Shown here: positions 1 through 28,439 of the stretch, piece by piece
Layout of the letters: each line of letters opens with the position of its first letter
How positions within the stretch are numbered: the stretch's first letter is position 1
IMG/VR virus record: IMGVR_UViG_3300017788_000128
Coordinates: 1 to 28,439 of that record
DNA: 28,439 bases
DNA from: a virus
Direction: 5' to 3' (one strand)
Program-made: the position numbers and the translations under genes
Notes under the pieces: model-generated
The model's database searches: none
What the model saw: the letters and a program-made list of their open reading frames with translations, nothing else
What the model was told of the DNA's origin: nothing

Positions 1-164
1 ATAATTACATTTTCACCAAAATTAGGTGTTGGTATGCATCCCAATGCATATCTTTCTGTAATAATTCCATTAGGTCCACTAATTATTGTTCCTATACCGC
101 CAACTGCTATAGCACCGTCACCACTGTGTTGATGATTTACTGTTGGTTGTCCTGGATATGACAT
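1..164 (-). CDS. Partial protein with capsid-like N-terminal leader
   Basis: The gene starts with ATG at 164 and runs off the left edge, so only 54 N-terminal residues are visible. The start has a good ribosome binding site (AGGAG, about 6 nt upstream). The product begins MSYPGQPTVNHQHSGDGAIA, which closely matches YPGAPTVAHQHAGDGAFA near the start of the major capsid protein encoded just upstream. The likeness continues to a TPNFG motif in both (residues 46-50 here). The shared segment could be a prohead-protease-cleaved leader or a capsid-targeting signal, and the gene may encode a second capsid, decoration or head-fibre protein. It follows the capsid gene across a hairpin at 184-211. The function of the rest cannot be judged. 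Confidence 0.8.
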   Translation of the reverse strand, partial: MSYPGQPTVNHQHSGDGAIAVGGIGTIISGPNGIITERYALGCIPTPNFGENVI

Positions 165-183
165 TTGTTCTCCTAATGTGATA

Positions 184-211
184 AAGGAGGACAGTTTTAC
201 CTGCCCTCCTT
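184..211 (-). terminator. Hairpin after the capsid gene
   Basis: An 11-bp stem (one G-U wobble) with a 6-nt loop lies between the capsid stop codon and the next start. On the minus strand the arms are AAGGAGGGCAG and CTGTCCTCCTT. There is no clean U-tract after it, so it may be a partial terminator or an mRNA-stabilising hairpin that lowers expression of the following gene relative to the abundant capsid protein. Confidence 0.55.
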
Positions 212-230
212 ATCGGTTAGTTTTTACAAA

Positions 231-1370
231 CTATGCGGTTGGATCAACGGCTGCATCTGCGTAAGCAACTGCATCCTGCTCTTCCCATTGTAAGCCAAAA
301 CGAACGAATACTGTGTACTCGATTGTATCTTTCTTTGGCTTGTACTCACGGTTTACGGTAATATCTCTCTGGAAACCCCATACACGGTTAGCAGGGAATG
401 TCAAATCGACATAATCTGCTGGGTAGTAAGGAACTTCCATAACATCAATTCCAAGAACACGAGTTGTACGTGCTCCACCGAATGTCTGTCCAACACCATC
501 TAGGTATTGCTGACGATTGCGCTCTGTACCAGCAGCACGAGGTGCAAACGCTTCAGCAATTGCATCAGCGAGTGTACCGTTGTTTCTAACAATTCCCTGG
601 AAAGCATCTGTACCAGCATAGAACTTTAGGTTCTGCTTGATAGCACGATACTTACGTGGCATTGCAAGAATGATGTCCTGCATGACCTCTGTTGTCCAGT
701 TGTCATCAGTAACAGTGACGAGTGCCTCATGAGCATCTCCATCATTTTGTACTTTGTAAACAAAGCCTTCCATGATTGAGAGGAATGATGCAGTTGTACC
801 ATCACCATTAATGGCTAGGTCTTCGATATCGTTAGCAAATGCATTGGTCATCAAGCGAACTAGATGATCTTCCAACGCACCTCCTTCAATATTGTCTTCA
901 AGTGATTCTGTAGATACTTCCCAATCAAGACGAATCTTTTTGGTTGTTAACTCTACCTTAGTGAATGTAGCACCTGTGTTTGTATAATCGTTGCTTGCTT
1001 GTGCAGCAGCACGAATAACACGCTCACCAACGTTAACCTTCTCGATTTCCATGGTGTTTGCTCGCATTGTAACTCTACGACCATCTTTGGCGAGAACTGT
1101 TGCATCCCACACGTAGTCGATGAAGCGGCGAGCCTGCTCTGGCAGAAGAATACCACCTGGTGTACCAGTTGGACTTACTGCGTTCGGGCCGTTTGTCACA
1201 CCAAAGTTTGGTGTAGCAATGTTACCCAGTTGAGCGCCAACATCAGATGTGGTTGGACTGGTTGCTGTTGCACCGCCAATGTCACCTGAAGCGAAAGCAC
1301 CATCACCTGCGTGTTGATGCGCTACGGTTGGAGCACCTGGATAATTTTTTACGATTTCTTGTTCCGACAT
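231..1370 (-). CDS. Major capsid protein, HK97 fold
   Basis: This protein forms the icosahedral shell. It is 379 residues from the preferred ATG at 1370. A GTG at 1379 is in frame but overlaps the Shine-Dalgarno AGGAGG (1379-1384), whereas the ATG lies 8 nt behind it. The sequence looks like the Phage_capsid family: a polar, low-complexity N-terminal region (residues about 1-70), then helix-rich and beta-rich segments such as KVELTTKKIRLDWEVSTESL and a closing strand EYTVFVRFGLQWEEQDAVAY. Position supports the call, because portal, protease and scaffold genes precede it. The N-terminal 50 residues (YPGAPTVAHQHAGDGAFA to TPNFG) are shared with the next gene, which is unusual. They correspond in place to the delta region often removed by the prohead protease, but cleavage is not shown. 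Confidence 0.9.
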   Translation of the reverse strand: MSEQEIVKNYPGAPTVAHQHAGDGAFASGDIGGATATSPTTSDVGAQLGNIATPNFGVTNGPNAVSPTGTPGGILLPEQARRFIDYVWDATVLAKDGRRVTMRANTMEIEKVNVGERVIRAAAQASNDYTNTGATFTKVELTTKKIRLDWEVSTESLEDNIEGGALEDHLVRLMTNAFANDIEDLAINGDGTTASFLSIMEGFVYKVQNDGDAHEALVTVTDDNWTTEVMQDIILAMPRKYRAIKQNLKFYAGTDAFQGIVRNNGTLADAIAEAFAPRAAGTERNRQQYLDGVGQTFGGARTTRVLGIDVMEVPYYPADYVDLTFPANRVWGFQRDITVNREYKPKKDTIEYTVFVRFGLQWEEQDAVAYADAAVDPTA

Positions 1371-1397
1371 ATTGTTCACCTCCTAGTGAATATACCT

Positions 1398-1979
1398 TTA
1401 ATTAAATAGGTCGGCTGTTTTGAGGAAACGTCCGCCCCATAGGGATTTTTGAGTTTTCATTTCTGGAAACTCCTGCACGATCTCGCCTAGATCGCCAGAC
1501 TTGCGGAAAGCAGTATCTTTTTCTACAAGATCTACTCGCTTTCCAAACTCATTAAAAGTTCCCTTTACTTGGCTTACCTCATTTGCTACAGACTTTACTT
1601 CGCCTGTAACTGTTTCAAGGGACTTTGTGATTGCTTCAACGTTAGCCTGCATAGACTTAACTGTTTCAGCAAGATTGCTCAAGGCATTAGTAAGAGAGTC
1701 ATTGATTTCAGCAACAGACTTTGCAATCTCTGCTGCACTATCAACTACTGCATCTACTGACTTTTCCGCTGCGATGTCAACAACAGGAGCATCTGCTACT
1801 GGTGCTGAATCTGCCACTGGCTCTGCAACAGGTGCTTCTGCAGAAACTTCTGCTGGAGCATCTACTGGAGCCTCTGCTACAGCATCTGCTGGAGCCTCTG
1901 GAGCAACCTCAACATGTTCAACTACTTCTGCTGCATCTGCAACTGGTGCATCTACAACTTCCATTGTTTCTTCTGTCAT
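1398..1979 (-). CDS. Nested scaffold protein from internal start
   Basis: Inside the protease-scaffold gene, Met248 (ATG at 1979) is preceded by a full Shine-Dalgarno AAAGGAGG at 8 nt. That is stronger than anything at the gene's own start. Initiation here would yield a separate 193-residue protein holding only the acidic Ala/Pro-rich linker, the coiled coil and the C terminus. This is the arrangement known from lambda C/Nu3, where the scaffold is made in excess from an internal in-frame start. The sequence shows the site directly; that it is used is inference. The alternative is that the SD-like stretch simply encodes KEE residues by chance. Confidence 0.65.
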   Translation of the reverse strand: MTEETMEVVDAPVADAAEVVEHVEVAPEAPADAVAEAPVDAPAEVSAEAPVAEPVADSAPVADAPVVDIAAEKSVDAVVDSAAEIAKSVAEINDSLTNALSNLAETVKSMQANVEAITKSLETVTGEVKSVANEVSQVKGTFNEFGKRVDLVEKDTAFRKSGDLGEIVQEFPEMKTQKSLWGGRFLKTADLFN

Positions 1980-2720
1980 AGGATTTTCCTCCTTTGTAAT
2001 CTTAATTGTCCTAATGCCTTTTGCACTATCAACTAAGAACTTTACTGTTGTGATATCTTCTTGATCTTCAACAAAGCCAATGTTTTTCATTGAATCATTG
2101 CAAGAAGGACAACTCTCATCAGAATCTTTTGAAAGTCTTACGATATCATCTGTTTTGCACCAATAAACTGTATCAACAACTGCCTTTGCTAAATACCCGC
2201 CAAGTTGTCCCTTTTCAATAGAGATAACATTAGCAAATTGATTTGCTGGGTTGTCAACAAGCGATAATTCATGCAAGTCGTACTCTTTAATTATACGCAC
2301 TGATTTATCAATTTTTTCATCATACATGTCATCAGACTTTGTAATATTTCCACCAATTGAAAAACCAGTTAAAGTTCCATCAAGGACTTTCTCCCAAGTA
2401 TCCTGGGCACCTTTTGAAACATAAGCAGAAACATAGACTCCGCTATAAAACTTTTTTACCTGTGGATCAAAATAGCGATCCTCTTTAAAAGAAACAACCT
2501 TGCCTACAGCACTGGGTTGATGCATCTCACGAAGGTTGCCACGGAATTTCTTAAATGCGTCTATACTTGCTTCTGTCGTAACGATATCGCCTTGCTTATC
2601 TACGTTATCTAGAGTAGCAAAGCCAGAAACAATACGACGTTCTTGATCTACTTTACCAATGGGCATTGAAAAGCGAACATTGTCGCCATCAGTAACCCAG
2701 TGTGCTTTATTTATAGTCAT
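1398..2720 (-). CDS. XkdF-type prohead protease fused to scaffold
   Basis: The product has 440 residues. The first 170 resemble the phage serine protease family of PBSX XkdF (Peptidase_S78_2). REMHQPSAVGKV carries a likely catalytic His67, LTGFSIGG the likely nucleophile Ser121, and LHELSLVDNPANQ is the conserved closing motif. Residues 188-207 hold three cysteines (C188, C204, C207) in a zinc-ribbon-like stretch missing one ligand. Residues about 255-325 are an Ala/Val/Pro/Glu repeat linker, and 325-405 look like a coiled coil, as expected of a scaffold. The end (MKTQKSLWGGRFLKTADLFN) may bind capsid subunits. The start codon has no Shine-Dalgarno but sits 9 nt behind TGCTATAAT, so the mRNA is probably leaderless. 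A second in-frame start at 1979 lies inside. Confidence 0.9.
   Translation of the reverse strand: MTINKAHWVTDGDNVRFSMPIGKVDQERRIVSGFATLDNVDKQGDIVTTEASIDAFKKFRGNLREMHQPSAVGKVVSFKEDRYFDPQVKKFYSGVYVSAYVSKGAQDTWEKVLDGTLTGFSIGGNITKSDDMYDEKIDKSVRIIKEYDLHELSLVDNPANQFANVISIEKGQLGGYLAKAVVDTVYWCKTDDIVRLSKDSDESCPSCNDSMKNIGFVEDQEDITTVKFLVDSAKGIRTIKITKEENPMTEETMEVVDAPVADAAEVVEHVEVAPEAPADAVAEAPVDAPAEVSAEAPVAEPVADSAPVADAPVVDIAAEKSVDAVVDSAAEIAKSVAEINDSLTNALSNLAETVKSMQANVEAITKSLETVTGEVKSVANEVSQVKGTFNEFGKRVDLVEKDTAFRKSGDLGEIVQEFPEMKTQKSLWGGRFLKTADLFN
1988..1995 (-). promoter_or_regulatory. Internal Shine-Dalgarno for nested scaffold
   Basis: AAAGGAGG on the minus strand lies within the coding region and 8 nt before the in-frame ATG at 1979. 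The spacing is ideal and the match to the anti-SD sequence is long. Confidence 0.65.
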
Positions 2721-2729
2721 GGCAGTATT

Positions 2730-2753
2730 ATTATAGCATTAGTTTATAATGCT
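2730..2753 (-). promoter_or_regulatory. Extended -10 with overlapping dyad
   Basis: TGCTATAAT (2730-2738) ends 9 nt before the protease ATG at 2720. Its 5' part is the 3' arm of a perfect inverted repeat, AGCATTA-5 nt-TAATGCT (2735-2753), located between the portal stop and the -10. No convincing -35 is seen. Confidence 0.55.
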
Positions 2754-2760
2754 TTCTCAA

Positions 2761-4416
2761 CTATTGAGACGATCTGCCTTCACCTTGTGCATTTCTTCCA
2801 GATATGGTTGTAGGAGAATCTGATTCATTATTTGCTCTTTCAGCATCTCTTTCTCTGTTACCCGCCAAGTTTGCTCTGGCATCTGTGGCTTGTCTAGCAC
2901 TCATTGTAAATGGGTCATCTCCGTCTGGACGCTGTGACATGTTTAGTATTTCACGTGCCTCATTTGGAGTAATAACCTGAGTCTTGACATACCGCTCAAT
3001 AATCTGAGATTGGGCAATTTCATCTGTAAGTGTAAGTTCATTAAACTTAAGATCAAGAATGTCAGTCTTTTCCTTAACTATCTTATTTACGATCTTCTCT
3101 AAATGACGCTGGGCTGGACGAGAAACCTGCTCTTTAAATGTTCTATCCTGTGCAAGGGCAGCAGCGATAGCAGCAGAGTCAGATCCGCCAAGTTTTGAAA
3201 TAGGAACTTGATGAGCAACCAAAATATCATCACGATTCTGTTTACGATATTTTTCAAATGAACCTTCTTGAACACCATTTTCAATAGGTTGCATACTAAA
3301 CTCAACCTTATTTCCATCTGTATCTCCAGGAAGTGGGATATATAGTGTTCTGTGATTTTGTCCTTTTAGACCTGTTTGCATAAAGCGGAACATCTTGTCT
3401 TCAGCATCAGCAGATAGTTTTGCACCCTTTACTGTGATGATATATCTTGGTACCGCTTTGTTTTGGAAATAATCAATATTATACTGAGCAGCAAGAGAGT
3501 CTCCAATAAGAGAAGAAACGGCAGATAAAATATCTGGAACCCCGTAAAATGTATTTAAAGGAGAGTATTGTTTAAGATGTAAAATTTCGTTTGGTCTTTG
3601 GTCTGCAGTAAGAGGATTTGTATTTTTTGCACCAAAGTTTCTAAAGTACACTAACTTCTGACCAATGATTTGTACAAAGCCATCACGCAAACGACGGACA
3701 CGAACTGTGGTTGCTGGAATGTGTCCAACATAACCAATCTCTCCAGTTACGGTACGGCCAATCTCAAGGAAGCCATTTCCTGTAGCCTGAACATCTGTAT
3801 AGAACTTTTCCATTGTTTGCTGGAAGGTATCCTCATCATTTAAAGATTCTAGCCAGTCACGAACCTCTAGTTTCATACGCTCTACACGACGACGAGCACG
3901 ATCAACGGCATCATCATCATCGTTCATTTCAAACCTTAACATTGTTCTATCTGTTAATTCAAATTTATAACCAAGACCTACAACATTTTCTACCTTTGCA
4001 TCAATAGCAGCATGATTAGCAAAAGAAGTATCATAATAACTTGCTAGTTCATAAAGGTTATATGGTGGTGTAATTACATCAAATAAGCCATAGCCATTTT
4101 GATATACCGTTCCAGGATTAATCTGTTTTGACTGTGCCCCGTCTTTTCCAGAAGGAAAGGCGTTTGCATCATTTAAATATGCAGGAGTTGTAGCAATTGC
4201 AGGATAACGAGGATTGTAAGTCTCTGGAGCCATAGAATACTTGGAAACTGTTCTGCTAGTTCTGCGCTTGAAATTAGTATCTATGCCAGACAGATCTTTA
4301 AGTTGGTCCCATGATTTTAAGAAAGGATCACTCTCAAGAAACTGATTGTTTCCTGTATCTTCTGTGTTTAGACTTGCTTGAATATATTCAAATTCTCTAT
4401 CCATTTTCGTATGCAT
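2761..4416 (-). CDS. Portal protein
   Basis: This is the dodecameric portal ring through which DNA enters the capsid and to which the tail attaches. The product is 551 residues, within the usual range for HK97/PBSX-type portals. Typical segments are TPPYNLYELASYYDTSFANH (about residues 115-135), an acidic and basic helical region, then EILHLKQYSPLNTFYGVPDI, the clip and stem region around ISAVSSLIGDSLAAQYN, and VAHQVPISKLGG. The C-terminal 50 residues are polar and disordered. It overlaps the end of the upstream gene by 20 nt. An alternative ATG at 4404 (MDREFEYIQ) is equally plausible, since neither start has a well-spaced ribosome binding site. It lies directly upstream of the protease gene, the normal order. 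Confidence 0.9.
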   Translation of the reverse strand: MHTKMDREFEYIQASLNTEDTGNNQFLESDPFLKSWDQLKDLSGIDTNFKRRTSRTVSKYSMAPETYNPRYPAIATTPAYLNDANAFPSGKDGAQSKQINPGTVYQNGYGLFDVITPPYNLYELASYYDTSFANHAAIDAKVENVVGLGYKFELTDRTMLRFEMNDDDDAVDRARRRVERMKLEVRDWLESLNDEDTFQQTMEKFYTDVQATGNGFLEIGRTVTGEIGYVGHIPATTVRVRRLRDGFVQIIGQKLVYFRNFGAKNTNPLTADQRPNEILHLKQYSPLNTFYGVPDILSAVSSLIGDSLAAQYNIDYFQNKAVPRYIITVKGAKLSADAEDKMFRFMQTGLKGQNHRTLYIPLPGDTDGNKVEFSMQPIENGVQEGSFEKYRKQNRDDILVAHQVPISKLGGSDSAAIAAALAQDRTFKEQVSRPAQRHLEKIVNKIVKEKTDILDLKFNELTLTDEIAQSQIIERYVKTQVITPNEAREILNMSQRPDGDDPFTMSARQATDARANLAGNRERDAERANNESDSPTTISGRNAQGEGRSSQ

Positions 4417-4807
4417 CTCTTCCGTGTGTTTTTAATGTTTTTTGTGCAGCGTCAACAGCGCCTAGATCATTTAGTGAAGGAATAAGTCCTTGATTAAATC
4501 TATCTACCTGCTCGCTATACTCTTCGTCTGTAACCCTGGTTAGACCTGGCACAAATACCGCCTGACCATCACCCTCATCGCCATAGAAAACTGCTGTTTG
4601 TTTTAATTTTGCAATCTGGGCAATATCTCCACGAAGCGACTCAATGTTTAAAACATTGCCATCTCCATCTGTAAACCACTTGCCATTAGCCTTTTTATAA
4701 ACATAAAGACCCCAATTGTAGTCTTTCTCAATCACCTTACGGCGAACATTACTTACAATGGGTTTGCCAGTTTTAGGGTTAATCAATGGATTATTTTTAG
4801 AACTCAT
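4397..4807 (-). CDS. Small protein of unknown function before portal
   Basis: A 136-residue polar protein that I cannot assign to a family. It starts MSSKNNPLINPKTGKPI, contains a central YNWGLYVYKKANGKWFTDGDG segment followed by a helix (IESLRGDIAQIAKLKQ), and ends in a glutamine- and alanine-rich helix. No membrane segment or cysteine motif is visible. Its stop codon overlaps the portal start region, so the two are translationally coupled, which suggests a head-assembly or connector role. The ATG has no Shine-Dalgarno but lies 6 nt behind TGCTATACT, indicating a leaderless transcript that also carries the portal gene. Confidence 0.75.
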   Translation of the reverse strand: MSSKNNPLINPKTGKPIVSNVRRKVIEKDYNWGLYVYKKANGKWFTDGDGNVLNIESLRGDIAQIAKLKQTAVFYGDEGDGQAVFVPGLTRVTDEEYSEQVDRFNQGLIPSLNDLGAVDAAQKTLKTHGRDAYENG

Positions 4808-4813
4808 ACCACA

Positions 4814-4831
4814 AGTATAGCAGATTATACT
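4814..4831 (-). promoter_or_regulatory. Extended -10 for the portal operon
   Basis: TGCTATACT (4814-4822) ends 6 nt before the ATG at 4807. The hexamer is one arm of a dyad, AGTATA-6 nt-TATACT (4814-4831), which overlaps the stop codon of the preceding gene. No -35 is obvious. Confidence 0.55.
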
Positions 4832-7800
4832 GGTGTTGCAACATTGGTTGACCAGATTACCTCTGAATATATGCTTAATTCGTTCGGTTCAATACTAAGT
4901 CCCTCATCATCATCAATAATAATCTTATTTGTTCCAAGATAGGTCTTATATACATCTACTGGATTTACCCCATATAATTCAGATGAGGAAATAATAAGAA
5001 CACCTTCCCAGATAAAATTATTAAGCCAGAATTCCCATTCAAAGTTTGTTATACCGTCAGTTTCTACCCTAAGCCATGGCCTTGTAAGATTACTCTGGAC
5101 CTGCTGAAGATTATTTGCTTGATAATAAGCAATATTATTAAACACCACTGGACCATTAAGATTAATACCACCCAGATATAAATCAAAGTTAAGAGATGTA
5201 GAAAATGCTAGACCAAGAACTCCCCATTCTTTAATTGTTATTACTGGCTCTCTTACTAAAGTACCGTTCCAATAATAGGCAAGACCATTAAAATTTCCAC
5301 CAGTTGCTACGCTTTTTGCAAATACCCTTGCTCTTGACCCATCGCCATCCAAAGCCTCCATAAAAAACTTAATTGTGTCACCCTTATACTCAACTTCAAA
5401 TAACTCTGTTTCTGCTAATGGGAATTTATCTAAATCAGATCTCATCCACATCTGCATTGCGCTTACACGATAGTTATCAGCAATTGTGCTATTAATTGGA
5501 ATAGCAATTCCACGACTTACCTGTGGATCATATTGTCCTCGTATCTCTATGCCAGAAGTTCTATTTAAATATAGATATGGAGTACTGCCCTTGTAAATGC
5601 TAAAAGGATTTTTTGCTTTATAGTCATAGTAAAGACCAGCACGTGTGTATGGGAATAGGTCAACACCAAATCGTGTTCCAACTGGATTAAATGAATTATC
5701 ATTAAACGCCTGAGATGCAAGTTCAAGTCTACGAAGTGTAATTGGCTTTGTTAAAATACCACGGATATTAAACTCAAGGTGATAAACAATTGCTAAATCA
5801 TTAAAGTCAACAGACTTGTTAGGATAAACCAAGGTGTTATCTACTACCTCAAACTTTGTAACATCCCAATACTGATAATCTGAAATGTCTATAACAGATC
5901 CTTCTTTAGGTGGCTCTGTAGTAGTAAAAGCAGACTGTGGTGAGTTGGCACCCTCAGCAACATACTGGAAAGTTAAATAACTTCTAATTGATGCTTCTGT
6001 GGTGTCGTATTCATAAAACTTAAGAGAATTAGACTCCATATCCTCATAGTTGTTCCAACCAGTAAACAGGTAATTGTCTAAATCGTTATATGTTCTCTGA
6101 ACTGGATGACGATATTCTTGAAACAGTTCTTCATAAGTCCAGGACGATGTAGTTTCATCTTCTAACAGTTTTGATGGCTTTGGATATCCAATATTAAACT
6201 GAATAAAGTCTAGATCGTAGTATGATCCACCTTCTTCGTTTGTAACAAATTGAGCAAAATAGGATAGTGGCAAATAATCTTCCCAATACCCCGCAACTCC
6301 AATATCTAAATAATATGTATCATATGCCCCTGTAGGCAAAAGGGTATAACTTGCGGTATGAGCAAGAAGCGCTTTAGCATTTTCTGATTCTGCTGAACCA
6401 GTAGCCAAATAACTATCCAAGATTGCCGTTCCATTTAACTCAAAATGATCTTCAATCTCAGATGCGTTGTACGATGTTGATAATCCTACAGAATAGATCT
6501 TTCCAGTGAACTGATATGTGTCTGTTCCATCTCCACCAACATACATTTTTAATCCATTTTGATTACCAAAGAATGCTGCCACATTGCCGCCAAAATAACT
6601 AGACAGGGCTTGAATCTGAATACCAGCAGCATATTTCTCATCTTCTACAATTATGTCTGTAGTGTATATTTCTTCTTCTGTACCATTAAAAGTTAAAGAA
6701 TAATGAATTTCATCTAAGTCTTTTCTGATGCTAAAAGAGTTTCCAGTTAGTGGGTTATAAATCTTAAATAAAAGTTCTTCTGTTAATAAATCATCTGAAG
6801 AAAATACACCGTAGATGCTATAAATACCGTCATTTATAATATTAAACTGTGGAAAATTAAAATATGGTTGAACAGAAACCCAAGAAGTATTTGGCCTAAA
6901 GGTTATAAAAGTATCATCGTTAACATCTTGAATTGCCTGATTATCATCATAGAGTTCTTGTAGTGTTTTTGTACCAGTACTTATCTGTGGTAAAGAATAG
7001 GTTGGAGTTGTTATAGATGTTTCTGTTGTTACGAGATTATCAAACGTACCCTGGTCCCAACGAGCAAAGTCTGGATAGTTATAGTTTGCAGTGTAATCAG
7101 CAAACGGATAATCAATAAACGCCTGTGTTCCTCCATAAGCAGAGTTAATAGTTTCTGGAGAAAGAACTCCTTGACCATAAACCCAACGACGCTTTGCTAC
7201 CGTTACCGCAACAGAGTACGGATAGATAGCAACACAATCTAACTCAATTGGACTTACTTCTTCATATGCATAAAATCCAAGCCAGTCTTGATCATCGCCG
7301 TATGCGTCTACAATGTTAGGTAAGTCCAAAGTGTCTGTATTGATGCTTAAGCCTATGACCTCTTCTCCATTAATTAGTACGCTAACATTATTTCTAATCA
7401 TTCTAATATGAACCAGCATGGGTCTAAACCATTCGCCAACAAAGTGTGAAGAGAATTGCTTTCCAATAACTAAAGTTAAAAAGCCCCCCTCAATATACAA
7501 ACCATCTGTTGATGCTATAGGACCAAATATTCTTTTGGGGACAAATGTATTTGAGTTTACCCTCATCCAAAACTCAACAGTGTAATCTTTAAACTGACCA
7601 TCTTTATTTAAAAACCCTTTGCCAGGAACGATGAGAGATGGCTCTCCATCATTTTCTCTTAGCCTTGTAATATTTGATGCACCATAAACCATTGGAAGGG
7701 CAGTATTACGAGCCTTTAGATTATTATCATTAATTAAATAATATCCAACCTGTCCACCAAGACCATAGGGGTCTGCAGGAATAGCCTGAGCAGTTGTTAG

Positions 7801-8433
7801 TGGAATGTTTGATGGCAATGAAACTGGAGTAACACCCAAAGAAACGGTATTAAAATCTTCTGACCATTGTCCAAGAGTAAAACCATTTACATAAAATACA
7901 TAATCAGATGTAGTTCCGCCCTGATCATATTGAAACTCTATAACCATTCTTAATTCTGTATCTTCATCTGGTATTTCAAAGGTACCAGAAACAAAACTCC
8001 AAGCCTGAAAAGAATTGGTATTAAAGGTTTGAAGTTTTTCTACAACCTGTGAAGAGGTTGTATCTGTGTACTGGTATCCTATTGATACCGCTGTTAAATA
8101 GGGACTTTCTGAATAAAAGTATGCACCAACACAAAATGTTTTTAGGTATTGATCTATCTCTGTAAAGTTTATAATATTTTGGCTAACACAGACAACGCTT
8201 TCTGAGGTTACCGCTGGAACATCGCCTTCAATTATAGATGTTACGCTATCTGGAAAGGGCTCATTTGAAAAGGAAGAACTTGTTGCTGTACCGTTTGTAA
8301 CTGTCCAAAGACCTAGATCTCTATCTGTTTCATCAATAAGACTAATATAGTCAGCCTGATCATCTAACGCCCATAAAATTGTAGGGTGTTCTGCAAATAT
8401 CTTTTCTGCATATAGGTTAGATGGGGTAGTCAT
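4825..8433 (-). CDS. Large LamG-domain virion protein
   Basis: This is the longest gene here (1202 residues). It starts TTPSNLYAEKIFAEHPTILW followed by ALDD, a pattern I associate with large structural proteins of actinobacterial phages. Residues about 225-405 form a LamG/concanavalin-like jelly roll, with FKDYTVEFWMRVNS, the short-helix strand LVHIRMIRNNVSVLINGE and a closing IELDCVAIYPYSV. A second related segment is seen around residues 1015-1130 (SAMQMWMRSDLDKF, then NIAYYQANN near its end). Residues 1-200 look like another beta-sandwich. Such domains bind carbohydrate, so a role as a tail or capsid-surface adhesin is likely. It sits between the portal operon and ribonucleotide reductase rather than among the fibres. 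The start has a clear Shine-Dalgarno (GGTAGGAG). Confidence 0.75.
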   Translation of the reverse strand: MTTPSNLYAEKIFAEHPTILWALDDQADYISLIDETDRDLGLWTVTNGTATSSSFSNEPFPDSVTSIIEGDVPAVTSESVVCVSQNIINFTEIDQYLKTFCVGAYFYSESPYLTAVSIGYQYTDTTSSQVVEKLQTFNTNSFQAWSFVSGTFEIPDEDTELRMVIEFQYDQGGTTSDYVFYVNGFTLGQWSEDFNTVSLGVTPVSLPSNIPLTTAQAIPADPYGLGGQVGYYLINDNNLKARNTALPMVYGASNITRLRENDGEPSLIVPGKGFLNKDGQFKDYTVEFWMRVNSNTFVPKRIFGPIASTDGLYIEGGFLTLVIGKQFSSHFVGEWFRPMLVHIRMIRNNVSVLINGEEVIGLSINTDTLDLPNIVDAYGDDQDWLGFYAYEEVSPIELDCVAIYPYSVAVTVAKRRWVYGQGVLSPETINSAYGGTQAFIDYPFADYTANYNYPDFARWDQGTFDNLVTTETSITTPTYSLPQISTGTKTLQELYDDNQAIQDVNDDTFITFRPNTSWVSVQPYFNFPQFNIINDGIYSIYGVFSSDDLLTEELLFKIYNPLTGNSFSIRKDLDEIHYSLTFNGTEEEIYTTDIIVEDEKYAAGIQIQALSSYFGGNVAAFFGNQNGLKMYVGGDGTDTYQFTGKIYSVGLSTSYNASEIEDHFELNGTAILDSYLATGSAESENAKALLAHTASYTLLPTGAYDTYYLDIGVAGYWEDYLPLSYFAQFVTNEEGGSYYDLDFIQFNIGYPKPSKLLEDETTSSWTYEELFQEYRHPVQRTYNDLDNYLFTGWNNYEDMESNSLKFYEYDTTEASIRSYLTFQYVAEGANSPQSAFTTTEPPKEGSVIDISDYQYWDVTKFEVVDNTLVYPNKSVDFNDLAIVYHLEFNIRGILTKPITLRRLELASQAFNDNSFNPVGTRFGVDLFPYTRAGLYYDYKAKNPFSIYKGSTPYLYLNRTSGIEIRGQYDPQVSRGIAIPINSTIADNYRVSAMQMWMRSDLDKFPLAETELFEVEYKGDTIKFFMEALDGDGSRARVFAKSVATGGNFNGLAYYWNGTLVREPVITIKEWGVLGLAFSTSLNFDLYLGGINLNGPVVFNNIAYYQANNLQQVQSNLTRPWLRVETDGITNFEWEFWLNNFIWEGVLIISSSELYGVNPVDVYKTYLGTNKIIIDDDEGLSIEPNELSIYSEVIWSTNVATPV

Positions 8434-8448
8434 ATTTCTCCTACCTTT

Positions 8449-8457
8449 ATTATATCA
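8449..8457 (-). promoter_or_regulatory. Extended -10 for the LamG gene
   Basis: TGATATAAT lies 15 nt upstream of the ATG at 8433, directly after the reductase stop codon. Here the leader is long enough to hold the Shine-Dalgarno GGTAGGAG. Confidence 0.5.
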
Positions 8458-8458
8458 G

Positions 8459-10489
8459 TTAGGATATTTTTATTTCACAGGTATCAGTGGTGCAATAAGC
8501 CTCTCCCAAGGCCTCAAGATTGTCTACTCCGTCATAAATTGCAGACCAGTTAATCTTCTTTATCTGACCAACATAAGAGTTATACTCGTCTTTTGTAATT
8601 TGAGTATATGGTTGTTGTGGATATGTCTTATTGCCCATAGGCAAGAATGATAATGCTTTAAGTTGACCCTCATACATATGAAGTGCTGGAGCAACATGCT
8701 CTGTTTCTTTTTCCTTGTCAAATGAAAGGGTAACAGAAACACCATTATCAGACCAATACTTCTGAGTTGTAGCAGCAAGGCCAATCTTCTCAAATAAGGT
8801 TACATCTTTTTCAGATCTAGCATGTCCAGAATGAACTGGAAAATATACAACAGTTGTATTTTGTGATACAAGATCTGCCTCAGTTTTATACCCTGCTGCT
8901 TTAAATAAATGAATCATTGGATCTGTGTTTCCAAAACGAATTGCACGAAGGAAGAAGTTTCCTCCTGGTCCCCAGTGAACTCCTGGAGTTGCACCAGATA
9001 ACAATGACACTGAGCCTGAAGGCTTAACGGTTGTTACACGAATAGACTCACGAACACATAGCCACTCAGAATATGAATGATCGTATTTACGAATAGTCTT
9101 ATATCCTTCATCCATCCATTCACGAACTGCTGGCAAACCTTTTTGATCTGCAAAAGAAGCAATGCCAGTAAGCGATGTTCCAATACGACGGTTGCGTTGC
9201 ATAATACCGTTTGTAATCTGCCAATGTGTAGGAACAAGAGTAACGGTCTTGCCATATAGATAAGCAAACTTTAAAGTACGCAAGAAATCTTCTTTAGATT
9301 CATGACGATTTAAATGTACCTCTACAAGTGTGCAGAGTTCATATGATTCTAATGGTTGCTCAGCACAAGGATTGAATCCCATTACACGATAATCTTTTCC
9401 ATCTGCAGGATCTGCAAGACGGCCATAGTTACGAGCAACATCAAGCCAAATAAATCCTGGTTCTCCATTGTCTGCAATTAAATCTACATAATTTTCATAC
9501 TTGGTTCCAACTTCTGCTGCAATGGAATTATTACTCATCCATGCCCATCCAGGATTTTCTGGATCAAATGAGTTGCGCTCTGGAAACATCTCTGAATTCT
9601 TTAAATTAATAAATCCATCATCTGATGGACTTCCAAGTGCGAGGGTAGCAGAACGACGAACATTTCCTGCAACCACACAAGTTCCAATAAGATTTACAAT
9701 ATCAACAATTGCACGAGAATCAAGAATATCTCCTGCTCTATCTCCAATTACTTTACGAATGGTTTTGTGTAATTTAATTAAAGGTGCTGGACCTGAAGCG
9801 GTACCGCCAAAACCTTTAATAGGTGCACCTAATGGTCTAATTAAAGAATAATCAAAATTAATCTTAGCCTGACCTTGTTTCAAATATGAATTAATAAGTA
9901 GTCTTACAGATTCTACCCATCCTTCTCTTGTATCAGGTATTTGATATGATATTTCTTCTTTGGTATTGGTATATATTTCCATACCCTTTTCTTGTCCAAG
10001 GGTGTCAAATCCTACTCCTACCCCAAGCATCAGAGCATCCATAACCCAGCCAAAAAGGGCTCCAGGGTCGTTTCTATCAATGTCCCTAGTAGATACCATG
10101 GCACAGTTCTGTAAGGCCGCAGAATTGCGTCTCTCCATCGTCATAGGGGTACCAAAAGCCCATAGTCCACGACCTGGGGGAGTCCATTTAAGATTAAACA
10201 TACGATCATAGGCTTCTTGAGCAGACTTCTGTGCCTTATTGTCATTCCAAGGAAGGCGATTTTCTTTAGCATGATTCTTTTGAACAGAGTACATTCCTTC
10301 AATTACCCGCTTACAAACCTCATGCCAGCGTTCTTTTGTGCCATCTTCTTTGACTCTTGAATATGTACGGATAAAAGTTATCTCACCTAAAGAGTTGCCA
10401 CCTGCGTCGGTAAAGCCAAAAGGAGACTCAACATCTTTATATTTATTAACAAATTCATCCAATAGCCTAAAAGAAAATACATCTGACAT
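8459..10489 (-). CDS. nrdJ: Class II (B12-dependent) ribonucleotide reductase
   Basis: This enzyme reduces ribonucleoside triphosphates to deoxynucleotides, using adenosylcobalamin to make the active-site thiyl radical. It resembles the monomeric Lactobacillus leichmannii type, at 676 residues against about 739. Key residues are in place: Cys129 and Cys386 (substrate-reducing pair), NPCAEQ with Cys375 (thiyl) and Glu377, and a C-terminal redox pair CTTDTC (Cys666 and Cys671). The phosphate-binding loop VKPSGSVSLLSGATPGVH is at 488-505. The gene is uninterrupted and probably active. It lies between structural genes, away from any other nucleotide-metabolism gene in view. It has its own promoter and a 5' hairpin, and no cobalamin riboswitch was recognised. 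The ATG lies about 12 nt behind a weak GAGAGG. Confidence 0.95.
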   Translation of the reverse strand: MSDVFSFRLLDEFVNKYKDVESPFGFTDAGGNSLGEITFIRTYSRVKEDGTKERWHEVCKRVIEGMYSVQKNHAKENRLPWNDNKAQKSAQEAYDRMFNLKWTPPGRGLWAFGTPMTMERRNSAALQNCAMVSTRDIDRNDPGALFGWVMDALMLGVGVGFDTLGQEKGMEIYTNTKEEISYQIPDTREGWVESVRLLINSYLKQGQAKINFDYSLIRPLGAPIKGFGGTASGPAPLIKLHKTIRKVIGDRAGDILDSRAIVDIVNLIGTCVVAGNVRRSATLALGSPSDDGFINLKNSEMFPERNSFDPENPGWAWMSNNSIAAEVGTKYENYVDLIADNGEPGFIWLDVARNYGRLADPADGKDYRVMGFNPCAEQPLESYELCTLVEVHLNRHESKEDFLRTLKFAYLYGKTVTLVPTHWQITNGIMQRNRRIGTSLTGIASFADQKGLPAVREWMDEGYKTIRKYDHSYSEWLCVRESIRVTTVKPSGSVSLLSGATPGVHWGPGGNFFLRAIRFGNTDPMIHLFKAAGYKTEADLVSQNTTVVYFPVHSGHARSEKDVTLFEKIGLAATTQKYWSDNGVSVTLSFDKEKETEHVAPALHMYEGQLKALSFLPMGNKTYPQQPYTQITKDEYNSYVGQIKKINWSAIYDGVDNLEALGEAYCTTDTCEIKIS

Positions 10490-10525
10490 TTAATTTACGA
10501 ACCTCTCACTAAAAATAATATTAGA

Positions 10526-10544
10526 ACTTTACAAATCGTAAAGT
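10526..10544 (-). promoter_or_regulatory. 5'-terminal hairpin of the reductase mRNA
   Basis: An inverted repeat ACTTTAC-5 nt-GTAAAGT begins within a base or two of the transcription start predicted from the -10 at 10552-10557. It would form a hairpin at the very 5' end of the transcript, or an operator at +1. Confidence 0.5.
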
Positions 10545-10551
10545 ACTCCCA

Positions 10552-10581
10552 AGTATAGCACGAAATTTTATTTAAAAACAA
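10552..10581 (-). promoter_or_regulatory. Promoter of ribonucleotide reductase
   Basis: TGCTATACT forms an extended -10 (hexamer 10552-10557) with a weak TTGTTT about 18 bp upstream. Predicted start is near 10545, leaving a leader of about 55 nt before the ATG at 10489. Confidence 0.5.
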
Positions 10582-10601
10582 ATTGATTTATAACGATTTT
10601 A

Positions 10602-10653
10602 TAAACTTTAACTATAAAGTTTAGGTTGAGTACTTTTAATTTTGCAAAGTACT
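10602..10653. repeat. Two inverted repeats between tail gene and reductase
   Basis: The AT-rich intergenic region contains TAAACTTTA-4 nt-TAAAGTTTA (10602-10623, 9-bp arms) and AGTACTTT-9 nt-AAAGTACT (10629-10653, 8-bp arms, touching the stop codon of the fibre gene). AAGTACT also occurs at 10541. They could terminate the fibre transcript, or be operators for the reductase promoter about 50 bp away. Confidence 0.55.
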
Positions 10654-11873
10654 TAACTAATTACAAGACCAGACTTACCATCTTTTACTTCTCCCCATGT
10701 TAAACCAGGAAGAGCAGCAGAAATTGCTGTGTTATTAATCTTAAATGACTTACCAGAAACAAGATTCATATGCTCTGAAGAGGTCCAAGCGTCAGTAGCA
10801 TCTACCCATGTAAAGGTTTTATTGGTTGCTCCTAATAATGTAATACCGCCACCATCAGCACCAGCATCTGTACTGTTTCCATAAGCAAGAACTATGTTCT
10901 TATCTTCTACTTGAAGGTGCTGGGTATCAATTGTGGTAGTAGTTCCATTAACTGTCAAATCTCCAGAAATAGTTACGCTGTTATTAAATGTTGTTGTACC
11001 ACTGGTTGCACCAATTGACAATGTAGTAGCGGCGCTACCAAGATTAATGGTTGTTGCGGTGGTATTAAGAAGATCAAAAGATGTTGATGCAGTGGTCAAA
11101 GATGTTCCTACGGAAGGACTTGTCAATGTCTTATTTGTTAAAGTTTCAGCACCCGCAATAGTTGCAAAGTCAGCATCAGTAAGTGCTGAATTAAACTCTG
11201 CTAAAGTTCCAGAAACTGTATTTGATCCAAGCGCTATTGTTTTATTACTAAGAGTAAGTGTATTGTTTGTGGTAGCAACAACGGTAGTGTCAACATTTAA
11301 AGTTACTGTACCGCTTGTGCCCCCTCCTGTTAAACCTGTGCCCGCTGTAACTCCTTCAATATCTGCTGGTATTAAAATTGTTCCACCAAGAGAAACTGAT
11401 GTACCATTAATTGTAATTGCAGAGTTAGAAAGTTTATCGTTTGCAATAGATCCAGAAAGCATGGCATTTGTGACTGTGCCTGTATCTCCAGTTGTAATAA
11501 TAGTTCCAGTTCTATCTGGAATAGTAATAGTACGATCATCAGTAGGATCTACAGAAATAAGAGTTGTTTGATAAGAGTTAGTTGTAGCACCCTCAAAAAT
11601 TACAGATTCTCTAGTTAAAACATTTTTATTAGCATCTAATTCTGCTACGCCATTAACGGCACCCTTTTCAGTTATTTCAACATAACCTGCAAGGCTTGTA
11701 TTTAGTTCTGACTCTGTAGCAAGATATGTAAGTTCAGACCATATGGTGCTACCGTCGCCAACCTTAAGTTGAGAAAGAGTAGTATTGTAACCAATTTCAC
11801 CTTCATTGAGAATCGGGTCTGCATCATTCCATTCGGAACTAGTGCCCCTACGCATTTGAATTCTAACAGCCAC
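10653..11873 (-). CDS. Tail fibre with Mtd-like N-terminal domain
   Basis: A 406-residue structural protein. Residues 1-50 (IQMRRGTSSEWNDADPILNE, GEIGYNTT, LKVGDGSTIWSEL) match the N-terminal domain of the Bordetella phage major tropism determinant, which attaches a receptor-binding protein to the virion. The rest is Thr/Ser/Gly-rich beta repeat: a PTDDRTITIPDRTGTIITTG module, an ITINGTSVSLGG module and TLSNKT/TLTNKT modules. These modules recur in at least four other genes here. The start codon is GTG with Shine-Dalgarno GGAGG 6 nt upstream; the -10 GGTATAAT is 23 nt upstream of the GTG. It is likely a trimeric fibre or adhesin base. Confidence 0.8.
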   Translation of the reverse strand: MAVRIQMRRGTSSEWNDADPILNEGEIGYNTTLSQLKVGDGSTIWSELTYLATESELNTSLAGYVEITEKGAVNGVAELDANKNVLTRESVIFEGATTNSYQTTLISVDPTDDRTITIPDRTGTIITTGDTGTVTNAMLSGSIANDKLSNSAITINGTSVSLGGTILIPADIEGVTAGTGLTGGGTSGTVTLNVDTTVVATTNNTLTLSNKTIALGSNTVSGTLAEFNSALTDADFATIAGAETLTNKTLTSPSVGTSLTTASTSFDLLNTTATTINLGSAATTLSIGATSGTTTFNNSVTISGDLTVNGTTTTIDTQHLQVEDKNIVLAYGNSTDAGADGGGITLLGATNKTFTWVDATDAWTSSEHMNLVSGKSFKINNTAISAALPGLTWGEVKDGKSGLVIS

Positions 11874-11896
11874 AATAAACCTCCAGGTTATCTTCC

Positions 11897-11904
11897 ATTA
11901 TACC
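11897..11904 (-). promoter_or_regulatory. -10 element of the Mtd-like fibre gene
   Basis: GGTATAAT lies 23 nt before the GTG start at 11873. The intervening leader carries GGAGG. No clear -35. Confidence 0.4.
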
Positions 11905-11912
11905 AAAATTTG

Positions 11913-12311
11913 TCATGCTGCACTACCGCCATCTATTACTGATGTAAACGATGTTGTTGCTGGTGTACCACCATCGAGTGAAGTTCCAAGCCAGGGTCCT
12001 ACTGGACCGTTTCCTTGATATTGATAAATGCTATCCACAAAACCATCTGCATTATGAGTGTGATCTGTTACTCCAGAAGTGTCATCATAATTTGCTATAG
12101 CATACCAAGTAGAACTATAATAATAATAGATACGATTTGTATTTGTATCTAAATGCATTGCCCCATTTGATGGGCTTACAGGAAAAGTACTTCCTACAGT
12201 AATAGCAGAGCCTGTAAAGGCTGTGGTTTGAACTGTGTTGTCTGGGAATGTAACTCCAGTAGCGACCTTAAGGCCTTGTTTTACTACAAAGTCTCTATCG
12301 GTTGTTGCCAC
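11913..12311 (-). CDS. Small tail-fibre-like protein
   Basis: A 132-residue protein starting at a GTG codon behind a poorly spaced GAAGGGA. It begins MATTDRDFVVKQGLKVATG, resembling the start of the next gene's product (MATVDKAFRIKNGLVVEG), so both probably share an N-terminal attachment motif. The middle has the phage-fibre phrase GAMHLDTNTNRIYYYYSSTW, common where a fibre domain packs an aromatic strand. The C terminus (PWLGTSLDGGTPATTSFTSV) is short and beta-rich. It lies 29 nt downstream of the larger fibre gene in the same operon and probably encodes an accessory or minor fibre. No enzyme signature is visible. Confidence 0.75.
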   Translation of the reverse strand: MATTDRDFVVKQGLKVATGVTFPDNTVQTTAFTGSAITVGSTFPVSPSNGAMHLDTNTNRIYYYYSSTWYAIANYDDTSGVTDHTHNADGFVDSIYQYQGNGPVGPWLGTSLDGGTPATTSFTSVIDGGSAA

Positions 12312-12340
12312 TGAAGTTCACTGTCCCTTCGTGGTTCACA

Positions 12341-14686
12341 TTACGCTTCGATTAGCGTTCTGTGCACCTTTACTGTTGTACCATTTGTTGATGTTACGAG
12401 TAGACGAACATCTGATCCTGAGTAGTCTGCATCAATTGCACCAATCTGTGCATTACTTTGAACATCTGCATACTCAGTGATATAAACATTGTTATTTCCA
12501 TCGACTGTTACAAGGGCCTCTAGAACTTCAATGTCATCTCCATTACGCATTTGAACTACGTACTTGGCAGACTTAAATGTTGCTGCCGCCCATGCGTCTA
12601 CTACAGTTGCGCTAGTTGTTGTAACGCTTGTTGTAGCAGTGCCCATAAGAGCATCTGTAAGTGTTACATATCCAACGCCAATGCTTACGAATGCTGGGCT
12701 AGATGTTGTAGCAATGCTTTGTGGTAAAGATAATGTTACTGCACCAGTTGATGTTGATGCTATAACTTGATCTGCTGTTCCTGCTAGGCTTGTTACGCCT
12801 GCGTTTGTAATTGTAAGAACATTGTTTGTTGAAGCATAAGATGCTGTGATTCCTGTACCGCCAGTTACTGCGTTACCGAATGCATCAATTGATGTTTCAA
12901 TATCAGATGTGAAGGCTAGTGTACCTGTTGCATCTTGAAGTGTAATTGTACGATCTGCTGTTGGATCCGTTACTGTTAATGTTGTTTCATGATCATTTGC
13001 TGTACCCTCAAAAACAATACTTGAATCATCTAACTTAAGACCAGTTACTGTTGGTGTAGTAAGTGTTGGACTTGTTAGAGTTTTGTTTGTAAAAGTCTGT
13101 GCTGTGGTAAGATCTGCTGTAACTCCAGTATTGATGCTGAATGAGTTACCAGTTAGTGTTAATCCGTTTCCAGCAACAAATGTTCCTGCTCCAGAAAATT
13201 GTGAGAAAGTAATTTCTGTTACACCAATAGTTACAGAATTATTTGTACAAACAAAACCTTTGTCTGCATTTGAAGTTCCTGCCTCAACAAATGTAAAGGC
13301 TGATGGAAATTCACTACCTTCATTCATATCTAATGAACGAGTTGGTGCTCCAGAGGCTTGAACTACATAAATACCATTAGCAGTTGCATCTGTTTGATCC
13401 TTAATAAGAATTCTGTCACCAGTTGCAAGAGTTACACCATCTATTACACTTCCATTATCAAAATCAGTGGCAAGTGTTCCATTTTCAGTTGTAGCAACTC
13501 TTACAGATGCTTTAACGTCTAATCCTTGTGCTACAGAATCAACATATTGTTTTGTTGCTGCTTCTAGAGCCTGTGAAGGATCTGCATTTAGAGTTACAGT
13601 TCCTGGAAATACTACTGTATTTGGAAGAGATAGAACAATGTCACCAGTAGTTGAACTTACTGCAATCTGACTTGTTGTACCACTCACGCTAGAAACACCA
13701 GCAGTGATATTAATTGATCCACCAAGAGAAGTTGCAGTTCCATTAATTGTAATGCTTGAATTTGCAAGCATTGCATTTGTAACAGTGCCTGAATCACCTG
13801 TGGTAACTACTGTACCAGTTACATCTGGTAGTGTAATTGTGCGATCTGCAGTAGGATCAGTTACAGTCAAAGTTGTTTCATGATCATTTGCAGTTCCTTC
13901 AAAGACAATGCTTGAATCTGAAAGATATAAGCCAGAAACTTGCGGTGATGTAAGAGTTTTATTTGTAAGTGTCTGTGTTCCAGATGTTGTTGCTACCGTT
14001 GAATCAATTGCTACTGTTACCGCTGAAGATCCATCATAAGATGTTCCTGAAAGGCCAGTACTAATTGTCAACGCATTTGGATTAACTGCTGTAACTGTTG
14101 CAGAACCACCAAGAGAAATTGAAGATCCGTTTACTGTTAGTGAAGAATTTGTTAAAGATCCATTGCCAATATTTGTAATTGTATTTGATGTACCTGAAAT
14201 AGTTTTATTTGTAAGGGTTTCACTACCCGCTAAAGTTGCAAAGTCTGCATCGCTAAGTGCGGTATTAAACTGTGCAATAGTTCCTGAAAGGGTATTGCTT
14301 GAAAGATTTATTGTTTTATTTGTTAGAGTATCTGTTGTTGCCTTACCAACAAGTGTATCTGTAGCATTTGGCAATGTTACTGTTTGATCTTGTGTTGGTT
14401 CTGGTGAAAGAAGTGTTAGTTCATAATCATCTGGTGTATTTCCTTCAAAGATGATTCTATCTGCAAATGTTGGTGTTTCCGATACTGCTGCATCAATTAC
14501 GCCTGTTGTATCATTATATGTAAATGTAATACCTGTTTGTGTACCGCCTGTGAACATCGCTGCAGTAGTATCTTGCAGAAATTCTGTGCTCGCCTCTGTA
14601 AGAACGTTTGAGCCATTAACTGTAGCAGATGATCCTTCTACTACCAGGCCGTTCTTGATGCGAAAGGCTTTGTCGACTGTAGCCAT
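12341..14686 (-). CDS. Long repetitive tail fibre
   Basis: A 781-residue fibre made of repeating beta modules. SSIVFEGTANDHETTLTVTD followed by PTADRTIT occurs twice almost unchanged (about residues 255 and 560). TLTNKT/TFTNKT units occur at least four times, and a third, diverged copy of the first module (IIFEGNTPDDYELTLLSPEP) is near the start. Around residues 380-495 a distinct domain (ATKQYVDSVAQGLDVKASVR, then TLATGDRILIKDQTDATANG) is a phage tail domain often seen in long fibres. The last 80 residues (KYVVQMRNGDD to HRTLIEA) are homologous to the end of the neighbouring 145-residue protein. The start has Shine-Dalgarno AAGGAG. It probably forms a trimeric fibre shaft with an exchangeable tip. 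Confidence 0.85.
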   Translation of the reverse strand: MATVDKAFRIKNGLVVEGSSATVNGSNVLTEASTEFLQDTTAAMFTGGTQTGITFTYNDTTGVIDAAVSETPTFADRIIFEGNTPDDYELTLLSPEPTQDQTVTLPNATDTLVGKATTDTLTNKTINLSSNTLSGTIAQFNTALSDADFATLAGSETLTNKTISGTSNTITNIGNGSLTNSSLTVNGSSISLGGSATVTAVNPNALTISTGLSGTSYDGSSAVTVAIDSTVATTSGTQTLTNKTLTSPQVSGLYLSDSSIVFEGTANDHETTLTVTDPTADRTITLPDVTGTVVTTGDSGTVTNAMLANSSITINGTATSLGGSINITAGVSSVSGTTSQIAVSSTTGDIVLSLPNTVVFPGTVTLNADPSQALEAATKQYVDSVAQGLDVKASVRVATTENGTLATDFDNGSVIDGVTLATGDRILIKDQTDATANGIYVVQASGAPTRSLDMNEGSEFPSAFTFVEAGTSNADKGFVCTNNSVTIGVTEITFSQFSGAGTFVAGNGLTLTGNSFSINTGVTADLTTAQTFTNKTLTSPTLTTPTVTGLKLDDSSIVFEGTANDHETTLTVTDPTADRTITLQDATGTLAFTSDIETSIDAFGNAVTGGTGITASYASTNNVLTITNAGVTSLAGTADQVIASTSTGAVTLSLPQSIATTSSPAFVSIGVGYVTLTDALMGTATTSVTTTSATVVDAWAAATFKSAKYVVQMRNGDDIEVLEALVTVDGNNNVYITEYADVQSNAQIGAIDADYSGSDVRLLVTSTNGTTVKVHRTLIEA

Positions 14687-14705
14687 TCTTTATCTCCTTG
14701 TAGGT

Positions 14706-15143
14706 CTATGCCTTCAAACCAGTACGGTAATACCTTATGGTCATCGGCGTTAGGGTTGGTGTAACCGTCATGCTAATTGTACCAGAATTTAAACTAGCAG
14801 TTATATTTCCTACATTATTACCTGTATTGGCAACTGAGGCAAATTCTGTTACATTTTGATTGGTACCATCAAAAACTAAGTTTATTTCAGTGCTTCTATA
14901 AGCACTTCCTGAAGCATTGGATAGTTGAATAAGGTATTTAACTGTTCTCCAGGTAGATGTTTCTATTGTGTCAAATACTGTGGCTGATTCAATACCGTTG
15001 ATTGTTGCGGAGTTGTTTCCATCTGCCCCCATGGAATCGGCACGGTATGAAGTAGTATCAATTAGATCTGTAAAGTCTTGACCATCAGGCGTATCGCCTG
15101 TTTCAAACCTTGCTTTTAATTGATTAATTGGTAGGATGGCCAT
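14706..15143 (-). CDS. Tail protein with shared fibre C-terminal domain
   Basis: A 145-residue protein starting MAILPINQLKARFETGDTPD. Residues about 65-145 (STWRTVKYLIQLSNASGSAY through TIRYYRTGLKA) align by eye with the last 80 residues of the long fibre encoded immediately downstream, including KY(V/L)(V/I)Q, TEINLVFDG against LVTVDG and the RxxL-A ending. I recall this domain from structural proteins of cyanophages and other aquatic phages. The ATG has no Shine-Dalgarno but lies 6 nt after TGATATAAT, indicating a leaderless start. It is the first gene of an operon with the long fibre and the small fibre-like protein. Confidence 0.75.
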   Translation of the reverse strand: MAILPINQLKARFETGDTPDGQDFTDLIDTTSYRADSMGADGNNSATINGIESATVFDTIETSTWRTVKYLIQLSNASGSAYRSTEINLVFDGTNQNVTEFASVANTGNNVGNITASLNSGTISMTVTPTLTPMTIRYYRTGLKA

Positions 15144-15149
15144 ATTAGG

Positions 15150-15158
15150 ATTATATCA
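15150..15158 (-). promoter_or_regulatory. Extended -10, leaderless start
   Basis: TGATATAAT overlaps the stop codon of the upstream gene and ends 6 nt before the ATG at 15143, with no Shine-Dalgarno between. Confidence 0.55.
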
Positions 15159-15356
15159 TAAAATGTAGTTATTAATACCAATGATAGCAAGTCCAATTGG
15201 TGGAGGATTTAAAGGGGTATAAGAAGGAACCGTAATATTAGTAACCCTAATATAAAACGGTAAGTCAGAAATAACAACTGCTTTTCTAGATCTACAAGTT
15301 TGGATTACCTCAATGACTCTTTTACTGTCAGTAGGTATGACAGTTGCTGTAGCCAT
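15156..15356 (-). CDS. Small protein of unknown function, tail operon
   Basis: A 66-residue protein. The first half (MATATVIPTDSKRVIEVIQT) is polar and basic; the second half is proline-rich and hydrophobic (SYTPLNPPPIGLAIIGINNY) but not a clear membrane helix. I do not recognise the family. Its ATG overlaps the stop of the preceding gene as TAATG, so it is translationally coupled to the BppU-like protein gene. In the right-hand tail cluster a BppU-like gene is likewise followed by a very small gene. A minor baseplate or fibre-junction component is possible. Confidence 0.65.
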   Translation of the reverse strand: MATATVIPTDSKRVIEVIQTCRSRKAVVISDLPFYIRVTNITVPSYTPLNPPPIGLAIIGINNYIL

Positions 15357-15733
15357 TAGTCTGTAATATCCTCAACCATATTTATAGTACCCTGCAAAAC
15401 TGTCCATACAATTGCATTGGCTGTAGTAGCCATCTGAATATCAAATTCATCATCTGTTTCTAAAATTTCTGTTTCATCATATTCTAAATATACCGTGAAT
15501 TCTCCTGGACCGTCATCTTCGTCTGCTTCTGGGGTAACTGTCAAAACAACGCTGGTAGTTGAAGGACGATAAAAATCCATTTCAATTGTCCAATCAGAAA
15601 TGTCTAAAGGTTCTCCTGCATCATCTTGGACATACATTTTAAAAGAAGCAGTGTCGCCTCTTACGATTGTCCATATAGATTGTGGTGGCTCAGAACCAAT
15701 TTGATATGGTGATTGATTTCTATATTGTGCCAT
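15356..15733 (-). CDS. BppU-like baseplate/fibre attachment protein
   Basis: 125 residues from the ATG at 15733. An in-frame start further upstream exists but lies inside the preceding gene. The TAATG overlap and the CAGGA motif before it favour the internal start. The pattern SIWTIVRGDTASFKMYVQDD, then EPLDISDWTIEMDFYRP and a closing VLQGTINM fits the immunoglobulin-like fold of BppU_N-type proteins, which dock receptor-binding proteins on baseplates. Two further copies of the same pattern are encoded at 25323-25670 and 25768-26178, so each tail cluster has its own version. Assignment is by motif pattern only. Confidence 0.7.
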   Translation of the reverse strand: MAQYRNQSPYQIGSEPPQSIWTIVRGDTASFKMYVQDDAGEPLDISDWTIEMDFYRPSTTSVVLTVTPEADEDDGPGEFTVYLEYDETEILETDDEFDIQMATTANAIVWTVLQGTINMVEDITD

Positions 15734-16266
15734 TATGATAATCCTGCTTTCATTGATCCCCAAGTTCCGTTGCCAGTAACTGTCCCTACAAGTATAATTC
15801 CATTTACGTTAACATATGCAACAACGCCAACTGCACCAGAGCCTGAACTTGGTTGAACATCTGTAAGACCCCCACCATCGGCGGTATACAAAATAGAACT
15901 AGAAGTAAAAGCAGCAGTATTAACTCCTGAAAATACACCAGATAAAACAATTACTCCACTAGATCCATCAGCAATTGCAGTTTGTGCTAAACCTGCTACA
16001 GGAAAAGTATTTATATCTGTTGAATCACATATAGATATTTCTGGTTTGTTTTCTATAGAATCAAACCCGCTTATAAAAACAGGGTCTCCTTTTTGAATAT
16101 TATCTCCACTATTATTAGAAACTTCCAGGGTATGTAAAGGAAGTCCAATACTTGGTAAAACTAATTCAATTTGTTCTGCTAATGACTGTATATCTCCTGA
16201 TACATTTACAGGATCAGATAATACTGGATAAGGTAGGTCGTATACGGGAGTTGAGCCAGATGACAT
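15733..16266 (-). CDS. Tail/fibre structural protein
   Basis: A 177-residue protein that opens the second tail cluster. The N terminus has a Pro/Tyr/Asp stretch (TPVYDLPYPVLSDPVNVSGD) and a short amphipathic helix (IQSLAEQIELVLPS), typical of short attachment domains. The remainder is a beta-rich domain with repeated Gly/Ser strands (GDPVFISGFDS, VAGLAQTAIADGSSGVIVLS, VGVVAYVNVNGIILVGT), as in fibre knobs and capsid-decoration-like proteins. No enzymatic motif. The ATG is 9 nt behind TGCTATAAT with no Shine-Dalgarno. It is divergent from the transglycosylase gene across a 100-bp region holding promoters in both directions. Confidence 0.7.
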   Translation of the reverse strand: MSSGSTPVYDLPYPVLSDPVNVSGDIQSLAEQIELVLPSIGLPLHTLEVSNNSGDNIQKGDPVFISGFDSIENKPEISICDSTDINTFPVAGLAQTAIADGSSGVIVLSGVFSGVNTAAFTSSSILYTADGGGLTDVQPSSGSGAVGVVAYVNVNGIILVGTVTGNGTWGSMKAGLS

Positions 16267-16275
16267 AGTTATTAT

Positions 16276-16284
16276 ATTATAGCA
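16276..16284 (-). promoter_or_regulatory. Extended -10 of the second tail cluster
   Basis: TGCTATAAT ends 9 nt before the ATG at 16266; a second TATAAT-like hexamer sits 5 nt nearer. No Shine-Dalgarno and no clear -35. Confidence 0.55.
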
Positions 16285-16294
16285 CTTACAAGAG

Positions 16295-16324
16295 TTGTAC
16301 TTATGAGTAATTTTGTGTTATACT
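16295..16324 (+). promoter_or_regulatory. Promoter of the transglycosylase gene
   Basis: TTGTAC (16295-16300), an 18-bp spacer and TGTTATACT (hexamer 16319-16324) form a -35/extended -10 promoter reading rightwards. The predicted start is about 16331. It is one of few promoters here with a credible -35. Confidence 0.6.
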
Positions 16325-16330
16325 AGGTGT

Positions 16331-16352
16331 ATGCACCGTATGGTGCATTTTT
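16331..16352 (+). promoter_or_regulatory. 5'-terminal hairpin and T-run, attenuator-like
   Basis: ATGCACC-GTAT-GGTGCAT forms a perfect 7-bp hairpin followed by TTTTT. It sits at the predicted +1 of the transglycosylase mRNA and before its ribosome binding site. It could be a 5' stabiliser, an attenuator, or a terminator for read-through from the right-reading side. Confidence 0.5.
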
Positions 16353-16368
16353 ACATTGGAGGTAAAAC

Positions 16369-16926
16369 TTGGTACGTAGTAGATTACTATCAGGGGGAGT
16401 AGCAATAACTTTTGGCTTGACCATGCTTTTGGGTGCCATGCCACAGGCTAATGCTATAAAAACTTTACTAGAACAAGACCAGCCTAATGCTGTTGCCGCC
16501 CCAAAGGCGGTTTTTTTGGTTTCTAAGCCTAGTAAAGATATTACACTTGAAAAATATCAAAACGCAACCAGTCTAACTGACCTGCAACTTGTAGAGTTGT
16601 TAAAAGCCGTCGGATTTTCTGGCAAAGGCCTTAAGATTGCATATGCAGTCGCTAAGGCTGAAAGCAATGGCAGACCTTATGCATTTAATGGAAATATCAA
16701 AACTTTAGATCAAAGTTACGGTGTGTTCCAAATTAATATGCTAAGTATGCTAGGAGAAGATCGCCGTGAGCGATTTGATCTAGCCCATAACGCTGACCTA
16801 TTCAATCCCGTCATCAATGCAAAAATTGCATACCGTATGACTAAGGGTGGAGAGGACTGGAGCGCATGGTCGTCCTATAACAAAGGCGCTATATATAAAT
16901 GGCTAGATAAATTCCCTAATCAATAA
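16369..16926 (+). CDS. Secreted lytic transglycosylase (SLT fold)
   Basis: A 185-residue exported muralytic enzyme. The start is TTG, fixed by Shine-Dalgarno TTGGAGG 6 nt upstream. Residues 1-29 are a signal peptide: basic MVRSR, a hydrophobic core (GGVAITFGLTMLLGAMP) and a cleavage site after AQANA-like residues (A29). The C-terminal domain (about 88-185) is transglycosylase-like: KIAYAVAKAESNG with the likely catalytic Glu98, SYGVFQIN (117-124) and WSAWSSYN (164-171). It is the only plus-strand gene within the tail region, with its own promoter and terminator. It could be a signal-peptide endolysin or a virion/host-envelope remodelling enzyme. I see no cell-wall-binding repeat. Confidence 0.85.
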   Translation: MVRSRLLSGGVAITFGLTMLLGAMPQANAIKTLLEQDQPNAVAAPKAVFLVSKPSKDITLEKYQNATSLTDLQLVELLKAVGFSGKGLKIAYAVAKAESNGRPYAFNGNIKTLDQSYGVFQINMLSMLGEDRRERFDLAHNADLFNPVINAKIAYRMTKGGEDWSAWSSYNKGAIYKWLDKFPNQ

Positions 16927-16944
16927 ATTTAGGACATAAAAATA

Positions 16945-16978
16945 CCCCCAGGCTTCAAGGTCTGGGGGATATTTTTTT
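16945..16978. terminator. Bidirectional intrinsic terminator
   Basis: A 9-bp GC-rich stem (CCCCCAGGC and GTCTGGGGG, one G-U pair) with a 6-nt loop lies between convergent stop codons. A seven-T run follows on the plus strand and a T-rich tract on the minus strand, so it should end both the transglycosylase transcript and the opposing tail operon. Confidence 0.9.
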
Positions 16979-16984
16979 ATTTAA

Positions 16985-17263
16985 TTAAATTTCAATCCAA
17001 GAATTTGTAGATTCATCCCAGATGTAGTTTCCTTCTTCTGGAGCAGCAACTGGCGCTTCCCAACGATTGTTTGCGTTTAGCACCCAACTTGGGTATGGCT
17101 TACGTGGAATAAATACTTCACCAACATATGTGCCACCTGCTTCTGCAGATTCTGCTGTAAATTCTACACATGTCTTGCCTGTTACTTCCTCAGCGATTGC
17201 TTTGGAATCTGCAACGATTGTGTTAAGTACGTTCTCTTCGTCTAAAACTGCAAATTTAGCCAT
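16985..17263 (-). CDS. Small cassette-terminal tail protein, copy 1
   Basis: A 92-residue protein, MAKFAVLDEENVLNTIVADS at the start, then VFIPRKPYPSWVLNANNRW and a closing WDESTNSWIEI. The PKPYPSWVLN..W.APV....Y.WDE.T..W pattern is one I recall from many aquatic phage tail clusters, where such genes follow fibre or adhesin genes. It is nearly identical to the product of 20270-20566, and the first 50 coding positions are a perfect DNA repeat (17205-17254 and 20508-20557). The start lies one base after the stop of the glycine-rich protein, with AGAGG upstream. It may be a fibre chaperone, tip or decoration protein. Confidence 0.8.
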   Translation of the reverse strand: MAKFAVLDEENVLNTIVADSKAIAEEVTGKTCVEFTAESAEAGGTYVGEVFIPRKPYPSWVLNANNRWEAPVAAPEEGNYIWDESTNSWIEI

Positions 17264-17264
17264 A

Positions 17265-18056
17265 TTATAATCCTCTTAACACATAGACAAATCCGCTGCT
17301 ACCAGCACCACCAGCGGCACCACCAGGTGTTTGACTTGCACCATTTCCGCCTGTAGAACCTGGAGTTGACATAAAAAGATATGGAGCATTGGATGATGGG
17401 CTTCCAGATGCCCCTGTTGTTGCTGGAATCGTATTTCCAATAGGAGGTGTTGCGCCACCACCGCCGTTTGCAGATAATAAATTTCCAAAATTTGTTACTC
17501 CGCCAGCATTTCCAGCAGTGGCAGCAGCACCACCATTACCACCAGTCCCTATTGTAATAGGTGTTGAAGTATTTGTAAAAAAATTGCTGCCTGCAAATCC
17601 ACCAGTGCCGCCGCTTGCGCCATTTCTATATACTGCACTACCCGAACCGCCACCAGCACCGCCAACACAAACTACATAAAGTTGTCCAGTTGTATTATAA
17701 GTACTAGTTGTTGTTATAGTATCTAAAGTTCCACTTGCATTTGAAGAAATTGATTGCCCTGTAAGTGTAATGGAAACTAGAACATTTGAACCACTGCTAA
17801 CATAATATCCAATCTTACTAATTGCTTGTGCAAGGTTAACCGAAACTGTTCCACTTGCGGTTGTACCAGTTGTCACAATTTCTCCACTACTATTATAAAA
17901 ATCTACAACTGCAACAATGCCACTAGAACATGTAATACTATAAATCCCTGGGTCAAAAGGTTGAATTGATTGATAATAAGATGTTGTTGCTGTAGCAGTA
18001 AATGTTTTTGCAATTGTACTTGCAGCCTCATCAGCAATTAAACTACTAATAGCCAT
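17265..18056 (-). CDS. Glycine-rich tail adhesin-like protein, cassette 1
   Basis: 263 residues. The first 130 are beta-rich (SYYQSIQPFDPGIYSITCSS, ending GTLDTITTTSTYNTTGQLYV). The second half is built of Gly-rich loops (GGAGGGSGSAVYRNGASGGT, GTGGNGGAAATAGNAGG, GGNGASQTPGGAAGGAGSSG) and ends VYVLRGL. This resembles glycine-rich distal tail adhesins such as T-even gp38, where polyglycine-type helices carry variable receptor-contact loops. Related proteins are encoded at 20568-21551 and 22647-23387. The ATG overlaps the previous stop (TAATG) behind GGAG, so translation is coupled. Confidence 0.8.
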   Translation of the reverse strand: MAISSLIADEAASTIAKTFTATATTSYYQSIQPFDPGIYSITCSSGIVAVVDFYNSSGEIVTTGTTASGTVSVNLAQAISKIGYYVSSGSNVLVSITLTGQSISSNASGTLDTITTTSTYNTTGQLYVVCVGGAGGGSGSAVYRNGASGGTGGFAGSNFFTNTSTPITIGTGGNGGAAATAGNAGGVTNFGNLLSANGGGGATPPIGNTIPATTGASGSPSSNAPYLFMSTPGSTGGNGASQTPGGAAGGAGSSGFVYVLRGL

Positions 18057-18382
18057 TATGCAATCTCCGATCCAAATACCTGAAATGTAAGATTTGTGTC
18101 TGATCCTAAAACATATAATTGATCTGTTGCATCCATTGTAATACCCAGCGTTAATGCAATAACATTATTTGCAGTAATTGGTGTATCATATGCAATATAG
18201 TGTTTATCTGCTAGTCCTTCATTATTTGGACGAAGAATAATCCTGAATGTATTTTCTGCTGCCTCTCGATTTGCAATTACAATTGAAGAAACAATTGTTT
18301 GTGTAGCAGATGGGCAGGTATAAATTGATACCGCCGAAGTTGTGCTTGCCAACTGTCCCAAGACTTTATAAGTTGTTGCCAT
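18056..18382 (-). CDS. Small beta-rich tail protein, cassette 1
   Basis: 108 residues, MATTYKVLGQLASTTSAVSI then YTCPSATQTIVSSIVIANRE, a central AYDTPITANNVIALTLGITM and a final FQVFGSEIA. The product of 21551-21865 follows the same plan (MATTSKTLF..., YTVPTTSTTTVVTNIAVANT, HISGVEIV), so the two are paralogues that each precede a glycine-rich adhesin gene. The fold is probably a beta sandwich that joins the adhesin to a fibre. Shine-Dalgarno AAGGAG lies 8 nt before the ATG. The stop overlaps the next start, and the DNA of this junction (GGAGATTG then ATAATG) is conserved in the second cassette. Confidence 0.75.
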   Translation of the reverse strand: MATTYKVLGQLASTTSAVSIYTCPSATQTIVSSIVIANREAAENTFRIILRPNNEGLADKHYIAYDTPITANNVIALTLGITMDATDQLYVLGSDTNLTFQVFGSEIA

Positions 18383-18415
18383 TAGATTTTCTCCTTATTT
18401 GAATATTGTACCATA

Positions 18416-19162
18416 TTATGCACCCATCAACATAAATACTTGAGGAACTGGATCTGTGGATATTGTTACGCTACCGCCCAAAGATACTGCTGATCCATTT
18501 ACGGTAATAGAACTATTTTCCAGCATAGTATTTGTTACAGTTGCTGTATCTCCTGTTGTAACAAGAGTACCAGTAATATTTGGAATTGTGATTGTTCTAT
18601 CTGCCGTCGGATTTGTGACGGTAAGAGTAGTCTCATGATCGTCAGCACTAGATCCTTCAAAAATAATACTTGAATCATTTAATGTAAGGCCAGTTACTAC
18701 AGGACTTGTTAATGTCTTATTTGACATTGTTAAGGTGTTATTTGTTGTTGCAACTACCGCCGTGTCAACGGAAAGTGTAATTGTACCAGCGGTACCACCT
18801 CCGCTTAAACCTGTGCCAGCGGTAACTCCAGAAATATCTCCATCATTAGCAGTCCAAGCAGAGCCACTATAATATTGAATTTGATTTAATGGATTTCCAC
18901 CAGCATCTTGTCTTACGAAACAAATTGTTCCATGAACAGGTGATGTTATTGCTGCATCTCTTGCAGCAGGATTAAGAAAATTATTAAAACCATCTAGGAT
19001 ATTTACAGTAGCATCAAAATTGACGGTATTTAAAAATGTTTGTGTATTAGTCCATTCATATGCTGAAGCAGTATCAATCTTTGCTCCAAAGGCATACCAC
19101 GTATCTCCAACCGAATCATACATGTAAGCGGGTTTACCGCTGTTGTCAAAGGATGCTGGCAT
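18416..19162 (-). CDS. Tail fibre with TLTNKT-type modules, cassette 1
   Basis: 248 residues. The N terminus MPASFDNSGKPAYMYDSVGD followed by TWYAFG matches the fibre of cassette 2 (DPKPGYVYDADVDTWFPLLG) and is probably the attachment segment. There follow GTICFVRQDAGGNPLNQIQY (fibre motif), GVTAGTGLSGGGTAGTITLS, TMSNKTLTSP, and one copy of the SSIIFEGSSADDHETTLTVT module with INGSAV-like strands. It ends PQVFMLMGA, like MTLMGAY in cassette 2. The start has no Shine-Dalgarno but sits 7 nt behind TGCTATAAT, with a second TGCTATAAT further upstream. Confidence 0.8.
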   Translation of the reverse strand: MPASFDNSGKPAYMYDSVGDTWYAFGAKIDTASAYEWTNTQTFLNTVNFDATVNILDGFNNFLNPAARDAAITSPVHGTICFVRQDAGGNPLNQIQYYSGSAWTANDGDISGVTAGTGLSGGGTAGTITLSVDTAVVATTNNTLTMSNKTLTSPVVTGLTLNDSSIIFEGSSADDHETTLTVTNPTADRTITIPNITGTLVTTGDTATVTNTMLENSSITVNGSAVSLGGSVTISTDPVPQVFMLMGA

Positions 19163-19169
19163 AGTTTAA

Positions 19170-19192
19170 ATTATAGCAGGGATTTCTGCTAT
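19170..19192 (-). promoter_or_regulatory. Extended -10 with dyad, fibre cassette 1
   Basis: TGCTATAAT (19170-19178) ends 7 nt before the ATG at 19162. Its TGCTAT is the arm of ATAGCAG-6 nt-CTGCTAT (19173-19192). No Shine-Dalgarno. Confidence 0.55.
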
Positions 19193-19206
19193 CTCCTCTA
19201 CCTGAA

Positions 19207-19215
19207 ATTATAGCA
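19207..19215 (-). promoter_or_regulatory. Second upstream extended -10
   Basis: A second TGCTATAAT lies 37 bp upstream of the first, just after the stop codon at 19219. It may be a tandem promoter for the same fibre gene. Confidence 0.4.
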
Positions 19216-19218
19216 TAT

Positions 19219-19926
19219 TTAACGATAGTCTTTAGGCTGTCTAAACTGCCTTTTATATGAGTCAAAAAATACAGTCCTTAGTTTGTTTGTTACCTTTGCC
19301 TGTTGCTGGAATTCTTCATTGCTACCGATTTCCATTTGGAACTCATCTCGTTTAAATGGAATAACTTGCATTATTGGAGTACCCGCTGGAATTAGACCAT
19401 CCATTTTTGGATCTCGCAAAACAAAGGGGAAGTTAACAGGAGCATTATAAGTATCAGTATCTACAACTCCAGGAAGAACAATAATAGGTGTTTCTCTATG
19501 AAGAGGAGATATAAATAATGATGAATATCCAGGAGGAGTTGTTATAGCCCAAGCATTTGTCCATTTTGGATATGATACTTCATGACCCTTGCCATCTGGA
19601 TGTTCTGGAAGTTGTTGTTTTGGATGAAATCCTAAAGCACCAAAATTAGCCCATTCATAATATGGTTGTAATTTTCCATTTTCATCTGGTTTTTGAGATA
19701 CAAATAAATCTGTATGAGTTGAAATTATATACCCGCCAGTTATGGCATCAAATATAGGCATACAGCGTTTTGCTGTTGCTGTAGTAGATGCATTTCCATC
19801 AGGTCTTTTTTCTCCACCAATATAAGACTCTAAATTCTTATACCATTCAGGAATTATTTTTGAAGCGGGTACTGGACGATATTCTTCTGGTACCCCAATA
19901 GTATCTGTAAATTTAATTATTTGCAT
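19219..19926 (-). CDS. Conserved phage protein of unknown function
   Basis: 235 residues from the ATG at 19926, which follows AAAGGAAG; a start further upstream would lie inside the preceding gene. Features include EEYRPVPASKIIPEWYKNLE, KRCMPIFDAITGGYIISTHT, NAWAITTPPGYSSLFISPLH and GTPIMQVIPFKRDEF. The pattern looks like a compact globular enzyme-like or binding protein rather than a fibre, and I have an impression of homologues in aquatic phages, but I cannot name a family or catalytic residues. It overlaps the zinc-ribbon gene by 14 nt, so the two are coupled. The pair is inserted between adhesin cassettes 1 and 2. Confidence 0.75.
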   Translation of the reverse strand: MQIIKFTDTIGVPEEYRPVPASKIIPEWYKNLESYIGGEKRPDGNASTTATAKRCMPIFDAITGGYIISTHTDLFVSQKPDENGKLQPYYEWANFGALGFHPKQQLPEHPDGKGHEVSYPKWTNAWAITTPPGYSSLFISPLHRETPIIVLPGVVDTDTYNAPVNFPFVLRDPKMDGLIPAGTPIMQVIPFKRDEFQMEIGSNEEFQQQAKVTNKLRTVFFDSYKRQFRQPKDYR

Positions 19927-20191
19927 TATCTTCCTTTTGTAATTCTGTAAATAAATTAGCAATATCTACTACCAATCTATCCTCAATTTTTTCATTTTCT
20001 TGTTCTGCAAATTTAGCAATCTTATTCAATATGTTTGGAAGTGTTATTAATTCAGCAAATTTATTATTGATACCGCACATTCTACAAAAATTCATACCCA
20101 TTTTTTGCACGGTATATAATTTAAAACTTTCCTTACAACTAAAACATTCAGCAGTTGTTATATCAGGAATGTATGTTAGATCTTTTTCCAT
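19913..20191 (-). CDS. Zinc-ribbon protein
   Basis: 92 residues. Two CxxC pairs, Cys16/Cys19 (CFSC) and Cys36/Cys39 (CRMC), should bind one zinc. The rest is helical and acidic (LNKIAKFAEQENEKIEDRLV), suggesting a small regulatory or adaptor protein. Shine-Dalgarno GGGGGT precedes the ATG; TGCTATACT lies 18 nt before it, directly after a terminator hairpin, so the gene starts a new transcript. Its 3' end overlaps the following gene by 14 nt. No DNA-binding function can be claimed from sequence alone. Confidence 0.75.
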   Translation of the reverse strand: MEKDLTYIPDITTAECFSCKESFKLYTVQKMGMNFCRMCGINNKFAELITLPNILNKIAKFAEQENEKIEDRLVVDIANLFTELQKEDNANN

Positions 20192-20209
20192 AATTACCCC
20201 CAGATATTT

Positions 20210-20218
20210 AGTATAGCA
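20210..20218 (-). promoter_or_regulatory. Extended -10 of the zinc-ribbon operon
   Basis: TGCTATACT lies 18 nt before the ATG at 20191 and 7 nt after the hairpin at 20226-20249. Confidence 0.5.
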
Positions 20219-20225
20219 TAACTAA

Positions 20226-20249
20226 AGCCCCTATGCAAATATAGGGGCT
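20226..20249 (-). terminator. Terminator hairpin after cassette 2
   Basis: AGCCCCTAT-6 nt-ATAGGGGCT, a perfect 9-bp stem, lies about 20 nt after the stop codon at 20270. A short T-containing tract (TTTAGTT) overlaps the stem end on the minus strand, so termination may be partial. Confidence 0.75.
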
Positions 20250-20269
20250 AGAAGTTATTTAATTATTGT

Positions 20270-20566
20270 TTATGATTCAATCCAAGAAGTTGTTGATTCA
20301 TCCCAGGTATAATATTTTGGATTTTCTTCATCAAATGCTGGGTAAGCAACTGGTGCCTCCCATGAGTTATTTGCATTGAGCACCCAACTTGGATAAGGTT
20401 TACGTGGAATAAATACTCCACCAACATAGGTGCCACCTGCTTCTGCACGATCTGTTTCGCTAAATTCTACACATGTCTTGCCTGTGACTTCTTCAGCAAT
20501 TGCTTTAGAATCTGCAACGATTGTGTTAAGTACGTTCTCTTCGTCTAAAACTGCAAAGTTAGCCAT
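20270..20566 (-). CDS. Small cassette-terminal tail protein, copy 2
   Basis: 98 residues, a near-duplicate of the product of 16985-17263: the first 35 residues differ at one position (MANFAV against MAKFAV), then a few-residue difference (SETDRAEAGGTYVGG against TAESAEAGGTYVGE), an identical RKPYPSWVLNANN, and a longer acidic insert (PAFDEENPKYYTWDE) before the closing WDESTTSWIES. DNA identity is high over the whole gene. It follows the glycine-rich gene by one base with GAGAGG upstream, the same junction as in cassette 1. This indicates recent duplication of the seam, with divergence of the adhesin between. Confidence 0.8.
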   Translation of the reverse strand: MANFAVLDEENVLNTIVADSKAIAEEVTGKTCVEFSETDRAEAGGTYVGGVFIPRKPYPSWVLNANNSWEAPVAYPAFDEENPKYYTWDESTTSWIES

Positions 20567-20567
20567 A

Positions 20568-21551
20568 TTAGAATCCTCTCAATACGTAAACGACGCCTGG
20601 GGAGCCACTTTTGCCTATATGTGTAGCCTGTACATTTGTAGCGCCACCGCCGCCGCCACCTGCACCATATCCCGAGCCAGCATTTGCTACAATACTGTGT
20701 TTTCCACCATTTCCACCAGTTCCTATACCAGAACCTTTGCCAGATCCAATAGTTCCATTACCTGCACCGCCACCTCCACCGCCACTGCTTGCACCAGTTA
20801 CTGAATTGTGTTTAGAAATTGTTTCAGTTGCAGTATCTGGAGCAGTGCCAGTACTTCCTCGGCCTCCATCACCGCCATTAGTACCATTTCCACCAGTGAA
20901 AGTTCCACCAGTTCCACCATCAGTGGCAGCAGCACCACCATTACCACCATTAGCAGTTAAGATATTTCCAAAAGTTGTTGACCCGCCAGAGTTTCCACTT
21001 ACTTGAGTATTACCAGCATTTCCGCCATTTCCTATTGTTATGCTTGTTGAGGTGTTTGTGTATGTGATTATGCCAGTAATTGCTCCACCACCGCCGCCGC
21101 CGCCTGCTCCGCTACTAGAAGCAAAAGTACCTCCACCTCCACCTGCTCCAATAGCCACTGCATAAAGTAGTCCAGTTGTGTTATAGGTTGATGTTGTTGT
21201 GATAGTATCTAAAGTTCCAGATAGAGTAGACCCCGAAGTGTTTGAAGAAGTATAAGTAATTGTAACTGCTGTACTTGTCGAACCACTTGTATCTGTAAGA
21301 TAAATTTGTGTTGCATCTGATGCAATAGAAAATGAAACTGTTCCACTTACAGTAGTGTTATTTGATAAAGTAGATGTTGCATCTGCAAAAACAACATTGA
21401 CCTGTGATGTAGCAGGAGATGTTGTTACAGTATAGCCACCTGCTGCAAATGTACCATTAATTTCATATGTTTTATATGCTTCAGTTATATTAAATGCTTG
21501 ACCGTCTGGACCAGATGCGGTGGAAGGCGCTGGAAATACTGAAATACTCAT
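20568..21551 (-). CDS. Glycine-rich tail adhesin-like protein, cassette 2
   Basis: 327 residues. The N-terminal half is beta-rich with YEINGTFAAGGYTVTTSPA and ends SGTLDTITTTSTYNTTGLLY, a segment nearly identical to cassette 1 (STYNTTGQLYVV). From about residue 130 it is dominated by glycine: GAGGGGGTFASSSGAGGGGG, GGNGTNGGDGGRGSTG, GAGNGTIGSGKGSGIGTGG, ending VVYVLRGF. The conserved ends and variable Gly-rich middle fit a distal adhesin whose loops choose the receptor. The start ATG overlaps the upstream stop as TAATG with GGAG nearby. Confidence 0.8.
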   Translation of the reverse strand: MSISVFPAPSTASGPDGQAFNITEAYKTYEINGTFAAGGYTVTTSPATSQVNVVFADATSTLSNNTTVSGTVSFSIASDATQIYLTDTSGSTSTAVTITYTSSNTSGSTLSGTLDTITTTSTYNTTGLLYAVAIGAGGGGGTFASSSGAGGGGGGGAITGIITYTNTSTSITIGNGGNAGNTQVSGNSGGSTTFGNILTANGGNGGAAATDGGTGGTFTGGNGTNGGDGGRGSTGTAPDTATETISKHNSVTGASSGGGGGGAGNGTIGSGKGSGIGTGGNGGKHSIVANAGSGYGAGGGGGGATNVQATHIGKSGSPGVVYVLRGF

Positions 21552-21865
21552 TATACAATCTCCACTCCGCTAATATGAAAATTAATTGTTGTTGCAGATG
21601 CTGATCCAGTAATTGTTTTTGGAGTAGCATTTGCATCTAAAACTTGCTTCATGTCAATAACAGCAGTTGAATTTTCAGCAAGTGGTACTGCGGATAATAC
21701 TGCTACCCCGTCAATATTAATAGTGAATGTTCCTGTTGCTGCTGCAGTATTTGCAACTGCAATATTTGTAACTACTGTTGTAGTAGATGTGGTTGGAACT
21801 GTATAAAGAGTAGTGTTGCTTGTTGCTGCAGCACCACGAAATAGTGTTTTACTTGTTGTAGCCAT
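21551..21865 (-). CDS. Small beta-rich tail protein, cassette 2
   Basis: 104 residues: MATTSKTLFRGAAATSNTTL, YTVPTTSTTTVVTNIAVANT, GTFTINIDGVAVLSAVPLAE, NSTAVIDMKQVL and a closing INFHISGVEIV. It is paralogous to the product of 18056-18382 and holds the same position before a glycine-rich adhesin gene. Shine-Dalgarno GGAGGTAG precedes the ATG, and CCTATAAT lies 20 nt before it. The stop is fused to the next start (TAATG). Likely a connector between fibre and adhesin. Confidence 0.75.
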   Translation of the reverse strand: MATTSKTLFRGAAATSNTTLYTVPTTSTTTVVTNIAVANTAAATGTFTINIDGVAVLSAVPLAENSTAVIDMKQVLDANATPKTITGSASATTINFHISGVEIV

Positions 21866-21885
21866 TAGTTACTACCTCCAGTAGT

Positions 21886-21893
21886 ATTATAGG
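21886..21893 (-). promoter_or_regulatory. -10 element of cassette 2
   Basis: CCTATAAT lies 20 nt upstream of the ATG at 21865, with GGAGG between them. No TG extension. Confidence 0.35.
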
Positions 21894-21898
21894 ACATT

Positions 21899-22348
21899 TT
21901 AATATGCCCCCATTAGTGTCATGATTGTTAAATCGTCTACCTGGGCGGTAGTAGCCAAAGTAACTGTTCCAGTTGGAATTGTAACAGTACCAGAATTAGA
22001 AATAGAAGAAATAATAGGTGTTGTTAAAGTTTTATTTGTTAGGGTTTGGGCGGTATTTAAATCTACCGTCACTGTTGTATCAATAGCAATTGAAGGAATT
22101 GGACCTGTAGCATCTGTAACAGAAATACCATTTCCTGATGTTACCGCCGTAATATCGCCAGTCTCACCGCTATTAACCCAGTTTGTACCATTGTACATAA
22201 GTACTTGGTTAGTTGCGGGGGTAGTTAAAACAACATCTGTTAAATCTTCTAAAGACTGTGTTGCTAAACCAAGAAGGGGAAACCAAGTATCTACATCTGC
22301 GTCATAGACATACCCTGGTTTTGGGTCGGTAGTGTTAATAGTTGCCAT
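21899..22348 (-). CDS. Tail fibre with TLTNKT-type modules, cassette 2
   Basis: 149 residues. The N terminus TTDPKPGYVYDADVDTWFPL is shared in plan with the cassette 1 fibre. It continues ATNQVLMYNGTNWVNSGETG (a common phage-fibre phrase), DITAVTSGNGISVTDATGPI, which is almost repeated in the product of 23384-24694, then AQTLTNKTLTTP and a closing TIMTLMGAY. It is a shortened version of the cassette 1 fibre lacking the DHETTLTV module. The ATG follows TGTTATAAT by 6 nt with no Shine-Dalgarno. Confidence 0.8.
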   Translation of the reverse strand: MATINTTDPKPGYVYDADVDTWFPLLGLATQSLEDLTDVVLTTPATNQVLMYNGTNWVNSGETGDITAVTSGNGISVTDATGPIPSIAIDTTVTVDLNTAQTLTNKTLTTPIISSISNSGTVTIPTGTVTLATTAQVDDLTIMTLMGAY

Positions 22349-22354
22349 TATTAT

Positions 22355-22379
22355 ATTATAACAGAATTACTCTGTTATA
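22355..22379 (-). promoter_or_regulatory. Extended -10 within a perfect dyad
   Basis: TGTTATAAT (22355-22363) ends 6 nt before the ATG at 22348. It overlaps TATAACAGA-5 nt-TCTGTTATA (22357-22379), 9-bp perfect arms, which also spans the stop codon of the upstream gene. The dyad may be an operator or a 3'-end hairpin. Confidence 0.6.
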
Positions 22380-22650
22380 CCTCGCTTTCTGGTGTTACTA
22401 TTTCTACTGGTTTTGTTTTAAATTCATCAAGTTCTGGATCATATATCATTCCAGTACCAGCATATCTACCTCTAAACTCTTCTTCAAGTGATGTTTGTTT
22501 CCACTCTGTATCTTCTCCAAATAAATTTTTTAAAAATGATATACCTAAAGGTTCTGATTCTGGAAAAGTTTTATTTTCAAGAACGTTATTGTCTACAACA
22601 TATATGTCTTGACACGTGTTATTACTAATTTTAACAAAATAAGATATCAT
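22375..22650 (-). CDS. Small cassette-terminal tail protein, cassette 3
   Basis: 91 residues. MISYFVKISNNTCQDIYVVD, PLGISFLKNLFGEDTEWKQT, FRGRYAGTGMIYDPELDEF and a closing KPVEIVTPESEV. The W.QT...GRYAG.G..YD...D.F order is that of the longer form of the family represented by 16985-17263 and 20270-20566, though it lacks the PKPYPSW part. It holds the equivalent place after a glycine-rich adhesin gene and overlaps it by 4 nt (ATGA). Homology to the other two copies is inferred from pattern and position, not from clear identity. Confidence 0.7.
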   Translation of the reverse strand: MISYFVKISNNTCQDIYVVDNNVLENKTFPESEPLGISFLKNLFGEDTEWKQTSLEEEFRGRYAGTGMIYDPELDEFKTKPVEIVTPESEV

Positions 22651-23387
22651 CCTATCACCACGATAACTCTTCCTGCGCCACCTGAACCACCGATGTTACC
22701 GCCCCTTCCAACATTGCTAGAGTTTCCACTTCCGTTAACGCCTGCTCCACCGCCAGCATAACCTACTGCGCTTCCAGTTATATTTAAAGTTATTTCAGGA
22801 CCACCCGAGTGACCATTCGGAGTTCCTCCAGCACCGCCACCACCTGCTCCACTACTAGTATTTCCTCCAGCAAATCCTTGGTCAGGAGTTCCGCTTCCTG
22901 CTGGTCCACCACCACTAAAGTTAAAAGCACCGCCACCACTTCCTCCAGATTTTGGTCCTAATCCACTTATAACACCACTACCATCTCTTCCGCTACCGCC
23001 ACCACCACCTACAGCATAATACTGCCAAATATATGACGATGTTCCTTGATTTCCTGGACCACCGTTATTACTACTACTTATATTAGTTCCACCAGCACCA
23101 ACTGCTACTGTTAAATTTTCTGCTGGTAAAAATGCTGATGCTTCATATAAGACTCCTCCAGCACCACCTCCAGATGTTAAGTTTCCGACTCCACCACCAC
23201 CGCCGCCTGCAATAACTGCTATTTCAGCATAGCCAGCAGTACCCACAGTAATTGATCCACTACCGTTAAACTCATAAATTGTTTTTCCTGCACGAGCATT
23301 ATTATTTGTTGTTGGTGATCCAGAAGTTGTATTAACTGTTGCTTTTCCAATACCGCCAAGAGAAACAGGGCTAAATGTAGGACTCAT
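22647..23387 (-). CDS. Glycine-rich tail adhesin-like protein, cassette 3
   Basis: 246 residues. A short N-terminal segment (MSPTFSPVSLGGIGKATVNT) leads to YEFNGSGSITVGTAGYAEIA and then the Gly-rich body: VIAGGGGGGVGNLTSGGGAG, GAGGTNISSSNNGGPGNQG, GGSGGGAFNFSGGGPAGSG, GGAGVNGSGNSSNVGRGGN, closing RVIVVIG. The body begins with the V(I/V)AGGGGGG pattern typical of phage glycine-rich tip proteins. It lacks the long beta N terminus of the copies in cassettes 1 and 2. The start overlaps the preceding stop (ATGA) and the stop overlaps the next start. Confidence 0.8.
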   Translation of the reverse strand: MSPTFSPVSLGGIGKATVNTTSGSPTTNNNARAGKTIYEFNGSGSITVGTAGYAEIAVIAGGGGGGVGNLTSGGGAGGVLYEASAFLPAENLTVAVGAGGTNISSSNNGGPGNQGTSSYIWQYYAVGGGGGSGRDGSGVISGLGPKSGGSGGGAFNFSGGGPAGSGTPDQGFAGGNTSSGAGGGGAGGTPNGHSGGPEITLNITGSAVGYAGGGAGVNGSGNSSNVGRGGNIGGSGGAGRVIVVIG

Positions 23388-24694
23388 GCGTATTTAACCG
23401 CCCCTGCTGCTAACATCTTAAAAGTAGCATCTGCTGTTTTTACAATTGTAAATGAATAAACATCAAGACTTGATGCGTTTCCTGCGCTAGGCGCAGTTCC
23501 GCCAGACCAGTTTACTGTAACTCCGCTTGTTGTACCATCTACCTGATAAATATTTGGATAATATGGTGTTGCTCCATTTGTATTAAGCCATAAAACAGTG
23601 ACTGAATCTCCTACAGCCAAAAGTGTATTCATAGATGTTGTTGAACTACCTCTAAAATTAAGTGTATGGTTTCCTGTAGCATCTGACGTATAATACCAAA
23701 CTCCAGATGTAAGAACATCGACATTAATTGTTCCTGTTGCTGCTGAAGCAACAATATTCCAACGCTCTTCTGGTCCAACAAAAACTGGAGAACTTACAGT
23801 TGCTGATGTAATGGTTGGGGCAGTTCCAAAAACCAATAACCCAGAACCAGTTTCATCAGTTACTGCTGCTGCAAGATTTGCAGAAGACGGGGTAGCCAAA
23901 AATGTAGCAACACCAGTACCTAATCCAGATACTGCAGAAGTAATTGCAATATCAGTAATTGTATTTGATGTACCGCTAATTGTTTTATTTGATAAAGTTA
24001 ATGTGTTATTTGTTGTAGCAACTACCGCCGTGTCTACGGCAACAGAAGGAACTGGACCAGTTGAACTTGTAACCGAAATACCAGTGCCAGATGTTACGGC
24101 TGTAAGATCGCCAGTGTCATTTGCAATCCACTCAAGACCACTTGTTGTAGATGAGTTAACTGCCAAAATATATCCATTAGTTGATGCAGCATTTAAAACT
24201 GATGCAGTATCATTTGCAGTTCCAATAATAATATCTCCCTTGGCAGAAATAACTGCTTGTGGAATAAATGGATTTGATGTAATTGATGTTGGATCTTTAT
24301 CTACCCAAATTACACCAGTTGAAAGATCTGATGTTGGAACAGAGTTTGTAAAAACTGAAGTTGCAGAAACTGGTTGTCCACCAATTGTTCCATCTTGATC
24401 TACCCAGATATATCCATTTGGAATTCCTGAAGGAGTAAAGTCTCCTGGAACTGGAACGGTAGTAGCAACATCTCCACCAGATGATGGACGATTTTCTAGA
24501 TCAACGATGTCTTGCTGAATATCATAAATTGTTTTTGCCATAGATGGCGTAACAAGTGAGCCTGGTGAGGTATTTGCTGGGCTATAAGCATATGATCCAT
24601 AGTGATATACACGAAGAGCAGCCTGAATATCTGCTGCATCTGCATAGCCTGGGATTGCTGTTGGAATTAACGCTCCAATTGATTCTGCTGCCAT
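23384..24694 (-). CDS. Tail fibre with TLSNKT-type modules, cassette 3
   Basis: 436 residues. The N-terminal region (PTAIPGYADAADIQAALRVY, MAKTIYDIQQDIVDLENRPS) contains a short coiled coil, usual for a trimeric fibre. Then come two copies of a PNGYIWVDQDG / TGVIWVDKDP phrase, GDIIIGTANDTASVLNAAST, LTAVTSGTGISVTSSTGPVP and TLTLSNKTISGTSNTIT. The C-terminal 130 residues (EERWNIVASAATGTINVDVL to FKMLAAGAVKYA) match a compact beta domain often found at the end of phage fibres. Shine-Dalgarno GGAGAGG is present; GGTATAAT lies 17 nt before the ATG. Confidence 0.8.
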   Translation of the reverse strand: MAAESIGALIPTAIPGYADAADIQAALRVYHYGSYAYSPANTSPGSLVTPSMAKTIYDIQQDIVDLENRPSSGGDVATTVPVPGDFTPSGIPNGYIWVDQDGTIGGQPVSATSVFTNSVPTSDLSTGVIWVDKDPTSITSNPFIPQAVISAKGDIIIGTANDTASVLNAASTNGYILAVNSSTTSGLEWIANDTGDLTAVTSGTGISVTSSTGPVPSVAVDTAVVATTNNTLTLSNKTISGTSNTITDIAITSAVSGLGTGVATFLATPSSANLAAAVTDETGSGLLVFGTAPTITSATVSSPVFVGPEERWNIVASAATGTINVDVLTSGVWYYTSDATGNHTLNFRGSSTTSMNTLLAVGDSVTVLWLNTNGATPYYPNIYQVDGTTSGVTVNWSGGTAPSAGNASSLDVYSFTIVKTADATFKMLAAGAVKYA

Positions 24695-24711
24695 TAGGTC
24701 ACCTCTCCAAA

Positions 24712-24719
24712 ATTATACC
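24712..24719 (-). promoter_or_regulatory. -10 element of cassette 3
   Basis: GGTATAAT lies 17 nt before the ATG at 24694, with GGAGAGG in the leader. Confidence 0.4.
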
Positions 24720-24723
24720 ATAG

Positions 24724-25323
24724 TTATGGCACTATAGTTATCTGTAAATGGGTTGTAACTTGCACTCCGCTAGTATATGATGCAGTGTCTCCAAGGGCTA
24801 CCCAAGAAGAAGATGCATCATACTCTACAGCGTGTAAGTTGATTGTTAAATTGCTACCCGCCAAAGCAGGAATTTCCATGGAAGAAGCAATAGGGTTTTC
24901 ATATGCAATGCTATATTTAACATTGAAATTTTCTGCAGTTAACGGGGTACCAGAAATAGTAACAATATCTCCTACAGGTATTACTATCTGAGCATCTCCA
25001 TCTTCAAAGGTAGTTACAGCATTCTCTGAATAAATAGTAGGATTAATGTCTAATACTTCTACCCATGTATTTCCACCTGGTTCTGCTACATATTGAAAAA
25101 TATATCCATAGGTAGCACTTGGAGAAACGTTTACATAAAGATCATTAAGAAGCAGGGTTTGTCCTGCAAATATACCGCTACTAGTCGCAGAATTTGGATC
25201 ACCAGATCCTACAAAAAATTTATTTCCACGAGTACCCTGGGCTCCAATGTCAAGTTGAAGTTCAATTACACTTGGGGGTCCAAGGACAGTGACATCATCG
25301 TTAGATAATAATACATCTACCAT
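24724..25323 (-). CDS. Tail structural protein with collagen-like start
   Basis: 199 residues. After a short N terminus (VDVLLSNDDVTVLGPPSVIE) it has LQLDIGAQGTRGNKFFVGSG, the GxxGxxGN segment that opens many phage collagen-like or tail-knob domains, then GQTLLLNDLYVNVSPSATYG and YIFQYVAEPGGNTWVEVL, a strand pattern usual in this family. The C-terminal half is beta-rich with no catalytic motif. It overlaps the stop of the BppU-like gene as TAATG, so it is coupled. Probably a tail fibre or a connector carried by the BppU-like proteins. Confidence 0.75.
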   Translation of the reverse strand: MVDVLLSNDDVTVLGPPSVIELQLDIGAQGTRGNKFFVGSGDPNSATSSGIFAGQTLLLNDLYVNVSPSATYGYIFQYVAEPGGNTWVEVLDINPTIYSENAVTTFEDGDAQIVIPVGDIVTISGTPLTAENFNVKYSIAYENPIASSMEIPALAGSNLTINLHAVEYDASSSWVALGDTASYTSGVQVTTHLQITIVP

Positions 25324-25670
25324 TATGCAGCGCCTGTAACCTGCTCGGTAACTGTGATTGTGCCAGTAAGCAAGGTAAATACAAGTGATGGTAGATTTTG
25401 AATCTGAACGTCATAAACATATGTTCCAGCATCAAGAGTTCCACCAACACCTGGCAAAATTTTGCAAGTAACAGTATCGTTTACTGTATTAACTACAGCC
25501 TCTGCCTCAACAGAATAAGTTGGATTATCTCCACGACTTGTTGCAATAAAAAAATCAGCCTCATAGCCAGTTAAATCAAATGCTCCACCATTAGAAGTCT
25601 TTGGGCGAATGACAAATTCATTGGTATCACCTTTATAATAATTAAAATTATATGTTCCTGGAAACGCCAT
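25323..25670 (-). CDS. BppU-like protein, second copy
   Basis: 115 residues: AFPGTYNFNYYKGDTNEFVI, GGAFDLTGYEADFFIATSRG, DAGTYVYDVQIQNLP and FTLLTGTITVTEQVTG. The (K/R)GD(T)..F, FDLTG/DISDW and GTI(T/S)(V/M) landmarks agree with the products of 15356-15733 and 25768-26178. The fold is probably an immunoglobulin-like attachment domain. Its ATG is fused to the stop of a 33-residue gene (TAATG), with AAGGTAG upstream. Confidence 0.75.
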   Translation of the reverse strand: MAFPGTYNFNYYKGDTNEFVIRPKTSNGGAFDLTGYEADFFIATSRGDNPTYSVEAEAVVNTVNDTVTCKILPGVGGTLDAGTYVYDVQIQNLPSLVFTLLTGTITVTEQVTGAA

Positions 25671-25771
25671 TATGCTTCTACCTTAAATACTTCGTCATTA
25701 ACTTTAATTAAAGGCGGAAGCAAATCGTTGCTATCATCAACCTTGATTACGGGCGGTAGCGAAACTGTCAT
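25670..25771 (-). CDS. 33-residue coupled small protein
   Basis: A small gene filling the gap between two BppU-like genes. ATG at 25771 is preceded by AGGAGGAAG with good spacing; it overlaps the stop of the upstream gene (ATGA), and its own TAA overlaps the next ATG (TAATG). The product contains an internal near-repeat, LPPVIKVDD and LPPLIKVND, about 14 residues apart, and ends EVFKVEA. No membrane segment. The double overlap and strong ribosome binding site make it very likely to be translated. Function unknown; a small baseplate linker is possible. Confidence 0.75.
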   Translation of the reverse strand: MTVSLPPVIKVDDSNDLLPPLIKVNDEVFKVEA

Positions 25772-26178
25772 AAACTTCCTCCTGGAGTTACATCACCTAG
25801 TACACTAATTGTACCAATAACTGGTGTCCAAATTGTCGGATTTGCTAAATTATTTCCAATTTGTACAGATAGATCAAAAGATAATTCTGCAACAATATTT
25901 TTATACCCCGTTCCCCATCTTTGGGTAATATCACATTCGGCGGTAATCACTACAGATCCCGTTGTGGCGGTCACATCAAGGTTATCTAGCACATCACCTA
26001 GGGGATCATAAACTGTAGCCTTATAGGTCCAGTCAGAGGTGTCAAAAGGGGTGGTCTCATCAAGTTCTAAAAAGTCAACTGTCAAAGTTGCGGTATCGCC
26101 ACGAACCACTCGCCACTGAATGTTAGCAGGATTAGCGCCATATTTTTCTATATCATTTGAGCAGCAAGAGTTAGCCAT
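25768..26178 (-). CDS. BppU-like protein, first gene of tail region
   Basis: 136 residues. After a Cys-containing start (MANSCCSNDIEKYGANPANI) it has QWRVVRGDTATLTVDFLELD, TTPFDTSDWTYKATVYDPLG and WTPVIGTISVLGDV, closely following the product of 15356-15733 (WTIVRGDTASF, LDISDWTIEMDFY, VLQGTINM). It is the first gene of the long tail operon. The ATG has no Shine-Dalgarno but lies 8 nt behind TGATATAAT, so it is probably leaderless. Role inferred: docking of fibres or adhesins on the tail. Confidence 0.75.
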   Translation of the reverse strand: MANSCCSNDIEKYGANPANIQWRVVRGDTATLTVDFLELDETTPFDTSDWTYKATVYDPLGDVLDNLDVTATTGSVVITAECDITQRWGTGYKNIVAELSFDLSVQIGNNLANPTIWTPVIGTISVLGDVTPGGSL

Positions 26179-26186
26179 AATGTTTG

Positions 26187-26195
26187 ATTATATCA
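26187..26195 (-). promoter_or_regulatory. Extended -10, start of tail operon
   Basis: TGATATAAT ends 8 nt before the ATG at 26178; no Shine-Dalgarno and no obvious -35. Confidence 0.55.
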
Positions 26196-26204
26196 TAAAA
26201 TAAG

Positions 26205-26259
26205 GCTGAAACCCGCTAGGAGCAGTGGGGGTGGGTAGAGAGCAACCTAGCGGGCCAGC
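26205..26259. ncRNA. GC-rich structured element
   Basis: A perfect 9-bp inverted repeat, CCCGCTAGG and CCTAGCGGG, encloses a 25-nt purine-rich loop containing GGGGGTGGG. A further GCTG/CAGC pairing extends the stem across an AAA/C internal loop. It is far richer in GC than its surroundings. It could be a structured leader RNA, a small RNA, a terminator without U-tract, or a DNA site for packaging or regulation. Strand is undetermined. Confidence 0.45.
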
Positions 26260-26306
26260 ACATTGATTATAACATTTCTTTATTATAAAAACGGACAAAA
26301 GGTATA

Positions 26307-26400
26307 AAAACTTTTAAACCAGACAGTATTTCTAAATTGTTATCAAATTGTTATAAAGAAAAAACGGTATAGAGTTGAAAACTGTAAAACCAGAGTGTAT
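26307..26400. repeat. Duplicated 23-bp element, 71 bp apart
   Basis: 26307-26329 and 26378-26400 match at 19 of 23 positions (AAAACT, AAACCAGA and GTAT blocks conserved). Each is preceded by an A-rich tract ending ACGG about 10-15 bp before. An 11-bp tandem repeat of AAATTGTTAT type lies between (26334-26355). Likely binding sites for a regulator of the tail promoter. Confidence 0.5.
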
Positions 26401-26465
26401 AATTGAAATATATAAAAGAAAAGAATATACTAACTATTAAGATATCTTTTATATATTATATATAG

Positions 26466-26693
26466 TTACTTCTTAGAATGATCTGCAAGGTGTTCAATCA
26501 TCATATCAAAGACTTTATCCATTTTATCTTCAAGCCGTGTTACTTGATCTTTAATTGATGTTCCACTATTTGGCTTTAATTCGGACAAAATTTCTTCTAC
26601 GTATTTTTTCACAATCCACCTTCCGACAAGTCCGACGGCGCCAAGAATGGATATAAGTGTTAATATAAATCCAGCCCAGTCTTGTGCAGTCAT
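26466..26693 (-). CDS. Holin-like membrane protein
   Basis: 75 residues. Residues about 6-28 (WAGFILTLISILGAVGLVGR) are one transmembrane helix, followed by a basic patch (WIVKKYVEE) and a C-terminal coiled coil with charged residues (SIKDQVTRLEDKMDKVFDMM) ending HSKK. Size and plan fit small single-span phage holins or holin-like proteins with a cytoplasmic coiled coil. The alternative is a small membrane anchor of another function. No lysis gene is adjacent on the same strand. The ATG lies 7 nt after TGATATAAT and lacks a Shine-Dalgarno. Confidence 0.65.
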   Translation of the reverse strand: MTAQDWAGFILTLISILGAVGLVGRWIVKKYVEEILSELKPNSGTSIKDQVTRLEDKMDKVFDMMIEHLADHSKK

Positions 26694-26700
26694 GAAATGA

Positions 26701-26709
26701 ATTATATCA
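26701..26709 (-). promoter_or_regulatory. Extended -10 of the holin-like gene
   Basis: TGATATAAT ends 7 nt before the ATG at 26693. The -10 is flanked by AATGA and TCATT arms. No Shine-Dalgarno. Confidence 0.55.
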
Positions 26710-26773
26710 TTATTTGAGATTAAATTTGGGCGGTATACAACAAAGCCGAAAATAGATATTCAAACCTCCCTTA

Positions 26774-26807
26774 AGACAATATGTGGATATAAATATCCAC
26801 TATGTCT
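26774..26807. repeat. Inverted repeat in divergent intergenic region
   Basis: GTGGATAT-AA-ATATCCAC (26783-26800) is a perfect dyad. It is extended by ATA/TAT and AGAC/GTCT with single-base bulges. It lies 6 bp upstream of the -35 at 26813, a typical activator or repressor position. Confidence 0.55.
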
Positions 26808-26812
26808 GGTAA

Positions 26813-26841
26813 TTGGAAGTATTTCTGGTATAGGCTATAAT
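26813..26841 (+). promoter_or_regulatory. Promoter of Cys-rich protein gene, leaderless
   Basis: TTGGAA (26813-26818), a 17-bp spacer and TATAAT (26836-26841). The hexamer ends 7 nt before the ATG at 26849, and there is no Shine-Dalgarno. Confidence 0.65.
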
Positions 26842-26848
26842 CAGATAT

Positions 26849-27058
26849 ATGGGAAATGAATCAGAAGATGTTAAGCCATGGGATTTGTTAAATCCTAATA
26901 AAGAAAGATCGCCAGAAGAATTGGCTCAATACCGCCTTGAAATTTGTAAGGCTTGTCCAATGTACCGCCCAAAATCCAATACCTGCAAAAAATGTGGATG
27001 TTTTATGAAATTGAAGACACAATTAAAAGATGCTAAATGTCCTATTGGGAAATGGTAG
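26849..27058 (+). CDS. Small cysteine-rich (zinc-binding) phage protein
   Basis: 69 residues. After a polar start (GNESEDVKPWDLLNPNKERS) it has YRLEICKACPMYRPKSNTCK and then KCGCFMKLKTQLKDAKCPIG. Cysteines 33, 36, 46, 49, 51 and 64 form a compact metal site. The EICKACP....TCKKCGCFM.LK....A.CP.GKW pattern is that of a small phage protein family (DUF6171-like) found in many aquatic phages; its role is not known to me. It is the first of two plus-strand genes, with a strong promoter and a probable leaderless start. Confidence 0.8.
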   Translation: MGNESEDVKPWDLLNPNKERSPEELAQYRLEICKACPMYRPKSNTCKKCGCFMKLKTQLKDAKCPIGKW

Positions 27059-27059
27059 T

Positions 27060-27088
27060 TTGCATACCGTTTGATTTTAGGGTATACT
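27060..27088 (+). promoter_or_regulatory. Promoter of the sulfotransferase gene, leaderless
   Basis: TTGCAT (27060-27065), a 17-bp spacer and GGTATACT (hexamer 27083-27088). It ends 6 nt before a GTG codon at 27095 in frame with the sulfotransferase. No Shine-Dalgarno. Confidence 0.6.
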
Positions 27089-27094
27089 GTTTTA

Positions 27095-27901
27095 GTGGGT
27101 AAACAATATCATTTTCTAGCAGGGTTGCATCGTTCTGGCAATACCGTGCTTTCTTCTATATTAAATCAAAATCCAGAGACATACTCTAGTCCTATAAGTA
27201 GTTTAGTAGAGCATATGTGGGTTTGTCATAGCACCATTCAAAATTTTGAATCTTCACGGGTGAGTTCCGAAGATAAGCAAAGATCTATAAACATGGTATC
27301 TAAAATGACCGAAAGATATTATGAAGACATCGACAAGCCAATAGTTTTTGATAGAAGCAAGGCTTGGGCTAATCCAGCAAACATTAATATGATAAAGACC
27401 TATGTATCTAAAAAATCTAAAATAATTTTTACTACTAGGCCAATTTTACAATGCGTGGCTTCTCTTATAGCAATAGACAAAGAAACTATGATTATGAATA
27501 TGCTGAATTCAAACTTTGTTTTAAATCCAAAACTAAAAGAAAATGAAAACCTTGCTGATTTTTTATTTTCAGATTACTCCAATCCCGAATTAATAAGAAA
27601 ATATTTTATTGATTCTATAGACAATCCAGATAATGCTGGAATGATTCATGTAGTTAAATATGAAGATCTTTTGTCTACCCCGCAAGAAACTATGGACAAT
27701 ATTTATAATTTTTTAGAGTTAGAATCATTTAAACATAATTTTAAGAATATAAGAAAACTTGAAGAATATGATGATGCTGCAGCAGGTCTTGCTAAAGATC
27801 TTCATAAGGTCAGAAGAGTTCTTGGAAAAGGTGATGTTAGAATTGAAGAATATTTAACTCCGTATACCATTGAAAAGTATAAAGATCTTAGATATTTCTA
27901 A
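27095..27901 (+). CDS. Sulfotransferase family protein
   Basis: 268 residues from the GTG at 27095, chosen because it directly follows a promoter; an upstream TTG at 27071 would lie before that promoter's start site. The N terminus YHFLAGLHRSGNTVLSSILN is the 5'-phosphosulfate loop of PAPS-dependent sulfotransferases (residues about 5-24). KSKIIFTTRPILQCVASLI fits the 3'-phosphate motif, and VVKYEDLLSTPQETMDNIYN with NFLELE is the family's usual C-terminal YEDL..P.......FL segment. It probably transfers sulfate from PAPS to a glycan, lipid or other acceptor, perhaps altering the host surface. The base composition is more AT-rich than the tail genes. No adenylylsulfate-making gene is in view. 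Confidence 0.85.
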   Translation: MGKQYHFLAGLHRSGNTVLSSILNQNPETYSSPISSLVEHMWVCHSTIQNFESSRVSSEDKQRSINMVSKMTERYYEDIDKPIVFDRSKAWANPANINMIKTYVSKKSKIIFTTRPILQCVASLIAIDKETMIMNMLNSNFVLNPKLKENENLADFLFSDYSNPELIRKYFIDSIDNPDNAGMIHVVKYEDLLSTPQETMDNIYNFLELESFKHNFKNIRKLEEYDDAAAGLAKDLHKVRRVLGKGDVRIEEYLTPYTIEKYKDLRYF

Positions 27902-27983
27902 TACTTTGTAGCCAGGCGAAATAATTCAATACCCCGAAAATTATAAGTAAAGCCAGAAGCACATATTTCAAATAGACCACCAT
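27888..27983 (-). CDS. Possible 31-residue membrane protein
   Basis: An ORF starting ATG at 27983 encodes MVVYLKYVLLALLIIFGVLN then YFAWLQSIRNI, one clear transmembrane helix with a basic end. It overlaps the last codons of the upstream zinc-ribbon gene on the same strand (ATGGTGGTC) and the final 14 bp of the sulfotransferase gene on the other. The position fills the gap between convergent genes exactly. AAGGGG lies immediately next to the ATG, too close for a normal ribosome binding site, so translation would depend on coupling. Small membrane proteins of this kind are common in phages, but this one is unproven. Confidence 0.45.
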   Translation of the reverse strand: MVVYLKYVLLALLIIFGVLNYFAWLQSIRNI

Positions 27984-28153
27984 CCCCTTATGGTACCGCC
28001 CTCTACTGGGCAAATATACTCTTTAGGTTTGTCTGATTTGTAATATTCTGTAAATAGTTTATGATCTAATGCATAATTGGGTTCATGAGTATACCGCCCA
28101 CAATCAGGGCATGTTTCATGATGAACATATTCATATACATGGCGACAGGGCAT
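27968..28153 (-). CDS. Small zinc-ribbon-like protein
   Basis: 61 residues from the ATG at 28153, which I prefer over an ATG at 28192 because GGGTATAAT lies 6 nt before it, inside the longer reading frame. Features: CRHVYEYVHHETCPDCGRYT (Cys3, Cys15, Cys18), HEPNYALDHKLFTEYYKSDK and YICPVEGGTIRGWWSI (Cys48). The CP.CGR.TH....N pattern and the WWSI ending recall a widespread small phage protein of unknown role. Four Cys/His positions could bind zinc. Confidence 0.75.
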   Translation of the reverse strand: MPCRHVYEYVHHETCPDCGRYTHEPNYALDHKLFTEYYKSDKPKEYICPVEGGTIRGWWSI

Positions 28154-28159
28154 TTTTCT

Positions 28160-28168
28160 ATTATACCC
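28160..28168 (-). promoter_or_regulatory. -10 element of the zinc-ribbon-like gene
   Basis: GGGTATAAT (hexamer 28160-28165) ends 6 nt before the ATG at 28153, with no Shine-Dalgarno. A 12-bp direct repeat, GGAAAATCTGAA on the plus strand, lies just upstream at 28170-28181 and 28197-28208. Confidence 0.5.
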
Positions 28169-28249
28169 TGGAAAATCTGAAAAATTTTTCATTTTGGGAA
28201 AATCTGAATATTTTGTTAAGATGTATGATGCAGCATTTTAAAAAAATAA

Positions 28250-28287
28250 TAAAAAAAATTAGTGCGACCACTGTTAAGAGATCGCAC
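28250..28287 (-). terminator. Intrinsic terminator
   Basis: On the minus strand GTGCGATC-10 nt-GGTCGCAC forms an 8-bp stem (one wobble; 28262-28287) followed by TAATTTTTTTT and a second T-run. It ends the transcript of the gene at the right edge. Confidence 0.85.
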
Positions 28288-28297
28288 CTAGGGCATT

Positions 28298-28438
28298 TTA
28301 CCTAATGGGTTTAGTTCCTTGTAAATACCCGTCAATTCCTAAAATATCACAAGTAATTTTTACTCGCTGATTTTTTTTGAGTGATGATTTATACAAGTCA
28401 ATAAAATAATAGACATCTTCTTTAGTAGGCAGTTCCAT
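28298..28438 (-). CDS. Small protein at right edge, possibly partial
   Basis: 46 residues from an ATG at 28438; the true start may lie beyond the window. The product begins MELPTKEDVYYFIDLYKSSL and includes KNQRVKITCDILGIDGYLQG. The basic helix followed by a DILGIDGYL segment hints at a small DNA-associated protein, but no helix-turn-helix or other family can be assigned with confidence. The stop codon is followed at about 10 nt by a strong terminator, which supports it being a real gene end. Confidence 0.6.
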   Translation of the reverse strand: MELPTKEDVYYFIDLYKSSLKKNQRVKITCDILGIDGYLQGTKPIR

Positions 28439-28439
28439 G

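Follow-up and report, generated by a model that had tools for sequence, protein, structure and literature searches.

The 28,439 nucleotides of viral DNA considered here (the window) probably encode a three-socket receptor-binding array, each socket furnished with a trunk, an adhesin, and a chaperone, in which tips are exchanged socket by socket. The mechanism I propose is this. Each trunk has a socket-specific N-terminus, by which it is probably anchored at a different site of the tail end. Next comes a glycine-rich adhesin that would form the tip, in some sets with a small beta protein between trunk and adhesin, and the small protein encoded last most likely aids the folding and trimerisation of that adhesin, as gp25 does for gp24 in Pam3. 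Adhesin and chaperone tend to be inherited together, and recombination replaces them independently at each socket, the breakpoints lying at the borders of genes or of the glycine-rich domain. A phage could in this way change a single receptor at a time.

Three sets of genes at a conserved site

The genes of the array and of its surroundings, in the order in which the minus strand is read, are as follows.

25323..25670, minus strand: pA, BppU_N-like structural protein adjoining the array (phrog_1084, E 1e-18; PF10651, E 0.005, below cut-off)
24724..25323, minus strand: bp1, baseplate gene, conserved left border of the array (81-90% identity in eight relatives)
23384..24694, minus strand: fib3, slot-3 trunk, 436 aa, with a slot-specific N-terminus in its first ~90 aa (phrog_5906, phrog_38058)
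22647..23387, minus strand: gly3, slot-3 glycine-rich adhesin, 246 aa (Pfam Gly_rich_2; phrog_2295, 4e-19)
22375..22650, minus strand: term3, putative slot-3 chaperone, a short form without the C-terminal PSW..W segment (phrog_7759)
21899..22348, minus strand: fib2, slot-2 trunk, 149 aa
21551..21865, minus strand: beta2, slot-2 small beta protein of the usual slot-1 type (phrog_1276)
20568..21551, minus strand: gly2, slot-2 glycine-rich adhesin (Gly_rich_2; matches of its AF2 model below)
20270..20566, minus strand: term2, putative slot-2 adhesin chaperone (phrog_7759, phrog_14370; fold taken from a full-length relative)
19913..20191, minus strand: zn, small Cys-rich protein between slots 2 and 1 (weak Zn-ribbon match, below cut-off)
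19219..19962, minus strand: hydA, conserved protein in the gap between slots 2 and 1 (phrog_7084, E 2e-53; conserved start at 19926)
18416..19162, minus strand: fib1, slot-1 trunk, 248 aa (phrog_38058)
18056..18382, minus strand: beta1, slot-1 small beta protein (phrog_1276, E 2e-8)
17265..18056, minus strand: gly1, slot-1 glycine-rich adhesin (Gly_rich_2)
16985..17263, minus strand: term1, putative slot-1 adhesin chaperone
16369..16926, plus strand: lys, SLT-type lysozyme, conserved right border of the array (SLT_3, E 1.6e-17)

An earlier note had read these genes as three cassettes in series, and its open reading frames are all present, where it placed them, on the minus strand. There are indeed three sets, each intact, on the same strand and with its own trunk, but the series is not continuous: zn and hydA, unrelated to the sets, occupy 19219-20191 between sets 2 and 1, and hydA keeps that position in most three-slot relatives. 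At fib3/gly3/term3 and at the beta/gly and gly/term borders, the stop of one gene overlaps the start of the next or stands 1 nt from it. Ahead of zn, at 20249-20210, are sites resembling a terminator and a promoter. Promoter-like sites are no commoner in the array (25) than in shuffles (30.2), so that separate transcription units are no more than hinted at by such single sites.

The stretch from the baseplate gene to the lysozyme gene is a conserved site across relatives, in which lys holds the same place, on the strand opposite to the array. A sister of the window at 99.8%, L033, breaks off within the lysozyme gene. Of the 26 complete loci left after dereplication, 15 carry the same three trunks in unchanged order (two of these loci being near-identical), and in mapped relatives fib3 is the trunk directly following bp1. 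The trunks differ from one another, and each keeps its own slot across genomes. In close pairs their N-termini are well preserved, with median identities of 93% for fib1 (110 aa), 96% for fib2 (70 aa), and 87% for fib3, and the flanking bp1 and lys stand at 86% and 88%. The adhesins of the same pairs are hypervariable (gly1 35%, gly2 56%, gly3 40%), as are the terminal proteins (31-36%), which lie directly downstream of the adhesin in all three sets of the window and in most sets of relatives. A nucleotide search of annotated phages gave no match to the window, and a search for host hints in bacterial genome contigs, with the portal and protease, found none.

Might the three sets instead be successive parts of one composite fibre, trunk leading to trunk? 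In favour, the trunks are no longer than 149-436 aa, their number is lower in some relatives, and a trunk of locus L071 matches both fib2N and fib3N. I consider this reading improbable: each trunk has an adhesin and a terminal protein of its own behind it, and in relatives with a single set (L024/L028, L102, L031) that set is complete.

Relatedness of the sets and exchange of tips

Judged by their sequences, sets 1 and 2 are close and set 3 is remotely related. In blastp comparisons inside the window, term1 and term2 share 81% identity over 97 aa (E 9e-53), gly1 and gly2 41% over 266 aa (E 5e-49), and beta1 and beta2 32% over 111 aa (E 8e-12). At the DNA level, term1 and term2 are 82% identical, and two repeats, one of 131 nt (92%) and the other of 117 nt (83%), extend over the gly/term junction and term. 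The earlier note's claim of conserved ends and junctions thus holds for sets 1 and 2 and fails for set 3: term3 can be aligned to term1 and term2 solely through relatives (hhalign, 99% probability), and gly3 shares with gly1 and gly2 just Gly_rich_2 (hhalign, 89%), a low-complexity domain for which all three adhesins score above the curated cut-off of 24.3 bits (PF21722; gly1 30.0, gly2 26.7, gly3 32.5). The TLTNKT-type repeats might be taken as proof that the trunks share an origin. I reject this argument, because the repeats (blastp inside the window) link the trunks also to fibre genes outside the array, F781 (12341-14686) and g10653; they are a general fibre motif.

Trees place the term1/term2 pair inside a slot-1 clade, and term3 clusters with term2 of locus L029 and term1 of L096. 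The protein beta2 falls among slot-1 beta proteins, with 83% DNA identity to L025, and a beta protein of slot-1 type is found in slot 2 both of the window and of L118. The term1/term2 pair and the slot-1 type of beta in slot 2, together with the 131-nt repeat across the gly/term junction, are what one would look for if the array were a switching reservoir, in which one adhesin is displayed and the other sets donate for recombination or inversion within the genome; the earlier note had entertained a reservoir for switching by recombination. I find this highly improbable. Every set is intact and lies on the one strand, with a distinct trunk that keeps its slot. The inverted repeats in the window are 24-37 nt long with 70-83% complementarity, and none frames a cassette, so a DNA-inversion switch of the shufflon type can be rejected for this stretch; among the window proteins covered by the family scans, none matched a recombinase. 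Cross-slot DNA matches (at least 75% over 90 nt) are rare within genomes, three as against 69 between genomes, the latter count not being dereplicated. In the window, the trace of exchange within the genome is the term1/term2 pair. Exchange takes place mainly between genomes.

What is exchanged between genomes, in the array as I envisage it, can be seen by aligning relatives. Tips change slot by slot, and the breaks coincide either with gene borders or with the edge of the glycine-rich domain. Matches of 87-93% between the window and loci L034/L025 are interrupted around the tips, stopping and restarting at 18352/16984, 21547/20267, and 23978/22390; the DNA match to L034 picks up again at 16984, one base beyond the term1 stop. 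Loci L141 and L133 are 98% identical in slot 1 through tip and chaperone, and the slot-2 tip is replaced, the seams in L141 lying where the glycine-rich part begins. Between L119 and L124, the slot-3 tip is retained at 87%, and slots 2 and 1 are replaced. The relatives are metagenome contigs, and one seam taken alone might reflect chimaeric assembly, but several pairs have their seams at identical gene borders, which speaks against this. The seams are homologous, and gain, loss, and swapping of cassettes are all seen among relatives, which bears out the earlier expectation of modular adhesin sets and favours its reading of a multi-receptor array, whose three tips would be displayed together on the virion. 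With the adhesin matching solved glycine-rich phage tips as well (below), neither of the outcomes that the earlier note named as refuting it was observed.

Within slots, the identity of the tip correlates with that of the chaperone (r 0.31, 0.27, and 0.22; p 0.014, 0.005, and 0.023), and the correlation of tip with trunk is about zero. One of six cross-slot controls was also correlated (gly3 with term1, p 0.009, n 9). The relatives form a data set supplied by nature: trunk and flanks stay constant, receptor-binding tips are exchanged at single sockets, and so the rules of compatibility, of adhesin with partner and of trunk with tip, can be read from sequence.

The adhesin and its small partner

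For the three adhesins, the evidence on the tip fold comes from the AF2 model of gly2 (mean pLDDT 77), which has a beta-sandwich N-domain (about 18-103) and a glycine-rich tip (about 110-327). Two solved phage tips are clearly its top matches, the Bxb1 tail tip (Z 18.2) and Pam3 gp24 (Z 16.6; Foldseek E 8e-6), the next different molecule standing at Z 9.5; the model also matches the glycine-rich domain of ALK. Sequence searches of solved structures with the adhesin, terminal, beta, and hydA proteins gave nothing significant. The predicted fold of the gly2 tip domain is that of glycine-rich phage adhesins of the Pam3 gp24/Bxb1 type, and such adhesins would bind receptors.

The role of the terminal protein is harder to judge. 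A model of a 124-aa relative (pLDDT 95) finds as its first match, in both fold searches, Pam3 gp25, the chaperone of gp24. This is a weak match, with a Foldseek E of 1.1 and a Z of 5.7 for 55 residues, confined to the N-terminal half, and the model, with a single helix at residues 21-34, lacks gp25's C-terminal helical trimerisation domain. Neither DUF4376 nor any other tail-fibre chaperone domain of Pfam was found in 37 members of the family, at E up to 1. One might suppose, then, that the protein is structural and remains on the adhesin as its tip or cap, like Tfa of Mu, and aids receptor binding; certain Tfa proteins do stay on the virion (PMC9608196), and the terminal protein varies as much as the adhesin and co-varies with it. 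I regard this as unlikely, though less so than the two alternatives discussed above, for the chaperone that it best matches in fold was not found in virions by mass spectrometry (PMC9608196), and its gene is directly coupled to that of the adhesin in the window, an arrangement compatible with either role. Going by the model, a chaperone role is likelier for the terminal protein than a place at the tip of the virion. A role is thereby suggested for the phrog_7759 family of marine and freshwater phages, annotated as of unknown function.

Known systems and possible other kinds of tip

T-even phages such as T2 and S16 make a trunk, gp37, and encode a separate glycine-rich tip, gp38. The earlier comparison with gp37/gp38 survives loosely, as an analogy in that trunk and tip are separate genes; the window has the arrangement three times over, each time with an additional downstream gene, and the nearer solved pair is Pam3 gp24/gp25. 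No S16 gp38 structure is among the fold matches listed for gly2, which does not speak against such a fold.

Cyanophage Pam3 (PDB 7YPX; PMC9608196) offers the same glycine-rich tip fold and, more weakly, the N-terminal domain of a protein encoded just downstream. It differs in that its single fibre gene supplies a helical anchor of its own and its single chaperone includes a helical trimerisation domain, whereas the window has three sets, separate trunk genes, and a chaperone candidate without that domain. The likeness to chain Q of the tail tip of mycobacteriophage Bxb1 (PDB 9D93), with 30% identity over 181 residues, is one of structure. The multi-RBP systems of Klebsiella phages, G7C, and K1-5 (PMC6872550) also combine several RBPs whose N-terminal anchors are conserved and whose distal parts can be exchanged, and a truncated RBP has been proposed there as a docking site for new ones; but their RBPs bear depolymerases and only occasionally chaperone domains, unlike the glycine-rich tips and the one partner gene per socket found here. 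Alteromonas phages V22 and A5 (PMC7289586, PMC10579305) have a fibre and downstream chaperone module common to unrelated phages, but with DUF4376 chaperones and one module per phage. The literature searched, largely that open without subscription, describes no three-set array of this sort.

A lead from the relatives may be more novel than the array itself. In some of them, an ordered trio of genes, A-B-C, together with a small 77-aa protein, replaces the glycine-rich set; in L119 the trio occupies 8072-9684. The three are distinct paralogues, each class nearer to its own class in other phages than to its neighbours (by single-pass and class-specific searches, an iterated profile search having drifted into glycine-rich proteins), and therefore tips of three different subunits are suggested, rather than three copies of one. 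It is conceivable, and I offer it tentatively, that sockets accept structurally different tips, including a hetero-trimer of three different subunits swapped as a block. At other loci, members of B and C bear a glycine-rich domain, and A is bare.

A fixed site with three kinds of trunk

The earlier note had described three related cassettes in series, and its positions for them are borne out. The sets are present, but two genes lying between sets 2 and 1, zn and hydA, were overlooked, and the relatedness is uneven: sets 1 and 2 are homologous over most of their length (terminal protein, term, 81% identical; glycine-rich adhesin, gly, 41%; small beta protein, 32%), with the gly/term junction covered by a 131-nt repeat at 92%, while set 3 shares less and has no beta gene. 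Gly_rich_2 is above cut-off in the adhesins of all three sets, and profile comparison puts the set 3 terminal protein in the same family as those of sets 1 and 2. All sets share one strand and are tightly coupled, with overlaps at fib3/gly3, gly3/term3 and beta/gly and a gly/term spacing of 1 nt in sets 1 and 2 (fib being the trunk gene). Between term2 and zn, at 20249-20210, a terminator-like hairpin and an extended -10-like promoter site overlap, which suggests a transcription break inside the array. Many residues are invariant in the hydA family (phrog_7084; window 19219-19926), which also has a GTPxxQVIPFKR motif; it has neither an above-cut-off Pfam match nor a relative among solved structures, and other phage contigs carry it too, in tandem pairs.

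Nearly 190 loci came out of scans of viral contigs; 74 of them contain parts of the array (46 after dereplication, the window counted in). Profile-search maps of these relatives show a fixed site, bounded by bp1 on one side and the opposite-strand lysozyme on the other. The slot-specific trunk N-termini fib3N, fib2N and fib1N follow one another in that order in 15 of the 26 loci complete from bp1 to lysozyme, or 14 distinct loci, since two of them (L004 and L005) are 99.6% identical in DNA. One trunk is recognised in 8/26 and two in 3/26, by a conservative detection that scores L144 as two-trunk despite an untagged fib2-like trunk and that leaves several adhesin and terminal genes of L015 behind one recognised trunk. 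In L006 (292-5217), five glycine-rich ORFs in a row (321-333 aa) stand behind one terminal-protein gene, and pairs of them reach 79% DNA identity.

The 28.4-kb record is probably a fragment. Its RNR, portal, head protease and capsid genes are ordered as in Streptomyces phage Annadreamy (Stanwilliamsviridae), with 47% portal identity. The annotated phage set holds no near nucleotide relative, so host, habitat and morphology can only be inferred. Between RNR and portal sits a 1202-aa protein (4825-8433), 99% identical in L034, with a weak carbohydrate-binding domain at residues 98-168 and no match in a PHROG search.

Replacement of tips slot by slot

In close pairs, median identity is 83-96% for bp1, trunk N-termini, lysozyme and g15733 (the gene flanking the array beyond lysozyme), 31-36% for terminal proteins, and 35-56% for adhesins, whose values partly reflect glycine-rich composition. 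Outside the tips, the window matches L034 and L025 at 87-93%; inside them this match is lost. The breaks fall 30 nt into beta1 and one base past the term1 stop in slot 1, at the beta2/gly2 border and three bases past the term2 stop in slot 2, and, in slot 3, inside fib3 and 15 nt short of the term3 end. Slots change independently: L141 and L133 have slot 1 in common at 98%, tip and terminal gene included, and differ in slot 2, while L119 and L124 have the slot 3 tip in common at 87% and differ in slots 2 and 1. Relatives match L141 as far as residue 205 of its slot 3 adhesin, a position in the spacer immediately ahead of the glycine-rich part, and to about residue 201 in slot 2. For slot 1 the comparison is with L129, and there the match stops at residue 107, where the glycine-rich part has just begun.

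Slots keep some memory, yet tips also move from slot to slot: the terminal-protein tree needs 14 slot changes, against 20.6 with shuffled labels (0/200 shuffles as low). Window term1 and term2 group together in a clade whose other members come from slot 1; the end of slot 2 in the window is thus of slot-1 type. Window beta2 groups with slot-1 beta proteins, in a tree over which, as a whole, slot labels are not clustered. Adhesin-tip and terminal-protein identities correlate in every slot, and neither correlates with trunk identity. Of six cross-slot controls, one reached significance too, so the pairing is supported, not proven.

Exchange might have a driver at the flank. From about 15970 down to 1358 of the window (14.6 kb), a sister contig, L033, shows 99.8% identity, which drops to about 82% over the opening part of g15733. 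Its lysozyme differs, and between g15733 and lysozyme it has an HNH endonuclease gene that the window lacks at the array flank. Nine other contigs have the gene at the identical point, always 8-11 nt before g15733 on the lysozyme side.

HNH endonuclease genes at the array flank (contig, coordinates)
L033 346-909
L037 2636-3211
L051 2224-2721
L078 8186-8761
L081 1382-2008
L104 6872-7372
L107 1862-2437
L108 2314-2814
L122 12763-13299
L091 2-250

Homing could take neighbouring adhesin alleles along; the L033 contig stops before the adhesins.

Adhesin fold and putative chaperone

Two parts make up the gly2 model (24 sequences, mean pLDDT 77, weak at about 211-253): a beta-sandwich N-domain and a tip. 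The clear best matches of the tip are cyanophage Pam3 gp24 and the Bxb1 tail tip, followed by the ALK/LTK glycine-rich domain, and from these I infer polyglycine-II helices. The terminal protein modelled was a full-length one from a relative (L026 15822-16193; pLDDT 95). Pam3 gp25 is its nearest match in both structure searches, first among 350,542 chains, with a weak score. Weak as that score is, gp25 is the chaperone in the very solved complex whose fibre, gp24, is a top match of the adhesin, and gly and term genes adjoin. In Pam3 virions, gp25 went undetected (PMC9608196). The terminal proteins probably work like gp25. Unlike it, they have no helical domain, and they match no known chaperone family, so they are filed as gp25-like in action, not as members.

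I propose that the different trunk N-termini dock in different places and that three tips would be displayed jointly, each for different surface structures. Each terminal protein would fold its own adhesin, which would account for the two genes travelling together. Tips would most likely be replaced through homologous recombination in conserved trunk, spacer and intergenic sequences.

Trio tips of relatives

Multi-RBP loci with conserved anchors are already known (PMC6872550), as are fibre-chaperone modules common to different phages (PMC7289586, PMC10579305). The literature searched contained no case that combines three sockets, each with its own adhesin and putative chaperone, with independent exchange. 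Novelty is greatest, as a lead, in an alternative tip: an ordered trio A-B-C of paralogues (~155-210 aa) plus a ~77-aa protein, standing where adhesin and terminal protein otherwise are.

A-B-C trio and ~77-aa protein (contig, coordinates)
L119 8072-9957
L122 7746-9611
L144 8803-10669
L050 1946-3869
L026 13893-15772
L101 236-2060

The order is kept across phages, and same-class identities (A 39-49%, B 39-47%, C 37-42%) equal or exceed most values between classes (28-38%). All four L119 proteins are without Pfam or PHROG matches, and the class models do not match the three window adhesins. In a variant, an A-type protein precedes two proteins of ~420-460 aa that match classes B and C in their N-terminal domains and have glycine-rich regions at the C-terminus, that is, adhesin domains on two members.

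Variant trio, glycine-rich on two members (contig, coordinates)
L084 392-7636
L026 17347-20567
L046 128-3309
L058 378-3684

Follow-up and report, generated by a model that had tools for sequence, protein, structure and literature searches.

Putative adhesin chaperone genes as likely exchange edges of tandem tail-fibre cassettes in an uncultured phage

Results

Three tandem tail-fibre cassettes close with an adhesin and a small gene

The window, by which we mean the whole 28,439-nucleotide stretch analysed, is a phage record (IMG/VR IMGVR_UViG_3300017788_000128) in which three tandem tail-fibre cassettes, B, A and C, each close with a glycine-rich adhesin and a small gene. The array is given below together with the positions at which homology to contig L011, the closest relative found, stops. 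ORF starts were set mechanically, and some N termini (e.g. L026 8855) are over-long.

16369-16926, + strand: lysozyme-like gene (SLT_3), right-hand border of the cassette array
16985-17263, - strand: small gene of cassette B (copy 1), 92 aa, putative adhesin chaperone (ORF, family HMM)
17205-17254: 50-bp perfect repeat, copy 1, within small gene B
17265-18056, - strand: glycine-rich adhesin of cassette B, 263 aa, Pfam Gly_rich_2 at 30 bits (cut-off 24.3)
18056-18382, - strand: 108-aa gene preceding adhesin B, left edge of a replaced block; L011 homology stops at 18352, about 30 bp inside
18416-19162, - strand: fibre gene at position B, 248 aa; L011 counterpart 98% identical in amino acids
19219-19935, - strand: DUF6065-like gene between cassettes A and B, phrog_7084, Pfam match under cut-off
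19913-20191, - strand: small zinc-ribbon-like gene downstream of small gene A, weak Pfam matches
20270-20566, - strand: small gene of cassette A (copy 2), 98 aa, putative adhesin chaperone (ORF, AlphaFold2 model with pLDDT 95)
20508-20557: 50-bp perfect repeat, copy 2, within small gene A
20568-21551, - strand: glycine-rich adhesin of cassette A, 327 aa, Gly_rich_2 at 26.7 bits
21551-21865, - strand: 104-aa gene preceding adhesin A (ORF); L011 homology stops at 21547, just past the gene
21899-22348, - strand: fibre gene at position A, 149 aa; L011 counterpart 95% identical in amino acids
22375-22650, - strand: small gene of cassette C, 91 aa, diverged family member, phrog_7759 (family HMM E 3.6e-9)
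22647-23387, - strand: glycine-rich adhesin of cassette C, 246 aa, Gly_rich_2 at 32.5 bits
23384-24694, - strand: fibre gene at position C, 436 aa; high L011 identity stops inside, at about 23978
24724-25323, - strand: 199-aa gene, left-hand border of the cassette array

All three adhesins scored above the cut-off of Pfam PF21722 (Gly_rich_2), and small genes A, B and C each lie directly downstream of their adhesin (adhesin B contains 19% Gly). Small proteins A and B matched no Pfam family at E 0.1 and only PHROGs of unknown function, which for B are phrog_7759 and phrog_14370. A prophage search of genome_contigs gave no confirmed relative of the DUF6065-like protein. In contig L014 the zinc-ribbon-like gene comes after the last small gene. 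A literature search found no paper naming phrog_7759, phrog_14370, phrog_7084, DUF6065 or PF19541, and nothing relevant, judged by titles, on tandem glycine-rich adhesin cassettes.

Small genes A and B are direct repeats

A sequence-only reading had proposed that small genes A and B, said to encode almost the same protein, act as recombination seams. The two proteins are indeed 87% identical (79/91 aligned residues), and the perfect 50-bp stretch was found to be identical at both places. Aligned codons are 87.2% identical in DNA, with an NG86 dS of 0.41, a low dN (0.08) and gaps of 1 and 5 codons. The high DNA identity ascribed to the remainder of the gene held overall, but it is uneven, with 95% in codons 1-35 and 82% in the rest of the aligned codons. 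With up to 3 mismatches allowed, the 50-bp pattern occurs at 2 places in the window, which are the two copies (0 expected, 100 shuffles); given the overall A/B divergence, an identical run of this length stands out only slightly (codon-shuffle p = 0.027). As a widely shared nucleotide exchange site the stretch was rejected, a 26-mer of it and adjoining bases giving 0 matches in viral_contigs. The copies are spaced 3303 bp start to start, and the intervening segment, correctly said to include an adhesin gene, also holds the zinc-ribbon-like, DUF6065-like, fibre and 108-aa genes. The DUF6065-like gene lies within the 3.3 kb that a crossover of A by B would take out.

Both copies are on the - strand and hence are direct repeats, which argues against a programmed switch, be it site-specific inversion or a diversity-generating retroelement, as the source of adhesin variation. 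Reversible segments do switch fibre and chaperone pairs in some phages, according to available parts of PMC10579305, and an Mtd_N domain lies at 10653-11873 of the window. However, inverted repeats flank the segment in the Mu-type invertible fibre switch, whereas the longest inverted pair within 16300-25400 is 37 bp at 70%. Neither a Mu-type invertase nor any other recombinase or reverse-transcriptase family appeared among the 35 Pfam-scanned proteins of the window, a record that may be a fragment, and the 26-mer from the seam had no match in viral_contigs. We regard such a switch as extremely improbable.

Adhesin cassettes are replaced between otherwise similar phages

Directly beside the cassettes, L011 is 87-93% identical to the window. 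No match spanned 16985-18352, and blocks 20270-21547 and 22390-23978 showed patches only, namely 85 bp of the small gene (74%) and 355 bp of fibre C (65%). Adhesin cassettes have been replaced between phages that are otherwise similar. The earlier suggestion to search assemblies for joined copies or alternative cassettes was borne out for the latter (window versus L011), whereas none of 53 lysozyme loci showed copy A joined to copy B as would result from an A-by-B crossover. For 24 of these loci the listing spans lysozyme to 199-aa gene. On the strand examined, the DUF6065-like gene is present in 5 of them, so a locus lacking it need not be an A-by-B deletion. A small gene turned up in 15 of the 53 loci but not in the examined stretch of the other 38; some loci in which it was undetected carry glycine-rich genes (L117-L119), and the number of fibre-like genes differs among the relatives.

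Exact repeats can cause mis-joins in assembled contigs, and reads might have been collapsed or switched at the 50-bp repeat. Against such an artefact, L011 has the same gene order as the window (C-A-Zn-DUF6065-B-lysozyme) with matching flanks, and copies A and B differ across most of their length. Moreover, 50 bp is below the usual length of short reads. An assembly artefact is therefore very improbable.

Right-hand edges of replaced blocks cluster on the small gene

The right-hand edges of replaced adhesin blocks were located in 19 related loci as blastn ends of gaps over the adhesin. A zone from 60 bp before to 30 bp after the small gene was scored, and 106 of 149 edges from 78 ordered locus pairs, which are not independent of one another, fell on or at the small gene. 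Three edges lay before the zone and 40 further right (11 at 31-400 bp, 29 at >400 bp). Counted in one direction, 56/74 edges were in the zone. When counting was limited to the range from adhesin midpoint to 400 bp beyond the small gene, the zone held 106 of 118 edges, with a uniform expectation of 31%, 85 of these 118 coming from one group of related phages; the count was 127/140 for the 20 chosen loci before one near-duplicate was left out, and 29/34 in the same range when each small gene was counted once. Right-hand edges thus cluster on the small gene, most of them in its 3' part, at its end or at its very start. Only 2 of the 149 lie at nucleotides 10-59 of a small gene, the place of the 50-bp stretch; overall, the proposed reading of the copies as seams is supported in part. 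Judged from these alignments, small genes in related phages often appear to mark the right-hand edge of exchanged host-binding cassettes.

Small genes pair with glycine-rich adhesins and resemble fold-helpers

Relatives of the small gene were found in 19 records, comprising phages of cyanobacteria, Pelagibacter, Methylophilales and roseobacters. Pairing with an adhesin is the rule: of the 89 family members whose upstream sequence reaches at least 300 bp, 75 directly follow an ORF of at least 120 aa and at least 20% Gly, near-identical contigs being included in this count, and that Gly content is reached by 109 of 923 forward ORFs of at least 150 aa. In 42 cassettes, similarity of the adhesin C-terminus was more closely tied to the N part of the putative chaperone (partial r 0.39) than to the C part (0.21); these are the 42 of 91 family members that have an adhesin upstream and can be split at a Pro-Trp motif, identical pairs having been removed. 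The N-terminal part tends to go with the adhesin, so that the gene would be more than a seam.

The AlphaFold2 model of small protein A was of high confidence (pLDDT 95; 93/98 residues at 90 or above). Its best PDB match was chain 7ypx_a of the Pam3 fibre complex, residues 3-56 (Z 4.9, 2.4 Å, 51 residues), a chain of 162 residues taken as gp25 from its length. The match is weak (Foldseek E 0.42; Z 4.9 is under the trustworthy level of the structure tool) and restricted to the N-terminal half of the small protein. No helix follows residue 28 in the model, which lacks a C-terminal helical trimerisation domain and ends in a short, Trp-rich part. In sequence searches the family matched no solved structure at E <0.001, and its best hit (E 0.0014), consisting of short weak stretches of an unrelated protein, was judged chance. 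The model of adhesin A, the only adhesin covered by the fold comparison and of low confidence across most of residues 213-254, resembled the solved tail tips of Bxb1 (Z 17.7) and Pam3 gp24 (Z 16.6, 181 residues); the adhesin profile had no sequence match in the PDB at E 0.001. The small genes look like fold-helpers for glycine-rich host-binding tips, and those of cassettes A and B probably encode assembly chaperones for the adhesin just upstream.

Copy A looks mosaic

The glycine-rich genes adjoining the two copies have diverged, as had been stated: adhesins A and B share 44% of residues (110/252) at a dS of 0.91, compared with 0.41 for the small gene, and the next two gene pairs stand at 0.81 and 1.61. 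Small genes are, however, also better conserved than adhesins between phages (A versus L014, dS 0.42 versus 1.19), so this contrast alone is no proof of exchange. It would also follow from plain duplication of an older cassette, with purifying selection on the small gene, adhesins diverging under selection and no seam, and the low dN of the small genes is in line with this. What argues against it is that dS is uneven along the gene, 0.20 in the 5' third and 0.6 in the 3' part for A versus B, and reversed for A versus L014 (0.66 and 0.32). Nor is the 5' part generally better conserved, the share of identical synonymous codons being lower there in 17 of 21 pairs, and the window and L011 differ by replacement rather than gradual divergence. 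Plain duplication appears quite unlikely.

Cassettes A and B might instead each have obtained a common chaperone type from the phage pool, with no recent exchange between them. This type is common: among 62 small genes of 32 chosen loci, classed by the first 50 residues, 15 carry it, 7 at position A and 8 at position B. Across its full length, small gene A is about as far from B (dS 0.41) as from L014 (0.42). In the first 35 codons, however, sharing of synonymous codons is highest, among 21 pairs, for A and B (30 of 34). A dS value is defined in the 5' part for 16 of the 21 pairs (5 have none), and the A/B dS of 0.20 is lower than any other, the next being 0.52. A and B are also the most similar of 55 within-locus small-gene pairs, a ranking that includes near-identical contigs, and no closer N domain was found in the pool by scans that may omit records very near the window. 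On balance, independent uptake is somewhat unlikely.

A 3SEQ-like test designated copy A as the recombinant (p 0.007; p 0.021 corrected for three tests), and the A-B 5'/3' contrast by itself gave a Fisher p of 0.10; these mosaic tests use few sites. BLAST identity of the A/B 3' parts is 72.6% with a 15-bp gap included and about 82% without gaps, much like the roughly 81% for the 3' part of L027, which has a different N type. A mosaic copy A is supported statistically, and the pattern fits a recent A/B exchange of the 5' part.

Discussion

We consider it rather probable that the chaperone genes of the tandem adhesin cassettes serve as exchange edges, that cassettes have been swapped between phages and positions, and that A and B exchanged recently. 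Small genes A and B close the adhesin part in two of the three cassettes; an N-terminal sandwich domain would hold the adhesin, with the Trp-rich C-terminal part as the common portion. Because small genes keep alignable stretches across cassettes and phages and adhesins do not, homologous recombination would often resolve in or next to the small gene at the right-hand end and, at the left-hand end, in the adhesin's conserved beginning or the gene preceding it. Adhesins with all or part of their chaperone would be swapped among phages and positions within a frame reaching from the 199-aa gene to the lysozyme gene. In line with movement between positions, some chaperone N types occur at more than one cassette position in the 32 chosen loci. 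A recent A-B exchange within one genome, by gene conversion or cassette duplication, would account for the near-identical 5' thirds.

More tentatively, and somewhat less probably than not, the chaperone gene may be a built-in recombination adaptor in a lineage that keeps an array of adhesins and chaperones within a fixed frame, its C part staying alignable and its N part following the adhesin. If so, exchanges within a genome or between co-infecting phages would tend to give matched adhesin-chaperone pairs, and the array would remain recombinable through recent 5'-part exchange from one position to another. At the level of genes, we propose a way in which uncultured phages could exchange host-recognition islands while adhesin and folding partner stay matched, the partner gene lying at the exchange edge and being partly carried along with the adhesin. 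As a natural kit, the region may let the phage change the bacteria that it grips. A putative function is thereby offered for proteins whose only matches are PHROGs of unknown function.

Comparison with known systems

Fibre gp24 and chaperone gp25 of the myocyanophage Pam3 resemble the window cassettes in combining a glycine-rich fibre tip with a small two-part chaperone; a variable N-terminal sandwich of gp25 binds the fibre and its C-terminal part is more conserved (PMC9608196, in the parts available). Both window models found the Pam3 complex in the PDB, adhesin A strongly and the small protein weakly. However, gp25 has C-terminal helices where the window model has a short Trp-rich part, and the single genome of the window phage carries three cassettes. 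The available parts of the Pam3 description (PMC9608196) make no mention of chaperone genes as exchange edges, the feature seen among the window's relatives. The position downstream of the adhesin is that of Tfa-type chaperones (Mu Tfa, Pam3 gp25), although the window small proteins have no sequence match to a known chaperone family.

In Hafunavirus, a group of haloarchaeal viruses, host-range mutations fall in a glycine-rich adhesin and the next small gene, within a hypervariable region (PMC8651126, PMC7230728, in the parts available). HF1 is like the window in having a DUF6065-like homologue near the adhesin, and also has a ribonucleotide reductase nearby. HF1_485, the small gene after the halovirus adhesin, was rejected as a family member, HMM comparison giving no sequence relation. 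The HF1 stretch seen holds one adhesin/small-gene pair, the window three. Compared with gp38-type adhesins, the window stands apart by its tandem array and by a small gene of its own downstream of each adhesin. The gp38-type adhesins of T-even phages and Salmonella phage S16 share glycine-rich motifs with the window adhesins and determine host range (PMC9608196, PMC8651126, PMC7230728, in the parts available). In Alteromonas phages A5 and V22, fibre and cognate chaperone form a module common to distant phages; glycine-rich adhesins and an array, both present in the window, are unmentioned in the available sections (PMC10579305).

Aquatic phages are known for metaviromic islands and flexible modules, in which near-identical cores carry variable or interchangeable host-recognition genes (PMC3909814, PMC7468147, PMC10202952, in the parts available). 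Those studies find islands by read recruitment, and their available sections leave the chaperone gene as a recurrent edge unmentioned. The exchange described here is a variant of this known modular receptor-binding exchange.

Organization of the fibre cassettes

The virus record (28.4 kb, 38% GC) carries genes for a portal protein, a prohead protease, a B12-dependent ribonucleotide reductase and a lysozyme-like protein. The best portal matches listed are Streptomyces phages (identity up to 47%), which makes an actinobacterial host plausible. Three fibre cassettes, transcribed in the order C, A, B, are bounded by a gene for a 199-aa protein (24724-25323) and the lysozyme gene (16369-16926).

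Fibre cassettes in the window, in transcription order
Cassette C, minus strand: fibre (436 aa), glycine-rich adhesin C (246 aa), small gene C (91 aa; 22375-22650)
Cassette A, minus strand: fibre (149 aa), 104-aa gene, glycine-rich adhesin A (327 aa), small gene A (98 aa; 20270-20566), zinc-ribbon-like (92 aa), DUF6065-like (238 aa)
Cassette B, minus strand: fibre (248 aa), 108-aa gene, glycine-rich adhesin B (263 aa), small gene B (92 aa; 16985-17263)

Repeated segments (families D1, D4, D6 and D7) are common to the fibre genes 12341-14686, 18416-19162, 23384-24694 and 10653-11873, possibly providing a further recombination substrate. At its N-terminus, the fibre-like protein of 10653-11873 carries an Mtd_N (major tropism determinant) domain. 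Near the record edge, the plus strand encodes a sulfotransferase-like protein (27071-27901) and a DUF6171 protein (26849-27058).

The small genes as putative adhesin chaperones

We identified 91 members of the small-gene family, spread over 52 of the 98 loci, and a glycine-rich ORF lay adjacent upstream in 75 of the 89 members with enough upstream sequence. In locus L057 (5395-7546) a glycine-rich gene lies between the DUF6065-like and small genes; it is absent from L044 (5214-6316), where this small gene consequently has no adhesin immediately before it. Small protein A is modelled with high confidence as a sandwich-like domain at the N-terminus with a Trp-rich tail after it. The top PDB match of this model, a weak one, is to the Pam3 fibre structure (7ypx, chain a); at 162 residues this chain fits the chaperone gp25 as described in PMC9608196. 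For adhesin A, the model matches Pam3 gp24 (7ypx, chain A) and the Bxb1 tail tip. Mainly because two neighbouring genes match two partners of one complex, the small genes are proposed to encode chaperones of the adjoining adhesins, for which the small-protein match alone would be weak evidence.

Edges of replaced adhesin blocks

Across 19 loci (78 ordered pairs), 149 adhesin-spanning gaps were counted; 106 had their right-hand end on or at the small gene, 40 ended further right and three before it. Between the adhesin midpoint and 400 bp past the small gene, 106 of 118 edges fell within a zone from 60 bp before to 30 bp after the small gene (31% expected for uniform edges), 85 of the 118 (79 in the zone) coming from one group of related phages. 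The remaining phage groups gave 13/16, 12/14 and 2/3, and the enrichment persisted when one direction only (56/63) or each small gene once (29/34) was counted. Edges clustered along the small gene: 39 lay at its end, 28 lay 120-210 bp ahead of the end (around the Pro-Trp motif), 19 lay at its start and 18 fell 30-100 bp short of its end. On the left, in a comparison of 20 chosen loci, most edges (92/140) fell within the adhesin gene's first half.

In L011, the closest relative found through the DUF6065-like gene (mean DNA identity of aligned blocks 90%), all three adhesin blocks are replaced relative to the window. Homology on the right-hand side stops at 16984, 20267 and about 22390, positions that coincide with the three small-gene ends or lie no more than about 15 bp from them. 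Two of the replaced blocks retain small patches of similarity, one of 85 bp (74%) in small gene A and one of 355 bp (65%) in fibre C.

The N part of the chaperone, more than the C part, tracks adhesin C-termini; small genes of different N types, such as those of L027 and window copy A, have related C parts, and N types occur at several positions. At the last position in L014, adjoining the lysozyme gene, lies a block like window block A (104-aa-like gene, adhesin, small gene, zinc-ribbon-like gene). Relatives carry one to three fibre-like genes from lysozyme to the 199-aa gene. In L120 the DUF6065-like gene (41%) lies between cassettes C and A, versus A and B in the window; thus its place in the array also changes.

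Probable mosaic origin of small gene A

The sequence-only reading, that small genes A and B share an identical 50-bp stretch (17205-17254 and 20508-20557) and encode almost the same protein beside diverged adhesins, was borne out: over aligned codons the small genes are 87% identical in protein and DNA alike, versus 44% and 54% for the adhesins. Whole-gene dS is 0.41 for A-B and 0.42 for A-L014, so overall likeness alone is no proof of recent exchange. Over the first 35 codons, a boundary picked after data inspection, A and B have 30 of 34 synonymous codons in common (highest of 21 pairs), and none of the other 16 defined dS values is as low as their 0.20 (next 0.52); beyond this boundary dS is 0.6, unremarkable among pairs. 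A 3SEQ-like test, independent of this boundary, detected copy A as a recombinant, with B for its 5' part and L014 for its 3' part (p 0.007; with B as recombinant p 0.035, with L014 p 0.52). BLAST alignments of A's 3' part give 86.5% identity with L015, which encodes the same small protein as L014, and, with gaps counted, 78.9% with L027 and 72.6% with B (gap-free, about 81% and about 82%). This pattern fits gene conversion, or cassette duplication followed by replacement, between positions A and B.

The proposed unequal A-by-B crossover is mechanically possible and would delete 3303 bp, and with them the zinc-ribbon-like and DUF6065-like genes, fibre B, the 108-aa gene and adhesin B; no such product was seen among contigs of related loci.

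Comparison with known systems

Homologues of the DUF6065-like protein (19219-19935) are 31-36% identical among the matches listed (25 of 50 records), most of these being from haloarchaeal viruses. In halovirus HF1 (L113) the gene lies near a glycine-rich adhesin, the adhesin's small gene and a ribonucleotide reductase. Gene neighbourhoods are similar in viruses of archaea and, probably, of bacteria. In the accessible portions of the literature on such systems, we found no description of a tandem adhesin-chaperone array with the chaperone gene as recurrent right-hand edge; the swapping of host-recognition modules is already known, and so are glycine-rich adhesins and fibre chaperones.
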